A stretch of DNA of 64,000 nucleotides, taken from the NCBI GenBank assembly GCA_964036665.1, contig OZ038530.1, positions 19,986,001-20,050,000 of the forward strand, in the 5' to 3' direction. Positions 1-64,000 of this stretch are shown here, piece by piece (position 1 is the first letter of the stretch; each line of letters begins with the position of its first letter). The stretch comes from Gordius sp. MW1. Its lineage: Eukaryota; Nematomorpha; Gordioida; Gordea; Gordiidae. The translations under genes and the position numbers were made by a program. The notes under the pieces were generated by a model. That model ran no database searches, was not told where the DNA came from, and saw nothing but the letters and a program-made list of their open reading frames with translations.

Positions 1-118
1 GCAAACTTGACCCAATTGAGCGCAACACGTTTTAATGCATTGACCATGAATTATGACCTTTTCGGGGTGACATGGAGGTCGCACTTGAATCTTATTTAGA
101 AAAAGTATATTATTATAG

Positions 119-460
119 GCAACGGTCATCATTAATTTGCAGCGAATTATTTAGCTAGTTTCGCAATTATCTTTTATAAAGCCACAACCTAGACAAGTTG
201 TCAAAAGAAATTTATATATAAAGGTATTCAGTTGGGCACAAAAAACGGAATTTGAGCTCAAGCGAGGTCGAAAAAATTAAAGTCAACCAGCGGTGATTAG
301 CTAGTCTATATGCGAAATAAAAATAAAAGTCTTTTAGAGAAAGTCCACAACCATTAGAAACCCGTATAAGTTCCTGCAGAAATTATTAAAAAGCCAAGTT
401 GGACAGGACGGATGGACATCCAAAAGTGGGCCCATAAATTGCATAGCAATTAATAAATGT
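119..460 (+). repeat. Dispersed repeat, copy 1 (about 320 bp, GCATAGCAATTAATAA tail)
   Basis: This segment matches 45600-45935 in the opposite orientation, including GTCTATATGCGAAA, AAACCCGTATAAGTT and AAGTTGGACAGGAC. It ends with CCCATAAATTGCATAGCAAT followed by TAATAA, a tail found alone at many places in the window. A shared 3' module on different bodies resembles a SINE or other retroposon family (inference). It lies in filamin intron sequence, downstream of the last exon seen. Confidence 0.65.
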
Positions 461-651
461 TGTTCATAAGTGATAAGGTTGGATTGTACGAAATAAAAAA
501 AGTGGAGTTGAAATAAAACTAAGATAAAATTACGCGTGAAAAGCCACGCCAAATGAAAAAAACGGTGACTTTAATAAAAATGGCAACATAAATTATCACA
601 AAATATCTTTTGATAACCACATTAAGAATTAAAGGCCATTTTATATCATAC

Positions 652-3600
652 CTTCCATGGACTTTTAGGAAGGGCAGTGCCGCAATGAGAAATCCATAGG
701 ACGTGTTTGCCGACACCATTTGGTACATATGTGCACTTGTAAACGCGGTCAGCGAGGTCTGGGCCAGTGTATCTTTCCACCTTAACGGGCACTAATTCGT
801 ATTTCGGGTCCAAGAGAGTGACTTCTGGTGACGTAAAATTAATGGACTTGTTGTAGGGTGAAGAAGCACCAACGATGGCTTGAGTAGTATCAATGTAAAA
901 TTCGTTGACTTGGTCCAAGGCAATTTTCGAGCCATCCAACCCGTCGCCGTACACTTTAACCTAAGACGTGAGAATAAAGCGTCTTTCGTTTTAGGGTGCT
1001 TTATCAATCAAAAAAATTACCCAATATTGGGCTTAGAATGATGGAAAGGGTTCGACAATTTCAAAATGTAACTAACCTTAAATTAAATAACTTTCTGCGC
1101 CCTTTGAAGATATTCAAATATAATTAACCATATGTTAAACCATTTCGTGGAGGTATTTAGTCTTTAACTCATATATCCCGTTGTCAATTTATGAAAATTT
1201 CAACTTTTGATTAAAAACCCCAAACGACCAATATGGACACCTACGAGAAAATGATAATTAAGACATTAAAGATACTTTTATTTTTAGCAAAAATTATTCT
1301 GTTTGAATTTCTACGTGTATATTGACGTTATTTTATAGTTTTGGATAAACAGAAAAAAATACAAGGAAAACGTGAGAAAGATTTTTTGCGGGATAATTAA
1401 TAATTTAGAGGCTCCTTAATTTTAAGTTTCAAATGTAGGTTTACCTAAAGCCTATATCCAACTGACCTCCTGTTTTCCAACTTGTAGGGCTGGTTTTATT
1501 AAGCCTTTAATTATGTACGTCATTTACGCTTAGTCCTTTATTTATTTAACACCCCCACCCCCCCCCCCCCCCCGTAAACAAATTTTTCCATACAAGTGCA
1601 TTAAAACTAATTCATTATACATGATTATAAATGGTATAAAGTCGCAAATTTATCAAATTAATCGTCAACACTATAATCGAAACGTGAGACAAAATTTTTT
1701 TGTTTTAACCCTATCTGGGTGAAAGCCTTCGATCGAATCAGCAATTTCGGCCATGAAAGGACTGCCTGGAATATCTTGGCCGTCGCACAGTATACGAACC
1801 CCATATTCTCCTGCCACGTGCGGTATGTAACTAACTTCGGCAGATCCATCTCCATTATCCACACACTCTATTTTGGTTTGGGACGGTCCTTCTATGGCAA
1901 ATTCTGCGTTAATAAATAAAGAAGCAATGTTAAAAATCGTCATTTTTGAAGTTCCTTAAAGCAGAATTTTGCTTAAAAACTCATTGTTAATTTCATAGAC
2001 GATAGGTATTCTTCTATAGTCTAGAATAAAAATGATTGTCGCATTTTAGCAGATAACATTAAAGTACAATAATTCAATTTTAGTACAGCATAATTTTTAA
2101 ACAGTATCTGTTTGCATTTTATGGACGACTTTTTTTGGAAAGGAGTTAGACAGTTGGATTTAGAGCGTTTAGTTAGTTGATAGAATCCTTGGTATTGAAA
2201 TTTTCCAAATGCAGAGGCAACTAAACTAAGAAACTTAATAAATGCAATTCTTAGCTAAAAATTTTTTACAACATTTAAAAAACTGTTGAAGCGGCAACGC
2301 TTTTCTGTTTAGATATAACTGTAATATTCACAAAAACTTTGTTTCAAGATTTTTAAATAAAACGAGTTTAAACAAATGGTAGCGACCCCATTTTGACAAA
2401 ACGGAGATAAATAAACGAAACCTTTAATAGGAGAATCCCAAAGTTATACCTGAACCTAGTGCCGTAAAAACGGCTGGGTTGCGTTTGGTCGACCTTTGAT
2501 TTCAGTCGACTAAACATACTTGTTTAGTCGACATCTAAGCTTAGTCGAAATATGAAAAACAGACCAGAATCGACCGTTAGTTTTAGTTGAACCAAAGATC
2601 GGCCAAACAAAACCCTACCGTTTTTACAACACTACCCACATGATGGCTAACAGTTAGGGGCTTATTAGATATTATAAACGCACATTGCAGATGGCCATTA
2701 AAAATCTGAGTTCAAAAATCGTTAAAACATAAAAGACTAAGTATTATGAGCCCATTTCTCGCACAAAATGCGTTTATTTTTAACCTAATCTAAAAATAAA
2801 ATTTGATACAAAAAAACTAACCACACAACTAAGTAGTTATTAGCTAGTCACATTTATCATAACAAAAGTAATTAGTCAATAACCATTTCACATGATAAAC
2901 AAACTCTTTACTAAAAACTGTTTTGATTAACAAATTTTTGTGTGATTTCAACTCCACTTTTATTCTAATTTTCTGAAGATGGCTTCCACAGCTCGAAATA
3001 TCAAGTCTCATTTCCCTCAAATCATTTTATCAATCCAACTTTATCACTTATAAACAACAATTAGAATTACGAATGATCAACAGTAAATAATAATTAAATT
3101 TATACAAAATGCATGGCGCAAACATAATCTTTTTCAAGGCAACTTTTAGCAGTAGTTACCTAGAGCACCCGTCTCTCCATTGGTTTCTACGCTGAAATTA
3201 GCGCTGCTTCCAGCCAAACCCTCTTCGAGACCGGGTCCGAACGCCTTAATCCTAGATTCTTTGTACTTCATAACGTCAACCTTAATGATAAAAAAGGCAA
3301 AATATGAAAAAGAGGATTGAAAAATGTTCTATTCATTTTTAAGAATTTATGATACTTTGCAATACTTTTAATTAAGTTAAAAAAGCTCTTATTTTTTATT
3401 TAAAAGCTTTAATTTAATCCTAATGGACCTATGCCAAAAATTATTTAGTTCTTCCAGAACTTGCCCGAAAGTAACATTAGTTTGCCGTTCTCAGATTGAG
3501 ATAGATTCCGTTTAGAGCGTTTCCATAAAATGCTGATACAACAGATTGATGAACAGCTCATTTTTGCGTTAAAATTTATTAAATACCCCAGACCACCATT

Positions 3601-6349
3601 TTTGGTGAGGTTTTTTAATATCCACACTTGTTCAGGGGAAAAAATTGCAAAATTTATGGAAGAAAGTATAATGAGAACGTTAAGGGATTATATTTCCATA
3701 CGTAAGTTTAACCTTTAATCATACACCGAAATGAACAGGGTTGAGCTCATTAATCAATACCCTCAAACACGGCAGCCCACCCACACCCTTTCGTAATAAT
3801 TATCAGCAGGTCGCCAGTCTATTATATATTATTGGTCTGTGATGCTGTTTTAAAAACGGATGGGTTTTGTTTGGTCGACGTTTGATTTTACTCATCTAAA
3901 CATAACCAGACCAGGTCTGTTTTTCTTAGTCAACCTCTGGCTGGGCGTAGCCGAAATTTAAAAAACAGGCCATAGTCTTCCGTTTGTCTTAGTTGAACCA
4001 AATGTCGACCAAACAAAACCCAGCCCTTTTTACAACACTAATCTATGAGCGTATCCTAACAACTAGGGCTCTTTGAATATTGACCACCCGTTCTGAATTT
4101 CGAAGCTTAAGGATGAGGCAAATGACACAACACAATAATTTTAATGGGGTAATTTAAAGTCTTGTTTGGCCACGAGGTTGGGTCAAAATCTTACCTCGAT
4201 GCTAGATTGCCTATTCTAAGCAAAAGCAAATTTAACGAGCCTTTTTCTATCTCAAAAGGACTTCATAAACCTTACTCACTAGGCTTGAAAAATGATAAAA
4301 GCAATATATAGATTTTAAAAATGTACTAGCTAGTAGAATTAAGTTCTATCCCAAACTTTCAGCAATTTGTAATGAATAAAAATAAATTCCTACGTAAAAA
4401 GGTGTTTTAGGGATGGGGGTATCTTCGCAGCTAATTTCGATAGAATACTTCCCTTCTACCGAGGGAGTATATTGGTATTTAACGTCAGAAACTTTAACTG
4501 GCCCAGCTCCGCGGCTAGTAGCCGGAGAAATATGATGAAGGGTTCCGTTGGCTATAGGTTTGACTTCCGTACTAGAAATCAATTTGCAAGGCTCTTCTGC
4601 CCTACCTATAAAACAGGTTATAATCAATTAAATAGTTTACTATTTATAGTGAAATGAATGAACGATTTTTTTGTAACCTTAAAAGTTTTTCTAATATTTA
4701 AACTCGTTTAAACATATTATTAGGGTATGTTTACAATTAATTAAATTAAGTGCATAGCAATTAATAAACCCGATGTACGAGTGCAACATATTTATCTACT
4801 AGAAGTTGCTTCTTCTGGATGGGGGTTTATTATTTAGTTTGCGGCATCGTACATCGAGCATTGAAAAAAACTTAAAAAAGGGAAGGGGGAGGGCAGTCAA
4901 AATTAGTATAATTAACAATTTTATTAAAGCCAAAAAGACTCAATTTAGGGAAATTCATGCCGAAAAATTCAATTCAATACCACTAATAGGGGAAAGTGCG
5001 AATCATTTGTGCGTGCACAAATGAAACCAAACAAGCCTTAAAATCATAAACTCTCCCAAACAAACACTAGAAGAAAATAGTAAATAACATTCATATATAA
5101 GGAAAAGTCTGAACCTTACAATTAGCATAAACATTAAAACGAAAACAAATGTGGTTATAACTAACTAGGTTCCAAAAAGTGTAAATAAAATCGCAAAAAA
5201 GGCCATAATTTTTACTTGGGCTTATGACGCGAGCCGATAAAGTTGCTACTGCAACGGGTTCGGGCAAATGCAGGGTAAAATCAACTATGTCTCGCGCTCT
5301 AATTCCTTTGGCTTGTACGCCTCGTCCGGTCACATACATTTTAGACACGTCCACTCCTATCGCAATCATATTATAATGCTGAAAAATTACTACGCTGTTA
5401 ATCAGGTCTCACTCGAAATCTATAAATTATCAGTAATTACTGAAAAATAGATGCAAAATTGTTTCAAAATATCTTTATCATATCAATTTAAATAGCCCTG
5501 ATTCGTTGTTTAAAGGTTTGGAGTAGTGTTGTAAAAACGGCTGGTTTTTGTTGGTCGACCAAACATAAACATAACAAAGGTTAAACCAAAAAGCCTTTCG
5601 TCTGTTTATGTATGCGACTAAGAAAATTGAGTTTAGTCGACTAAAACCAAAAATCGACCAAACAAAACCCAGCCGTTTTTACAACACTACTTTGAAGAAT
5701 CAGAACATTCAACATAATCTAAGCTAACCAATGATGACATCAAGTTTTAATATTTCAAGGTAACTAATTTACCTTTTTTATTTTAAGTATACCATTTAAT
5801 AGTCTTAATGTAATTAAAACAGGCCCTACAAAACTTATGATAATTCAAATTAAAACAGTTTCGCGATTATAAGAGCAAGCAAAACCGTTCAAATACTTAA
5901 TAATTTTATATTAAATTATTAATTCATTTGAAGTTATAAACATTTTAAAAGCACAAAATATAACACCCAAAAAAATTTAATTAAAACAATAAGGCATTAA
6001 GCTACATTTCGGCTATTTATTATGCCTTACTAGTGTTGTAAAAACGGCTGGGTGTTATTTGCCCGGGTTTTGATTTAGTCGACTAAAAATAAAGGTCGAC
6101 CAAACAAAACCCAATTTTTACAACAGCATTCCTTACCACTATCAACGGTAACATCGAAAGGACTGCCGGGGATGTGTTTGCCTTCAAACGTAACGTGTAT
6201 TTGGTGTGGGCCAGCCAGAGTCGGGGTATATTCGCATAAATATTCGCCTCCTTGAGTCAAAACAGAACTTTCCCGAATAGTTATCGGTTTCGCTTCATTC
6301 TCGCAACTTGCGTGGCAAAGAAAACATTCTAGTCGGCCCTTACCCGCAT
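652..6349 (-). CDS. Filamin exons 8-13: Ig repeats 2 to 5
   Basis: Exon 8 (6137-6349) completes repeat 2, ending [14 protein letters not shown]. Exons 9-10 (5216-5356, 4394-4605) form repeat 3, which is divergent: it starts [11 protein letters not shown] instead of the usual GPGL and ends IPKTPFY. Exons 11-12 (3160-3280, 1710-1903) form repeat 4 ([12 protein letters not shown], then [11 protein letters not shown]). Exon 13 (652-960) forms repeat 5 ([12 protein letters not shown], then ALPKSPWK). Repeat 5 carries a longer central segment than usual. Confidence 0.88.
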
Positions 6350-9300
6350 CTATAACAAAAAATACGTTTTTAGTTTTTGGCGTCATTAAGGTTATAACAG
6401 GTGTAGTCAATGTGATTTATAATAAGGGATGTCTTAATTAGAAAAAGTTTTTTTAATGAGTACTGGTTACTTGCAAACAAACAAACAATAATATGTAATT
6501 TATACAACAAATGGTATTGATCCTTATATGGAACTCGGGTTTTAGAGATTTTCATCGTAAACTACTGAAGTTAACACAAAATCTTTTGAAATTTTTGATA
6601 TTATTCAATATGAAGTATCCCTGTGACAAAAATATTCCCCCCTTCTGATTTTTTATTTCTTATATGACCATTAATATAATCAATTTTTTTAAATTGTCAG
6701 TTTTGTCATAGTGCTTTTAACTACACTGGATTTTGGGGCAAAGATTTCTGGTCAATATTTATAAACCCGCTATTATTGTTGACTATGAGAAGGGTTAAGA
6801 TATGCGAAGATAGATAGTAATAAAAATAATAAAAGATAAAAAAAATTAAATTTCCAAAAGCAGTGATACAATAGACGTTTATCGAATATTTAAGGATTAC
6901 CATATCTTCCAAATACCCTGTAAATATAGTTTTAATCTCACAAATTTTTGGTTAAATATAGTTTTTCCTCAATTAATTTCATCTATGCCCGCTAATAAAT
7001 ATTAAAAAAATGAAGGGCGACGAAGCAATAATATAAATCAATAATAATACCTAACAGTTATATGCTCATAAGGACGAAATTAAAACTAACCTTTGGTGTA
7101 AACACGGAATTGGGAGGTGTGCCCAATTTTGGCTTGACCATCTAAGCCCGAACCTTGAGCTACACATTTACTAGCGTCGCCCGTTAATTCTTCCACGTAA
7201 ACTCGGAAGGGACTTCTAGCCACTTCGCGTCCGGCAAATTTAACATCGACCTAGCAAACAATTTCAGTTTTTTCGTGGTAATTTTTAAATTGTGATTAAA
7301 GTAAATTATATCTTATAATTATAGTGGACAAAAGAGAAGCAGGGTTGTGATTTAAAGTTATCGTTCATATTCCATTTTATGTGAATTATTTATTTCAAAA
7401 ACTGAGATGTGCCCTTGGTTAGACGCAATATTCATCATGTTTGAAAGTTTGGAAAAGTCTGACTCTGACCCAGACAAAACAGTGTTATTTTTACTACTAG
7501 CCCAACCTTTAAAATTAGTCGGCTTTCTTAATTGTTTCGAGTAATAATGGTAGAAATAATGGTAAACGAGTACTCCGCAGTAGTAAGTCGCGTTTTGGTA
7601 AATTTTTTAGACATGGTAAATTTTTAAATTTGGAACTTTAAAATAGCTGTCTTAAGATTTATTAATTGCTTTTATTAAATTTAAGGTAAAATAATATAGG
7701 ATTTAATCGCATCCTCGACTTATTTTCAACGCAAAATGCTGGTAATCATAATCATAATCGCATTTATAGGATAATAAAAATTTAAAAGACAGAAATATTG
7801 TATAAAAAATTTAAACCCAAACGAATAAATGATGAAAGTAAACTTACGAGGTAAGTGCCTCTGGAAGGAGGTGTATATGTGCAAGTGTAGGTTAGGTTGC
7901 GGTCGTCGTTGAATCGGACGTCAACCTACCAACATTAGAAATTTGCAAATTAGGGTAACACATTTTATTTGTCAATTAATATTATAATTAACATGAAATA
8001 TATAAATAATCCGTGAATGTTTAAAAGTTCGGTGTATTATGCAGGTTGGTGTTGTAAAAACGGCTGGATTTTGTTTGGTCGACCTTAAAAATCAACGGAT
8101 TTTTGGTCTGTTTTCCTTAGTCGACCCCTAGGCCCAGTCGAAATTTGAAAAACAGACCAGAATCGTAGTCTTAGTAAAACCAAAGGAGGTCGACCAAACA
8201 AATCTCAGCCCTTTTTACAACACTAATGCAGGTATTGGAGGACATGGCACGACAAGACAGATTTGGTAAAAGGAGGAAGATGTTGGCTTAAAACTTGGGG
8301 TCAAACGATAAATTTTTTGAAATTTTAGCCATAATTTTAATACATTTCAACAAATTTTTGAATTTAGAGGGGGCAGCCGCCCCTTACTGCCCCCCCCCTT
8401 GGCTAAATTAAAATATTCCAACACCTAAGGTTTTAAAGTGTCAAGTTATAAATGATTTGTGATCTCGAACCATAGGAATTCTCTTTTGTCATTAATCAGC
8501 GAAATGACATTTTTTCCATTTTTGATCAGTTGCCCGTTAAATAAATTATATTTTTAATCAAAGATTTTAGTGTATAATCTGATTTAGATACAAATCAATC
8601 AAGAGTCAACGCTAATGGTTTGCAGCAATATACATGTAAAACCCCATAATTAGACAAAGTATTCACGTAATCGCCAACATATTAATCACAAGAAGTCAAA
8701 AAATAAGTAATAATGGTGAGTGTGTTCGAAAAGATAAAATAAATTTGATGTTATATCTAAGATCCATAGGGGTCCAAATAAAATACTTTCTAAAAATTAA
8801 TTTTAATAGCATCCCTAAATGAATTATATCTTTATAAAGACATCACAAGTGAAACGTGTCTATCTCCTTTCAAAAGGGATTCTGTTATAAATCTTAAATT
8901 TTGGCAATTCATAGCCAAAGGATGTGCACACAACTTCTTAGAACTTTTGAAAAATAATAGAAGGAATCTGTGCCGCAACTCGGACCTACAAAAACACCCT
9001 TCATACATAGGCAAGTTTTTTGTATTTCCTCTAAAGTCTACGGCTTGATCTCAAGTAATTTTTTCCAATATTCCTTTTAATTTTAAAAACACCAACATTT
9101 CAGATGCTTAAAAGCAGCGCCCTTTAGCAAATTTAAGTTAAGAAAATAGACTAAACATTAATTATTCCATAGTCTTAATACATGCCTTAATGCAGAAACT
9201 ATGAAATATCAACAATCTAGGTGAAAAAGTTAACAGCACTTGCGGGAACCTTACTTCCCTAATATAAATGTAAATTGCCAAAGCCTAAACTCATTACGTA

Positions 9301-12300
9301 ATAAAAGCTAATTCTAATGTTAAATTAGTCAACGTCAAACAACCAAAATTCCTTCATGAAAATCCACCTAGTCCAGTTCGAACAATAAACTCATTAAAAG
9401 CGCTAAGAGAGGTGTAGTTAAAAAACAAAGCCTATCCTAGGCGTAGCTAACCACCTAACTTCAACTTCATTGTAAGTAGTAAGTGAAGTTAATTATAAAA
9501 TTTGATTGAACATTTTTTCAACAAAAAGTTTTGATCAATCAAGGTTTTGTTTGTTTTAAAAGACACCCAAAAATTCGAAAAGTACACAGGATTTCGGGGT
9601 AATCATGAAACGATTAACCTTTTAGAATTGGAATGGTCAACGAAAGGCGTCTCTAGTGTTGTAAAAACGGCTGAGGTTTGTTTGGTCGACTTTAGGTTTT
9701 AGTCAACTCAACATAAACAAACCAAATGTTTGACCAAAATTTGGTATATTTATGTGTGGTCTACTAAAATTAAAGGTCGACCGAACAAAACCCAGCCGGT
9801 TTTACAACACTAGGTGTCCCCTTCAATTCAATATAGCTGAGAGTCAACCACAAATTTTTAAACTAAATGCCTTCTAAATAAGCTGATAAAAGAACCTCAA
9901 CATCCCTATATAGTATTACAATATCATAAGCATACTACTAACATTAAATACCCAAGTTAACTATAAAATCACATATGATAGCTGAAATAGAAAACATATG
10001 GTATTCTTAATCCTGCTTTATAGTAGTTATTATTGGTAAACAATGCAGCCTACTGTTATAACGAAAGTTTCCTCAAACTATTCTTCACTTCAACTAAGCC
10101 CAAATAAAAACCAGACTAAAAATATTTAATTTTTTTTGATTGATTCAAAATTCAACGATATAAGATTCAAAAAACATTATTGAAAACAAATCATGGCACC
10201 CAATGTTCACCTCACAGGTCTTAAGTGTCAATTGAAATAATATCGGGTGGCTGACGAAAATCATGAAACTTTTTTTAAAAAACCTTGGTTATTTCACACC
10301 CTGATGAAAAGTAATCAAAGATCGATTTAAGAACGTCAACGTGATGTATAGTTTAATGAATGAGTAAAAAACCCTAAATACTATACGAATGAGATATTGC
10401 CTCTTTCTCGAGCTATTACTTGATGTTCTGTGTCGTCCATGAAGTTTTTCATACTCGCTTCTACCTGACCACGTCCCGCACTAAACGTTTCGACCGTAAA
10501 TTTGGCTGGGGTTCCCGCTATCACTCCTAAGGTGTTTATATTTTTATTGAGTGGTTTGGTCAAGGTAACAACAATTTACCTAATTAGCAAGTGTAAAATT
10601 TTCAAAATTTTCGATATATAACCAAAACGTTAAAAATAGTAGTCTATAAATAGTGCCCTGTAAACGAATACTATTCGGCCTGAGTATTAAAAACTCTAAG
10701 GAAGCCTATAAAACCCTTGAAATTAAATAGGTGTATAACTTCAGTTATCCGACTTCTCTATCACTCCTTCAAAAAAATCATAAAAATCATGAAAATCATC
10801 AAGGCCCGAAAATCTTTCAATTACTCATAAAGCCTCACCTAGTAATAACAACCCAAAAGTATTCGTTTAACCGATAATAATAATTCGGGATGGCTTATGC
10901 GAAGCTGGATCAGATCAACTACTTTATGATGAATTAAGTACAAACTTTATATACGAGTGGTCATTTATAAAAACCAGTTGGCTATAATATTATCACAGCA
11001 TTGTCAAGGAAATAAAATAATTAATAACTGCGTATACCGGTAGGCTCGACACCAGGGCCATGCACCCTAACTTTGCTGGGGTTGGTTCGGGGCCTCAGAG
11101 GCGCGTTCGGTTTGGGTTTAGCGTTGGGAAATTGCGAAAGATAGGTCATCATACTCAATTCGTCCACGTTGAGGTTCACCATTTCCCTCGGTTTTATGAG
11201 CTAACGCGACAAAGGTACTTTATTATTAAAATCCTACTCAAAAAACGACAGGCCCAACAAAAATTTCCACTTTTTGCCTAAGAGTCGATCTTAAAATCCG
11301 AAAAAATTGCTAAGGAAATTAAGGTTTTAAAATTGAATCTTTTATGTATTCCAAAATAGTTACTATGGCGATGCAAAATGACATACAGAGAGAGGGCGCG
11401 GTTAAAAATTGTATATAGTTTTACAAAATTACTTTTAAAAAGTTGGGTTACATAACCTCAAAGTTTGCTTGGCGGTGGGGGCCCTGAGAAATATGATGTA
11501 CTTTTGATTTTTGCTTTAGAAAAGTTTAAAAAATTGCTGCAAATCCACAGACTAGGCAAAAAGGGCTCACCATAAAGGAATACAAATGATTAATATTGCA
11601 TGACGTAAATAAGGGTCATATAAAAAATTTAAAAATGTGAGGAATCAAGATAAAGTTCCCATTTCCCTTGAACCCCTACGTAAACGTAGTGTTGTAAAAA
11701 CGGTTGATTGGCGCTTTAGTCGACTAACAGACCAACGTTTTCCTCTAAGCTTAGTCGAAATTTGAAAAACAGGCTAGAGTCGACCGTCTGCCTTAGTAAA
11801 ACCAACGGTCGACCAAGCAATAACCCAGCCGTTTAGTGTTTTTAACAAATTCCCCAGGAAAAAGCCCTGATTCGATAAGAAAAAACGTTTGGGATTAATC
11901 GGGCCTCATTTTATAAGCTCAAACATTATCGTTTATTTAGTTTTCAAAAAATGAGCAATTTTGGAGGCTAATTAAAAGGGAGGGGCCACAAACCTGGGGC
12001 ACGGAGAGCCATTCTTCGGCTAATTGCATGGCTTCAACGGCATTATCCAAAGCATTCCTAGAGTCATAATCAGGCCAATCCGGGCAAAGTCCTAAACGAA
12101 AAAAAGTAATATTATTTATGCCCAAGTTTAAATTGCAAAAATTAACATTACTCAACTAAATATAAAATGGGAAGGTCTTAGTTACTATCACACGATTTTA
12201 ACCATAATTTACCGATTTTTCTCAATTCTCAAATAAGTTTTAGATTGTTTAAATATTTTTACATAGCTGTTGTTAATTAATTAAGTAAGGGACGATTATA

Positions 12301-15300
12301 AAAACTAATTAAACGACTAATAATTTTCAAATTTAATTTACTGCTAAACCCAACAGGCAAAAAAATATCCTAGCCCTGGGCGTAGCCAGGGGGGCGGCCG
12401 CCCCCCCCCCTAAATGACAAAAAAAATTTCAATGTAAAGACCGTTAAAAATTAGAAAAATTTATGTTTTGCCCCTCCCCCAATCCAAAACCTGGCTACGC
12501 CTATGATTCAAGCAATACCTTTCCTTAATAAATTCAATTTCAGAATCAACATTTCTTTATTGCGAATAAAACTATAATTTAAAAGTCACAAAATCAAGGT
12601 ATAGTAAACAGGATTTAAAGCCGTTTTAAAAGTAAAAAACATAGCACAAATACAAATAACAATTTCAACTAAAAACGATAACGCATGCATTTTTGAAATG
12701 ACCAGATTACCTATATTTCCGCAATTCTCGTAATGCCAAAAAATAAGTAAAAGAACAATCAAACAAAATAATTAAATGCTCAGTAGAATTTCGTAATTTA
12801 TTTCCTCCGCATATTCCATGCTAATCTCCTCAATTCCGTCCTTTACCTTTAATAACAAAGGACTAAAAAGGTTAAAGGGAGTGAGAGGGGGGGGGGAAGT
12901 GTTCATTAAAAACTGCTCAAAACAGCCACATTTTAGGCACAAACAAAACTTACGTGGCGTAATTTATGTTCAAATAGCACTGCAATACTTAAGCCATAAG
13001 CCTATTGAAACTATGTGCAATTTTCTTAAAAAGCTAATATGGAAAATTCTTTCTTTGATCAAAAACCAATAGTCAATTCATTTTTTTAATTAAAATGTAA
13101 TTATAAATTTAAAATATAATTTTCTGGCTGATAGCTAACGATAGTTTGCCCGGTAGGAAGAGCTTTAGTAAAAAACAATCTTTCACAAAAGCATGAGGAT
13201 CAAATTTAAAAACTATAGTTAAGGTAATATCAAAAAATAAGTAGTGTCCAGTTTTTAATAAATATCGTATTGTATGTTGAGCGTTTGATTTTGGACATTC
13301 CTAAACTCAACCAGTCTAAGGCCAAGTGTGAACTCCGAGAATTATTAAGATGCGTTTACACTTAATATTTCATATAAAACCCATGGGCGTAGCCAGGGGG
13401 GCGGATGCCTCTCCCTAAATGGCGAGAGAAAAAAAAATTCAATGCAAAAACGCTTAAAAATTAAAAAATTTACGTTTTGCCCCCCCCCCAATAAAACCTG
13501 ACTACGCCCATGTAAACACCTAAAGCTTTAAAGCAATGGGTTATTAGTTGCAGGGGCTTAGCCAGGGGGGGGGGCAGGGAGGGGTGGCTGTCCCCCTTTT
13601 AATCCTAAATTTTGATAAAAATTTTTAAAATCACGGCTAAAATTTTAAAAAATTATCATTTTCCGCCTTCTTAAATCATTATTGCCCCCTTTATTCCCAT
13701 TGCTGGCTATGCCCATCATGATTAGTTGTAACTTTTTGGAATTTATTTTAAAAATTCTGCTGCTTACAATCGTGTGAAGATATCTAAACCAATTTTTTTA
13801 ATGAAATTTACATAGGCGTAGCCAAAAAAATCAGGAAGGGGTATCTGCCCCCCCCCACACCCAAAAATATTAATTGTATTGAGTAAAATTGGTCTAAAAA
13901 TTATAATTTATATACAAATTACAAAACATCATTTTGGCCGTCCATATAAAAATTGCCAGTTTGCCCCTCCCCCCTTAATAAAATATGCACTCTACTCCTA
14001 TATGAAACGTTGGGAATCAAATCTTTAAATCACAAAAACTAAAAATACGTATATGTTTAAGGTATTTATTTTACATTATGACCAAATTTCCTCATTTTTA
14101 ACAAACAAACTGTAAAAAAACATAAAATAAAAGTAAATTTTGTCGTTTTCGACAACAATCACGTGGTTTTTTCTTGGCAAATAATTCGGACTATTTGCAA
14201 GGTAATATATGTAAATGTAAAACTAAAAGTGTTGATGCTATTACTTTGAAAATCACAAGTCGTAGTAATACGATAAGTTGTTTTTTTTCGTCCTCGGGCG
14301 AGCGAGATCGCGTATAAATTAAAGAAATTAAAGTGGGGGAGGAGCAAAGGCTTTATTAGTGGCAGCAGCAGTGAGATAAGAATGCTTCTTCTGTTCCTCA
14401 AGGGCTAAATGGGTCGGGATGGGGTCAATTTTATGGCATGACAAAATTAACATAAACTACAGGACAGGGACAGGGTAGGAGGACACAATACTCTAATCCG
14501 CCCCCCCCCTCTTGGTGAGAGTGGGAAAAAGATTAAAAGGCCTGACTAAGGTATATATTTTTTTTTTATTGCATACATTAAATAGATGTATAACGTGGAC
14601 CTTTGGCTAACAATTTCCTTTTACGCAAAAAAACAATAAAATTTATTTCTTTAGTGGCAGTTTTAAGATATATAAAAGTAAGTATAATAACCCATAAATT
14701 GCATAGCAATTAATAAACGTGAAAGACGTGAAAATATTCTAACCCTAACGTGGTTGAGATATGAAAAGGCTGAGTCTTTACATCTATAAAATGTTTATTT
14801 TTGTGTTCTGAAATTATCATTTTTAGCCATGGGCGTAGCCAGGGAGGAGCGGCTGCCCCTTTAAATCCAAAATTTCTTTGAAATCTATCAAAACTATGGC
14901 TAAAATTTCAAAAAATTATCATTTTGCCCTCCCTAAATCATTATTGCCCCCCCTCTAATTTCAATGCTGACTATGCCCATGTTTACAGGTATACAAGTTT
15001 AATTTCGTAAGAATAGATTGATCGAAATACGAAACTAATTGAAAGCTATTTTCGGCAAGCACAATGAATGTTTATATTAAGAACGAAATTTTATTTAACA
15101 AAATTAGCGTTTTAATTGCTATTTAACTTAAGCTTGAACTTTTTTTAATACATAATTATTGCAAGGGTCTGTTTGAAATATTTGTTAATTTCTAGCTTAA
15201 ATTTGCCCAAACCCCCAATTTCACATAATTTAATCTTTCTCACTCATCAAAAATCACCTTTAATCCCCTGCAAAAGTTTCTTTTAACATTGACCCGTAAA

Positions 15301-18300
15301 ACTAGATCAGCATTTCTTACATATATGTGGATGGGACATTGCCGACATCCACCTCGGGGATAAATGCCATCGCACAGGAACGTAGCTGGTTAAGTATCCG
15401 TCTTGTAAGTGTAAAATAACTCCCCTAAGATGTATATGGGTCACAACACAACTAGCAAAATTACTCTTTTCACAGGTTAATGTAGGTGTGGTGGGGGGGG
15501 CAGGCCTCATAAAAATGGCGAAAGTCCACGCACTTTTACATAAATTGTTGCACACACAGAATGACTTCATAAAAACTCGTACAAACACAATTGACCGGGA
15601 GGGGAAGGGGGTAGTGGGGTGTTATAATATTAAAGAACGAAAAAAAAATAAAGAAATATGCAGGGGAAAGCAGGGGACTTGCCTCAGGTCTTTAAGGTCG
15701 CGTAGAAAAAATAGGTAAAAGTCGATTATGTAAGGGGTGGGGTGTGTTGGTATGGGGAATTATTAAGTGGTAATCCTGTAAGCTATTACAAGCTACGGAG
15801 ATGAAAATGATAGGGTGGAGCTTGGGGTACACTAAGCTCGACCATGTGACGAATGACTTTCTCATGACACACTTGGGTATTCACGACCCGAGCCAGAGGC
15901 CTTATTATTTCATAAAATTCTGGCCGGGCTTCGGGCGGCCCATGCATGGCTCGAGTTACAGGATAGCAAGAATACAGTATAAAATAGCTAGTTTATTATA
16001 AAATTTAGCCGGAACCAAACTCGTAACCGAAATATAAAAGCCATCATTTAGGGCCATACCATAAAAATTTCTAACACACACGTGCAAAAATTAGGGTATC
16101 CAGGCTCGTCCTCCTTTAAATGCAAAATTTATTTCGAAAATAACACATTTTTGCCAAAATTTCAGGTAATTTATAACCATTTTTCCCTTCCCCCCCCCCT
16201 CGCTTAAATATCATGATTTTTATTAATCCCCCTAGTACATACTTTATAGTACACCCAGTGTTGCAAAAACGGCTGGGTTTTGTTTGGTCGGCCTTTGATC
16301 TAATTATATTAGTCGCCTAAAACCAAAGCTACACCAACCCAGCCGTTTTTACAGCTTTAGTACATACCTTACCAATCAAAAATACTTGGATTAAAACTTC
16401 TCATGAATAATTTCAGAGGGTTAAAAATACACATCATACATAAGTAAAAACCATACTTAGACATGGGCATAAGGGGGAGGCGGCCCTCTAAATCCAAAAA
16501 ATCTTTAAAATTTAATACAATTATGGCTAGAATCGTAAGAATGATCATTTTGCCCCTCCCTAAATCATTATCGCCCCCCCCCCTTTAATTCAAACCTAGC
16601 CACGCCCATGTACTTTGGCAATGCACGCAGCGTAGCCAGGATTTTCTCAAGGGGGAGGAAAAATTCAAAAAAAATATCGACACTTTTATTTATGTAATGT
16701 AAAAAAAATAAACTTCGCGTCCGGATTTGGAAAAGTCTCTTCTCTTCTCAGAGCATTACTAACGAATTTATATATTAGGGCCCGTCTTAATATATGATTC
16801 AACTTCATGGCGCCAAATTTTTGTTTGTCTAAATTTGCTATATACATGTCCTGGTATCAACAATTTTAGTTTAGTTACCATATGAATATGCATTAAATAA
16901 GCGTAATTAAAGGATAAATATTTGTTTTATGAGCAAAACCACAAAAATAGAACAAAAATGACGTGACGCTCGTATTAAGACACGGCTATATTTTAACATG
17001 CATTCGCTTTTTGAATCTAGATTCAAAATCGCGTATTAAGACGCACCCTTAATTAAACCCATTTAAATTATATAATCTAGAATTGTCAATCCGTTTATAA
17101 GGATATTGTTTCCCTCTACGTTATCAATCCAAACTCACCGTTTTTATACAACAATATCCATTTAAATTAGTTATGAAAAAAAAAACTAAATTTTGGCCAA
17201 GGGGAAGGAAAAGTCCCGCTTTCCGCCCCCTTGGCTACGCGCCTGATATTACTATAATATAGTTAGTAAGATTATACTAAGTTGTATAAGATGAACTTGA
17301 AAGCTTAGCAATTTAAGGAGGGGGAGGGGGGAAGCTACCCTAGCTTTAAAAAGCTTTCAAAGACTTTATAGCATATGCCATTATATTGTACATACATAAT
17401 TCCTATTTAATCCTCCTATCTTCCCCCATATTTAAAATGATTATGATGATGAAAGGGGGTATATATATAATGCGGTGGTGGTTGTAAAAAGGCATACAAA
17501 ACAACATAACCCCGTCCGCAGCCGCACTTAAGCGTAATTTAAAGCAAAACCATGCGTAATGTTTATGGCTCGGCTAGGGTGAGCTGAGCCCTGGTGGAAT
17601 GAATCATTGAGTTTAGTAATAAAAATGAGAGAGAGAAAAAGGAAAATTCGTTAATAATACGTACCCAATTTTTAGCGAAAAACATTTAAATATTCACTCG
17701 CGCAAAAATTTGATTTTAAGCTTATTTTCGAAATGAGTTTTATAACTAACGTTAAAAAATATAAAAAACTTATTTTAAAGGCAAATGTTATATGATTTTC
17801 TATAGGGGTTTAATTCAAAAATAAAATGTATAATGACAACGAAATATTATATTATAAAAGTACGCTTAGTCCAATGTATTGTATTAGCCAATGAAGGTGA
17901 TATTAACACACCTAGCTACTCATAGATATAAAAATTATATGAATTGGTTTCCCAAGTTAGAAAAGTTAGAGTATACAGCGCTTTTAACCTTTTAATAAAA
18001 TATTTCACTAGCTATGATTCTTATTTAATTTTCCCAACAAATTCAATAAGTTTAAAAGGAAAGAAAATAATGGGGTGAGATCTTAACTTGGCCATTAATT
18101 TTTGCTGGCTAGCATTTCTAAAGTTACAAAAATGCTAATGCTATAATAGCATTTTTTAACATAGAGAAACGAAAAAATAAACAACTGTTTCAAAATTTGC
18201 CCAAATAATACCACAGCCGCAAAGTTCATAGTAAGTGAAGCCATAGTTGGGATTTTTAGCTTAGCTCAAAATTATAATCAATAAATTTTCTTTGATATCA

Positions 18301-19368
18301 AAGGTTTAAAGATTTTTAATGCAATTTAAATGAGCAAAAATTTGTTGGCTAATTGAAAATTTTCAATTATGGTTTTTAACTTCCTATTATTAAACAATTT
18401 TATCATATAATTATAATTAAAAGTAATTAGAATTTATAAATTTCGTATGCTAACAAACTTGCATACAAATTTTTGGGTATTAGCAGCATTAAATAAGAGG
18501 ACACCAAATTTGAGTAAATAAATTAGAGGGGCTGATGTTTACCCACAATAATTGGTACTGGCAGCTAGTAAATATTTATTTAGGATTAAATTATAATATG
18601 CCATAATCCCCCAGCAATCAAAAAATTGAGAAAAAGTTATTTATGTAACTAAATAATAAAAAATATTAACACATTTTTTTTGGTACGTTAATTTAAATGA
18701 TTTAATTTCTAATTCTACCTGAAGCAACTGCATCAACTAGGGCACCAATAGCTTTTCCATCATTCCAATCAGATGTGAAATTAGTGACAGTCAAGTCGGG
18801 TATACGACTTTGAATCCAGCTTAATAATTTTTGCTTAGGAGTTGCTTCATGCCCTTTCTTTTTACTACTAGTTTCCACAGTAATTTCATCAACATCCCAT
18901 GATGGAATTGTAATTGAATAATGCAAAATAAGCATCCAAACAAGTCCAAGAATTAATTTCAAGTTACAGTCTATTATATCTGTACTATCTTAAATAATTA
19001 TTAAATAAAATAGCTTAAATAAGTATACCTATGTTGACAATTTTAATTCCCTCTTCATTTCCTAAAAAATCTAGACATACTGAAACATTCTCCAATTTTT
19101 GTGACCTAAATGTTGGTCTCTTATTGTATTTAAGAATTCTTTTTCCTGATAAAACTTCTATTAGTGATACAAGTCTTAACCCATCCGATAAATCTGTTTC
19201 GAGATTCCCAATTTGTTTAGTCGCCACTTTAAGATGTTCATTAACCCATCGTGTGAATGTATTTTGTTGAATTCTCTTCCATCCAGCATCCTCACCAAAT
19301 TCTCGGTCAGCAGAAGGCATATCAGAAAATGTGCGTAAATATGTATTATCCGAATTTACGGAGCTCAT
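652..19368 (-). CDS. Filamin (actin-binding, N-terminal half; 13 exons, continues off left edge)
   Basis: Filamins crosslink F-actin and anchor membrane proteins. They have two N-terminal CH domains followed by about 20 Ig-like repeats. Coding exons read on the minus strand: 19029-19368, 18719-18970, 11994-12091, 11038-11200, 10387-10526, 7848-7925, 7091-7250, 6137-6349, 5216-5356, 4394-4605, 3160-3280, 1710-1903, 652-960. All have GT donors and AG acceptors, and the phases chain without conflict to 807 codons. The start Met ([10 protein letters not shown]) lies just upstream of the conserved [20 protein letters not shown] of the first CH domain. The Ig-like repeats begin at motifs such as [24 protein letters not shown] and YGDGLDG, and end in IPGSPF/IPKTPF-type motifs. 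The last exon ends in a clean donor (AAG then GTATGA), so the gene continues beyond coordinate 1; the dimerising C-terminal repeats are not in the window. Identity is firm; individual boundaries are by eye. Confidence 0.93.
2457..2634. mobile_element. GTCGAC-rich MITE, copy 1
   Basis: It has inverted ends of the type GTGTTGTAAAAACGGCTGGG and inner GGTCGACC/GTCGACTAA palindromes. This is the first of about eleven copies in the window. It lies in the filamin intron between exons 12 and 11. Confidence 0.75.
3840..4040. mobile_element. GTCGAC-rich MITE, copy 2
   Basis: Same family. The left end is degraded (GCTGTTTTAAAAACGGATGG) and the right end is TTTTTACAACACTA. It is in the intron between filamin exons 11 and 10. 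Confidence 0.75.
5524..5689. mobile_element. GTCGAC-rich MITE, copy 3
   Basis: Both ends are intact: TAGTGTTGTAAAAACGGCTG on the left and its inverse on the right, flanked by TA. It lies in the intron between filamin exons 9 and 8. Confidence 0.8.
6031..6127. mobile_element. GTCGAC-rich MITE, copy 4, next to a splice donor
   Basis: A shortened copy (about 97 bp). Its right end falls about 9 bp from the 5' splice site of filamin exon 8 (exon low edge at 6137). Confidence 0.75.
7091..10526 (-). CDS. Filamin exons 5-7: Ig repeat 1 and start of repeat 2
   Basis: Exon 5 (10387-10526) has [20 protein letters not shown], exon 6 (7848-7925) has [20 protein letters not shown], and exon 7 (7091-7250) has [20 protein letters not shown] followed by the next repeat start [11 protein letters not shown]. 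Phases are 1-0, 0-0 and 0-1. The pattern of 'AKFTV', 'YTPP..GTY' and 'SPF.V' is the filamin-type Ig fold (Filamin/ABP280 repeat). Confidence 0.9.
8048..8225. mobile_element. GTCGAC-rich MITE, copy 5
   Basis: Full-length type, in the filamin intron between exons 6 and 5. The inverted halves share GTCGACC and the AAATTTGAAAAACAGACCAG interior found in other copies. Confidence 0.75.
9654..9812. mobile_element. GTCGAC-rich MITE, copy 6 (clear TA flanks)
   Basis: The left edge reads CTC-TA-GTGTTG and the right edge CAACAC-TA-GGTG. The TA at both borders fits a TA target duplication, as made by Tc1/mariner-type transposases (inference). Confidence 0.8.
11038..12091 (-). CDS. Filamin exons 3-4: rest of CH2 and hinge into Ig repeat 1
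   Basis: Exon 3 (11994-12091) encodes [18 protein letters not shown] and continues to AEEWLSVPQ. Exon 4 (11038-11200) encodes the end of CH2 ([20 protein letters not shown]), a proline-rich hinge and the start of Ig repeat 1 ([12 protein letters not shown]). These are textbook filamin CH2 sequences. The intron between them, 11201-11993, carries a MITE. Confidence 0.92.
11687..11846. mobile_element. GTCGAC-rich MITE, copy 7
   Basis: In the intron between filamin exons 4 and 3. The right terminus is disrupted (GTTTAGTGTTTTTAAC). Confidence 0.7.
12376..12505. mobile_element. GGGCGTAGCCAGG-ended MITE, copy 1
   Basis: The ends read CTGGGCGTAGCCAGG and, inverted, CCTGGCTACGCCTATG. A C-run follows the left end and a CCCCTCCCCC run precedes the right end. 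In filamin intron 2. Confidence 0.75.
13381..13718. mobile_element. GGGCGTAGCCAGG-ended MITEs, copies 2 and 3
   Basis: There are two elements almost back to back: 13381-13513 (CATGGGCGTAGCCAGGGG to GACTACGCCCATG) and 13551-13718 (GGGGCTTAGCCAGGGG to TGGCTATGCCCATC). They have different interiors: the second has the AAATTTTAAAAAATTATCAT block, the first does not. At least two subfamilies therefore exist. Confidence 0.75.
13812..14003. mobile_element. GGGCGTAGCC-type MITE, copy 4 (degraded)
   Basis: The left end ATAGGCGTAGCC is followed by a C-rich run. The right end is eroded to CTACTCCTATATG. Confidence 0.55.
14694..14718 (+). repeat. Solo CCCATAAATTGCATAGCAAT tail motif
   Basis: The same roughly 25-bp motif occurs at 430-456, 36608-36637 (inverted), 39579-39596, 55545-55566 (inverted), 58040-58068 and 63007-63030 (inverted), on otherwise different sequences. 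Its core AATTGC-ATA-GCAATT is a perfect palindrome with a 3-nt loop. Confidence 0.7.
14827..14982. mobile_element. GGGCGTAGCCAGG-ended MITE, copy 5
   Basis: CATGGGCGTAGCCAGGG at left and TGACTATGCCCATG at right, with the AAAATTTCAAAAAATTATCA interior block. Confidence 0.75.
16257..16359. mobile_element. GTCGAC-rich MITE, copy 8
   Basis: A short, internally deleted copy in the large filamin intron 2. The left end is GTGTTGCAAAAACGGCTGGG. Confidence 0.7.
16463..17246. mobile_element. GGGCGTAGCC-type MITEs, copies 6 and 7
   Basis: Copy 6 is 16463-16611 (ACATGGGCATAAGGGGG to GCCACGCCCATGTAC). Copy 7 is a longer element, 16629-17246 (GCGTAGCCAGGATTTTCTC to CCCCCTTGGCTACGCG), with an unrelated AT-rich interior. 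All lie in filamin intron 2. Confidence 0.65.
18719..18970 (-). CDS. Filamin exon 2: CH1 end, linker, CH2 start
   Basis: It begins with [18 protein letters not shown], a hallmark of the CH1 C-terminal helix in the filamin/spectrin/alpha-actinin group. A lysine-rich linker follows, then CH2 ([15 protein letters not shown], then [19 protein letters not shown]). It enters at phase 1 and leaves at phase 1. The next exon lies 6.6 kb away across a MITE-rich intron. Confidence 0.92.
19029..19368 (-). CDS. Filamin exon 1: start and CH1 domain
   Basis: First coding exon, 113 codons plus one base (phase 1). It holds the short N-terminal tail and most of the first calponin-homology domain: [17 protein letters not shown], then [17 protein letters not shown], then the filamin-typical [12 protein letters not shown]. 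It ends ATA-G/gtatac. Family proteins have the same order. No upstream in-frame coding was seen, so Met at 19368 is the likely start. Confidence 0.92.
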
Positions 19369-19939
19369 ATCGGACGTTGGCAGCTCCTTAATTACAAATC
19401 TAATTAAAACGTGCTATCGTGGGTATTAAAAAGCTTAAAAATTTGAAAAACGTAGAAAAATGTGGGTATTGATAAAATGCGTGAAAGGATTATCATATGT
19501 GTTTTTCTACACAACTTGATTCATATATAATAAAAGATAAAACAAAACTTTGTTAGCAATTAATATAGGTTACGTTAAATATTCAATCATTTACTCAAGT
19601 CAGATTAATTAAATTAATTAATAATTATTTATTCATCTAAGTTATTCATGAAAGTCCAGTTATTTATTTCTTACTTTTTTTAAATTAGTATATTCAATAT
19701 GAATATTTTATTTAGTACATTCATGTATTTCGCCGATAATATTTCAAAGGTCCAGCGTGAGACGATAACAAAAAGTAAAAGTTACAGCTATATCATAGAA
19801 GAAAACGAGAATTGTGCGCATGATAATATCTCGTTAAAAATGCGCACAAAGAAATATTAATTATCAAGTACGATCAGCCAAGCATGATCTGCCAGCGCAG
19901 CTGCCATTAGTACGCGTATCATAAAGCGAGAAGAGAGAG

Positions 19940-19965
19940 ATGAGGGGGGGGGGGGGGGGGGGGGG
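19940..19965 (+). repeat. Long poly(G) tract
   Basis: An uninterrupted run of over 20 G within an AT-rich intergenic stretch 0.6 kb upstream of the filamin start. Mirror-type C-runs occur at 1557-1573 and 30103-30120. Such tracts can form G-quadruplexes and are also common sequencing-error sites. Confidence 0.8.
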
Positions 19966-20368
19966 AAAGACGAGTATGGTACACTGCACAGCAATGAAAG
20001 ACTGCTTATAAGAGACAACCATGACAATATACATATCATCCTACCAATGTTTAAAGTCGCCCTATTAAGATGCTACCTGTGCCTAAAATAAGAGTAAACC
20101 ATAGAAATTGTTGGATAAGCTTTAAGGGAAAAGATGTGTAAATTAATAATTGTTTAATTATTCAAATTAAGAAAACTTTTAAAATAGTTTTTAAAACAAT
20201 TGTATAATAACCCATATAATTTAGGGCACTATTTGTGTATGAAATATTTAATTAAGTAGTTGTGTAGTTTGAACGATGAAATTTACCAAAATTTAGGTCA
20301 TTCAAATTTGTAAAATAATTTATAAATAGCGACCTTAAGTTTAATTAATTGTTTGATTAGGTATCTTT

Positions 20369-20519
20369 GCAAGGGCGTAACCAGGAGATGGCAGGCCCCT
20401 CTATATCCAGAAATTCGTCAAAATTTAATATAATAAGGCCTAAATTTAAAAAGTAGATTTTTGCCCCTCCCTAAAGCATTATTGTCCCCCTCCAGTTCCA
20501 ATCCTGGCTACGCCCATGG
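20369..20519. mobile_element. GGGCGTAGCCAGG-ended MITE, copy 8
   Basis: AAGGGCGTAACCAGGAG at left and CCTGGCTACGCCCATGG at right, in the intergenic stretch between the filamin and EGF genes. Confidence 0.72.
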
Positions 20520-21300
20520 ACCTTAGCACTTACATATATATATTAAAATTATATACAACTTTAAATAAGTGCAAAGTTTGTATTTCTAAATTATATTAAA
20601 ATTAACTTTAAAGAAGATCCAATTAAAATGTTTTAATTTTAGATTAACGTTTTTGTTTCAGTGGCAATTCGTCTTTTACAGATATCACTTTAAAGCATAG
20701 ATGCAAAAAAGATTCAAACCATGCATGATTTTGAATTTTGATTCATTTTCTTTTTAGTCACGTAATTTATCCTATTTAATACTTCACATGCCCACAATTA
20801 TCATTGTATTTGATTCATTAAATAATATATATCAAGCAAATATTTGCCTTTTCTAGAATAAATGCCGATTTTAGAAATAATCTGAAAACTATTTTTAATT
20901 ATTCGTATAATTTAGGGCAGTCTATTAAGTGTCGCTCGTGGTTGAAATTTACTAACACATTTTCTTCTTTGGTGATAGGAACTATAAAAGAGATTAATAT
21001 TTATTAGCATAGCATTAATAGATTTCTAAGAAATTTAAAAATTTGGAGTTATATCCTTTAATCATTTATACAATTCTTTCAAATGTCAAAGTTCAGCGAT
21101 GAACATGAATTAAAATATAAAAATCATCTAAGATACGAATAGTTTACCTATTTACCCCAATATTAAAAGTGCATAATAAAGGCCATGATAATCATAAGAC
21201 ATATTCGTAAAAGAATTTTTTTACTATATAGTGTTGTTTATAATACAATTTAACATAATCTTGCTTGCCATAGTTTAATAACACAGGTCTACAAAAAAAA

Positions 21301-22123
21301 TCATCCCGCTATCTAACCTATAATTATGATGGAGAATTTTGCGCTGATTAATAATGTGTTTTTAGTTTTTTTCCAAAACCTCCCGTTTTTAAGATAAACG
21401 AGGTTGAAAATGCAAAAATGCCCATTTTACCCCTTCAATAGCCACGAAAATTTTAATTTATATCAAAAAATATTAAATTATTCCTGTAGATTAAAATTTC
21501 ATCTATACGTCCATTATTTTATTTTTTTTATGTGACCCTTATATTTAAATTTATTTGCGTTTACGTTAACCCCTTCCCCTTATCAAAATTCGTCCCGCTA
21601 TGTCTGGAAAAAGGAGTACATTAGATTTCATACTACACACGCGCTATTTACTGACACATATCTCTCTCTCTTTCTCCATCCTTCCACTCCCGCCCCCGTA
21701 GATTAAAATTTCATCTATACGTCCATTATTTTATTTTTTTTATATCTCCTTATATTTAAATTTATACGCGTTTGCGTAAACCCCTTACTCCTTATCAAAA
21801 TTCGGACCACGATGTCTGGTAAACGGAGTTCATTAGAGTTCATACTGCGTACGCGATGTTTACTAACACATATCTATCTCCCTTCACCTACTCTCCTCTC
21901 TTTCTCGTCCACTCCTGCCCCATCATGTGTGCTTGGATAGATAATTTTTTGATATAAATCAAAAATTTCGTAGCTATTGAGCCTCAAAAAGGGGTAAAAT
22001 GGGCATTTTTTGCACCTTCAATCTCGTTTATTTAAAAAACGGGCGGTTTTGGGGAAAAAATAAAAACACATTATTAATCAGCGCAAATTTCTCTATCGAT
22101 TTTTAGGTTAGATAGCGGGATGA
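21301..22123. repeat. Foldback element with about 170-bp inverted arms
   Basis: The ends TCATCCCGCTATCTAACCTA and the inverse TAGGTTAGATAGCGGGATGA enclose arms containing GGGGTAAAATGGGCATTTTT and its inverse. The core holds a direct duplication (GTAGATTAAAATTTCATCTA at about 21486 and about 21699) and pyrimidine-rich CTCTCTC runs. Related pieces occur at 52530-52590 and 54677-54760. It lies 250 bp upstream of the EGF gene start. Confidence 0.75.
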
Positions 22124-22379
22124 AATCACAAGTCAATATTTGTAGAGCTAACTTTAGTAATATTTAAAAGACCTTTAAATTAATCTAAAAAATTTAAGAC
22201 GTTTTAGGCCTATAATTTGTGATTTATACAAATATAGATTAAAGCAAAATGATTCATTGTAAATTGTTCTCTCATTGAAGTAGCGCAAAAATCAAGCGAC
22301 TACTTTTAGAAAGTTCTACTCTAATCAAACGATTTTAAATTAAATTCATAAATAAGATTTATAATAGTTTATTTAAATT

Positions 22380-23046
22380 ATGAAATCCTACTCATGTATT
22401 AGAATGATTACCAACTCATTAGCAACCATAATTATTTTAATTATATGCTCTATGTTGCGCAATTTTGAAAATCGTGATCTTAATATCACTGCTTATATAA
22501 ATAACGGAACAAAAATGTTATCGGATGAAATTGCGATCACTGAAAATTCTATAGACTTGGATGAAGCTTATGTCACATCAAATGAGATTAATGCTGAGCT
22601 AGATGATAACGGTAAATATATAGAAGAAGTTCTAAATGACACCCTTAATTTATTATTGATTTCTAATATTACCGAACCATATCCAGTATTCAAAGAGGAC
22701 TTTAGATATACAACTAAACATCAGAGAATTATAAAAAAGGTACTAACTGACATAGAATCATCAACAAATGTTAATTCGACTATGCCCGAGAAAAGCTATC
22801 TCAAAATTAGGAAACCAATAAAAAACGCATTATCTAAAAACAATAATATGAAGGGGCCAAGGATTGGAATTCCAAGTAAAGGTCATTTGTTAAATCGAGA
22901 AAATTTGATTTCCAAGAAATTAATGGAAAACAACACATGTCGGCCTGCTTGTAACATAAATGCACATTGTGACTCTAGTGATTCTAAAGCCCCAACATGT
23001 ATATGTAATTATGGATACGATGGTGATGGAGTTGCAGAATGTAGAG
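22380..23046 (+). CDS. EGF membrane protein exon 1: signal sequence, ectodomain, EGF1
   Basis: The start Met precedes a hydrophobic stretch typical of a signal sequence. A low-complexity ectodomain follows with several potential N-glycosylation sites (NIT, NGT, NDT, NST, NNT). The exon ends with a six-cysteine EGF module. An uninterrupted frame continues nine codons past the donor (TGT-AGA-G/gttttg) to a stop at 23075, so an unspliced transcript would give a short secreted form of 231 residues. Confidence 0.75.
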
Positions 23047-26000
23047 GTTTTGTTAAAATTTATTGCAAAAACTGAGCTATGAAGTTTATTTCTTGAAATA
23101 TTAACCCGATCAGAGACATAAATTTTACGACTCATATTTTTATTGTATAGATTATATGTTAAAATTCATCTTTTTGTTATAAGAAAAAATAGTAAGAAAA
23201 CTTTATTCGTCTTTAAGATGAGTAAATTTCCATTAGCAAATTTATCTGGTTTGTTTTGGGTTCGGTTATGAGTGCCCATCTCTTTTTCTCGTTTTGAAAG
23301 TTGTTCAAAAATGTTTTAAAGTGGTTTTATCAATTGTAGAGATAATATTTGTCTATATTTTTAACGACGTTAATAATAGAGAGACGGTTCTATATACTTT
23401 TAAAAATACCTTATGATCAACTAAAAGCTTAAGCATTTTGTTCACATATTAATCAAGCCTCTTAAAGTTTCATTATATTGTCGTTTAGTTGTGTTGTTCC
23501 ATGTGTGATTAAAATTTTTAATCGTGGTATAATTGCCTTTGCAGAATTATTCTTCCACAAGGATAGGCGAATGATGAAAAACAAAAAAACCAGGCATAAA
23601 GTGTTGAAGAGCCTAAAAAGTAAGCATAAGAATACAGCATTTTGGGAGTGGTGGAGGGCGTTAGAGCCCTTCAGGCCATCGGCCCGGTCCAACAAGATTT
23701 CGGGCTGGATACATGCAAAAAATTATAAATTAATTGGGCCTGTTAGGTCGGCTGCCCCGAGGCCGACCTGGTCCGAACTAAAACATACTTACCTATAAGG
23801 AAAGGGCATGGGGGTCAGGGTAACAGCCATTCCCATTTTTTGAGCCTTTCTAAAGGTATTACATTTTTTCCAATTAGTTTTTAAAGGCCTAATGAATAAA
23901 TTAAAAATTCTCTGAACTACTTATATTATCTTATTCCGATTTAATATAAAATAAGAAGATGCTTAATACTATATTGATACACAATTTTTATCTTTTATTT
24001 CCATACTACCTCTAATTAGATTAAGAAGTTACATGAATAATTTATATTGTTTCGCTAATTAATAATAACTTTGTAGCCGGTCATTTGTGTGAATTGAATG
24101 TGTGTCAACCCGATGATACATGCATGGAAACTGGAGCTAAAAGTTTCAGGTGTATTTGCAACCCTACAATTTCAGTCCCAATCAACGGCTGTGTTCCATC
24201 TATAAACGTTACTGAAAAAGACAGGCAAAACGCGCGACATTATAAGCATGTAACCGCTGTTTTATTTCTTTTATAATATATTTATAATAGTTGATTCATT
24301 TACTTACAGATTTCATATAGTGAGAGCAATCTGCACTATTGACAACGTTTCATTCATGTTAATTTTATAAATTTAAAAGTGTTATAATCAAAGCGCTATG
24401 TTTTAAAAAGAACGTCTTTATAATACCTATCGCTTTTTGAGAAGCTTATTAAGTCAAAAAAGCAAAGCCATAATAAAAACTTGACGTATTAAACTACATT
24501 TTTCTTGGCAGGAATTACGGAATAAAAAGATTCAGGTTGAAGAGGTGGAGCTATTATCACCCGAATTAATATCACAACTCGAACCGGAGGTTGATGAAAC
24601 AAACGACTATATGGGTAAGATAAAATTATGTCATTTACCTAAAATTAGAGATCTGCACGGGTGCACTAAACCCGACCCGGACCCGGGGTTGGAAATTTTA
24701 AAATGCTTTCGGGTAGGGTTTGGGTTGAAAGTTTTAAACTAAATAGTTTTAGTAATGCTAATAGATTTAACCTGCCTCTTAATCTAATATATAATCCATG
24801 GCTATATCAAGACCGGGGGATAAGGTTAAAATCTACTTTAGGTCGGGTCTAGTCGGATTTGAGCTAAAATTAATAAAGCTTTTCGGGTCGGGTTTACACT
24901 CGTTTATTTTAAAGATCGAATACTGTAAAATATGTTGGAAGAGTTGTTAAAAAGACTATAGATAGAAGTTAACAAACGTTTGAAGTCTTATGGTCAAAAA
25001 AATGACTCAAATATTAGTTGGCCCTCAAACGCCAATTTAAATATGTAAAATAATAAAACGGTTTTTGCATTTAAGGATATATCTTCAATGTTTATAATTG
25101 TTGTTCTTGCCTAAGATTTCAAAGTTAGGATCTAAAATAGTGAAACTAAATTGCAGTAGCTTCAAAATTAAATAGGCGGTATAAAAGGCACCTTATATAT
25201 ATTCTCACTAAGGTCAGCTTAAACATCAACAATTTTACCACAAAAATTATTTGAAAAATTGAAGGTACAATTACCTTTTAAAACTTTAATTTAATTAAAA
25301 ATATGCTGTTTATTTTTAGATGACTTTAGGGTGACCACATCAGGATTCGAAGATTGTCGTATGTGCTCCGGTCCGGGTTCTGAGTGCGTCGTAGCGACTA
25401 ACCTGACTTTATGCTTGTGCTTCCCGGGCTACGAGGGAAAATATTGCGAGCATAAAAGTAAAGCAACATTTAACCAAGTAAAAATATAAAGCCTTTAAAG
25501 TTGCAAATCTAATTTGGTTTTGCTGTAGAACACGACCATTTTTAATTTTGGACAAAAACACATGCTGAAATTTTTTTGCGTACTACGTATGTTAAAGAGC
25601 GGTGAGAAAGCGTTAAAGGCACATAGTTGCTCCGACCAAATCCAATTAAATTCTTATTATATAAAGTATATTTTAGACCGTGTGTGCTTTAAGGTATTTA
25701 TTAAGGTCCCGAATAATATCGAATTACATGAGCATGGCTATGTGAGATAATACACCTTTAAATAAGTCAATGAAGTGATTAAAAAACGTTTGTTTCCATT
25801 TTGTGCATTAATATACAAAAAATAAGTTTCAATAATTGGGAGTTAATTAACACTACACACTCTACTAGTTTCGAGTTTCAAATGGATATTAGACGACAAA
25901 AAGAGTCTACTCTTTTATGGAGGAACCATAGGCGCAATCACATTAACTATCGTAACGATTCTGTGCATCGTATTTTGTAGAAAATCTTCATCCTCTAAGT

Positions 26001-29000
26001 AAGATAACGAGGCCTTTCTTATTAATATGAGAAAAAGGGTGTAAGGTCATCAGACTAAAATTTAGCATTTTGTAGATAAGGATTATATTTCTATAACTAT
26101 TATATTGATTATGTTGATGTAAATAAGATTTTGTTTTCTAAAGTGGAAATAAATTTGCCTATTTGTGATTTTTTATACAAATATTTTGTCATAGTATGTT
26201 TTTAAGTATGCTTGTAATTAAAGTGCAATTGATATTTGATAATTTATATAAGCATTAGTATATATATGTAATGTTCTCTTTTAAAAATTCATTTTGGTAA
26301 ATATGACTAATTTTTTAATACTTAAATAAGGCACTAACTTTGTGTAAAAAACAACATGATAATGATAATATTGCTACACTTTTTATGAAGATCGAAAAAG
26401 AGCTCGACCAAAAGACGTTCACAAGAGAAACGACATGGCAGAAAGAAATCCAAATTAATGTTCAAACCAAGTTTACTTTTTGAAAACAAACTCAAAGGGA
26501 CTTACGAAAGGAGTATATTTGTTAAATTGTTTGGGTTAAAAGAAGGAGCATTAATAACAAAAATACTATAACAAATTTTAATTAAATTACTAAACATAAC
26601 GAATAGACTAAGCTACTTTTATAAGTGAAGTTCTCTTCGAAAAAAATCATGACAAGCATAAAGCCTTAGTAAATTACAAAACAACTAGCGTTGTAAGGTT
26701 TTAACCTATATTAATAAATTAATCAATTAATAAGAAAGTTGGTTTTATCAATAGATTGTGCAGACTCATGCCCAAAATACTAGTGGACAAAATAAAACGG
26801 ATATGCATGCATGCAGGTACATTTACGGTATTAACTTTTCCGATACTATCATGGGGAGGGAATTTGATGTGCATCTAATCCTAACCCTAACCCTAACCTA
26901 AAACGCTGACCTAAAACACTACCCTGAACCTTAACCCATTATAGATCTTGAAACGGTTTCAAGATCTTGAAACCATTTCAAGCGCATGCGCATTGTTAAA
27001 ATTCGCAGCTATCTGATTGGTCTGTTAAATGCATACGCATGCGCATTATAGATTTTGAAACGGTTTCGAGATCTTAAAACCACTAGGATTTTGTCCACTG
27101 GTATTTTGGGAAAATACCGATTGTGCATTTCTAAGTATATTCAACAGACCATTGGTTACAATCGATTTTGAAATTTTATTAAACACGATCAATAAACAAA
27201 TTCTTTTATAGAATGGATTAAATATTTCTAGATATGTTTAATCAGTTAGTTATATATTGTTTGTGCTTTAATGAACAATAAAAATTATTAGTAAATAAGG
27301 AAGAAGACATGGAATCGCTAGTGGGAATGCACAAGACGGGTTCTATGCTAACTTTAGATATGAGTTCCCCTTTTCCCGATTATCATGATTTCTCTTCGGA
27401 AAATTCGGTAAACAATCGCAAAAGAGTCGTGGACAGTTTTGCAAGTGAGGACGAAGTCATTGAGTACATAGCCAGGACCCGCGACAAACGTCATATTAAT
27501 CGTGGAGAGGACAAATCAAAATATAAATTCACCTTAGATTTCCCTACCAATAAAAAATTAGGTACGCAAAGAATATTCATTTAAAATCGGCCTGAGTTAT
27601 TCTCTACAAAAATACATTAGGCCTTAATAACAAAACCTCGGCTTTTTGGTTCATTGGGGCCTTAGCCCCGGACCTAGGGAGATTTTTCTGGTTAAGAACC
27701 TTATTCTAAATCTGTAAAGAAGCACAGCCTTTTTAGATATTAGATATGGGGAAAAGCTTGACAACCCAGAACGGACAGCTGTGCTGCTTTTTTAATTATT
27801 TTTAAAAAAAGTTTAGAGAGTAACTACGACTTAAAGTTTAAATCTTAGGCGTTTACCAACTACGTCGTACGGCCCTTATAGCTTATCCTGCATGTAAATT
27901 TATCGCTAACAATTTGTAAGCAGATATAGATTGATTAGAAAGGCGCGCAAATGTATTATAAAGATTCTGATTGATTGCTTAATGATTTTTAATACCTATC
28001 TATCTTATCGGTGGCATGGCGACTTTCTTCTATACATCCTTTAATCAAGACTACGGCCTATAAATTTTCCATATATCCAGGGTCAAACAAAGCTAAAAAA
28101 TCATAATTTTTGATACGTACCTATCTGATCGGCGTCACCAGGCTGTTAATTTTATAGAAAAAATATGAAGGGGGGGGGGCGTAGCTTGAACAGGACGAGA
28201 AAATACAAGACAAAATATTTCCCTAGAAGGGGTCGGTGTAAATGCTGCATTATCATTAAAAAAAACTTTGACTTTCTTTTAGTAAGGATTTTAAAATACA
28301 ATTTTGTCATCTGAAATATTAACAATAATGATTATAATCTATTTGTATGGAAATATTTCATCTTAAAATTAGGCGATAGCTTGTTTATTTAGAGTTGGAC
28401 AAAAAATATGTGTAATTTTTAAATCTGGTTTAATAACTTTTATACCTTTAAGAATCTAAACGATACCAGAGAAAACAGGTGGAAGGCAAAGTGCTTAAAA
28501 CGGCGAATAACGCCTCTTCACCTAGAGAGCGATTGCCTCCTATTGCTATTAATTCCGAACCAAGTATTTATTTGCCGGAATTATTCGGAAAATTCCAGTT
28601 TTATTTCTATCTTAAATTTATGACTTAAAATATTCATTTAAATGCAAAAATTTAGTATTATAAATTATAATAGCCTTATATTTATAGATCTTTTATTTTT
28701 CATTATATTCATTGAGAGATAAATTAACTCTACATACATTAATAACTTATATGACAATTTAGCGGTAGCAATGGGGATGCCACAGCATCAGAGTACTCAG
28801 CTGCAAAACGTGGAAAGAAAAACGTCTACCACTTCCTTAGGAGCTTTTAAAAGACCATCGAATGATAAAACCTTGTTATGCCCTATTGGAAAGAACGAGG
28901 GCAAATATTTAACTGAATTCAACGATGACATTGGTGATATTATGAGGCAAATTCCAAAATCTCAATCGTTGACTGTAGCTTTTAACCGAAGCGGTGTTCC

Positions 29001-29067
29001 GTTAACCCCTCCTAGCCCATTAATACCACTTGAAACTTCGAATTCCTTTAGAAATCTCAGAGAATAA
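22380..29067 (+). CDS. Type I membrane protein with three EGF-like modules (9 exons, unrecognised family)
   Basis: I do not recognise the family. Proposed exons are 22380-23046, 24077-24249, 24512-24614, 25320-25457, 25869-25998, 26391-26512, 27292-27561 (start could be 27304), 28486-28563 and 28763-29067. Every junction is GT-AG and phases chain exactly (1,0,1,1,2,1,1,1) to a stop, giving about 661 residues. The order is a hydrophobic signal sequence (residues about 12-28, SLATIIILIICSM); an about 160-residue segment rich in N-X-S/T sequons; EGF1 (C-x3-C-x5-C, then CICNYGYDGDG); EGF2 (CELNVCQPDDTC, then CICNP); an acidic linker; EGF3 (CLCFPGYEGKYC); and a transmembrane helix (YGGTIGAITLTIVTILCIVF). 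A strongly basic stop-transfer segment (KSKKSSTKRRSQEKRHGRKK) leads into a tail of about 300 residues with Ser/Thr/Pro-rich stretches near the C-terminus. The topology suggests a cell-surface receptor or adhesion protein. Weakest calls: the exon 8 acceptor and donor, and the exon 7 start. Confidence 0.72.
24656..24904. mobile_element. MITE with ACCCGACCCG termini
   Basis: Left ACGGGTGCACTAAACCCGAC and right inverse (GGGTCGGGTTTACACTCGT), with further CGGGT runs inside. It lies in the EGF gene intron between exons 3 and 4. Confidence 0.6.
25869..26512 (+). CDS. EGF membrane protein exons 5-6: transmembrane helix and basic juxtamembrane segment
   Basis: Exon 5 (25869-25998) encodes WILDDKKSLLFYGG then a single 20-23 residue hydrophobic helix ending FCRKSSSS. 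Exon 6 (26391-26512) begins at phase 2, AA+A, giving K-SKKSSTKRRSQEKRHG: a dense positive cluster directly inside the membrane, as the positive-inside rule predicts. Neither exon is recoverable from long open frames because both are short, but the phases fit the neighbouring exons. Confidence 0.7.
26771..27110. mobile_element. MITE with AGTGGACAAAAT termini and a telomere-like core
   Basis: The ends are CCCAAAATACTAGTGGACAA and the inverse (TTGTCCACTGGTATTTTGGG). Inside, 26877-26900 reads CCTAACCCTAACCCTAACCT, three TTAGGG-type units on the minus strand, followed by inverted GAAACGGTTTC and GCGCATGCGC blocks. In the EGF gene intron between exons 6 and 7. Confidence 0.7.
27292..29067 (+). CDS. 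EGF membrane protein exons 7-9: cytoplasmic tail
   Basis: Exon 7 (27292-27561) encodes MESLVGMHKTGSMLTLDM, then DEVIEYIARTRDKRHINRG. Exon 8 (28486-28563) encodes KVLKTANNASSPRERLPP. Exon 9 (28763-29067) encodes GAFKRPSNDKTLLCPIGK, then SGVPLTPPSPLIP and the C-terminus SNSFRNLRE. No catalytic or named domain is seen. The PLTPPSP run and repeated S/T-P pairs look like proline-directed phosphorylation or SH3/WW-type binding sites (inference). An AATAAA overlaps the stop region and could be the poly(A) signal. Confidence 0.65.
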
Positions 29068-31025
29068 AATAACGTATATTAAAAATGATTGTGTTTGTTG
29101 CGGGAAGAATATATTGTTTTTGGAGGGTTGGTTTGTTTTGACAGTATCATATATCTATGTCTCAAATTACCGGGCTAGACTTTAAAATTCCGATATAGAA
29201 AATCTAGTAAAAGGAAATATATACGTAGTGTTATAGAAGGTGGTAAAGTGATTACTGCTTTTATTTTGGGGTATAAAGAGGGTTAAAATAAGATCTTTAA
29301 ATGCTTTTTTAATAATTGATATTTGTATAAGTATGAAGACTCGAATTATAGATGAGATTATATGACATATTTAAAATTTAATGCGTTAATAATATTACAA
29401 AAAAATTAACACATTTTATCTATTATTCCTGTCATGATTATGGGAATTTTGAAGGCAATATTTGTCAAAAGTAGGAATGTTACTTAAATTATAATATGTG
29501 ACAAAAGCATTTGGAATACATTATATTAAAATAGACAAGTCATACAAATTTGCTTAATCAATAATGGCATTTTCCATTCTTTTGTTAAATTATATCCCCC
29601 TTAATAAAGTTTTGGATATTAGATGTGAATTCCATGACAAAAAGTTAAAATTTCTAGGCAATTAAAAAATATTAATACGATGTCAAAGAGCATGTATACA
29701 AAAGTTAAGGATTCCCCCCCGCGCTTATATAAAGTTGGACAACTGCGTATCTCATACATACTTATTCGATCCCCCTCCCCCCCTTCTTTCTTTATACATT
29801 AATTGCAAGTTCGTTGATTGTTATATTACTTAGCACTAGAATACCCTTTTGATCTTACACGCGTTAATTAATATAACTCGAATCTTTAAAACGTTAAACA
29901 TCTGCTGTATCCCACACACTTCGAATATTTTATACTAATTTCATAATACAATATAGAACGCGAGAATTATACAATTGTAATGCTCAATAAAGAAAATTAG
30001 AAAACCAGCAGATAAAACCATAAAATTGGTGTCAGAGCCAAAAAATCCCACCCCTACCCTCGGAAAAAGTTGTTTAAAATAAATTTGGAACAAATTTCTC
30101 TCCCCCCCCCCCCCCCCCCCTTCTTCTGAATAGAATAAATCATATTCTTGAAATAAAATTCTCATCATTGAATAGGAACAACGCGTTAATTATCACCTGA
30201 TTGCTTCGGAATCTAATGGAAAACTGAATCGTCACTCTTAAAAAAAGATAAAACATTACATAAGACCTACTTTCTTATACAATAAGGTGTTTTAGTTTAT
30301 GCAAAAATCCTCTGTTCAGAATAAGAAACATTTTTGTAATTTCATTATTTAAATACAATCAACTTAATATAATTATTTTCTTAAGAATGTCTTAAATAAA
30401 ATAACTTTCTTTCAAAAATTTTAGAATATTATGAATGCTAAATTTAACCGCCTCAATTAAATAGAATTTAGTAGCTGATAATTAAGGTTTAATATAATAA
30501 AATCTTAAAAAAGGGGTGTTTATTAAGATTGGTTTTTATAAACAACTATTTCAAAAAATATTTACTACAACATTTGTTAGTTCAAATTTGACATTCTTAA
30601 ATAATCGTGCTTGCAATCATTATTAGGGTAAAATAGTATTAAATAAAAACAAAAAACCGCTCCTGCACACCTGGCAAAATGCATATGTGGCAAATTTACT
30701 AATATTAGGCAACAAATAATCCATATATATCATTGTCACTCTTAGGTTCTACATTGTATACTTAAGCACACAAATTTTGTATAGGTTTGTTAAATTTACT
30801 AGATATTAAAGTTTTAAGAGAAATATAATATATATTGTATATAGAAATCATGTAATCTATATATATCGATAAGCACACTTTTTTTCAACTATTTTGACTT
30901 TTCGCCAACTGTGCATTTCGCCAGGCGTGCGGGAATAAAAACATGTGATAACATTCATACAGGCCAATATTGCTAATTCTTTTTCGAGGTAATTTTTATA
31001 ATTTAATTATCTTACTTATTACTTA

Positions 31026-31170
31026 CATGGGCGTAGCCAGGGGCCAATGACAATAATTTTTTTTAATGCAAAAAACCCTTAAAAATAAAAAATTTTAGGT
31101 TTTGCCCCCCCCCCTGATTGAAGTTTAAACGTTTCGCCCCCCACTAATCCAAAACCTGGCTACACCCATG
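31026..31170. mobile_element. GGGCGTAGCCAGG-ended MITE, copy 9
   Basis: ACATGGGCGTAGCCAGGGG to AACCTGGCTACACCCATG, in the EGF-NDRG intergenic region. Confidence 0.72.
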
Positions 31171-31536
31171 ATTACCTATTTATTTAATAAATTAAAAAGT
31201 ATATAAATGTGTGTGTTTAGGGTGTAATTTATAATTGTACAATTGATATTTAAAAATGTTTATTTTGCATTTTTCAATATGATTAGCTGAAATAAAAAAT
31301 CTGAAAGCTCATTGCTTTTATACAATTTTATAAATAAGTAACTTCTCTTTATGTTTATATTTTGCTCTATGACTGGTTTAATTTACTTATATGTATATAC
31401 CATCTATTAAAACAATTGTGTTAGATGTATATAGAAAAATAAATATTTTCCATGGCATCAAAGTTAATTTATTTTTTCCTTTTATATATATTAAAATTAA
31501 TTAAATGTAAAAAGGGTATTTCTTTGTAAATGGTTG

Positions 31537-31678
31537 TAGCCAGGCTTTATATAAAGATGACAATAATCATTCACGGAGGGCAAAATAATATTTTTTTTGT
31601 AATTTCTTGGTATTTCCAGTATTAAAAATTTGTAAGGGAGTCGTTGCATCTACCTGCCTTCTCCTGGCTACACCCATG
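31537..31678. mobile_element. GTAGCCAGG-ended MITE, copy 10 (diverged)
   Basis: TGGTTGTAGCCAGGCTTTAT at left and CTCCTGGCTACACCCATGAT at right. Confidence 0.6.
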
Positions 31679-33345
31679 ATTTAATATATAATGCTCTTTT
31701 AATGACAAAACTTTGCAATAACATATAACTTAATAATCATTTAGTAAATACATACTTTTATTTATTGAAACAAATTATATAAACACGTAACCGTGCCTGT
31801 TTATAAAAAAATAAGTCTCACAACATTTCCCCGCATACACATTAATTTATTCAAAAATTTGCCAAGACAAAGCCAAAATTTGGCTATTTCCTCAATGGTA
31901 AATTAAAATGTGAAAAAGAATGTTGTTTACCTGCTCAGGGGGGGGCCTTAACACCTTTCCCTACACATTATTGACACTGGCTGCTTTATTCACTTTTTTA
32001 AACGTATAATTTACTCAAAATTTAGCGTTTTTACCTAAAATAAATCAAATAATTCAAAAAAATCGCGTTTAAAAGCTTAAATTTATACATGTAAATCACA
32101 AATCATATTGCCGTTTTCTTGGCTAAATGGCTGCAACATTATCATTTTGTTACGACAATCACACTATGGATATAACGGACGAAATAGCAGATCGGTAATA
32201 TACATCTTTTATATCACTCCACAGTTTTTTTAGTGAAATTAATGAAAATACTGACTTATAATTTCAATATTATATTTAAAGGTAATATCTATTAGGTTTT
32301 TAGTACCTATTTGGTTTGGTATTTTTTTCGAGTTTTTTATGTTATCTTGTACCTTATTACACAACACCACAGTACGCTGTCCTTGATATAAATTATACAT
32401 ATCATATCGTCAATATTTGCTTTTCATATTATCTTTGATTTTGAGCCGACTCATAAATTAATATATTTTTTGGCATAGCCTTCCTTATATGTCCACTTAA
32501 ATTTATTTTTTCTTCATTTTGTTCTATTAGGCTTTTTTTGGTAATAAAAGTTTATTTTTTACCAGACGAATTTACAAATATGTAAAGATAAAACAAAAAA
32601 ATACATATTGGTTAAATGCAAAGATCTAAACTATTATCATCTAAACGGGCCAAGGGTTGGCAATATCGCATAAAAATTTAAATTTTGATTTAATATATTA
32701 GTAAAAGTTATAAACATAATAAACATATACACAATATATAAAAACGAACATTATATATATAAACATATTATATAAATTTGAGCTCGAGGGCATCACAACA
32801 GCTATTCTTTTCGAGAAGCGGCCAGCTATTAGCCAGACATAGGTCGAAATTGTATTTTGCAATTACAATGCCTCTTTTTTGTTTAATTAAAAAGTTAGTA
32901 TGAGAATGTTTCGATCTCTTTAAAAAAGTTAATCGCGCTTGGTCCGAAAGTCCTTGAGCAGGAGGCGACAAAGGGTGTGAAAATGTTGGGGGAGGAGGGC
33001 CTGGGCTATCTAGCCGTCTTGCGGTCCTTTGCTAGAGTTAGCGCATTATCATTTTGGTTGGACCAGGATTGAAATTCCATTTAAGGCGTAGACCATTTTG
33101 CCGGGGGATGAAAGTTGAGCCGTCAGGGCGCATTCTTCCTTCCAACGAAGGGCCAGAAGGCTTTAGGATCGCTGGTGCTTTGGCCTTTTTAGGGCAAAAG
33201 GCCGTGAAATAGCTAGATTTCGGAGAACGTTTTCCGATTTTTTCAAAGGAACTCATGCCCTGTTTACTCCCCAAGGTATCAGAGAATAAGACAACGACGG
33301 GGATTAAATTATACCACCGGATGCCAGAGGGGCAGAATATTTAGA

Positions 33346-33514
33346 AATGCTGTAAAAACGGCTGGGCTTGGTTCGATCGACAGTTGGCTTTGGTCTGTTT
33401 TTCCTAGTCGACCTCTAGGCTTAGTCGAAATTTGAAAAACAGACCATAGTCGATTGTTGCTCTTAGTTAAACCAACGGTCGACCAAACAAGACCCAGCCG
33501 TATTTACAACTCTA
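33346..33514. mobile_element. GTCGAC-rich MITE, copy 9
   Basis: An intergenic copy between the EGF and NDRG genes. The ends are diverged but the GTCGACCTCTAGGC interior matches copies 5 and 7. Confidence 0.7.
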
Positions 33515-34057
33515 AGTCGTTTTACGCTCCTCTGCTATGATGGGGTTGTGGTTAATTGAGAAGGGGCAAATGGGCTCTTCTCTTAAATTAAATAGTTGAA
33601 GTTGAAGCCCAAAATTATTTTTATTTTTATATATTTTTGCCAATAATTTAGAAAATATGTTAGAATTCTGACACATTTTTGCTAGAGTTTTAGCTATAGT
33701 AATATCAGCTCTAGTCGTATTGGGAATAATATCAGGAAACACCTTTTCTCTTAAGGCAATATCGCCTTTTCTTATTCATATCCTTTGTACAATTTATGTA
33801 GCGAATGTTGAATTGCTCGCGGTTGAATTTAATTTTGTTTAACTTTAGTAAAAAAAAGTAAAAAAATTAGATTGACATTTAATTTTGATTCAACTACGAG
33901 TTTCGGAATTTATTGCTCATTTTCACCCTTTTCCCAACAATTGAGAGAATATTTGCATTTTACGCGAAATAAGATAGTGAATAATGTATTGAGAAATACA
34001 GTGGGGCGTTCCCTGACAAATTGCCACGTTTTTGGCCGACTCCCTCAGATTTTGAAC

Positions 34058-34385
34058 AATTGATTGAAAAGGTTTTGCCTTTTTTTTATTGAGACAGGGT
34101 TTACCTGGCACTAAAACAAGATCCCATGATTAAGGGGTGATTAGTTTTTATAATTATTAAATTTAGCCTCATGAACCGATGTCGTTCGGGCCGATTTTTG
34201 ACCTCGGTGCCCCCACAACTCCAAAAATAGTGGTCCAAATGAGCTAAAATTTTCGGAATTCCATAATATCAATAGTTTCAACATTTTCACCATATTTCAT
34301 TAAAATTTGGGGGGTTCTGCCGAAAACGCGCTTTTTTGATATCAATTTGACATGGAATGCCCCAATTACCTTTTTCAACCTACCA
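34058..34385 (+). repeat. Dispersed repeat, copy A of pair with 50840-51130
   Basis: Shared in the same orientation: AAAAGGTTTT, GAGACAGG, ACAAGAT, a CACGAACC/CATGAACC block, and GTGCCCCCACAACTC/GTGCCCACAACTC with TAGTGG..AT.TGAGCTAAA. Weakly conserved, with no coding frame. Intergenic, upstream of the NDRG gene. Confidence 0.6.
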
Positions 34386-35286
34386 TAGACTCTTAATTAT
34401 ATTTATAAGTATGATTTTTAAGATTTTTAATCTACATTGACCAAAAATTGATGGGAATTCACTTTAAACGTGAAATATGAGTTTAAAATGAAAAAATAGG
34501 TTCAGGTTGAATTCAAAAGTTAATATCTACGAAGATGAACCTCTTTCATGCAATTGTTTACATTTTCTTGTTGGGAAATCATTTTCTAAAATAAAGGCCA
34601 ACAAAATTATTTTGTAAAACTACGGCGGTTAACAGAATTTTTGATTATTTTTTTTCCTAACATTTCGTTATTTCAGAAAAGAAGATTATTGGTAAAATTA
34701 GAGTTGGAAAAAATTGGCTTCTTAGGATGGTAGCTATAGAATGAGAAATTTTCACATAAATGTATAAATTTATCTATGATACGACATTTTTTACTGCTCA
34801 AGCTCATACCGTGTTTAACTATATACACGAGCGTAGCCAGCATTGAATTAGAGGGGATAATGATTTAGGGATGCTAAATATTTTTCCTTGATTGATTAAT
34901 TTTATCACGGCTTGTTCAGTATTTTTCCGTATTGCCAAGTTGTTTTAAATAGTCTAAAGTCAGTCGAGATCCGAACACGCAATGCCAGGTCCATAAGCTT
35001 AAAACTACTTAACAAAAAATACATTATAAACGTGATATAAGCTAACATGGTCATAGCCACAAAAAGAGACAAAAATTTTATACATATAAACGCTTAAATA
35101 AATTTAATTTTTTTTAACGTCCTAATTTTTTTTTTAAATTTTTACTGAGCATTTTTACGTTTTCACTGAGCAATTAAAGTTTTGGGTTGGGCAACTGTTA
35201 TGATGAAGAATTCCCGATAATATTATTTGTTTCGTTTAATATTAATAATAATATTTCAAAGTGTTTGTAAAATGTTGTGTTTATAG

Positions 35287-38200
35287 AACATCAGAAACGC
35301 ACCATTTGTCCGATCAAACATTAGCCTTAGATAACGTGAATCAGCTTAAAATGGAGTCAGATAGGCCTGAGGACAATTCACCTTTGCATACCATAAGGAG
35401 TCAGGATCCTCAATCTAAATCTTTGCTCAAAAAAGATTTATCTTCAGTCATAATGCAGGTAAATTATGGAATTTTATCAATTTTTTTTTTTTATTCTAGA
35501 CTAAAATAATTTTATTTAAGATTAAATTGTAAAACTTTAAATCGATTAAAAATAAAGTTTTGATTATATTGCTATTTTAAGATGTTGGAATTAGTTTATA
35601 AAATGTCAATAATAATTGATTCATATATGACTGTTTTTTTTTCACATTTTCTACTTTTTGATTTGAATTTATTGTAAGAATTTGGCAGAAATTTAATTAT
35701 GTATTATATCTGCGTTTTACACGAATAAATTAGTTTTAACGCCAGGATAAGTGTTTTTCTATTAATTGCTACACATCTGTATTTCCTATCCTAGAATTTT
35801 TTTCAACTAATATTTGTTAATAAATGAAACCAGTAATGGAGAAAGGACTATATAATTTTAATTCTCAAATTATAAACTACTCACTCGACCATAAATTAGC
35901 GGTTTAAGAAAGCATAAACGTGCCAAGAGATATTTTTTGGCAGCAAATTTTCGTTACAAAATCTAAGGCCTTCCCCCTTTGGCTATAATGTCAAAACGCG
36001 TCGAAAACTGCAATTTACACTTATTTAATCCAGTATGATGATGACAAGCACTATGCTAATCGTAATCCCAAATGCTCAGTTTCTTTTTAAAAAAAATTGT
36101 TATGTAATGTAAACTCACCTTATTATGTTTTTTTTAATTTAAACGCTAAATACATTTTCGAAAATTATTTTTTTTAAATGTTATGCAATTTATGGGCTCG
36201 CTTCTTGTAATTTTCATATACGATCGATGCAGAGTTATACTCAGATTATATAAAATCGTTTATTTCAGAATAAACTCTTTTTTATTCATGTGGCGAATTG
36301 AGCTAGAAATTAAGTTTTTTATATATAAAAGTTTATAACCGTTTCAAGTTTAAAAGTTAATTTGGAAGGAAAAAAACAATTACGTTTTAAATTCAAACAC
36401 GCATTGAAGAGAAAATAGTGTATTTTATAAAATTGAATCGAAACCTTGCTTTATATAATAATTTTCATTGGTAAGGGAATTGGATTTTCCTTTTTAACAA
36501 CCTCTCATATACGTGAGGTGAATTTAGATTTTATCAGTGTCTGCCTTCGCCGAGATTGTATGTATGGATATAATTATTGATTGATTTACGATATTAAGAT
36601 CGTTTTGCCAGTTATTTATTAATTGCTATGCAATTTATGGGCTCACTTTCCATTTTCCGAATGTCACGCACCGAACGTGGATGTCACGCACCAAACGTGG
36701 ATGTCACGCACCGAACGTGGATGTCACGCACTTTTAATTTTTGTTATTTGTTAATTTAATTTAACCAGTTTTTGGGTTCGAATCCCGGGATTTTTTTTTT
36801 CTATTATGATTGTTCCTGTTACTACCATTGATAATAAGACTTTTTGGCCGTCCGTTGGGTGCTGACCAATAAAAAAATGACCATTTGGCCAAAGTGTGAA
36901 GCGAAATTATTTTTGCGTTTTTTTTGACTCTTATGATTGTTCTTGTTCCTACCATTGATAATAAGACTTTTTGGCCGTCCGTTAACTGCTGACCAATGGA
37001 ATCGTGGATGTCACGCACCGAACCGAACGTGGATACGCACTTTTAATTTTTGTTAATTTAACCAGTTTTTGGGTTCGAATCTCGGGGTTTTTTTGAATAT
37101 TATTATTGTAACTGTGTCCGCTGGCTACTGACCACTGTAAAAAAATGACCATTTGGCCAAAATGTTAAACGAAATTTTTTTTTGCGTTTTTTTTGCCTCT
37201 TATGATTGTTCCTGTTACTACCATTGATAATATTTCTTTTTGGCCGTCCGTTGGCTGCTGACCAATGAAAAAAACGTGGATGTCTTGCACCGAATGTCTT
37301 TTTTGTTTACTTTTAATTTTTGTTAATTTAACCAGTTTTTGGGTTCGAATCCCGGGGTTTTTTTTGACTATTATGTTTGTTCCTGTTACTACCATTGATA
37401 ATAAGACTTTTTGGCCGTCCGCTGGCTGCTGACCAATGGAAAAAAATGACCATTTGGCCAAAATGTGAATCCAAGTTTATTTTTTCGCTTTTTTCCGCCT
37501 ATTATGATTGTTCATGTTACTACCATTGATAATCTGCCTTTTTGGCCGTCCTCTGGCTACTGACCACTGAAAAAAAATGACCATTGGCCAAAGTATGAAG
37601 TAAAATTTTTTTCCTCGTTTTTTTGGCTAACATTGACTTATAGAGTATCTGTTGGTAGTGACCAATGAAAAAAATGACCATTTGGCCAAAATGTGAATCG
37701 AAAATTTTTTTTCGTTTTTTTTGACTTTTATGATTGTTTCTGTTAATACCATTAATAATATGACTTTTTGGCCGTCCGCTGGCTACTAACCATTGGAAAA
37801 AAATGCCCATTGGCCAAAGTATGAAGTGAAATTTTTTTCCTCGTTTTTTTGGCTAACATTGACTTATAGAGTATCTGTTGGTAGTGACCAATGAAAAAAA
37901 TGACCATTTGGCTTTGACTCTTATGTATTAATAGATTGTCTTTTGGTACTGACCAATGGAACAATTTAGCACATGTAAATTTTTTGATATATCTTTATGA
38001 TACCTGTGACAGTTTTAGATGCGCGGTCGTAACAGGCAATAGCGGAGCTATTGCATGTCGCTGATAGTTTCGTCGTAAGGATTTTTTTAATTTTTATTAT
38101 TATTTCCCATTAATTTCTATGTAAAATTTTTTAATAGTTTCTATGCAATTTTTTATTATAAGCTACAATAGGAATTATCCCAATTAAATTTTTTGATATA

Positions 38201-41200
38201 TCTTTATGATACCTGTGACAGTTTTAGATGCGCGGTTGTAACAGGCAATAGCGGAGCTATTGCATGTCGCTGATAGTTTCGTCGTAAGGATTTTTTTAAT
38301 TTTTATTATTATTTCCCATTAATTTCTATGTAAAAATTTTTAATAATTTCTATGCAATTTTTTATTATAAGCTACAATAGGAATATCCCAATTTAATAAC
38401 ATTTTACCTTAACCAAAAGTAAGTTTTTAAAATTTATCATTTTTAGATGCGCGTTCGTAACAGGCAATAGCGGAGCTATTGCATATCGCTGGTAATTGTG
38501 CCATTTTTAGATGCGCAGACGTAACAGGACGCCTAAATTAATTACTATTTTTAACAAAGTTTTCCATTATTACTAACCATACTAAATAAAAATTACCTCT
38601 GAATTACGTAGCGAGTTTTTTATTTTTATATTGATTATACGTTAAACCCCTACCCCTCTATCTTACCCTTCCACCGCTGAGTTGGTATTATTAGGGGGCG
38701 GGAGTGGAGGAGATCATCCCTCAACCCCTTTTTATTATTATTGATTTTTATATGCTTTTGGCAAATTAACGGAGGGAAAGGGGGGATAGTGTGCGCGTTT
38801 AGTTTTAACGGAGGGAAAGGGGGGGGGGGAAGGAGGTAGTTACTCTTCTATTCCCCCTCACTTCAGGCAAATACACTTAGAGCACCAGCCCCCAAACCCC
38901 CATCCGCCATTGGTCTTTGCTATGAAAAACGTGGCTGATCGTGTCGCTAGTGCTGCCACAACTTCCCTTCACTTTCCCACTTTTTACCACTAAATGACGT
39001 CTAACTCTATAATTCAGTACACTTTTAAAAAACATTTTATCGTAAAAATATGTTTATCAAAAATGAAATTTAATTGATCAGACAGGGACATGGACGTAGC
39101 CAGGTTTTGGTTTGGGGGGGAGGCGAAACGTTTAAAATTTCAATCAGGGGGGGGGGGGGGCCAAACCTACAATTTTTAATTTTTAGTTTTTTCATTCAAA
39201 AATTTTTTTTTCGTCATTTAGGGGGGTTTTCTTATTTGAACTAAAGGTCGACCAAGCAAAACCCAGGCAAAACTAGTCCCCCCCCCCACTAAATGACAAA
39301 AAATTTCAATAAAGCTTCCTCCAAGAGTTACATTTTAGCCCCTTCACCCTCCTAACCTAAAATGTTTAACCTAATTTCATTTATTAAAAAATAAAAAATA
39401 AAGATGATATTTATATACTTAACTCATTTATATTTTCCCGCTTCGTCAAATTGTAAATCAAAATAAAATTTTACGTTTTTTTGGCTAACATTGATACCTA
39501 CCTATGCCCGTCAGTCCAATTCTTTTGCCTTTAATACCCCCCTATAGGCATTCTCGCCCCTTCTCACCTTTCTCGCCCATAAATTGCATAGCAAATAAGC
39601 TACATTTATACGTAGAATAGATGAGTCGTCCCCTCTTCCCTTCCCCCCCCCCTTCCCATCTCCCCCTTCCCCGGGGGTCTGGGGGCGGAGCCCCCAGGAG
39701 ATGGGGGTTTGGGGGCGTAGCCCCAACGGGGGTTTGGGGGCAGAGCCCCCAACGGGGGACTGGGGGCGGAGCCCCCAGCAGGGGGTTTGGGGGCGAAGCC
39801 CCCAAGGGGGTCTGGGGGCGAAGCCCCCAGTTACGCCCGAAGGGCGTATTTCACTAAATATTTATTTAGGAACTTTTTTCATAAACGGAGATTTTGTTAA
39901 GATAGATGAAATGAATGGGGGGAATAAGAATAGATTTAATTAACCTTTTCTCATATTCAATGATTTTAAATTGTCTTGATAGTTAATTTTAAAAGCAGTG
40001 TGATGGTTACAACGGATTCTATGATAAAACTTAAGTTTTAGAGTAATGATATTTTTAGAGCCAGGTTTTGGATCTTTCCGCTTATCATACACTTAATTTA
40101 CAGACCTTGGAGTAAACCTACTAATTTTCAAACTTAAATAACGTGATTCGGCTATGTGAATTAATTTTGTTTTTTTTATTTAAAAGAGGTTAAAAGGAGT
40201 TAATGCAAGAATGTATTCACGCTTTAATATTTCATATATAAAATTTTATGCGGGTTTACATGGTTTTAAAATAATTGAGTAATAGGCTGTTGTACCCTTT
40301 TTGAAAAGGGTTGTCCATTTCAAACAAAAATTAAGATAGTTAAGAAATTGTTTCTAATGGATACCGGTTATTTCTCATATATCAATTTTTGATATAATAA
40401 TAAATATTTATGATAAATAATTAGCTTGGCGCCTTTTATAATATGAGATGTCGGGAAAAATTATTGTTTAAAGCGTCATCTATAAATCATATTATTTATT
40501 ATTGTGAATTGTGCTCAATTAACTAAATAGTTTGGTAAATTTATGTAATAGGCTATAATGGATAAAATGAATAATTTAATATTATAACACAAAATTTGAC
40601 TAATTAAATTCACATGAATTAAATCATTTAGATTATGCAAGGATTAAAGTATATAAGGAAGCTAATTTAATAAAAAAAAATTGCAGTGGAATTTATTAAA
40701 ATACTATTATAGGTTTATTAAGTCGGTTTGCCTATGCTTAATTATAATCATTACTAATCTCCTCTTAATGTGTATTATGCGCTTATGGATTAGAGGTACC
40801 TAAATGTGTAGGTAGACAGAGTGTAAATAATATAGGTGGCCCGTCAACTTGCCGAAAACAATCTCGCCGAATTTAATGTCCCCCAGCTAGAAAAAGGTCC
40901 CCCATTTTGTGATTGGTTGAATGGGGGACGATTTTAAATTAGGGGACCTTTTTTTAGCTGGGGGACATTAAATTCGGCGAGATTGTTTTTGGCGAGTTGA
41001 TAGGGCACCAATAATATATTGTAAAAATAATTGAATTCTAATTTTTGCCTTGGGAAATCGAATCATTGTACAAGAACACGGTAGTGTTGTGGGCCAAAAG
41101 TTTTTTGGTCTGTTTTTCTTGGTCGACCTCGAGGCTTAGTCGAAATTTGAAAAATAGACGAGAGTGGGTTAGTTGAACCAAAGGTGAACCAAACAAAATC

Positions 41201-44200
41201 CAGCCGTTTTTACAACACTAGAACACGGTCTAATTTGCGAAAACTCTCCTCATGTTTTAAACACGTAAAGTTGAGATGATATATAATAATCTCTTGGGGA
41301 CGCTAACACCATATCCGAATTAGCTGGCTATTTCGTATCTTCCTTTACATTAAAATTAACCAAATAATTGATTATGTTAAATAAATTGCATTTTTTGCCA
41401 TATTAATTTTGTATTATACACACTTATATGAGGTCTTAGATTGCCCAAATGACGATGCTAGTGTTAGAAAACGGCTCCACTAGTCTACTAAACATCAACA
41501 GATCGAAGATTATATGGTCTGTTTTTCTTAGTCGCATAAATAGACGAAAGATTTTTTGGGCAAATTTTTGGTCTGTTTGTGTTTTAGACTAATAGACTGC
41601 TCAATCCCTTTTAAAAGGTGTTCCACATTTGGCAGCCATTTTGAAAAGTGAAACACGAATTTTGGCCAATTTATTTGGTTTGATGAATTTTTAAAATCGC
41701 TATATAATGATTAAAATGGGTTGTTTCATGTTATGAGATCAATGATCATTGTTTAATACAATCAATCGCTATACAAACTCTACTTCACTTATCAAAATGG
41801 CGGTCGTTTTTGGCAAAACTTTTGATGCGTGAAAAATATATAAGAGATGAGCAGTCTATTAGTCTATGGTTTGTCTTTAGTCGACCTCGACTAAAACCAA
41901 CGGTCGACCAAACGAAACCCAGCCCCTTTTTACAATATCGCTTATAGATTAGCTAATGACCGTTGGTTAGCTTTTATTTTTTTTTTAAATTGTTTTCTTT
42001 TTTGGTGCGTGTTGTGTTTAGGAGGATAAAATTGAAACTAGCCTTGGATACGTTATAAATGTGGCCGTTCAAGGCAATAAAGCGAAACCTGCTATACTAA
42101 CCTACCACGACATGGGATTAAACCGTAAGTGGTTTTGTGAAACTTACGAACCGAATATCTTGAAATTAATATGAAAAATAATGGGGATGTTCCTGGGTTA
42201 TATTTGTTTTAATTAATGTTTTTGTTAGGGCTCTTGTCTTAAACTTCATTTTTTCTTGTAATCTTCTCCTTATATATTGCCTAATCGCAATATTATTAAT
42301 TTTTAATCAAAGAATCCAACCATAAAGATTAAGGCTATCAAGGGCATTACAGAGGGGGGCAATAATAATTTAGGGAGGGGCAAAATGATCATTTTTTAAA
42401 TTTTAGCCATAATTTTAATGAATTTCAACAAATTTTTGGATTTAGAGGGGGGCCTCCCTGCCCCCTTGGCTACGCCATGAAGGCTTTAATTTTTTAATTT
42501 TAACCCGTTTGTTTTGTTGTTGTTGTTCAGACGTGGCTCAGTTTCAAAACTTTTTCGGCGGAGATGACATGAGTATACTACTGCGTTACTTTTGTGTTTA
42601 TCACATAGACGCGCCCGGACAAGAAGAAAATGCGGCTCCTTTAGTAGAAGGGTTAGTAGACATTGATCAATAATAAAATGAACATTATACCAACTTTTTA
42701 ATGTTGTTTTTAAAATTATAACTAATTCAAACGAATTTATTGATTGCTCTGTAAAATTGAAATATTGAATCTTATATTTGCCAATATTTTAAGATTAATG
42801 GGGATATCAAACTCGAGCTTGATCTTCTATAAAGCTTAGAAACTGCAAAATTTATGAGTTGATTGTTTTGATGTTTATCCTCGTTAAATGAATTTTTTTT
42901 ATAGATTTCTATATATCCCGAAAAGCAGCCCTATTTAAACTATTTAAAATGACTTACCACCGAAGATGTTAGACTGGATCATGGGCGTAGCCAGCATTGG
43001 AAGTAGAGGGGGGCAATAATGATTTAAGGAGGAGTAAAATGACCATTTCAAAAAATTGTATGGGCCATTCCATGTCGATTCGTCAAAAAAAAGACGATTT
43101 TCGACCGACCATTTTAGATCAGGATAATTTTTGGTGAGGGTGTAGGCCTCATTTATTAGATTAATTTCTGAAAGTTTTAGCCATTTTGGGCCAACACTTT
43201 TTAAGTTATGGACGTTTAAAGGGCCAAAATCACGTTCGGGAGCGTTTTATGAATTTTACTATTTTTTCATATTTTTGAAAGTAATTGCGTTACTCACTCA
43301 GATTTTGGTGCATTTTGTTCCTAAAAAAATTCTCTATCGAAATAATTTAACCAAAAACCTCAAACTTTTGCGGTTAATCTTTTGTGGTAAAATTAGTGAA
43401 AATTCATAAAAACATATTTCTCCGGTATATAAAATCACCAATTTCACAATGTGAACTCCTTTATGACCCATTATCATATTTCAATCATAAAAAGTTTGGG
43501 CGCGGCTACGAGATGGTCAAAAATTCGAAAAATTGCATTTTCAACAAAAATATTTATAGATGGCGGTATAATCAATTATCACAAGAACATATTATGGTGT
43601 TTGCTTTTTATCAAATTTCAAATTTTTAAAAAATATATGGTAAATAAATAATAATGGATTAAAAATCAACTTAAATTTTGAACTTTTATCTACGCGGTGG
43701 GCAAGTAACCGAGTTTGAAAATAACTTTAGGTTTAATTAAGATAAAAAATGGTCACAACTAGCAAGAAATTTTTTTTAAAATACCTTTCATCCTGCATAA
43801 ATTTTTTATTTTTAGCATGGATTATCAGTATAAAAATAAAAATATATGAGCAATTTGGCCATCATATTAGTATTTATTTATTTTTTCAACCTCATATTAA
43901 TTTTAGCATACCCCTATATCATTTAAGTTAAAATTCAAGATCTAATTTTCAAACACGGATAATTGCCAATTGCGCAGAAAAAAAATCAAATTTAAGTTTA
44001 TTTTTTTTCCAATATTATTTATTTACCATATATTCTTTATAAATTTGCAATTTGATAAAAAATAAACACCATAATATGTTCTTGTGATAATTGATTATAC
44101 CGCCATCTATAAATATTTTTGTTAAAAATGCAATTTTTTGAATTTTTGACCATTTCGTAGCCGCGCCCAAATTTTTTATGATTGAAATATGATAATGGGT

Positions 44201-47200
44201 CATAAAGGAGTTCACATTGTGAAATTGGTGATTTCATATACCGGAGAAATATGTTTTTATGATTTTTCACTAATTGTACCACAAAAAATTAACCGCAAAA
44301 GTTTGAGGTTTTTGGTTAAACTATTTCGATAGAGAATTTTTTTAAAAACAAAATGCACCAAAATCTGAGTGAATAACGGAATTACTTTCAAAAATATGAC
44401 AAAAATAGTAAAATCCATAAAACGCTCCCGAACGTGATTTTGGCTCTTTAAACGTCCATAACTTAAAAAGTATTGGCCCAAAATGGCTAAAACTTTCAGA
44501 AATTAATCTAATAAATGAGACCTACACCCTCACCAAAAATTATCCTGATCTGAAATGGTCGGTCGAAACCGTTTTGATTTGTCCTGGAATGGCCCGTATC
44601 CATAATTTTAATAAATTTTTGGATTTAGAGGGGGTCAGCCGCCCCTCTCTGCCCCCCTTTGGCTACGCCCATGGATTGCACTTAAATTTAATAATTGCTC
44701 CTTGATATGCCAGCAACACGGGTTCTCCCTCTTCGAGCGGACCTCGGGAGACTAATGGGGTGCAATTGAGCACGCTATACGAGGGCAAAGATAGCGATAA
44801 ACAAGGATTAAACACTCTTCCAAATCCCGATCTCGATAATGCTAACGAAAGTTGGGGTTCCTACTTGAGCTCCTTTTTAGGCAGTTGGAGTCCGAAGTAA
44901 GCTTTTCAAAAAATTTCCATAAAATTGCATTGCAACATGTTTGTAATTTAGTGTTATTTTTTTATTCGAAGTTCATAATTTGTAGGTTTAAGATGGAATT
45001 ACTGTCCAATGTGTTGTATGAGTGGCATGTTCTTGAGGATTCAAGGTTAAATTGCGTTGAAATATGTTGAACTTTTAAGTTGTGATCAAGTAGGGCTGAA
45101 ATATATAGTGCCAGCGTTAAATGACTGAAATCTGTGAGAATTTGGTACGAATCTGCGAAAAGCTGTCTTAAAAATGATATATTTTTGTAGGGTAAAAAGC
45201 TTAAATAAAGGGAATAGATTTTTAAATTATGGTTACATTACATTTGGAAAAGTTTTATTGCGAGACTCTCCTTCTTGGGTGAGCTAATTTTGCAATAAAG
45301 AATTTTAGTTTGCTTTAAAAATGCCAGCCCGCTAAATTATAATTATAACTAATTTTAGTGGTATTAAAATTTGATTTTGTGTCATTTTAGTGCCCCTTAC
45401 CCAACTATGGATGAACTGGGGGATATGATAGAAGATGTATTGAAATATTACAAGTAAGACTCCGCATCTCTTAATAAATTGGGATAAAAATTGTGCACTG
45501 CTTTAACATAATGATTTTAATTCGAAATAATATTTTACCTCTTATTTCTAAAATTATTTTAATCTAAAGCAACAATTATAGCCTTACTTCATTTTGGGTA
45601 GAACTCACTCTTGGTTGTCCCTCCGTCCTGTCCTGTCCAACTTGTAATCTTTTAATAATTGCTATGGAAACTTATACGGGTTTTTAATGTCTGTGGACTT
45701 ATACTTCTTTAAAAGACTCTTATTTTGCTTTCGCATATAGACTAGATATTTATCGCTGATTGGCTTAGATTTTTTCGACCTCGCCCGAGCCTAAATTTAT
45801 TTTTATTTTTGTGCCCGACTGATTACCTTTATTAATGAATTTATGTTGGCAACTTGTTTATGTTGTGGCTTTATAACGGATAATAGCGAAACTTGCTAAA
45901 TAATTGCCATTTTAATGATGACTAACTGTTGCTTATTTCTAATTTGCCGGCCTGGCCCGAGGCCAAATCTGTATAGATCATCGCCTTTTCTAAAACAGTT
46001 TTGCGAAAAATTTCTTATAATTTTTTATGTTTTTGTATTGGTTATAGTAATTGATGTGGAGATATAATTTTTTGTTTGTAAACCTAATTTGTTTTTATAA
46101 GCATCAAAAGTTTCGTGGGCCTTGGTGTGGGTGCTGGTGCCAACATCTTATCCAGATTTGCGGTATGAAATATTCTTTTTATCAATTAATTCTAGAGTTT
46201 AATTCTATCGAGCAGATTATGCTTTTGAGATATGAAAAAGAATAATTCGAGTTTTTTAAATAAATTAGATAAAATCATACTATTTATAAAAATACGTGTA
46301 ATTATATAGTATTCATTTATTTTTTTTATAATGCATATTTTGTGAAGGTGCGATAAATAAATAAAAAAGCTAATAAATTTTAAAACATCGCAATTCTTTT
46401 TTTAATTAATTTGTGTTTATTCTTCTCTACTTTGTATTTATAGCTTAGTCATCCCAATCAAGTGGAAGGACTATTTTTGATTGAAGCGTCAGCCTCAGTT
46501 GCTGGTTGGAGCGAATGGGGATATCAAAAGGTGTGATTTGTTTTTAGATTCAGATGGATAACCATTTATTAATACCTTGACAATTTTTCAGATTTATTTT
46601 TATTTTTTTAAATACTTTTTTCAGCTAAAAATATTACATATGTAAGATATAAAGAAAGCATTATACATATTTTCTATAAGAGTCAAAAATGTTAAAAGCC
46701 TTTTTATGTTAGTAATTTTTTATTGGAGGGGGGAGGGGAGTTTACTGTATCTTTTTGAGTTAAAAATTAGTGTTATTGCTTGATTATAATTGTGTTGCAA
46801 TATGAAGAAAGACGATTTTTAAAAACCTAGGATTTATGGATCCGAATCAGATTATTATATCCCATTAATTTACGCATATAAATTTTGTTGTTGTTTCAGC
46901 TCAACTCCTTTTACTTGCGTAAAAACGCGTTGACAAACTTCACCAACGAGTACCTCATTTGGCATCACTTTGGCAGGGTGAATTTTATTCTATTCGGATT
47001 TATAGATTTATAATTGTCTGTATAAGTGCATTCCTAGTCTCTTTAGAGCCTAATTGGGTTGCGATCGATATCATATTAGCTTTGCTTTATTGATTTGCAA
47101 TTATATTAAAATTTTAGTTCATTCTAATCAATGTTACTTGTTACTAGTTTAATATATAGCGTTTTTTTGACAATTGGTCCAGTATGTTATGGAGCAATTT

Positions 47201-50200
47201 TAAATTAAGATTAAAAAAAGAAGCATCTATGAGCCATATATAATTACATACTTTAAAAATGAGAAAATAATTGTTTTAGAGGGTTAAATTTTATTATTAA
47301 ACCTATTTTGCTCAGATCTTGTTTGGGTACTTATTTATATCTTTTAACTTAATTTAGCTATTGTTGAAAGGTAATGTTTATGTTTTTTGTAATTTTAAAC
47401 TTCGATTGTTTATGCTTGGGTTTGTAGATCGGCCCGGAAAAAAATCATGATTTGATTCAGGCGTTTAGGGACTATTTTATGAACCACATCAACAACCAAA
47501 ATTTGGCACTTTTGATCGAATCGTACATTAAGTAATAATTTATTTAATTTATATGTAGGTATCTAAGATGAATTGCATATCGTTTATTTAGCTAAAAAGT
47601 CGGTTGTGAATTATATAAATACTTGTCCATCTGAATTTTATGTCATTTTTAAATAATGATAGTTAAATTGTTGACTAAATTTACGTTTTTACTCTGATGA
47701 TTACTGTTATGCATAGGAGAACGGATTTGGGGATAGTACGAAAGACTGATGGTTGGAATAACGCGAACTTAAAAAATTTCAGGTTTAACATAGTTTCCCA
47801 TAATTGGTTTCCGTATTATTCAAATTTTTTGTGAGGTATCTGCTTAATTTTTTTTTTAAATCGATAGTAGTTTATTTTTAAATAATTAAGTATGTTTTAG
47901 GCTTTGTGAATCTATCTTATTCCCCTATAATGTGAGAAGCATTTTTTGATCTTAGATATGGATAATAATTCTTTGTATAAATCAAATTTCACATTCAACG
48001 ATTGTTAAAAATCTCTGTGCCTTTTCGCACTTTAACTTTAATTGCACCAACATTTACATAAGCATTACTATCGTTAAAATGTGCATTTGTCAATGTTATA
48101 GTGTATTATTCGACAGATGTCCAGTTATGATAGTGGTGGGAGCTGAATCTCCACACTTGCAAGAATCCGAAATCATGTATTCCAACCTCGAGCCATCACG
48201 CGCATCCTGGCTTAAAGTATAACCCCTAATTCTTTTCTTTCGGCATGGCCTTTAATATTATCATAAGTGTAGTCAGGGGCACCTCGTCTGAATCCTAAAG
48301 TTCTCCTTAGATATATAGAAAAGCTACGATTTTGAATTTCGAAATCGCCATTGCCCCTTCCTTAATTAATTTACTAATTTTTTTTATCGCGCCTTGATAG
48401 AAACTTGGTGGGCCGTAATTTAATTAAGAATTTTGGGGAAATACTGGGAGAATGGAGTAATTAGACCATTTATTCGATGCGGCAATGTTTAAGAAGATGC
48501 TTTAAAATGAAATCGTATATTTGATTAATACAAGTTGGATGGGTTTTATAAAGGAAGGGCTCGATTTAGGGCGGGTGATAACCGCGAATCAAAACATATT
48601 AATTCTAATTTATATGCCATTTAGTGAGTTGGAGACTAATTTGGCTAAATTTATCCCTATCTCTGTTAGCACGTGACTCGAAATTGATAACAGACATATA
48701 ACGTTTTCGCTCTTATTCGAGCTCATCAGTATGCCATAGTTAATTTTCTAGTCACATACTAATCGAGATTGGTATAGATAAGGTCAAATTAGATTGAGTA
48801 CTTTTTTATGGTGGTTAAGGATAAACCCTCAAAATTGTGGCGTAAATAATAATTGTTTTAATGTAATGATGAAATAAGGGTTATAAAACGATTTCGGTTT
48901 GGATATTATGAAGGAGGGACAGGATTTATGACGGGTGGAACCGCGAATCGAATTTATTTGGCGAATAAGGGGGCGTTCGTGATGACGCGCGAAGCGAAAA
49001 AAAGCGAAGTTAATTTTTGGGCTAATTTATCAAACTCTTCTTTTTTTTATTAATATCTTTATATTCATAGAGAAATTTATCATTATCAATGGTATTCATG
49101 GATAAGATCGTAATTATTCAATAAACATATAAAATTGTATAAAAAATACATACATAACAAATTCAATTTTTTAAACATCGCGCGAAAAGTACAAAATGAA
49201 TTGTATCTTATTTTCGTTCGTTTTTTGCCGCGGGCGAAAATAATTGTCTGCGGTTTTACTATGAACGCCTCCTATTTACAATTGTTATTTTCGTGATATA
49301 TGATAAATTTCACGATGAATATATAAAGATATTAAGAATAAGAATGAAAAGTTGATAAATTAGCCCAAAAATTCACTTCGCTTTTTTTCGTTTCGCGCGT
49401 CAGTCCAAACGCCAAATTTTATAAACGTGAGAAGACATCAGTCTTTACACTGAATGCTTTTTTAAAAATATGGAAAAATAGAAATTTTAAGTCTAAGTTT
49501 TTATTTTGCTATGATATCAGCAAATGAATTACTTTTATTTAGGGCCTTTTTAAATACTGAGCACTTTTATATAATATTTTGCAGTTATCGGATTGCGGAG
49601 GCATGGTTTTGGAGGAAAAGCCCGATAAAGTATTTGAAGCTTTACGACTATTTCTACAAGGAATGGGTTATAGTAAGTCCTTGAAGTTCTTTATGAATTT
49701 TAATAAATAAAACTTTAGTTGGATCTTCCTTAGATCTTCATTTTTTCGAGGTTCTGCCATACTTCTTAATATTATTGTATGATTATTTTGGGCTTTATCG
49801 TCAAAATTTCCTTATGTTTGCCATTGATTATAGTATTTATAGCTTAATAATAATTGGCAATCAAGTATTAATTATGAATTTCTTATTAATTAAATATTTA
49901 ATATTACATACTCTTGTATGTGTAAAATAATTAGCAAAATTAATATTGCATGAAAACATATATGATAATGAAAAATAAATTAGATGGGATATTTTAAAAT
50001 TTTGGTTTTGTATTCAGAAAGAGGTAACTAGGAAATTTATCATCTTAATCTGTTCGATAATATCGCGATTAGAAGCTTTGACGTGATTACCTCAAGCTAA
50101 TATCACTCTGTGGCCTTTCGAACATTTTTTTGCTCGTTTTTTTAAATTTTAATCAGGCTTTTAGATCAAGTAATTAGGAAGGAAGGGGTGTCGCGATTTT

Positions 50201-50744
50201 TCCATCGCTGAGACAAATTATAAAACGGTTTATGAAATTATAGCACAATGCATTTTTCTATTATTCCACTCTTGATGATGGCCTCTTATTGTCCAAAACA
50301 TGAAATCATTCTCTTTTAAGGGGTAAAGAATGTTTTTATGATTTTTGTTTAGTTAAGTTTATCCCAAATTTTCAATCTTTACCATGGCATTGATTTGCCG
50401 AAATGCAGGATGTGCGTTTATATTGGTATAGTGTGCGAACATTTTGCCTTAAAACTTTTTTCCCAAATTTATCGACAGTACCATATTTAACGCACGCGAT
50501 GACTTCATCTGGCCGTAGGCATACCTCAGCCCCCTATATCACGCTACCCCCGAAGGAGGATTATGAAATGGTCAAAAGGAAATCCGTGCCCAATTCCTCT
50601 ACCTTTCCCCCACAAGCCCACAAAATTTCCCTCAGGCTAGAAGGCCATGACCCACAAGCTGAATCCCAAGTTTGTTACAAATTCTTTAAAACTAGTAGTA
50701 ACAATAATGATAAAAAGAAAATTATAAGTGAGTTGTTTTGCTAG
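35287..50744 (+). CDS. NDRG-family protein (alpha/beta-hydrolase fold, about 13 exons)
   Basis: NDRG proteins are cytosolic or membrane-associated, stress- and differentiation-linked proteins with a catalytically inactive alpha/beta-hydrolase fold. Exons: 35287-35458, 42022-42124, 42531-42651, 44714-44896, 45391-45453, 46102-46162, 46444-46530, 46900-46977, about 47428-47531, 47717-47782, 48117-48216, 49585-49672, 50479-50744. Diagnostic segments in order are AILTYHDMGLNH, YHIDAPGQEE, PYPTMDELGDMIEDVL, FVGLGVGAGANILSRFA, HPNQVEGLFLI, RTDLGIV, CPVMIVVGAESPH and LRLFLQGMGYI. The nucleophile-elbow position reads GVGAG, with no serine, as in other NDRGs. The C-terminal tail has basic-directed Ser/Thr sites (SGRRHTSAP, KRKSVP). 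The start is uncertain: Met 35351 (MESDRPEDNS) gives 475 residues, longer than typical family members because of an inserted exon; the open frame extends upstream to 35261. Confidence 0.92.
36661..36732 (+). repeat. 20-bp tandem repeat, about 3.5 copies
   Basis: The unit ATGTCACGCACCGAACGTGG is repeated at 36661, 36681, 36701 and partly 36721, with one base change in the second copy. A further partial copy lies at about 37008-37034 inside the adjacent array. Confidence 0.85.
36760..37970 (-). repeat. Tandem array of about 110-bp unit (array 1)
   Basis: Units carry GACTTTTTGGCCGTCCG, GCTGCTGACCAATG and AAAATGACCATTTGGCCAAA. Several are preceded by GTTTTTGGGTTCGAATCCCG, a pol III B-box-like T-arm, then T-runs. 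Overlapping open frames in the units are repeat artefacts. The same unit forms 55700-57600 and 63700-64000 in the opposite orientation. In the first large NDRG intron. Confidence 0.85.
37981..38530 (+). repeat. 209-bp tandem duplication plus two partial units
   Basis: Copies start at 37981 and 38190 (TTTTTGATATATCTTTATGA). Partial units lie at about 38441 and about 38501. Each unit contains the hairpin GCAATAGCGGAGCTATTGC followed by ATGTCGCTGATAGTTTCGTC. The partial units retain mainly the hairpin. Confidence 0.8.
39088..39345. mobile_element. Chimeric MITE remnant (GTAGCCAGG left end plus GTCGACC fragment)
   Basis: The left end ACATGGACGTAGCCAGG is followed by inverted-orientation interior. 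A fragment of the other family (AAAGGTCGACCAAGCAAAAC) lies at 39245-39265, and then a C-run and further interior. Two MITE families are joined here; the right end is lost. Confidence 0.5.
39535..39640 (+). repeat. Dispersed repeat piece shared with 55495-55620 and 62940-63085
   Basis: Common words are GGCATTCTCGCCCCTTC, CTCGCCCATAAATTGCATAG and a GTTTATACGGAGTA-type segment. The other two copies are inverted relative to this one. It lies directly beside the GC hairpin array here, and the copy at 55440 lies beside CTCGGGCCTTCGGCCCTCG, another small GC hairpin. Confidence 0.65.
39681..39848 (+). repeat. Array of six GGGGGC-NNN-GCCCCC hairpins
   Basis: Hairpins at 39681, 39711, 39736, 39762, 39789 and 39814, about 26 bp apart, each with a five- or six-bp GC stem and triloops GGA, GTA, AGA, GGA, GAA, GAA, separated by (A/G)GGGGGTTT-type spacers. 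They are followed by TACGCCCGAAGGGCGTA at 39832-39848. This is the most GC-rich patch of the window. Overlapping open frames on both strands (Gly/Pro-rich) are repeat artefacts. Confidence 0.85.
40834..41009. mobile_element. Highly palindromic MITE, ends GGTGGCCCGTCAACTTG
   Basis: About 80-bp inverted arms with only a short loop (GTGATTGGTTG). The arms include GCCGAATTTAATGTCCCCCA and its inverse. In the first large NDRG intron. Confidence 0.8.
41082..41220. mobile_element. GTCGAC-rich MITE, copy 10
   Basis: In the first large NDRG intron. The left end has lost AAAAACGGCT; the right end is CAGCCGTTTTTACAACACTA. Confidence 0.7.
41459..41940. mobile_element. GTCGAC-rich MITE, copy 11, with a second element nested inside
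   Basis: The outer ends are TAGTGTTAGAAAACGGCT and CCAGCCCCTTTTTACAATA. The body is split at 41585-41865 by another inverted-repeat element with ends TAGACTAATAGACTGCTC and GAGCAGTCTATTAGTCTA. The nesting shows the second family was active after this copy inserted. Confidence 0.7.
41585..41865. mobile_element. MITE with TAGACTAATAGACTGCTC termini (nested)
   Basis: Its 18-bp perfect terminal inverted repeats enclose about 245 bp. Related ends occur at 54369-54676, and a remnant (TAGATAGACTGCTC) lies at 53321-53335. Confidence 0.7.
42340..42478. mobile_element. GGGCGTAGCC-type MITE, copy 11 (left end eroded)
   Basis: The right end CCCTTGGCTACGCCATGA is clear and the interior GGGAGGGGCAAAATGATCAT is family-typical. 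It lies in the NDRG intron just before exon 42531-42651. Confidence 0.6.
42980..44674. mobile_element. GGGCGTAGCC MITE split by a 1.5-kb palindromic element
   Basis: The left half (CATGGGCGTAGCCAGCATTG) starts at about 42980. The right half ends at 44674 (TTTGGCTACGCCCATGG). Between them lies a giant foldback at 43059-44600. The host copy's AAAATTGT/ATAATTTTAATAAATTTTTG interior resumes on both sides, so the foldback inserted into a pre-existing MITE. Confidence 0.7.
43059..44600. repeat. Giant inverted repeat: about 595-bp arms, about 350-bp loop
   Basis: Arms 43059-43655 and 44008-44600 are near-identical inverted copies, starting GGGCCATTCCATGTCGATT. Each arm carries mirrored open frames of 66 and 81 codons, which are therefore a by-product of the palindrome. 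The loop is AT-rich. Similarity between arms implies recent origin or ongoing correction. Confidence 0.85.
44714..44896 (+). CDS. NDRG symmetric 183-nt insert exon
   Basis: It is bounded by an AG acceptor (ccag) and a strong donor (gtaagc), with phase 2 on both sides. It encodes 61 residues: a Gly/Ser/Asn/Asp-rich stretch (NTGSPSSSGPRETNG), then WGSYLSSFLGSWSP. Vertebrate NDRGs have nothing between the DAPGQ segment and the YPSMDQLAEM segment, which is exactly where this sits. Skipping it joins LVEG directly to APYPTMDELG in frame, restoring the usual layout, so it is a candidate cassette exon. Confidence 0.75.
45600..45935 (-). repeat. Dispersed repeat, copy 2 (inverse of 119-435)
   Basis: The reverse complement aligns along its length to 119-435 with moderate divergence. 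It lies in the NDRG intron between exons 45391-45453 and 46102-46162, in antisense orientation. It shows the GGACAGGACGGA run and the TAATTGCTATGG remnant of the common tail. Confidence 0.65.
48970..49413. mobile_element. MITE with long TIRs containing GACGCGCGAAGCGAAAAAA
   Basis: About 70-bp inverted ends: GATGACGCGCGAAGCGAAAA onward at left and the inverse (TTTTTTCGTTTCGCGCGTCA) at right, sharing TTGATAAATTAGCCCAAAAA inside. In the NDRG intron between exons 48117-48216 and 49585-49672. Confidence 0.72.
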
Positions 50745-50839
50745 GGTGTGTAAAAATTTACAAGTTCAAAGCATTTGTTTTAAATTTGAGAGGGTTCAAC
50801 ATTAATAATGCCATCTCGGCCATTCTAAAATGACCAATC

Positions 50840-51130
50840 GATGAAAATTTCATAAAAAGGTTTTATGGAGACAGGCTTTACCTAAAAACAAGATTCTATG
50901 AATGGGGGGGAATAACTTTTAAATTTTATTGAATTTAGCGTCACGAACCAATTTTTTAAAAGACCTTTTTTTGGCTTTGGGTGCCCACAACTCGAAATGT
51001 AGTGGCTCATATGAGCTAAATTTTTTAGAAATTAATCATTTTACTAGTTTTAACATTTCTACCAAATTTTGTGAAAATCTAAAGTCGGCCGAAAACGTGG
51101 CGATTTGTCATCGAATGTCCCATTTCGATA
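50840..51130 (+). repeat. Dispersed repeat, copy B of pair with 34058-34385
   Basis: See the partner. This copy lies between the main NDRG stop and the candidate alternative last exon, so it would sit in an intron if that exon is used. Confidence 0.6.
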
Positions 51131-51168
51131 ATTTTCTTGGTGCAATTTTTTAAAATTTTTGCATTTAG

Positions 51169-51261
51169 ATGGTTGATTTCTTGGGTGGTGGAGATTTTAG
51201 CCAGAAGCCCGCTTTCTCCGACCCCCTGGCCCAGCCACCTACGAGCCCTGCTGTGGTTTGA
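51169..51261 (+). CDS. Candidate alternative last exon of the NDRG gene
   Basis: After a tttgcatttag acceptor, an open frame of 30 codons ends in TGA: MVDFLGGGDFSQ, then KPAFSDPLAQPPTSPAVV. It would have to be entered at phase 0. A phase-0 donor, CAA/gtttgt at 50669, lies inside the preceding exon and would replace its last 24 codons. The donor is weak and the exon is short, so this is a proposal. Base composition is richer in G+C than the surrounding intron and resembles the neighbouring exons. Confidence 0.4.
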   Translation: MVDFLGGGDFSQKPAFSDPLAQPPTSPAVV

Positions 51262-52594
51262 AGAAAGTTGACAAGGCGCAAAAACAAAGAAAAACGAGAA
51301 TTGGAAAAATATAAATTATTGTTCGTTGCAAAGTGCATTCCCTACTTGTCTATTTATTCTTCGTCATATATTAGTTTTAAATTCATTAACAAACAGAAAC
51401 CATGTGGTTCTAAGAGCTTTATGTGCAAGCATTGGACTATATGTATGTCCCTCCGTTGCACAAATGTTTGTTAACTCGTTTTTGTTTCGTCTCACTTTAA
51501 ACTTACGCTAATAAAATCGTATTATATCCTATGTATCTTGGTTTATTTAAAAAAAACATTTTTTTCAAATTCAAAAGATGTTTTTTTCTGTATGAGCATG
51601 GAAAATTATTTATATTTTACATTTTAGGCTTTTTATATAATTTATATGGATTACCAAAAAATAGCAAATATTAGTATAATCTCAATATAGCTGACTGCTG
51701 GTCTTTTGGCATTGAGTCGTCTAGTCATAAAACTATTTTTCGCTCTTGTAATAACATTATACACAATGGAAAAACCTACAAACGGAGCCTAGATTTGTTG
51801 AACATAATAAAAAATATTCATTTGTTTTAAACTTCTTTACTGCCAAATCCAAATCAAGATAAATTAATGTTCTTGTTGGATAAAATATCCACCGTGTTTC
51901 CCAGTATTTTCTAGCGGTCCTTGAAGAAGTTTTCACAACTAGCAAAAAACCATCCCTTGTCTTAACTTTTCCTTGCAGATAAATATTGCCCTCAGAGACC
52001 AGAAAATCCTCCTTGCCCGGGGTTATAAGCTATGTCCTTTAAGCAAGGGCTCAGGGTTCAAATCTCGCTCACGGCTCTTTCTTTAAAAAGATGTAAAATA
52101 TATCACATTGTCAACAAGGCTGTCAGGCCTGGGTAACCGAACGCCACCCCTCATCAAATCTCTAAAGAAATTGACCAACGAAGTGTGACAAACAACCATA
52201 TTATGTTTGATTTCGTGTATTATTTTGTCACCTTTTTATTATAATGTATCATATTTATTAATCGTAGTTGTTATTTAGAAAAATCGCGAACTAAATTAAA
52301 AAATTTGAAAATATAGAACAATACTGCTAAAAACAAGTCTGAGAGCTTGGGCATTTCTTATGATTCGAGCATAAATGAGGCTAAAAATTCAAGAAACGGC
52401 CTTTATAACGTTTTTGAGGCTTTATTCCCACGCATTATAAATTTTTGTATAATATTTATAAAATCCTATAGATCATTAATGATTTATAGGATTATTATTT
52501 TGTTTTTCTGAAACTCCCTCCCCGCATCGAAATTCCCCCACTATGTCTGGGAAATGGGGAACACAGAACATTATAGTACATACATAGACTAGAT

Positions 52595-53317
52595 CAGTGG
52601 TTCTTAACCTTTTTATACACGCGGCCCCCCAAATATTTTATAATTTGTTTGCGGCCCCCCATTTTTTTCATAATAATTTATATTTGTTATATTATCTATA
52701 AATTGATTTTCTATTATTTTTTCATTTTATTATATAATAAACATAAAACACAACTTTATTATTTCATTATCTATTTAAATTTAAATAGATAATGAAATAA
52801 TAATAACATAAAAACTTCATAATTAAACATAAAAACAATGTTTAAAATAAAAAATATATGCATTCGGAAATATATTTAATGAGATTTCTGCTGCTGAACA
52901 TCTTCAGCCAATTTGTTGATTCTTGGTTCAATTGATTGTAATGCTATCCTCATGCAGGAATCTAGTCGCAATCGATTGCGTTTTTTAGTTTTTATATCCA
53001 CCATAGTTGAGAAGCCTTTTTCACACAAATATGTACTAGTGGAAGGCAGCAAATTTTGAATTGCTGCTGAAAATAATGGAGGATATTCTGCACGAATTTG
53101 TATCCAAAATTGCGGCAAACTTTGTTTTAAACAAAGATTTTAAATTACAATCATTTATTAATTCTAATAATGAATCTTAAGGCAACGAGTTCGAATCCCC
53201 TGGTGTTTTTCTAAAGCTTTTCTGTATATTTTTATTTTATTCCAAAAATTTGGCGGCCCCCCAGTAAACTTCTCGCGACCCCTTAGGGGGTCGCGACCCC
53301 CAGGTTAAGAATCACTG
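52595..53317. mobile_element. hAT transposon remnant 1 with perfect 8-bp target duplication
   Basis: The ends CAGTGGTTCTTAACCT and (inverse) CAGTGATTCTTAACCTGGGG are typical of hAT elements. GACTAGAT is repeated on both sides (52587-52594 and 53318-53325), the 8-bp duplication expected for hAT. It contains an inverted AATAGATAATGAAATAATAA hairpin and the last 80 codons of a transposase on the minus strand. Confidence 0.88.
52876..53118 (-). pseudogene. hAT transposase C-terminal fragment 1
   Basis: It reads PQFWIQIRAEYPPLFSAAIQ, then TYLCEKGFSTMVDIKTKKRN: the C-terminal hAT dimerisation region of ZBED/Charlie-like transposases. All upstream catalytic parts are missing, so it is non-functional as a transposase. 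It has 80 codons and ends QQQKSH before a stop. Confidence 0.8.
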
Positions 53318-54368
53318 GACTAGATAGACTGCTCATTATAACGCACAAAATGTGTACCCTTTTTTCCACCATTTTGATGTTAACTTGGTATCGCGTTCCT
53401 GCGAGGTGGTGGAACATGATTTAAACTTAAAAAAGGTTTGAAGGGAGAATTTAGGAATATTGGGAGAATTGAGGAAAGATAGGAACATATGTTGGGATAC
53501 TATAGTCAGACAGCCGGGTGGATGGCAGGGGGGAAAAGGTAAAGGACTCCCCCAGCCACAATATACTTTTAATTCGATTTTACTACATGGTATTTTAACT
53601 AATTTATTTATATCCAAAACTATTACAAGAATTAAATAATGAATGAAAAAATCAAACAACTCTCGATACAATATGTTGTGTATAATAATCAATAATGCGT
53701 GTTCATGTTGATATAGGGGATGAAATAACAAATACGTTTGGGCGCGTGGGGAGGGGGGGAGGGAGGAGAGGGGAAAGTATTACACACGTACTGGAAATTA
53801 AAAGGAAAGGAAAAGTACAACATATGAAGTGGTAGGGTTCAGTACTATGTATAAATTAAAATACGCGGCACAATCAACGAACTTGCAGTATAAAGAAAGG
53901 AAGGGAGGGAATCGAATAAGTATGTCTGAGATAAGCAGTTTTACAAGGGGTTGGGGGAAATCCTTAACTTTTGTATAAGAGGACATGGGGGGTTGGGAGA
54001 ATTTAAACTCCGGATACGACACTTGGTAAAGTGGGGAATATATAGATATTAGTAATTTTGTGAATTAAATAATCTTAAAAAGGTAAATAAAAAATATTGA
54101 ATTGGGTAGATATCAAAAATAGTATTATGAAATAAATATCATTCACAGAATACATAAAAATTAAAAATGTGACAAAAGTTTGTTTAAATTTATGTATTGT
54201 ATAATATTAATTTATTTACGTTTGTTCAAATTTATAAACCAGTAAGGAAGGTAAATTGACTGTTTTCGCGTAATATTACATGGTTGGAATACACAAGTTG
54301 TTATATCGAAATGGAGGAAAATTTGACACACAATTTACCCAGTGTATCTAGTATGTTTACTAACACAC

Positions 54369-54676
54369 ATAGACTAATAAAACTATAGACTGCCGAACAG
54401 CTGATTTTTACTATTAAAATCATTCAGACACCAAAATAGCTGCCATATTGTAGGAAAAATTCAACAACAGGTATATTTATACTTCTCCACAATAAAATAT
54501 TGAAGAAAATAAATAAGACTAATAACTTAATTTATAAATCAAAGAAAAATAAGTAGATTAGAACAATAAATTTTGCTGAATTCTATTGTTTGGTTACAAT
54601 TTCCCACAATATGGCGGTTGCTATATTTGCTGTAAAATTATCAGCTGTTCGGCAGTCTATGGTTTTATTAGTCTAT
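54369..54676. mobile_element. MITE with ATAGACTAATAAAACTATAG termini
   Basis: Long inverted ends: ATAGACTAATAAAACTATAG plus ACTGCCGAACAGCTGAT on the left and the inverse (ATCAGCTGTTCGGCAGT and onward) on the right. It interrupts a sequence that is continuous in the related repeat at about 21840-21935 (TTTACTAACACATATCTATC). Confidence 0.72.
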
Positions 54677-55689
54677 GCTAACACATCACTCTATCCCTTT
54701 ACCTACTCTTTCTCTCCATCTCCTCTACTCGCCCGCTCCGCCCCCTTCATGTGTGCTTGGCTAGTTATGGGGCGGGAGTGGATAACTAAATGTTTGCCAA
54801 AGTTTAAACAAGGATTTTTTGTATTCCATATTTCAATGAACTACTCTTAGATTATTTGAATGACTAGAAATTTTTTGTTTCAAACCCGTCCTTAAGAATA
54901 TTTGAGTTGGTAACGGTATCCCCCAGGGTATCTCAACGCCCATTTTATATTAATAAGTATTGATTAGAAACTCCAGTCATCATACCCTTTAAAAATCTAT
55001 AAACAACAGATTAAACTAATTCACTATTAAGTCAAATATTATTTTTCAATGATTATTATTAACATTTGTAACATATATATATTGTCTATGTATTTCAATA
55101 AAAACATCTAATATGAAGGAAGCAAATGAAAAAATGTTTGTTTAAAAAAGGATCCAGCTTTTTAAATCAGCTGACCGGGACCGAAACTGGGCTTCTATAT
55201 ACTTATAACCGGTGGTGGTCTAAAGCAGTGGTTCTTAACCTTTTTATACACGCGACCCCCCAAATATTTTATAATTTTTTTGCGGCCCCCCATTTTTTTC
55301 ATAATAATTTATATTTGTTATATTATCTATAATATATTGATTTTCTATTATTTTTTCATTTTATTATATAATAAACATAAAACACAACTTTATTATTTCA
55401 TTATCTATTTAAAATTTAAATAGATAATGAAATAATAAAAAACTCGGGCCTTCGGCCCTCGTGGGAAGGGGGAGAAGGGAAGGGGAGTAGGGGAAGGGAA
55501 GAGGGGAAGGGGGAACTCTTCTATACTCCGTATAAACGTAGCATATTTGCTATGCAATTTATGGGCGAGAAAGGTGGGAAGGGGCGAGAATGCCTATAGG
55601 GGGTATTAGATGCAAAATAATTAGTTGATTAGTTATAGGCCCTTGTAGGGGAGGACATAGGGTAATTATCAATGTTAACCAATTCAAAA

Positions 55690-57600
55690 ACGAAAAAAAA
55701 TTTCGATTTATTTGGCCAATGGTCATTTTTTTATTGGTCAGTAGCCAGCGGACGGTCAAAAAATCATATTATCATTGGTATTAACATGAACAAATATTAA
55801 TTTAATTTAAAAAAATTAAAAAAAAAAAAATTTGTCCCCTCCCTGACTTGAACCCCACACCACCAGTTCCCAAGCCGGCGCTATAACCACTATACCATGC
55901 TGGCTTTAAAATAGAAGAAGTTATTATGTTATTTATATAGATAATGAAATAATAAAGTTGTGTTTTATGTTTAGAAAATCAATATATTTCGTCGGTCAGT
56001 AGCCAGCGGACGGTCAAAATGTCATATTATCAATGGTATTAACAAAAACAAAATATTAATTTAATGTAAAAAAAAAATTAAAAAAAAAGGTTTTTTTTTT
56101 AGTTTTAAAAAAGGGCTAAATTCTTAAACTACCAGCCCGATTCGCTCGAAACTTTACCCGTAGGTGCCCAGGGCGGCCGGGGGTAAAATAACCTTTTCAG
56201 ATTCCTAAAATACCTTTTCATTTTAAAAATATCGAACAGTTCCCTGCCACACGTGCGGTGTAATATCTATGACACGTAGAAAAATTTTACTAATTATATA
56301 AACTTACGCGCGCCATCTAATAAAGTACAATTCGTGTTTGAGTTTAATAGTAGATTCAATTTAATTAGAAATAACGGGCTATGATTATACCTTTGAAGGA
56401 GGTTTCGAATTTTGTGTTAGTTTCTATCGATATATTTTATCGTAAATTAGAAGCTAATACCTATATTATTTTTTTAAATATTACTTTTTAGGTTTTCTAT
56501 GAAATCACAATCTAATTAAATGAAATATATTAACCCAATAAAAAATATATATGCATTTATAAGGTTAAAAATATATATTACATAGTTGGCTGTCTGTTAG
56601 ACCATCTATAATAAATTTTTAGGTTATATATAAAATTTGGCCAATGGTCATTTTTTTTCATTGGTAAGCAGCCAGGACACGGTAAAAGTGGATATAAATT
56701 CATAAGTCAAAAAAAACAAAAAAATAAACTCGGATTCACATTTTGGCCAATGGTCATTTTTTTCCATTGGTCAGCAGCCAGGACACGGTAAAAGTGGATA
56801 TAAACTTATAATAGTCAAAAAAAAACTAAAAAAAATTTTCGAATCACATTTTGGCCAATGGTCATTTTTTTTCATTGGTCAGCAGCCAGGACACGGTAAA
56901 AGTGGATATAAATTCATAATAGTCAAAAAAAACTAAAAAAAAATTTTCGAATTACATTTTGGCCAATGGTCATTTTTTTCCATTGGTCAGCAGCCAGGAC
57001 ACGGTAAAAGTGGATATAAATTCATAATAGTCAAAAAAACGAAAAAAAAATTTCGAATCACATTTTGGCCAATGGTGATTTTTTTCCATTGGTCAGCAGC
57101 CAACGGACGGCCAAAAAGTCATAATAGCAATGGTAGTAACAGGAACAATCATAATAGTAAAAAAAAACGAAAAAATAAACTCGGATTCACATTTTGGCCA
57201 ATGGTCATTTTTTCATTGGTCAGCAGCCAGCGGACGGCCAAAAAGTCTTATTATCAATGATAGTAACAAGAACAATCATAAGAGTCAAAAAAAACTCCGG
57301 GATTCTAACCCCAAAACTAGTTAAATTGCATAGCAATTACCAAAATCTAAATATAGAAACATTGGTCAGCAGCCAGCGGACGGCCAAAAAGTCATAATAG
57401 CAATGGTAGAAACAGGAACAATCATAATAGTCAAAAAAAACAAAAAAAATAATTTCGATTCACATTTTGGCCAATGGTCATTTTTTTCATTGGTCAGCAG
57501 CCAGCGGACGGCCAAAAATTCTTATTATCAATGATAGTAACAAGAACAATCATAAGAGTCAAAAAAAACTCCGGGATTCTAACCCCAAAACTAGTTAAAT
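55690..57600 (+). repeat. Tandem array of about 110-bp unit (array 2)
   Basis: Inverse orientation to 36760-37970. Units carry CATTTTGGCCAATGGTCATT, CATTGGTCAGCAGCCAG and GGACGGCCAAAAAGTC, and alternate between two spacer types (ACACGGTAAAAGTGGATATA and ATAATAGCAATGGTAGTAAC). It is inserted inside hAT remnant 2. The segment 55990-56640 is a diverged, interrupted part with no gene signal. Confidence 0.85.
55833..55905 (-). repeat. tRNA-derived sequence (pol III A and B boxes)
   Basis: Read on the minus strand, GCCAGCATGGTATAGTGGTT holds a good A box and GGGGTTCAAGTC a good B box, at tRNA-like spacing, with a plausible anticodon arm CCGG..CTGG around TTGGGA. The acceptor arms do not pair (GCCAGCA against GGGGACA), so it is a tRNA pseudogene or the head of a SINE and not a working tRNA. 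An A-run follows on the plus strand. Confidence 0.65.
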
Positions 57601-57960
57601 TGCATAGCAATTAAAAAGTAAACAACTTTTATTTATGTTTATTATATAACTAGTTAAATTGCATAGCATTAAAAGTAAACAACTTTTATCTATAGTTAAA
57701 TTGCATAGCAATTAAAAGTAAACAACTTTTATTTATGCTTATTATATAACTAGTTAAATTGCATAGCAATTAAAAGTAAACAACTTTTATTTATGTTTAT
57801 ATAATAGATAATTTAACAAATCTTATATATAACACAGCGAGGGAGATAGAGATGAGGGGTGGGGCACCTCTTATGCATAGCAATTAAAAATAACACAGCG
57901 AGGGAGATAGAGATGAGGGGTGGGGCACCTCTTTCTCATGCATAGCAATTAAAAATCGAT
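57590..57960 (+). repeat. Nested short tandem repeats with TTGCATAGCAA palindromes
   Basis: About four units of AGTTAAATTGCATAGCAATT plus AAAAGTAAACAACTTTTAT (57590-57800) are followed by two units of AACACAGCGAGGGAGATAGA plus GATGAGGGGTGGGGCACC, ending GCATAGCAATTAAAAAT (57836-57955). They join the right border of array 2 to the resumed hAT sequence. Confidence 0.8.
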
Positions 57961-58135
57961 AACCTAATATACCCAATGCAAATAGATAGGGTAACGGACA
58001 GACAACGGACGACGGACATCAACGGACAACCAAAAACGAGCCCATAAATTGCATAGCAATTAATAACATAAAAACTTAATAATTAAACATAAAAACAATT
58101 CATTTATAATAAAAAATATATGCATTCGGATATAT

Positions 58136-58686
58136 TTAATGAGATTTCTGCTGCTGAACATCATCAACCAATTTGTTAATTCTTGGTTCAATTGATTGTA
58201 ATGCTATCCTCATGCAGGAATCTAGTCGCAATCGATTGCGTTTTTTAGTTTTTATATCCACCATAGTTGAGAAACCTTTTTCACACAAATATGTACTAGC
58301 GAAAGGCAGCAAATTTTGCATTGCTGCTGAAATTAATGGAGGATATTCTGCACGAATTTGTATCCAAAATTGCGGCAAACTTTTAGTTTTAAACAAAGAT
58401 TTTAAATTACAATCATTTATTAATTCTAATAATGAATCTTCATCATCTGATGATAAATTATAGTAATTTACATTTTCTTTCTCGAATTGAAATTTTGAAT
58501 CAGAGAATAGTTGTGAATAGAATGGAAACATTTCATATATATTTGAGTCATTCTTTGAATCCATCTTTGGAATTTCATTTTCATAGCCTCAATTTTGTTA
58601 TGCATAGTAAAAATATCAGATTTAGGTCCTTGCATAGATATATTCAACTGATTTAGAATTGTAAAAATATCCGCTAGATATGACAA
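58136..58686 (-). pseudogene. hAT transposase C-terminal fragment 2 (frameshifted)
   Basis: Two overlapping frames. The upstream one (58468-58686) has SYLADIFTILNQLNISMQGP, then FTMHNKIEAMKMKF. The downstream one (58136-58564) has EMFPFYSQLFSD and the same dimerisation end as fragment 1. The frame must change near 58560, so the gene is broken as well as truncated at its 5' side. Confidence 0.8.
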
Positions 58687-59691
58687 TTTATCGACCCAAT
58701 TATTGTCATCAAAATAGCAGGGTGTAAGTGGTTATAGCGAACGTCTTGTAAATGTAAACAAACAGAAGGCAACGATTTCGAATCCCCTGGTGGGTATTTT
58801 TTCTAAAGCTTTTCTGAATATTTTTATTTTATTCTAAAAAAATTTGGCGACCCCCCGGCAAACTTCTCATGACCCCCTAGGGGGTCGCGTCCCCCAGGTT
58901 AAGAATCACTGGTATAAAGAGGCTGTTAAAGGTTTTTTTCGTTTGCTAGTTTAAGTCGAAGGTACGAAAGAAAGAAGATCTAAGGGAGCATATTAATATG
59001 GACAAAAAAGGGTACGATTTCAAGAAATTTTTGTATTAACAGAAAAGAATAGCTGATTATTAAGTAATAATTGACTATGGAGAGCCCGCTCCACTTGTGA
59101 GGAAATAAAGTTCGGCCCTCCAAGGGAAAAATGCTAGTTAGGCCACTGCCTTGGAGGCCTATAATTGTAATTTGTATAATTTTTTTTGACCTCATTTCTA
59201 CGACTACTTTTTCAAACGATAAATTTAAAGTTAAACGCTAAAAAATGCCTTATCTAATTATTGACAACTCCGGCTTCGATCCTCGCCCGAGGCTTCGATT
59301 TTAATCGGCTTTTTTGTTAAACGTTAAACCTAAGCCCTTCTATATAATGTAGAGACGCAATAATTATTTGCGAAACAATTCTAGAGGACAGGGTTTTATG
59401 GTTATCTCTCTTTTTTAATAAACATAAACTATTGATTGTCATGCATGCCATTTATAGTGCTGTATAAAATAAATATTTGTTGCTATTAAACTTAGCATTA
59501 ACCAAGCATTTACATAATTGTTGTTAATTATAGATAGCATTATCATTATTGGATCTTTAAATAAACGTGACAAAAATTGGCTTCAGGCTATTTTTATCAG
59601 CATTAGATATTTAAAGTGCTAAAAAAAGCATTAAAGTGTAAGCGGGAATCAGAATAACAAAGAAAAGGGAGACACAGTCTCGAACGCGATG

Positions 59692-61633
59692 TTAAAATAT
59701 AGTAGGTCGTTTGCAAAGTGGACACATTGTTGCACCACTCATCGCATCCAATGGTCTCATACACACAGGGCATGTAGATATAGCAGGCTGTGCTGCACTG
59801 TAATTAGAAGTGTAGGGTGCTTGAGCGACATAATTTATTTGCTGCGGTTGGGGTTGAAAAGCTTGCATCTGCGGTTGGGGTTGAAAAGCTTGCATCTGCG
59901 GTTGGGCTTGGAAAGTTGGCATCTGCGGTTGTTGCATGTCCAAAAAACTAACTGCTTGATTGGCCCATAGTGTATTACGTTTGCATTCAGGACATTGAGT
60001 CAAAGTTCGGATGACACTTTGTTTCATGGTAGGACCCGCCGTATTCACCATGGTGGTATAACTGGGAGATGACATCATAGGTGGCGAGATTTGTGCCTGA
60101 CCAGTATAGTAAGGGTTTGAAAATTGATTGGCCATGTTGGGTACCTCAACAGGCTGCATACAAGTTTCACAAAAGACTTTTTGTGTTTCCACAATTGGTG
60201 GAGCCGTTTGAACGACTAATGTCATACGCCTACAAGATGGACATTGCGTAACAGCCGTTCCACCTGATCCCATTCCGTATTGCTGAGATGGTTGATTTAA
60301 TGGTGGTTGAAACATGCCATAATTCTGATTTTGATTAGGGACTGCCACATCCTGATAGGTCATCAAAGTGTTTCTTCGACATTCTGGGCATTGGCTAACG
60401 GTCGGTACTTTGACCATCGATTGTGTTTGCTGAACCATGTTGTAGGAAGGTGCCGTGTAATTTTGGATAATTGTTGGAGATGGTATTGATTTAGTGACGA
60501 CTTCGTTAGTCACCAAAGTATTTCTATGACATTCCGGACAGAGGCCTGTCTTTTGAATCATAAATGATTCTTGTTGCATGGGTTGTTGGGCATACTGCTG
60601 CGGCATCGAAATGTTCTCATAACTGATCATAGTTTGTCCGCATGTACCACAATTCGTAATTTTGGGAACGGAAACAGAGGGAGGTTGCTGGAATGCTTGC
60701 ATACCTTGCATATCTTGATTATTATAAGCAGCGTAAGGATTTATCTGCGGTTGAGGGGCGGTCATCATGGGAGTTCTGCAAGTTGTACATAAAGTTTCTT
60801 GATATTGAGCATTTGGACCCACATTAACTTGCTCTTGCGTCCAGAGAGTATTCCGGCCACAGCTAGGGCATTGCTTTAGTTTAGAAACCATCATCGAACC
60901 TCCCATCATGGGAGCTGATGTGTTCTGGGCTTGCATTGGAGCTTGACAAGTTGGACAATTCGTCATTGTCGCATTTGCTTGATCTGGATCTGGAACTTCA
61001 ATGACTTGAGATGTCATTAAAGTGTTTCTATGACAAGTTGGGCATTGTGTTAATGTGGGAACTATCACGCTCTTTGTCCTCTGACCAGGGTAGGCCATAC
61101 TTGGTTGGTATGAACTTGCAGGCATGGGTGCTACTGAGCCAGGATAATAAGACGTGGGTCCATTCATGTCTAAAAAGTTGTAATATACCTGAATAACAGG
61201 ACACTTATTTGAAAATATTTTATCGTTTAAACTAAGTTTTGGTTGATCGTGAGTGAGGCAATATGCAATCCAGTCTATATCCGCTTCCTTTTTCAGCCTA
61301 TTTAAAATTTCAATCTGCTTTATCAACTTTTTTGAATCAGGAATAATGGTTTTTCTATCCATTTCATCAATGGAATCCTTAAAATCACCAAATCCTAGCA
61401 CATGTGATTCATTATGAAGAGTTCCACGTTCCTTTTCGTTTGCTAAGATTTTCAGCACAAAAAGTTCTTATTAATATATTTTAAAATTCATTTACAAAGT
61501 TAAATAATAATGTTATAGCTAGCAAGCATAATATCGCTATCTTAACGAACAAAAATAAAATGAATTCGCTAAAGTTGTTTAATTTTCAAAACATACTTGC
61601 TTCAAGATTTTTAATATAAGGAATTGGAGCCAT
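59692..61633 (-). CDS. Twelve-CxxC zinc-ribbon repeat protein (2 exons, unrecognised family)
   Basis: Exon 1 (61597-61633) encodes MAPIPYIKNLEA and ends A/gtatgt. Exon 2 (59692-61466) starts after ..aataag at phase 1, giving AKLFVLKILANEKERG and a frame of about 590 residues, so the protein is about 603 residues. The N-terminal about 115 residues are a charged helical segment (KKLIKQIEILNRLKKEADID, then WIAYCLTHDQPKLSL). The rest is seven or eight copies of a 55-65 residue repeat built on CPxCxRNTL (HRNTLMT, GRNTLWT, HRNTLVT, RRNTLMT, KRNTLWA). Some copies have a second knuckle (CPTC, CTTC, CETC) and some do not. Linkers are Gln/Pro/Met-rich. It ends CPVCMRPLD, then CPLCKRPTIF. Twelve CxxC pairs predict several bound zincs. 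No enzyme motif is seen; the role is unknown. Confidence 0.8.
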
Positions 61634-62395
61634 TATTTATAGCAGAAAGGAGAATGTAAATTAATAATATAAGGATCTGAAATTTATGGGTGTAAAAATA
61701 GAAAGAAATGGGTTGTAAAATAATAAAGACGACGAATAATATTTATTTCCATTAATTTATTATACTTATAATCAGTAAAACATAAACAAAGGTTTGATGG
61801 TTACGTATTAGACAACGTCATAATTGACTTATATTATTGTTTTTTATTTGACATTTGCCAATTATTGCATCAACATAGAAAAAAAAGTTTCTAAATGTTG
61901 AAGCATTTCTACACATACCAAATTAGTCCTTTTAACATTATATATTCTAAATTCGTTTCAATTTTTATTGGAATAAGAAAAAAAACTGTTATTTAATTTT
62001 ATTTTTAACCTATCAAGTCGCCATGCTGACAAAATGGCTATAAAAAAATTTGCCACTTCACGAAAATTGGTTAATCTATATCGAAATAGGTGATGTGACC
62101 CCAATACATTCTAACTTAAAAATATAATTTAATTTAAATTGTTTTTGCAATAGTTAATTTTTTAAATTTATTTGATGATCATATATTAGTATAAAACTTA
62201 GTTGAAGGAATAGAAACCTTCTGCGTCATTTGCGTTTTTCTTATAAGAACGGTTTTACTTAATTAAATAAAGTATTTCATAATTTTCCTTAAGCCTTTTT
62301 ACGTCCCCCTTATCATTAGAGGTAAATAAATAGTAATCTTCGATTGGTTATGACAGAAACTTCTAAATGACTAAAGGAATAGAAAAAGATAATAA

Positions 62396-62744
62396 AAAGT
62401 ACGCCTATGGGAAATATTCAAACCCTTATGTGTAATTTTCGAACGAATCTTAACTTTCTGAGATTCGAATCTTTAAAAAAAAATTCGAAAAATCATTTAG
62501 CTTTTAATTTATTTTAAATAGACGAGACGCATAAAATACGTTTTTATCTTACCACAATTTAGTTATAATTCCCGCTATCATTTTTTAGTGAAATCTAAAC
62601 ACGTTCGAATCGAATTGAAATCTTAAAATTTCTTTCGAATCAAATCCAAATCTTCGAAAAAATTTTTGGAATATTTTTACAAAAAATTTTCGAATTCGAG
62701 CAGAATATTGAAAATTTTTGATTTGAAATCCACAGGCGTACTAC
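62396..62744. mobile_element. MITE with AGTACGCCTATGG termini, AATTCGAA-rich interior
   Basis: Left AGTACGCCTATGGGAAAT; right inverse ATTTGAAATCCACAGGCGTA followed by CT. The interior is rich in TTCGAA-type words. Intergenic. Confidence 0.6.
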
Positions 62745-63258
62745 AAAGTATATAACAAATTGAAATCAAAACTTATATTGTTTTTTAGTAATGTAATTTT
62801 TAATTATTATATATGCCTAATTCAATCATAAAATCTTAATTGGACAGAAATTACTTTTATATTTTAAAAATACCGAATATAAATGCCTGGCTCAAACAAA
62901 TCAAGCTACTTTATTAATTTATTTAATAAAATTAAATTCATGCTACGTTTATACGGAGTACAGATGAGTTTCGTTTCCCCTTCCCTCCTGCCCCTCCCAG
63001 TTTTTATTGCTATGCAATTTATGGGCGAGAAAAGTGGGAAGGGGCGAGAAAGATGGGAAAGGGCGAGAATGCCTATGGGGGGGGAGGAAGTCAAGATAGT
63101 TGTTTTTAAATATGCTATTTTTATATTAATAATTTCCTCAATAAATAAAGTATTAATAAATGTTTTATAGCTGGTTTTACAAAAATTTAGCGTAAACTAG
63201 GTTATCATTTTGCATTTTATACTTGATTTTGAAGGTTTCTTTCATTCATTCTTATTTA

Positions 63259-63480
63259 CAGCGTTTACCTAAACTTTTGCACTTCGTATTCCTCTCCTGC
63301 ACACTAGTAGGAGAGAAAAGGGGTAATCCATCATCGCGTTTAACATGAAACGCTCATTTTACATGCGAAGGGGAGAGAAGGAATGAGCGATTCATGTTAA
63401 ACGCTATGATGGATTACCCCTTTTCTCTCCTACTAGTTTGCAGGGAGGAATACGAAGTGCAGAAGTTCAGGTAAACGCTG
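63259..63480. mobile_element. Near-perfect palindromic MITE with TA flanks
   Basis: Arms of about 100 bp begin CAGCGTTTACCT and share CACTTCGTATTCCTC and GGAGAGAAAAGGGGTAATCC. TA flanks both ends (63257-63258 and 63481-63482). CAG-ended arms with a TA duplication fit a pogo/mariner-type element (inference). Confidence 0.8.
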
Positions 63481-63699
63481 TATCAACTGCTAAATTAATC
63501 AAAATAACGAAAGGAACGCAAATAGAGGGTATGACCTTGGAAAAGCGTACCAGTAGTCATCCTTCCAAAACGTACAACTTTCAATTTAAAGTTTTTTTGA
63601 TACTGTATAATTTAAACAATTTGGTATAGGCGATCCATAATTTGAATTATGACTATAGAATTTATTCAAATCATGCGCATATGTATAGTATAAACAAGA

Positions 63700-64000
63700 T
63701 ATTTAAAAAACGAAAAAAATTTCCAATCAGACTTTGGCCATCGGTCATTTTTTCATTCGTCAGACGGCCATATAGCCTATAATTATAATATAAAAAAATG
63801 CGATATACACTTTGACCAGTGGTCATTTTTTCCATTGATTAGTAGCCAGCAGACGGCTAAATACTAGCCAATAATTATATTCTAGAGAAAAAAATTCGAT
63901 TTTGATCTCACTTTGGCCAGTGGTCATTTTTTTTATTGGTCAGTAGCCAGAAAACGACCAAATAGCCTATATTTATAATATAAAAAAAATTTGATACACT
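63700..64000 (+). repeat. Tandem array of about 110-bp unit (array 3, runs off right edge)
   Basis: Diverged units: ACTTTGGCCAGTGGTCATTT, TTGGTCAGTAGCCAG, then ATAGCCTATATTTATAATAT spacers in place of those in arrays 1 and 2. Confidence 0.75.

Follow-up and report, generated by a model that had tools for sequence, protein, structure and literature searches.

An array of twelve CxxC knuckles of two classes in a single gene of Gordius sp. MW1: a possible zinc-ribbon scaffold

The minus strand of the window, i.e., the whole stretch of 64,000 nucleotides analysed here (positions 19986001-20050000 of its contig), carries a long open frame containing 26 cysteines, 24 of which are organized in exactly twelve CxxC knuckles. 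These belong to two classes, six A and six B, whose succession along the chain is A B A B B A A A B A B B. As judged from its sequence, the protein could be a flexible scaffold inside the cell, carrying four to six Zn sites, in which the RNTL strand would hold several copies of one partner, a reading that we consider to have about an even chance of being right. The gene and its product comprise the following parts, the modules and knuckles being delimited from the sequence and the minisatellite by repeat finding:

59692-61467, minus strand: long open frame, 591 codons from stop to stop, plus a TAA stop (59692-59694)
61597-61633, minus strand: possible exon 1, optional (MAPIPYIKNLEA plus 1 nt; donor GTATGT), from sequence and codon score
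61360-61362, minus strand: in-frame ATG, codon 36, from sequence and translation
61123-61467, minus strand: charged N-terminal region of 115 codons with one predicted helix and no family, from profile searches and AF2
60931-61059, minus strand: module A1-B1, Cys 142,145 / 171,174, 25 residues between
60760-60885, minus strand: module A2-B2, Cys 200,203 / 227,230, 23 residues between
60610-60666, minus strand: lone B3 knuckle CGTC, Cys 273,276
60493-60555, minus strand: lone A3 knuckle CPECHRNTL, Cys 310,313
60343-60405, minus strand: lone A4 knuckle CPECRRNTL, Cys 360,363
60142-60258, minus strand: module A5-B5, CPSCRRMTL, Cys 409,412 / 433,436, 20 residues between
59953-60009, minus strand: A6 knuckle CPECKRNTL, Cys 492,495, 70 residues to the next knuckle
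59842-59931, minus strand: 27-nt minisatellite, 3.3 copies, in the A6-B6 linker
59695-59781, minus strand: C-terminal module B6-B7, Cys 566,569 / 582,585, 12 residues between, ending the protein

In the flanks (59000-59690 and 61640-64000, both strands), 4904 overlapping stretches of 100 codons were examined and not one is open. According to the original prediction, the long frame alone has no ATG, which is wrong, codon 36 being an ATG (61362-61360) in the context GAAATGG, with further Met residues downstream. A start at this codon would give an intronless protein of 556 residues that keeps all twelve knuckles, so that exon 1 is dispensable and a missing exon junction is no argument against the protein. 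The putative exon itself, plausible from its sequence and not required for the protein, has a codon score that is equalled or exceeded by 4.1% of 3302 noncoding 12-codon stretches, and could be joined to the long frame in phase via five listed acceptors (exon 2 from 61466, 61442, 61394, 61283 or 61274), among which 61466, with its poor pyrimidine tract, and 61442 are the closest. Beyond the window, no additional exon was recognised by eye in 9 kb among frames of at least 75 amino acids. Codon usage is a weak witness and does not set this frame apart: with a training set of 1151 codons from other frames of the window, chosen by eye, a score of 0.139 per codon is obtained for the N-terminal frame versus a mean of 0.026 for noncoding sequence (sd 0.069, maximum 0.233, 434 stretches), i.e., only about 1.6 sd over that mean, and in the repeat part an antisense frame scores higher (0.224) than the real one (0.196).

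The predicted number of twelve knuckles is borne out, composition-preserving shuffles of the chain after residue 115 (n = 2000) giving a mean of 1.18 CxxC and a maximum of 6. The class A copies read CPTCHRNTL, CPSCGRNTL, CPECHRNTL, CPECRRNTL, CPSCRRMTL and CPECKRNTL, and the class B copies CPTCQAPM, CTTCRTPM, CGTCGQTM, CETCMQPV, CPVCMRPL and CPLCKRPT, most of them conforming to CxxCxxP. The seven to eight repeats thought at first to share CPxCxRNTL were an overcount, as there are five exact copies (first Cys at residues 142, 200, 310, 360 and 492) and the near-copy CPSCRRMTL at 409, the remaining six knuckles belonging to the other class. The A/B split gives the top contrast among all 6-6 partitions (rank 2/924, the tie being its mirror), a value which is descriptive since the classes were read off the same sequences as those scored.

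Successive knuckles are separated by 25, 25, 23, 42, 33, 46, 45, 20, 55, 70 and 12 residues. That only some repeats possess a second knuckle was correctly anticipated: three A repeats are followed by a B knuckle within zinc-ribbon range, A1-B1, A2-B2 and A5-B5 with gaps of 25, 23 and 20 residues, respectively, and the terminal B6-B7 pair, 12 residues apart, is the fourth pair with two knuckles in this range. B1 and A2 are no farther apart (25 residues) than A1 and B1, and distance alone leaves the pairing a guess. Conversely, gaps of 46, 45 and 70 residues follow A3, A4 and A6, and these three knuckles together with B3 are without a close partner, apart from the 33 residues that separate B3 from A3. 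Histidines after residue 115 occur only at positions 146 and 314, each adjoining an A knuckle, so an unpaired knuckle must find its cysteines elsewhere, in the same chain or in another. Of the two solutions proposed originally for such copies, zinc shared between repeats or other ligands, the second is thus unlikely as far as histidine is concerned, and the four lone knuckles may share Zn, either at long range or between molecules.

Modelling of eight aligned repeats with AF2 (pLDDT 54.3, pTM 0.28) places strands at 3-6 and 13-16 of the repeat unit, flanking the first knuckle as expected of a zinc ribbon; strands of at least three residues flank the first knuckle only (pLDDT 54), the spacing of the second knuckle being in range in the four pairs. 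The whole frame gave no usable model (pLDDT 33.7), and at this low confidence neither the unit nor the whole frame reveals a tertiary fold. In the scaffold reading, each of the four pairs would close one Zn2+ to form a zinc ribbon of roughly 30-40 residues, and the RNTL strand after the A knuckles would offer one kind of partner, either protein or RNA, a docking face repeated for avidity. The linkers (275 residues off the knuckles) are rich in Gln, Pro and Met, as had been noted, with 18.9% Q, 12.7% P and 8.4% M; FoldIndex values are close to zero (-0.09 to 0.26), so that the disorder of the linkers is deduced from composition. They probably act as disordered spacers of little constrained length, one of which would have been lengthened by the minisatellite. 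Two copies of this 27-nt unit are identical and the third is 89% so, encoding PQMxxFQxQ three times inside the 70-residue A6-B6 gap, so that linker length has changed recently. The N-terminal 115 residues correspond to the charged, helical region originally described, with 15 K/R, 17 D/E and one helix predicted at residues 45-62 in a low-confidence AF2 model, and could provide a separate contact.

The one odd feature of this protein is its set of lone knuckles (B3, A3, A4 and A6), which may represent half-modules that pair over a long range, remnants of decayed modules, or interchain Zn sites as in Rad50. For a long-range pair, B3 with A3 would be the likeliest choice. If instead the lone knuckles bind Zn between chains, the protein would be a zinc-cross-linked multivalent polymer, forming a zinc-dependent gel or condensate, which by analogy is conceivable and on the whole unlikely. 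The four lone knuckles with no histidine to finish a site, and linkers rich in Q, P, M and Y, are consistent with it, as is the precedent of Rad50, in which an interchain zinc site can be built from a single CxxC of each chain (PMC5093744). Moreover, the C-terminal unit weakly matches Rad50_zn_hook (PF04423; E 0.0016, 18.7 bits for a cut-off of 24.3). However, the best stretch of this match under the cut-off covers 11 residues, PMC5093744 also describes coiled-coil contacts as essential for stable assembly of Rad50 and none is evident here, twelve is an even number that allows for six intrachain sites, and nothing points to self-association of the chain. A combination of both ideas, with intrachain ribbons alternating with deliberate half-sites and the zinc level setting the number of joined chains, would make a zinc-switched scaffold, or a condensate, the like of which our searches did not reveal, and to which we give a very low probability.

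A metallothionein-like store or buffer, holding Zn or Cu by means of its Met-rich linkers and devoid of partner binding, would account for the 24 knuckle cysteines and the 8.4% Met, but cysteines make up only about 5% of the 476 residues after residue 115, along which they are dispersed, and the A motif is kept beyond its cysteines, the RNTL tail being conserved past the needs of chelation, which argues against a mere metal store and makes it improbable. Similarly, a repetitive chain rich in Q, P, M and Y that grows by a minisatellite could suit an extracellular or surface matrix protein with disulphide-cross-linked cysteines. Repeated CPxC knuckles are nevertheless typical of reduced, metal-binding proteins, and the N-terminus, inspected by eye, is not signal-peptide-like with either candidate start, which argues against a secreted matrix; this reading too is rather improbable.

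With respect to constraint, the six copies of the A motif show identities of 0.64, 0.77 and 0.35 at codon positions 1, 2 and 3 over 11 codons. Over 16 codons, third positions (identity 0.321) are no more alike than after random synonymous recoding (0.368 ± 0.036), which indicates that the A copies are old and held at the protein level. This synonymous type of divergence, together with 591 open codons facing flanks without a single open 100-codon stretch, speaks against a decaying or chance frame devoid of function, a view for which the irregular order of the knuckles, the missing partners, the weak codon score and the lack of a known homologue within the collections searched could be invoked, and which we hold to be a poor prospect.

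The gene has no recognised relative in its own genome (211.8 Mb, 12 contigs), where CPxCxRNTL matches five times, all within this gene, and a reversed control gives no match. Used as queries, neither the whole frame nor the N-terminal part nor two repeat blocks uncovered a genomic paralogue, in a protein search that scores the best candidates and that a distant, intron-split paralogue could escape. Three weak matches occur elsewhere in the genome; two of them (L010 and L013) were rejected as relatives, since by eye they lie on the strand opposite to pol frames of retrotransposons, and the third (L014) has an E of 3.07 and contains two stops. Similarly, no relative was found in viral contigs (3 pattern matches, 0 confirmed), in prokaryote genome contigs (14 pattern matches, 0 confirmed) or in phage and plasmid scans, and literature searches for such a protein brought up no relevant paper. 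The term orphan would therefore apply to the searches of its own genome, of viral, prokaryote, phage and plasmid sequences, of the family libraries and of the PDB. As part of the scaffold reading, whose even chance it shares, the gene would be single-copy and either lineage-restricted or fast-evolving.

No Pfam or NCBIfam model is matched at its cut-off by the whole chain, its pieces or the derived profiles, and PHROGs and PDB yielded nothing convincing with the same queries. The repeat and the N-terminal region, searched separately by profile, both stay short of any family cut-off, and a strong match of the whole chain to a described family is absent from Pfam, NCBIfam, PHROGs and PDB, within which the original opinion that no named family displays such an architecture holds. 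Below the cut-offs, zinc-ribbon models are matched weakly, though more than by Cys-fixed shuffles. At E<=1, the whole chain (591 aa) matches 11 Pfam families, of which six are named zinc ribbons and two are multihaem cytochromes, i.e., plain Cys patterns, to be compared with 0, 0, 1 and 1 families for four Cys-fixed shuffles of the 476-residue repeat part and 0 families for the N-terminal 115 residues alone. Unit A1-B1 matches 22 families (best E 5.6e-4) and its five Cys-fixed shuffles 0, 0, 0, 13 and 0 (best 4.5e-3); the shuffle that matched 13 families had retained CPTC and CPNC by chance, so that CPxC on its own accounts for a good share of this signal. Units A2-B2, A5-B5 and B6-B7 match 7, 4 and 22 families, the shuffle controls covering A1-B1 and the repeat part. 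The best PHROGs value (5.8e-5, 24.7 bits), for phrog_10049 of unknown function, was discarded as a whole-protein sum of which no single stretch passes, the best having 15 residues, and it probably reflects the repeated CPxC.

One more origin deserves consideration, namely a derived LITAF-like zinc ribbon that has lost its membrane-inserting middle. Two of the genome's own LITAF domains start with YCPHCRTNIMT, resembling CPECRRNTLMT, and the N-termini of LITAF proteins are often rich in P, Q and Y. On the other hand, PF10601 matches five places in the genome, none of them in this gene, and is absent among the Pfam matches of the chain; hhalign against three of the five genomic LITAF domains aligns 10 columns (probability 24%, E 8e-4 as a single comparison); the A motif has one extra residue between the knuckle and the hydrophobic strand; and the A-B gaps of 20-25 residues, mostly polar by eye, contain no hydrophobic middle. 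At the sequence level this origin is largely refuted, and it appears highly unlikely. The five LITAF-like places (L017-L021) include two, L018 and L019, with domains that are 96% alike as protein.

Two frames on the minus strand, 58136-58588 and 52876-53139, have in common a near-identical stretch (CEKGFSTMVDIKTKKRNRLRLDSCMRIALQSIEPRINKL) and are remnants of hAT transposons, the first matching the hAT dimerisation region with 20.8 bits for a cut-off of 21.4 and the second being assigned by eye. A filamin-like gene extends over 646-19413 (minus strand), with a CH domain frame at 19015-19413 (E 6.8e-14) and, by eye, probable further exon frames at 18702-18989 and between 646 and 6416; one of its introns, 40 nt as read, ends with TTTAAG, resembling the acceptor at 61466. 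Frames with EGF-like cysteines occur at 22377-24276 on the plus strand (EGF_3, E 0.002, under cut-off; the second frame by eye). Tandem arrays of common TTTGGCCAATGGTCA-like units, with periods of 108-274 bp, occupy 37357-37912 and 56636-57613 in opposite orientation, as judged by eye, and a diverged version occurs at 63714-63988. Near-same peptides on opposite strands (43146-43629, plus; 44037-44502, minus) point by eye to an inverted repeat of several hundred bases, and a MITE-like hairpin at 63257-63482 has one pair of 38-nt arms and another of 63-nt arms, with 95% complementarity in both. Outside the window, the twelfth contig of the genome (L023, 14,798 bases) looks mitochondrial from its sequence, its first 9,000 bases, translated with code 5, being read by eye as COX1, COX2, ATP6, COX3, ND3 and ND1, which points to an animal genome. 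Chitin_bind_4 and Glyco_hydro_6 gave no match, a weak indication since the controls were equally silent. A tandem repeat at 3690-4010 of this contig, between ND1 and COX1, contains a repeated LLLPYYYLTIT frame.

On either reading of its lone knuckles, the gene is a compact and testable orphan. Should the half-sites be real, nature would here provide a test of whether a single chain can use CxxC half-sites many times for zinc-dependent assembly, as Rad50 does with its one hook; if the lone knuckles are remnants, it would be a clear case of a drifting repeat protein that keeps its docking motif.

Among known systems, RanBP2 carries an array of small Cys4 ribbons (PF00641) in which an Asn is conserved behind the first knuckle, a Trp precedes the first Cys and the knuckles are spaced by about 10. 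The present chain resembles it by its array of putative small Cys4 ribbons, by the Asn that follows the first knuckle and by the CxxCxxP tail of the B class, which recalls the second knuckle of RanBP2, but its knuckle spacing is 20-25 and no Trp precedes the first Cys. PF00641 matches three places in the genome, none of them in the gene, and is absent from the Pfam matches of the chain at E<=10; an origin from RanBP2 is unsupported by this profile search. The best solved-structure match for both repeat profiles is the archaeal zinc-binding domain of Nop10 (PDB 3mqk_B, 2aus_D and others), whose first knuckle RKCPKCGRYTL resembles LKQCPSCGRNTL, with an E of only 0.06-0.21 over 10-12 residues, which is not significant; moreover, Nop10 has its second CxxC within a few residues and is a single domain, in contrast to the array found here. 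In Pfam, the double zinc ribbon Zn_ribbon_6 (PF07191) gives the lowest whole-chain E (0.0047, best stretch over A1-B1), with 17.3 bits for a cut-off of 25. DUF7837 (PF25207) is the top match of A1-B1 (E 5.6e-4), over 39 residues that cover both knuckles, with 20.3 bits versus 27.8, and DUF7575 (PF24460) that of the C-terminal unit (E 5.6e-4), with 19.7 bits versus 28.5 over 12 residues and one knuckle, a family also matched by a Cys-fixed shuffle of A1-B1. The Rad50 zinc hook offers a parallel for the lone CPxC, which might serve as half of an interchain Zn site, and differs by its coiled coil. The architecture is absent from the libraries searched and built from ordinary parts, so that the protein seems to arrange the familiar zinc ribbon in a new way and hardly to be a machine of a new kind.
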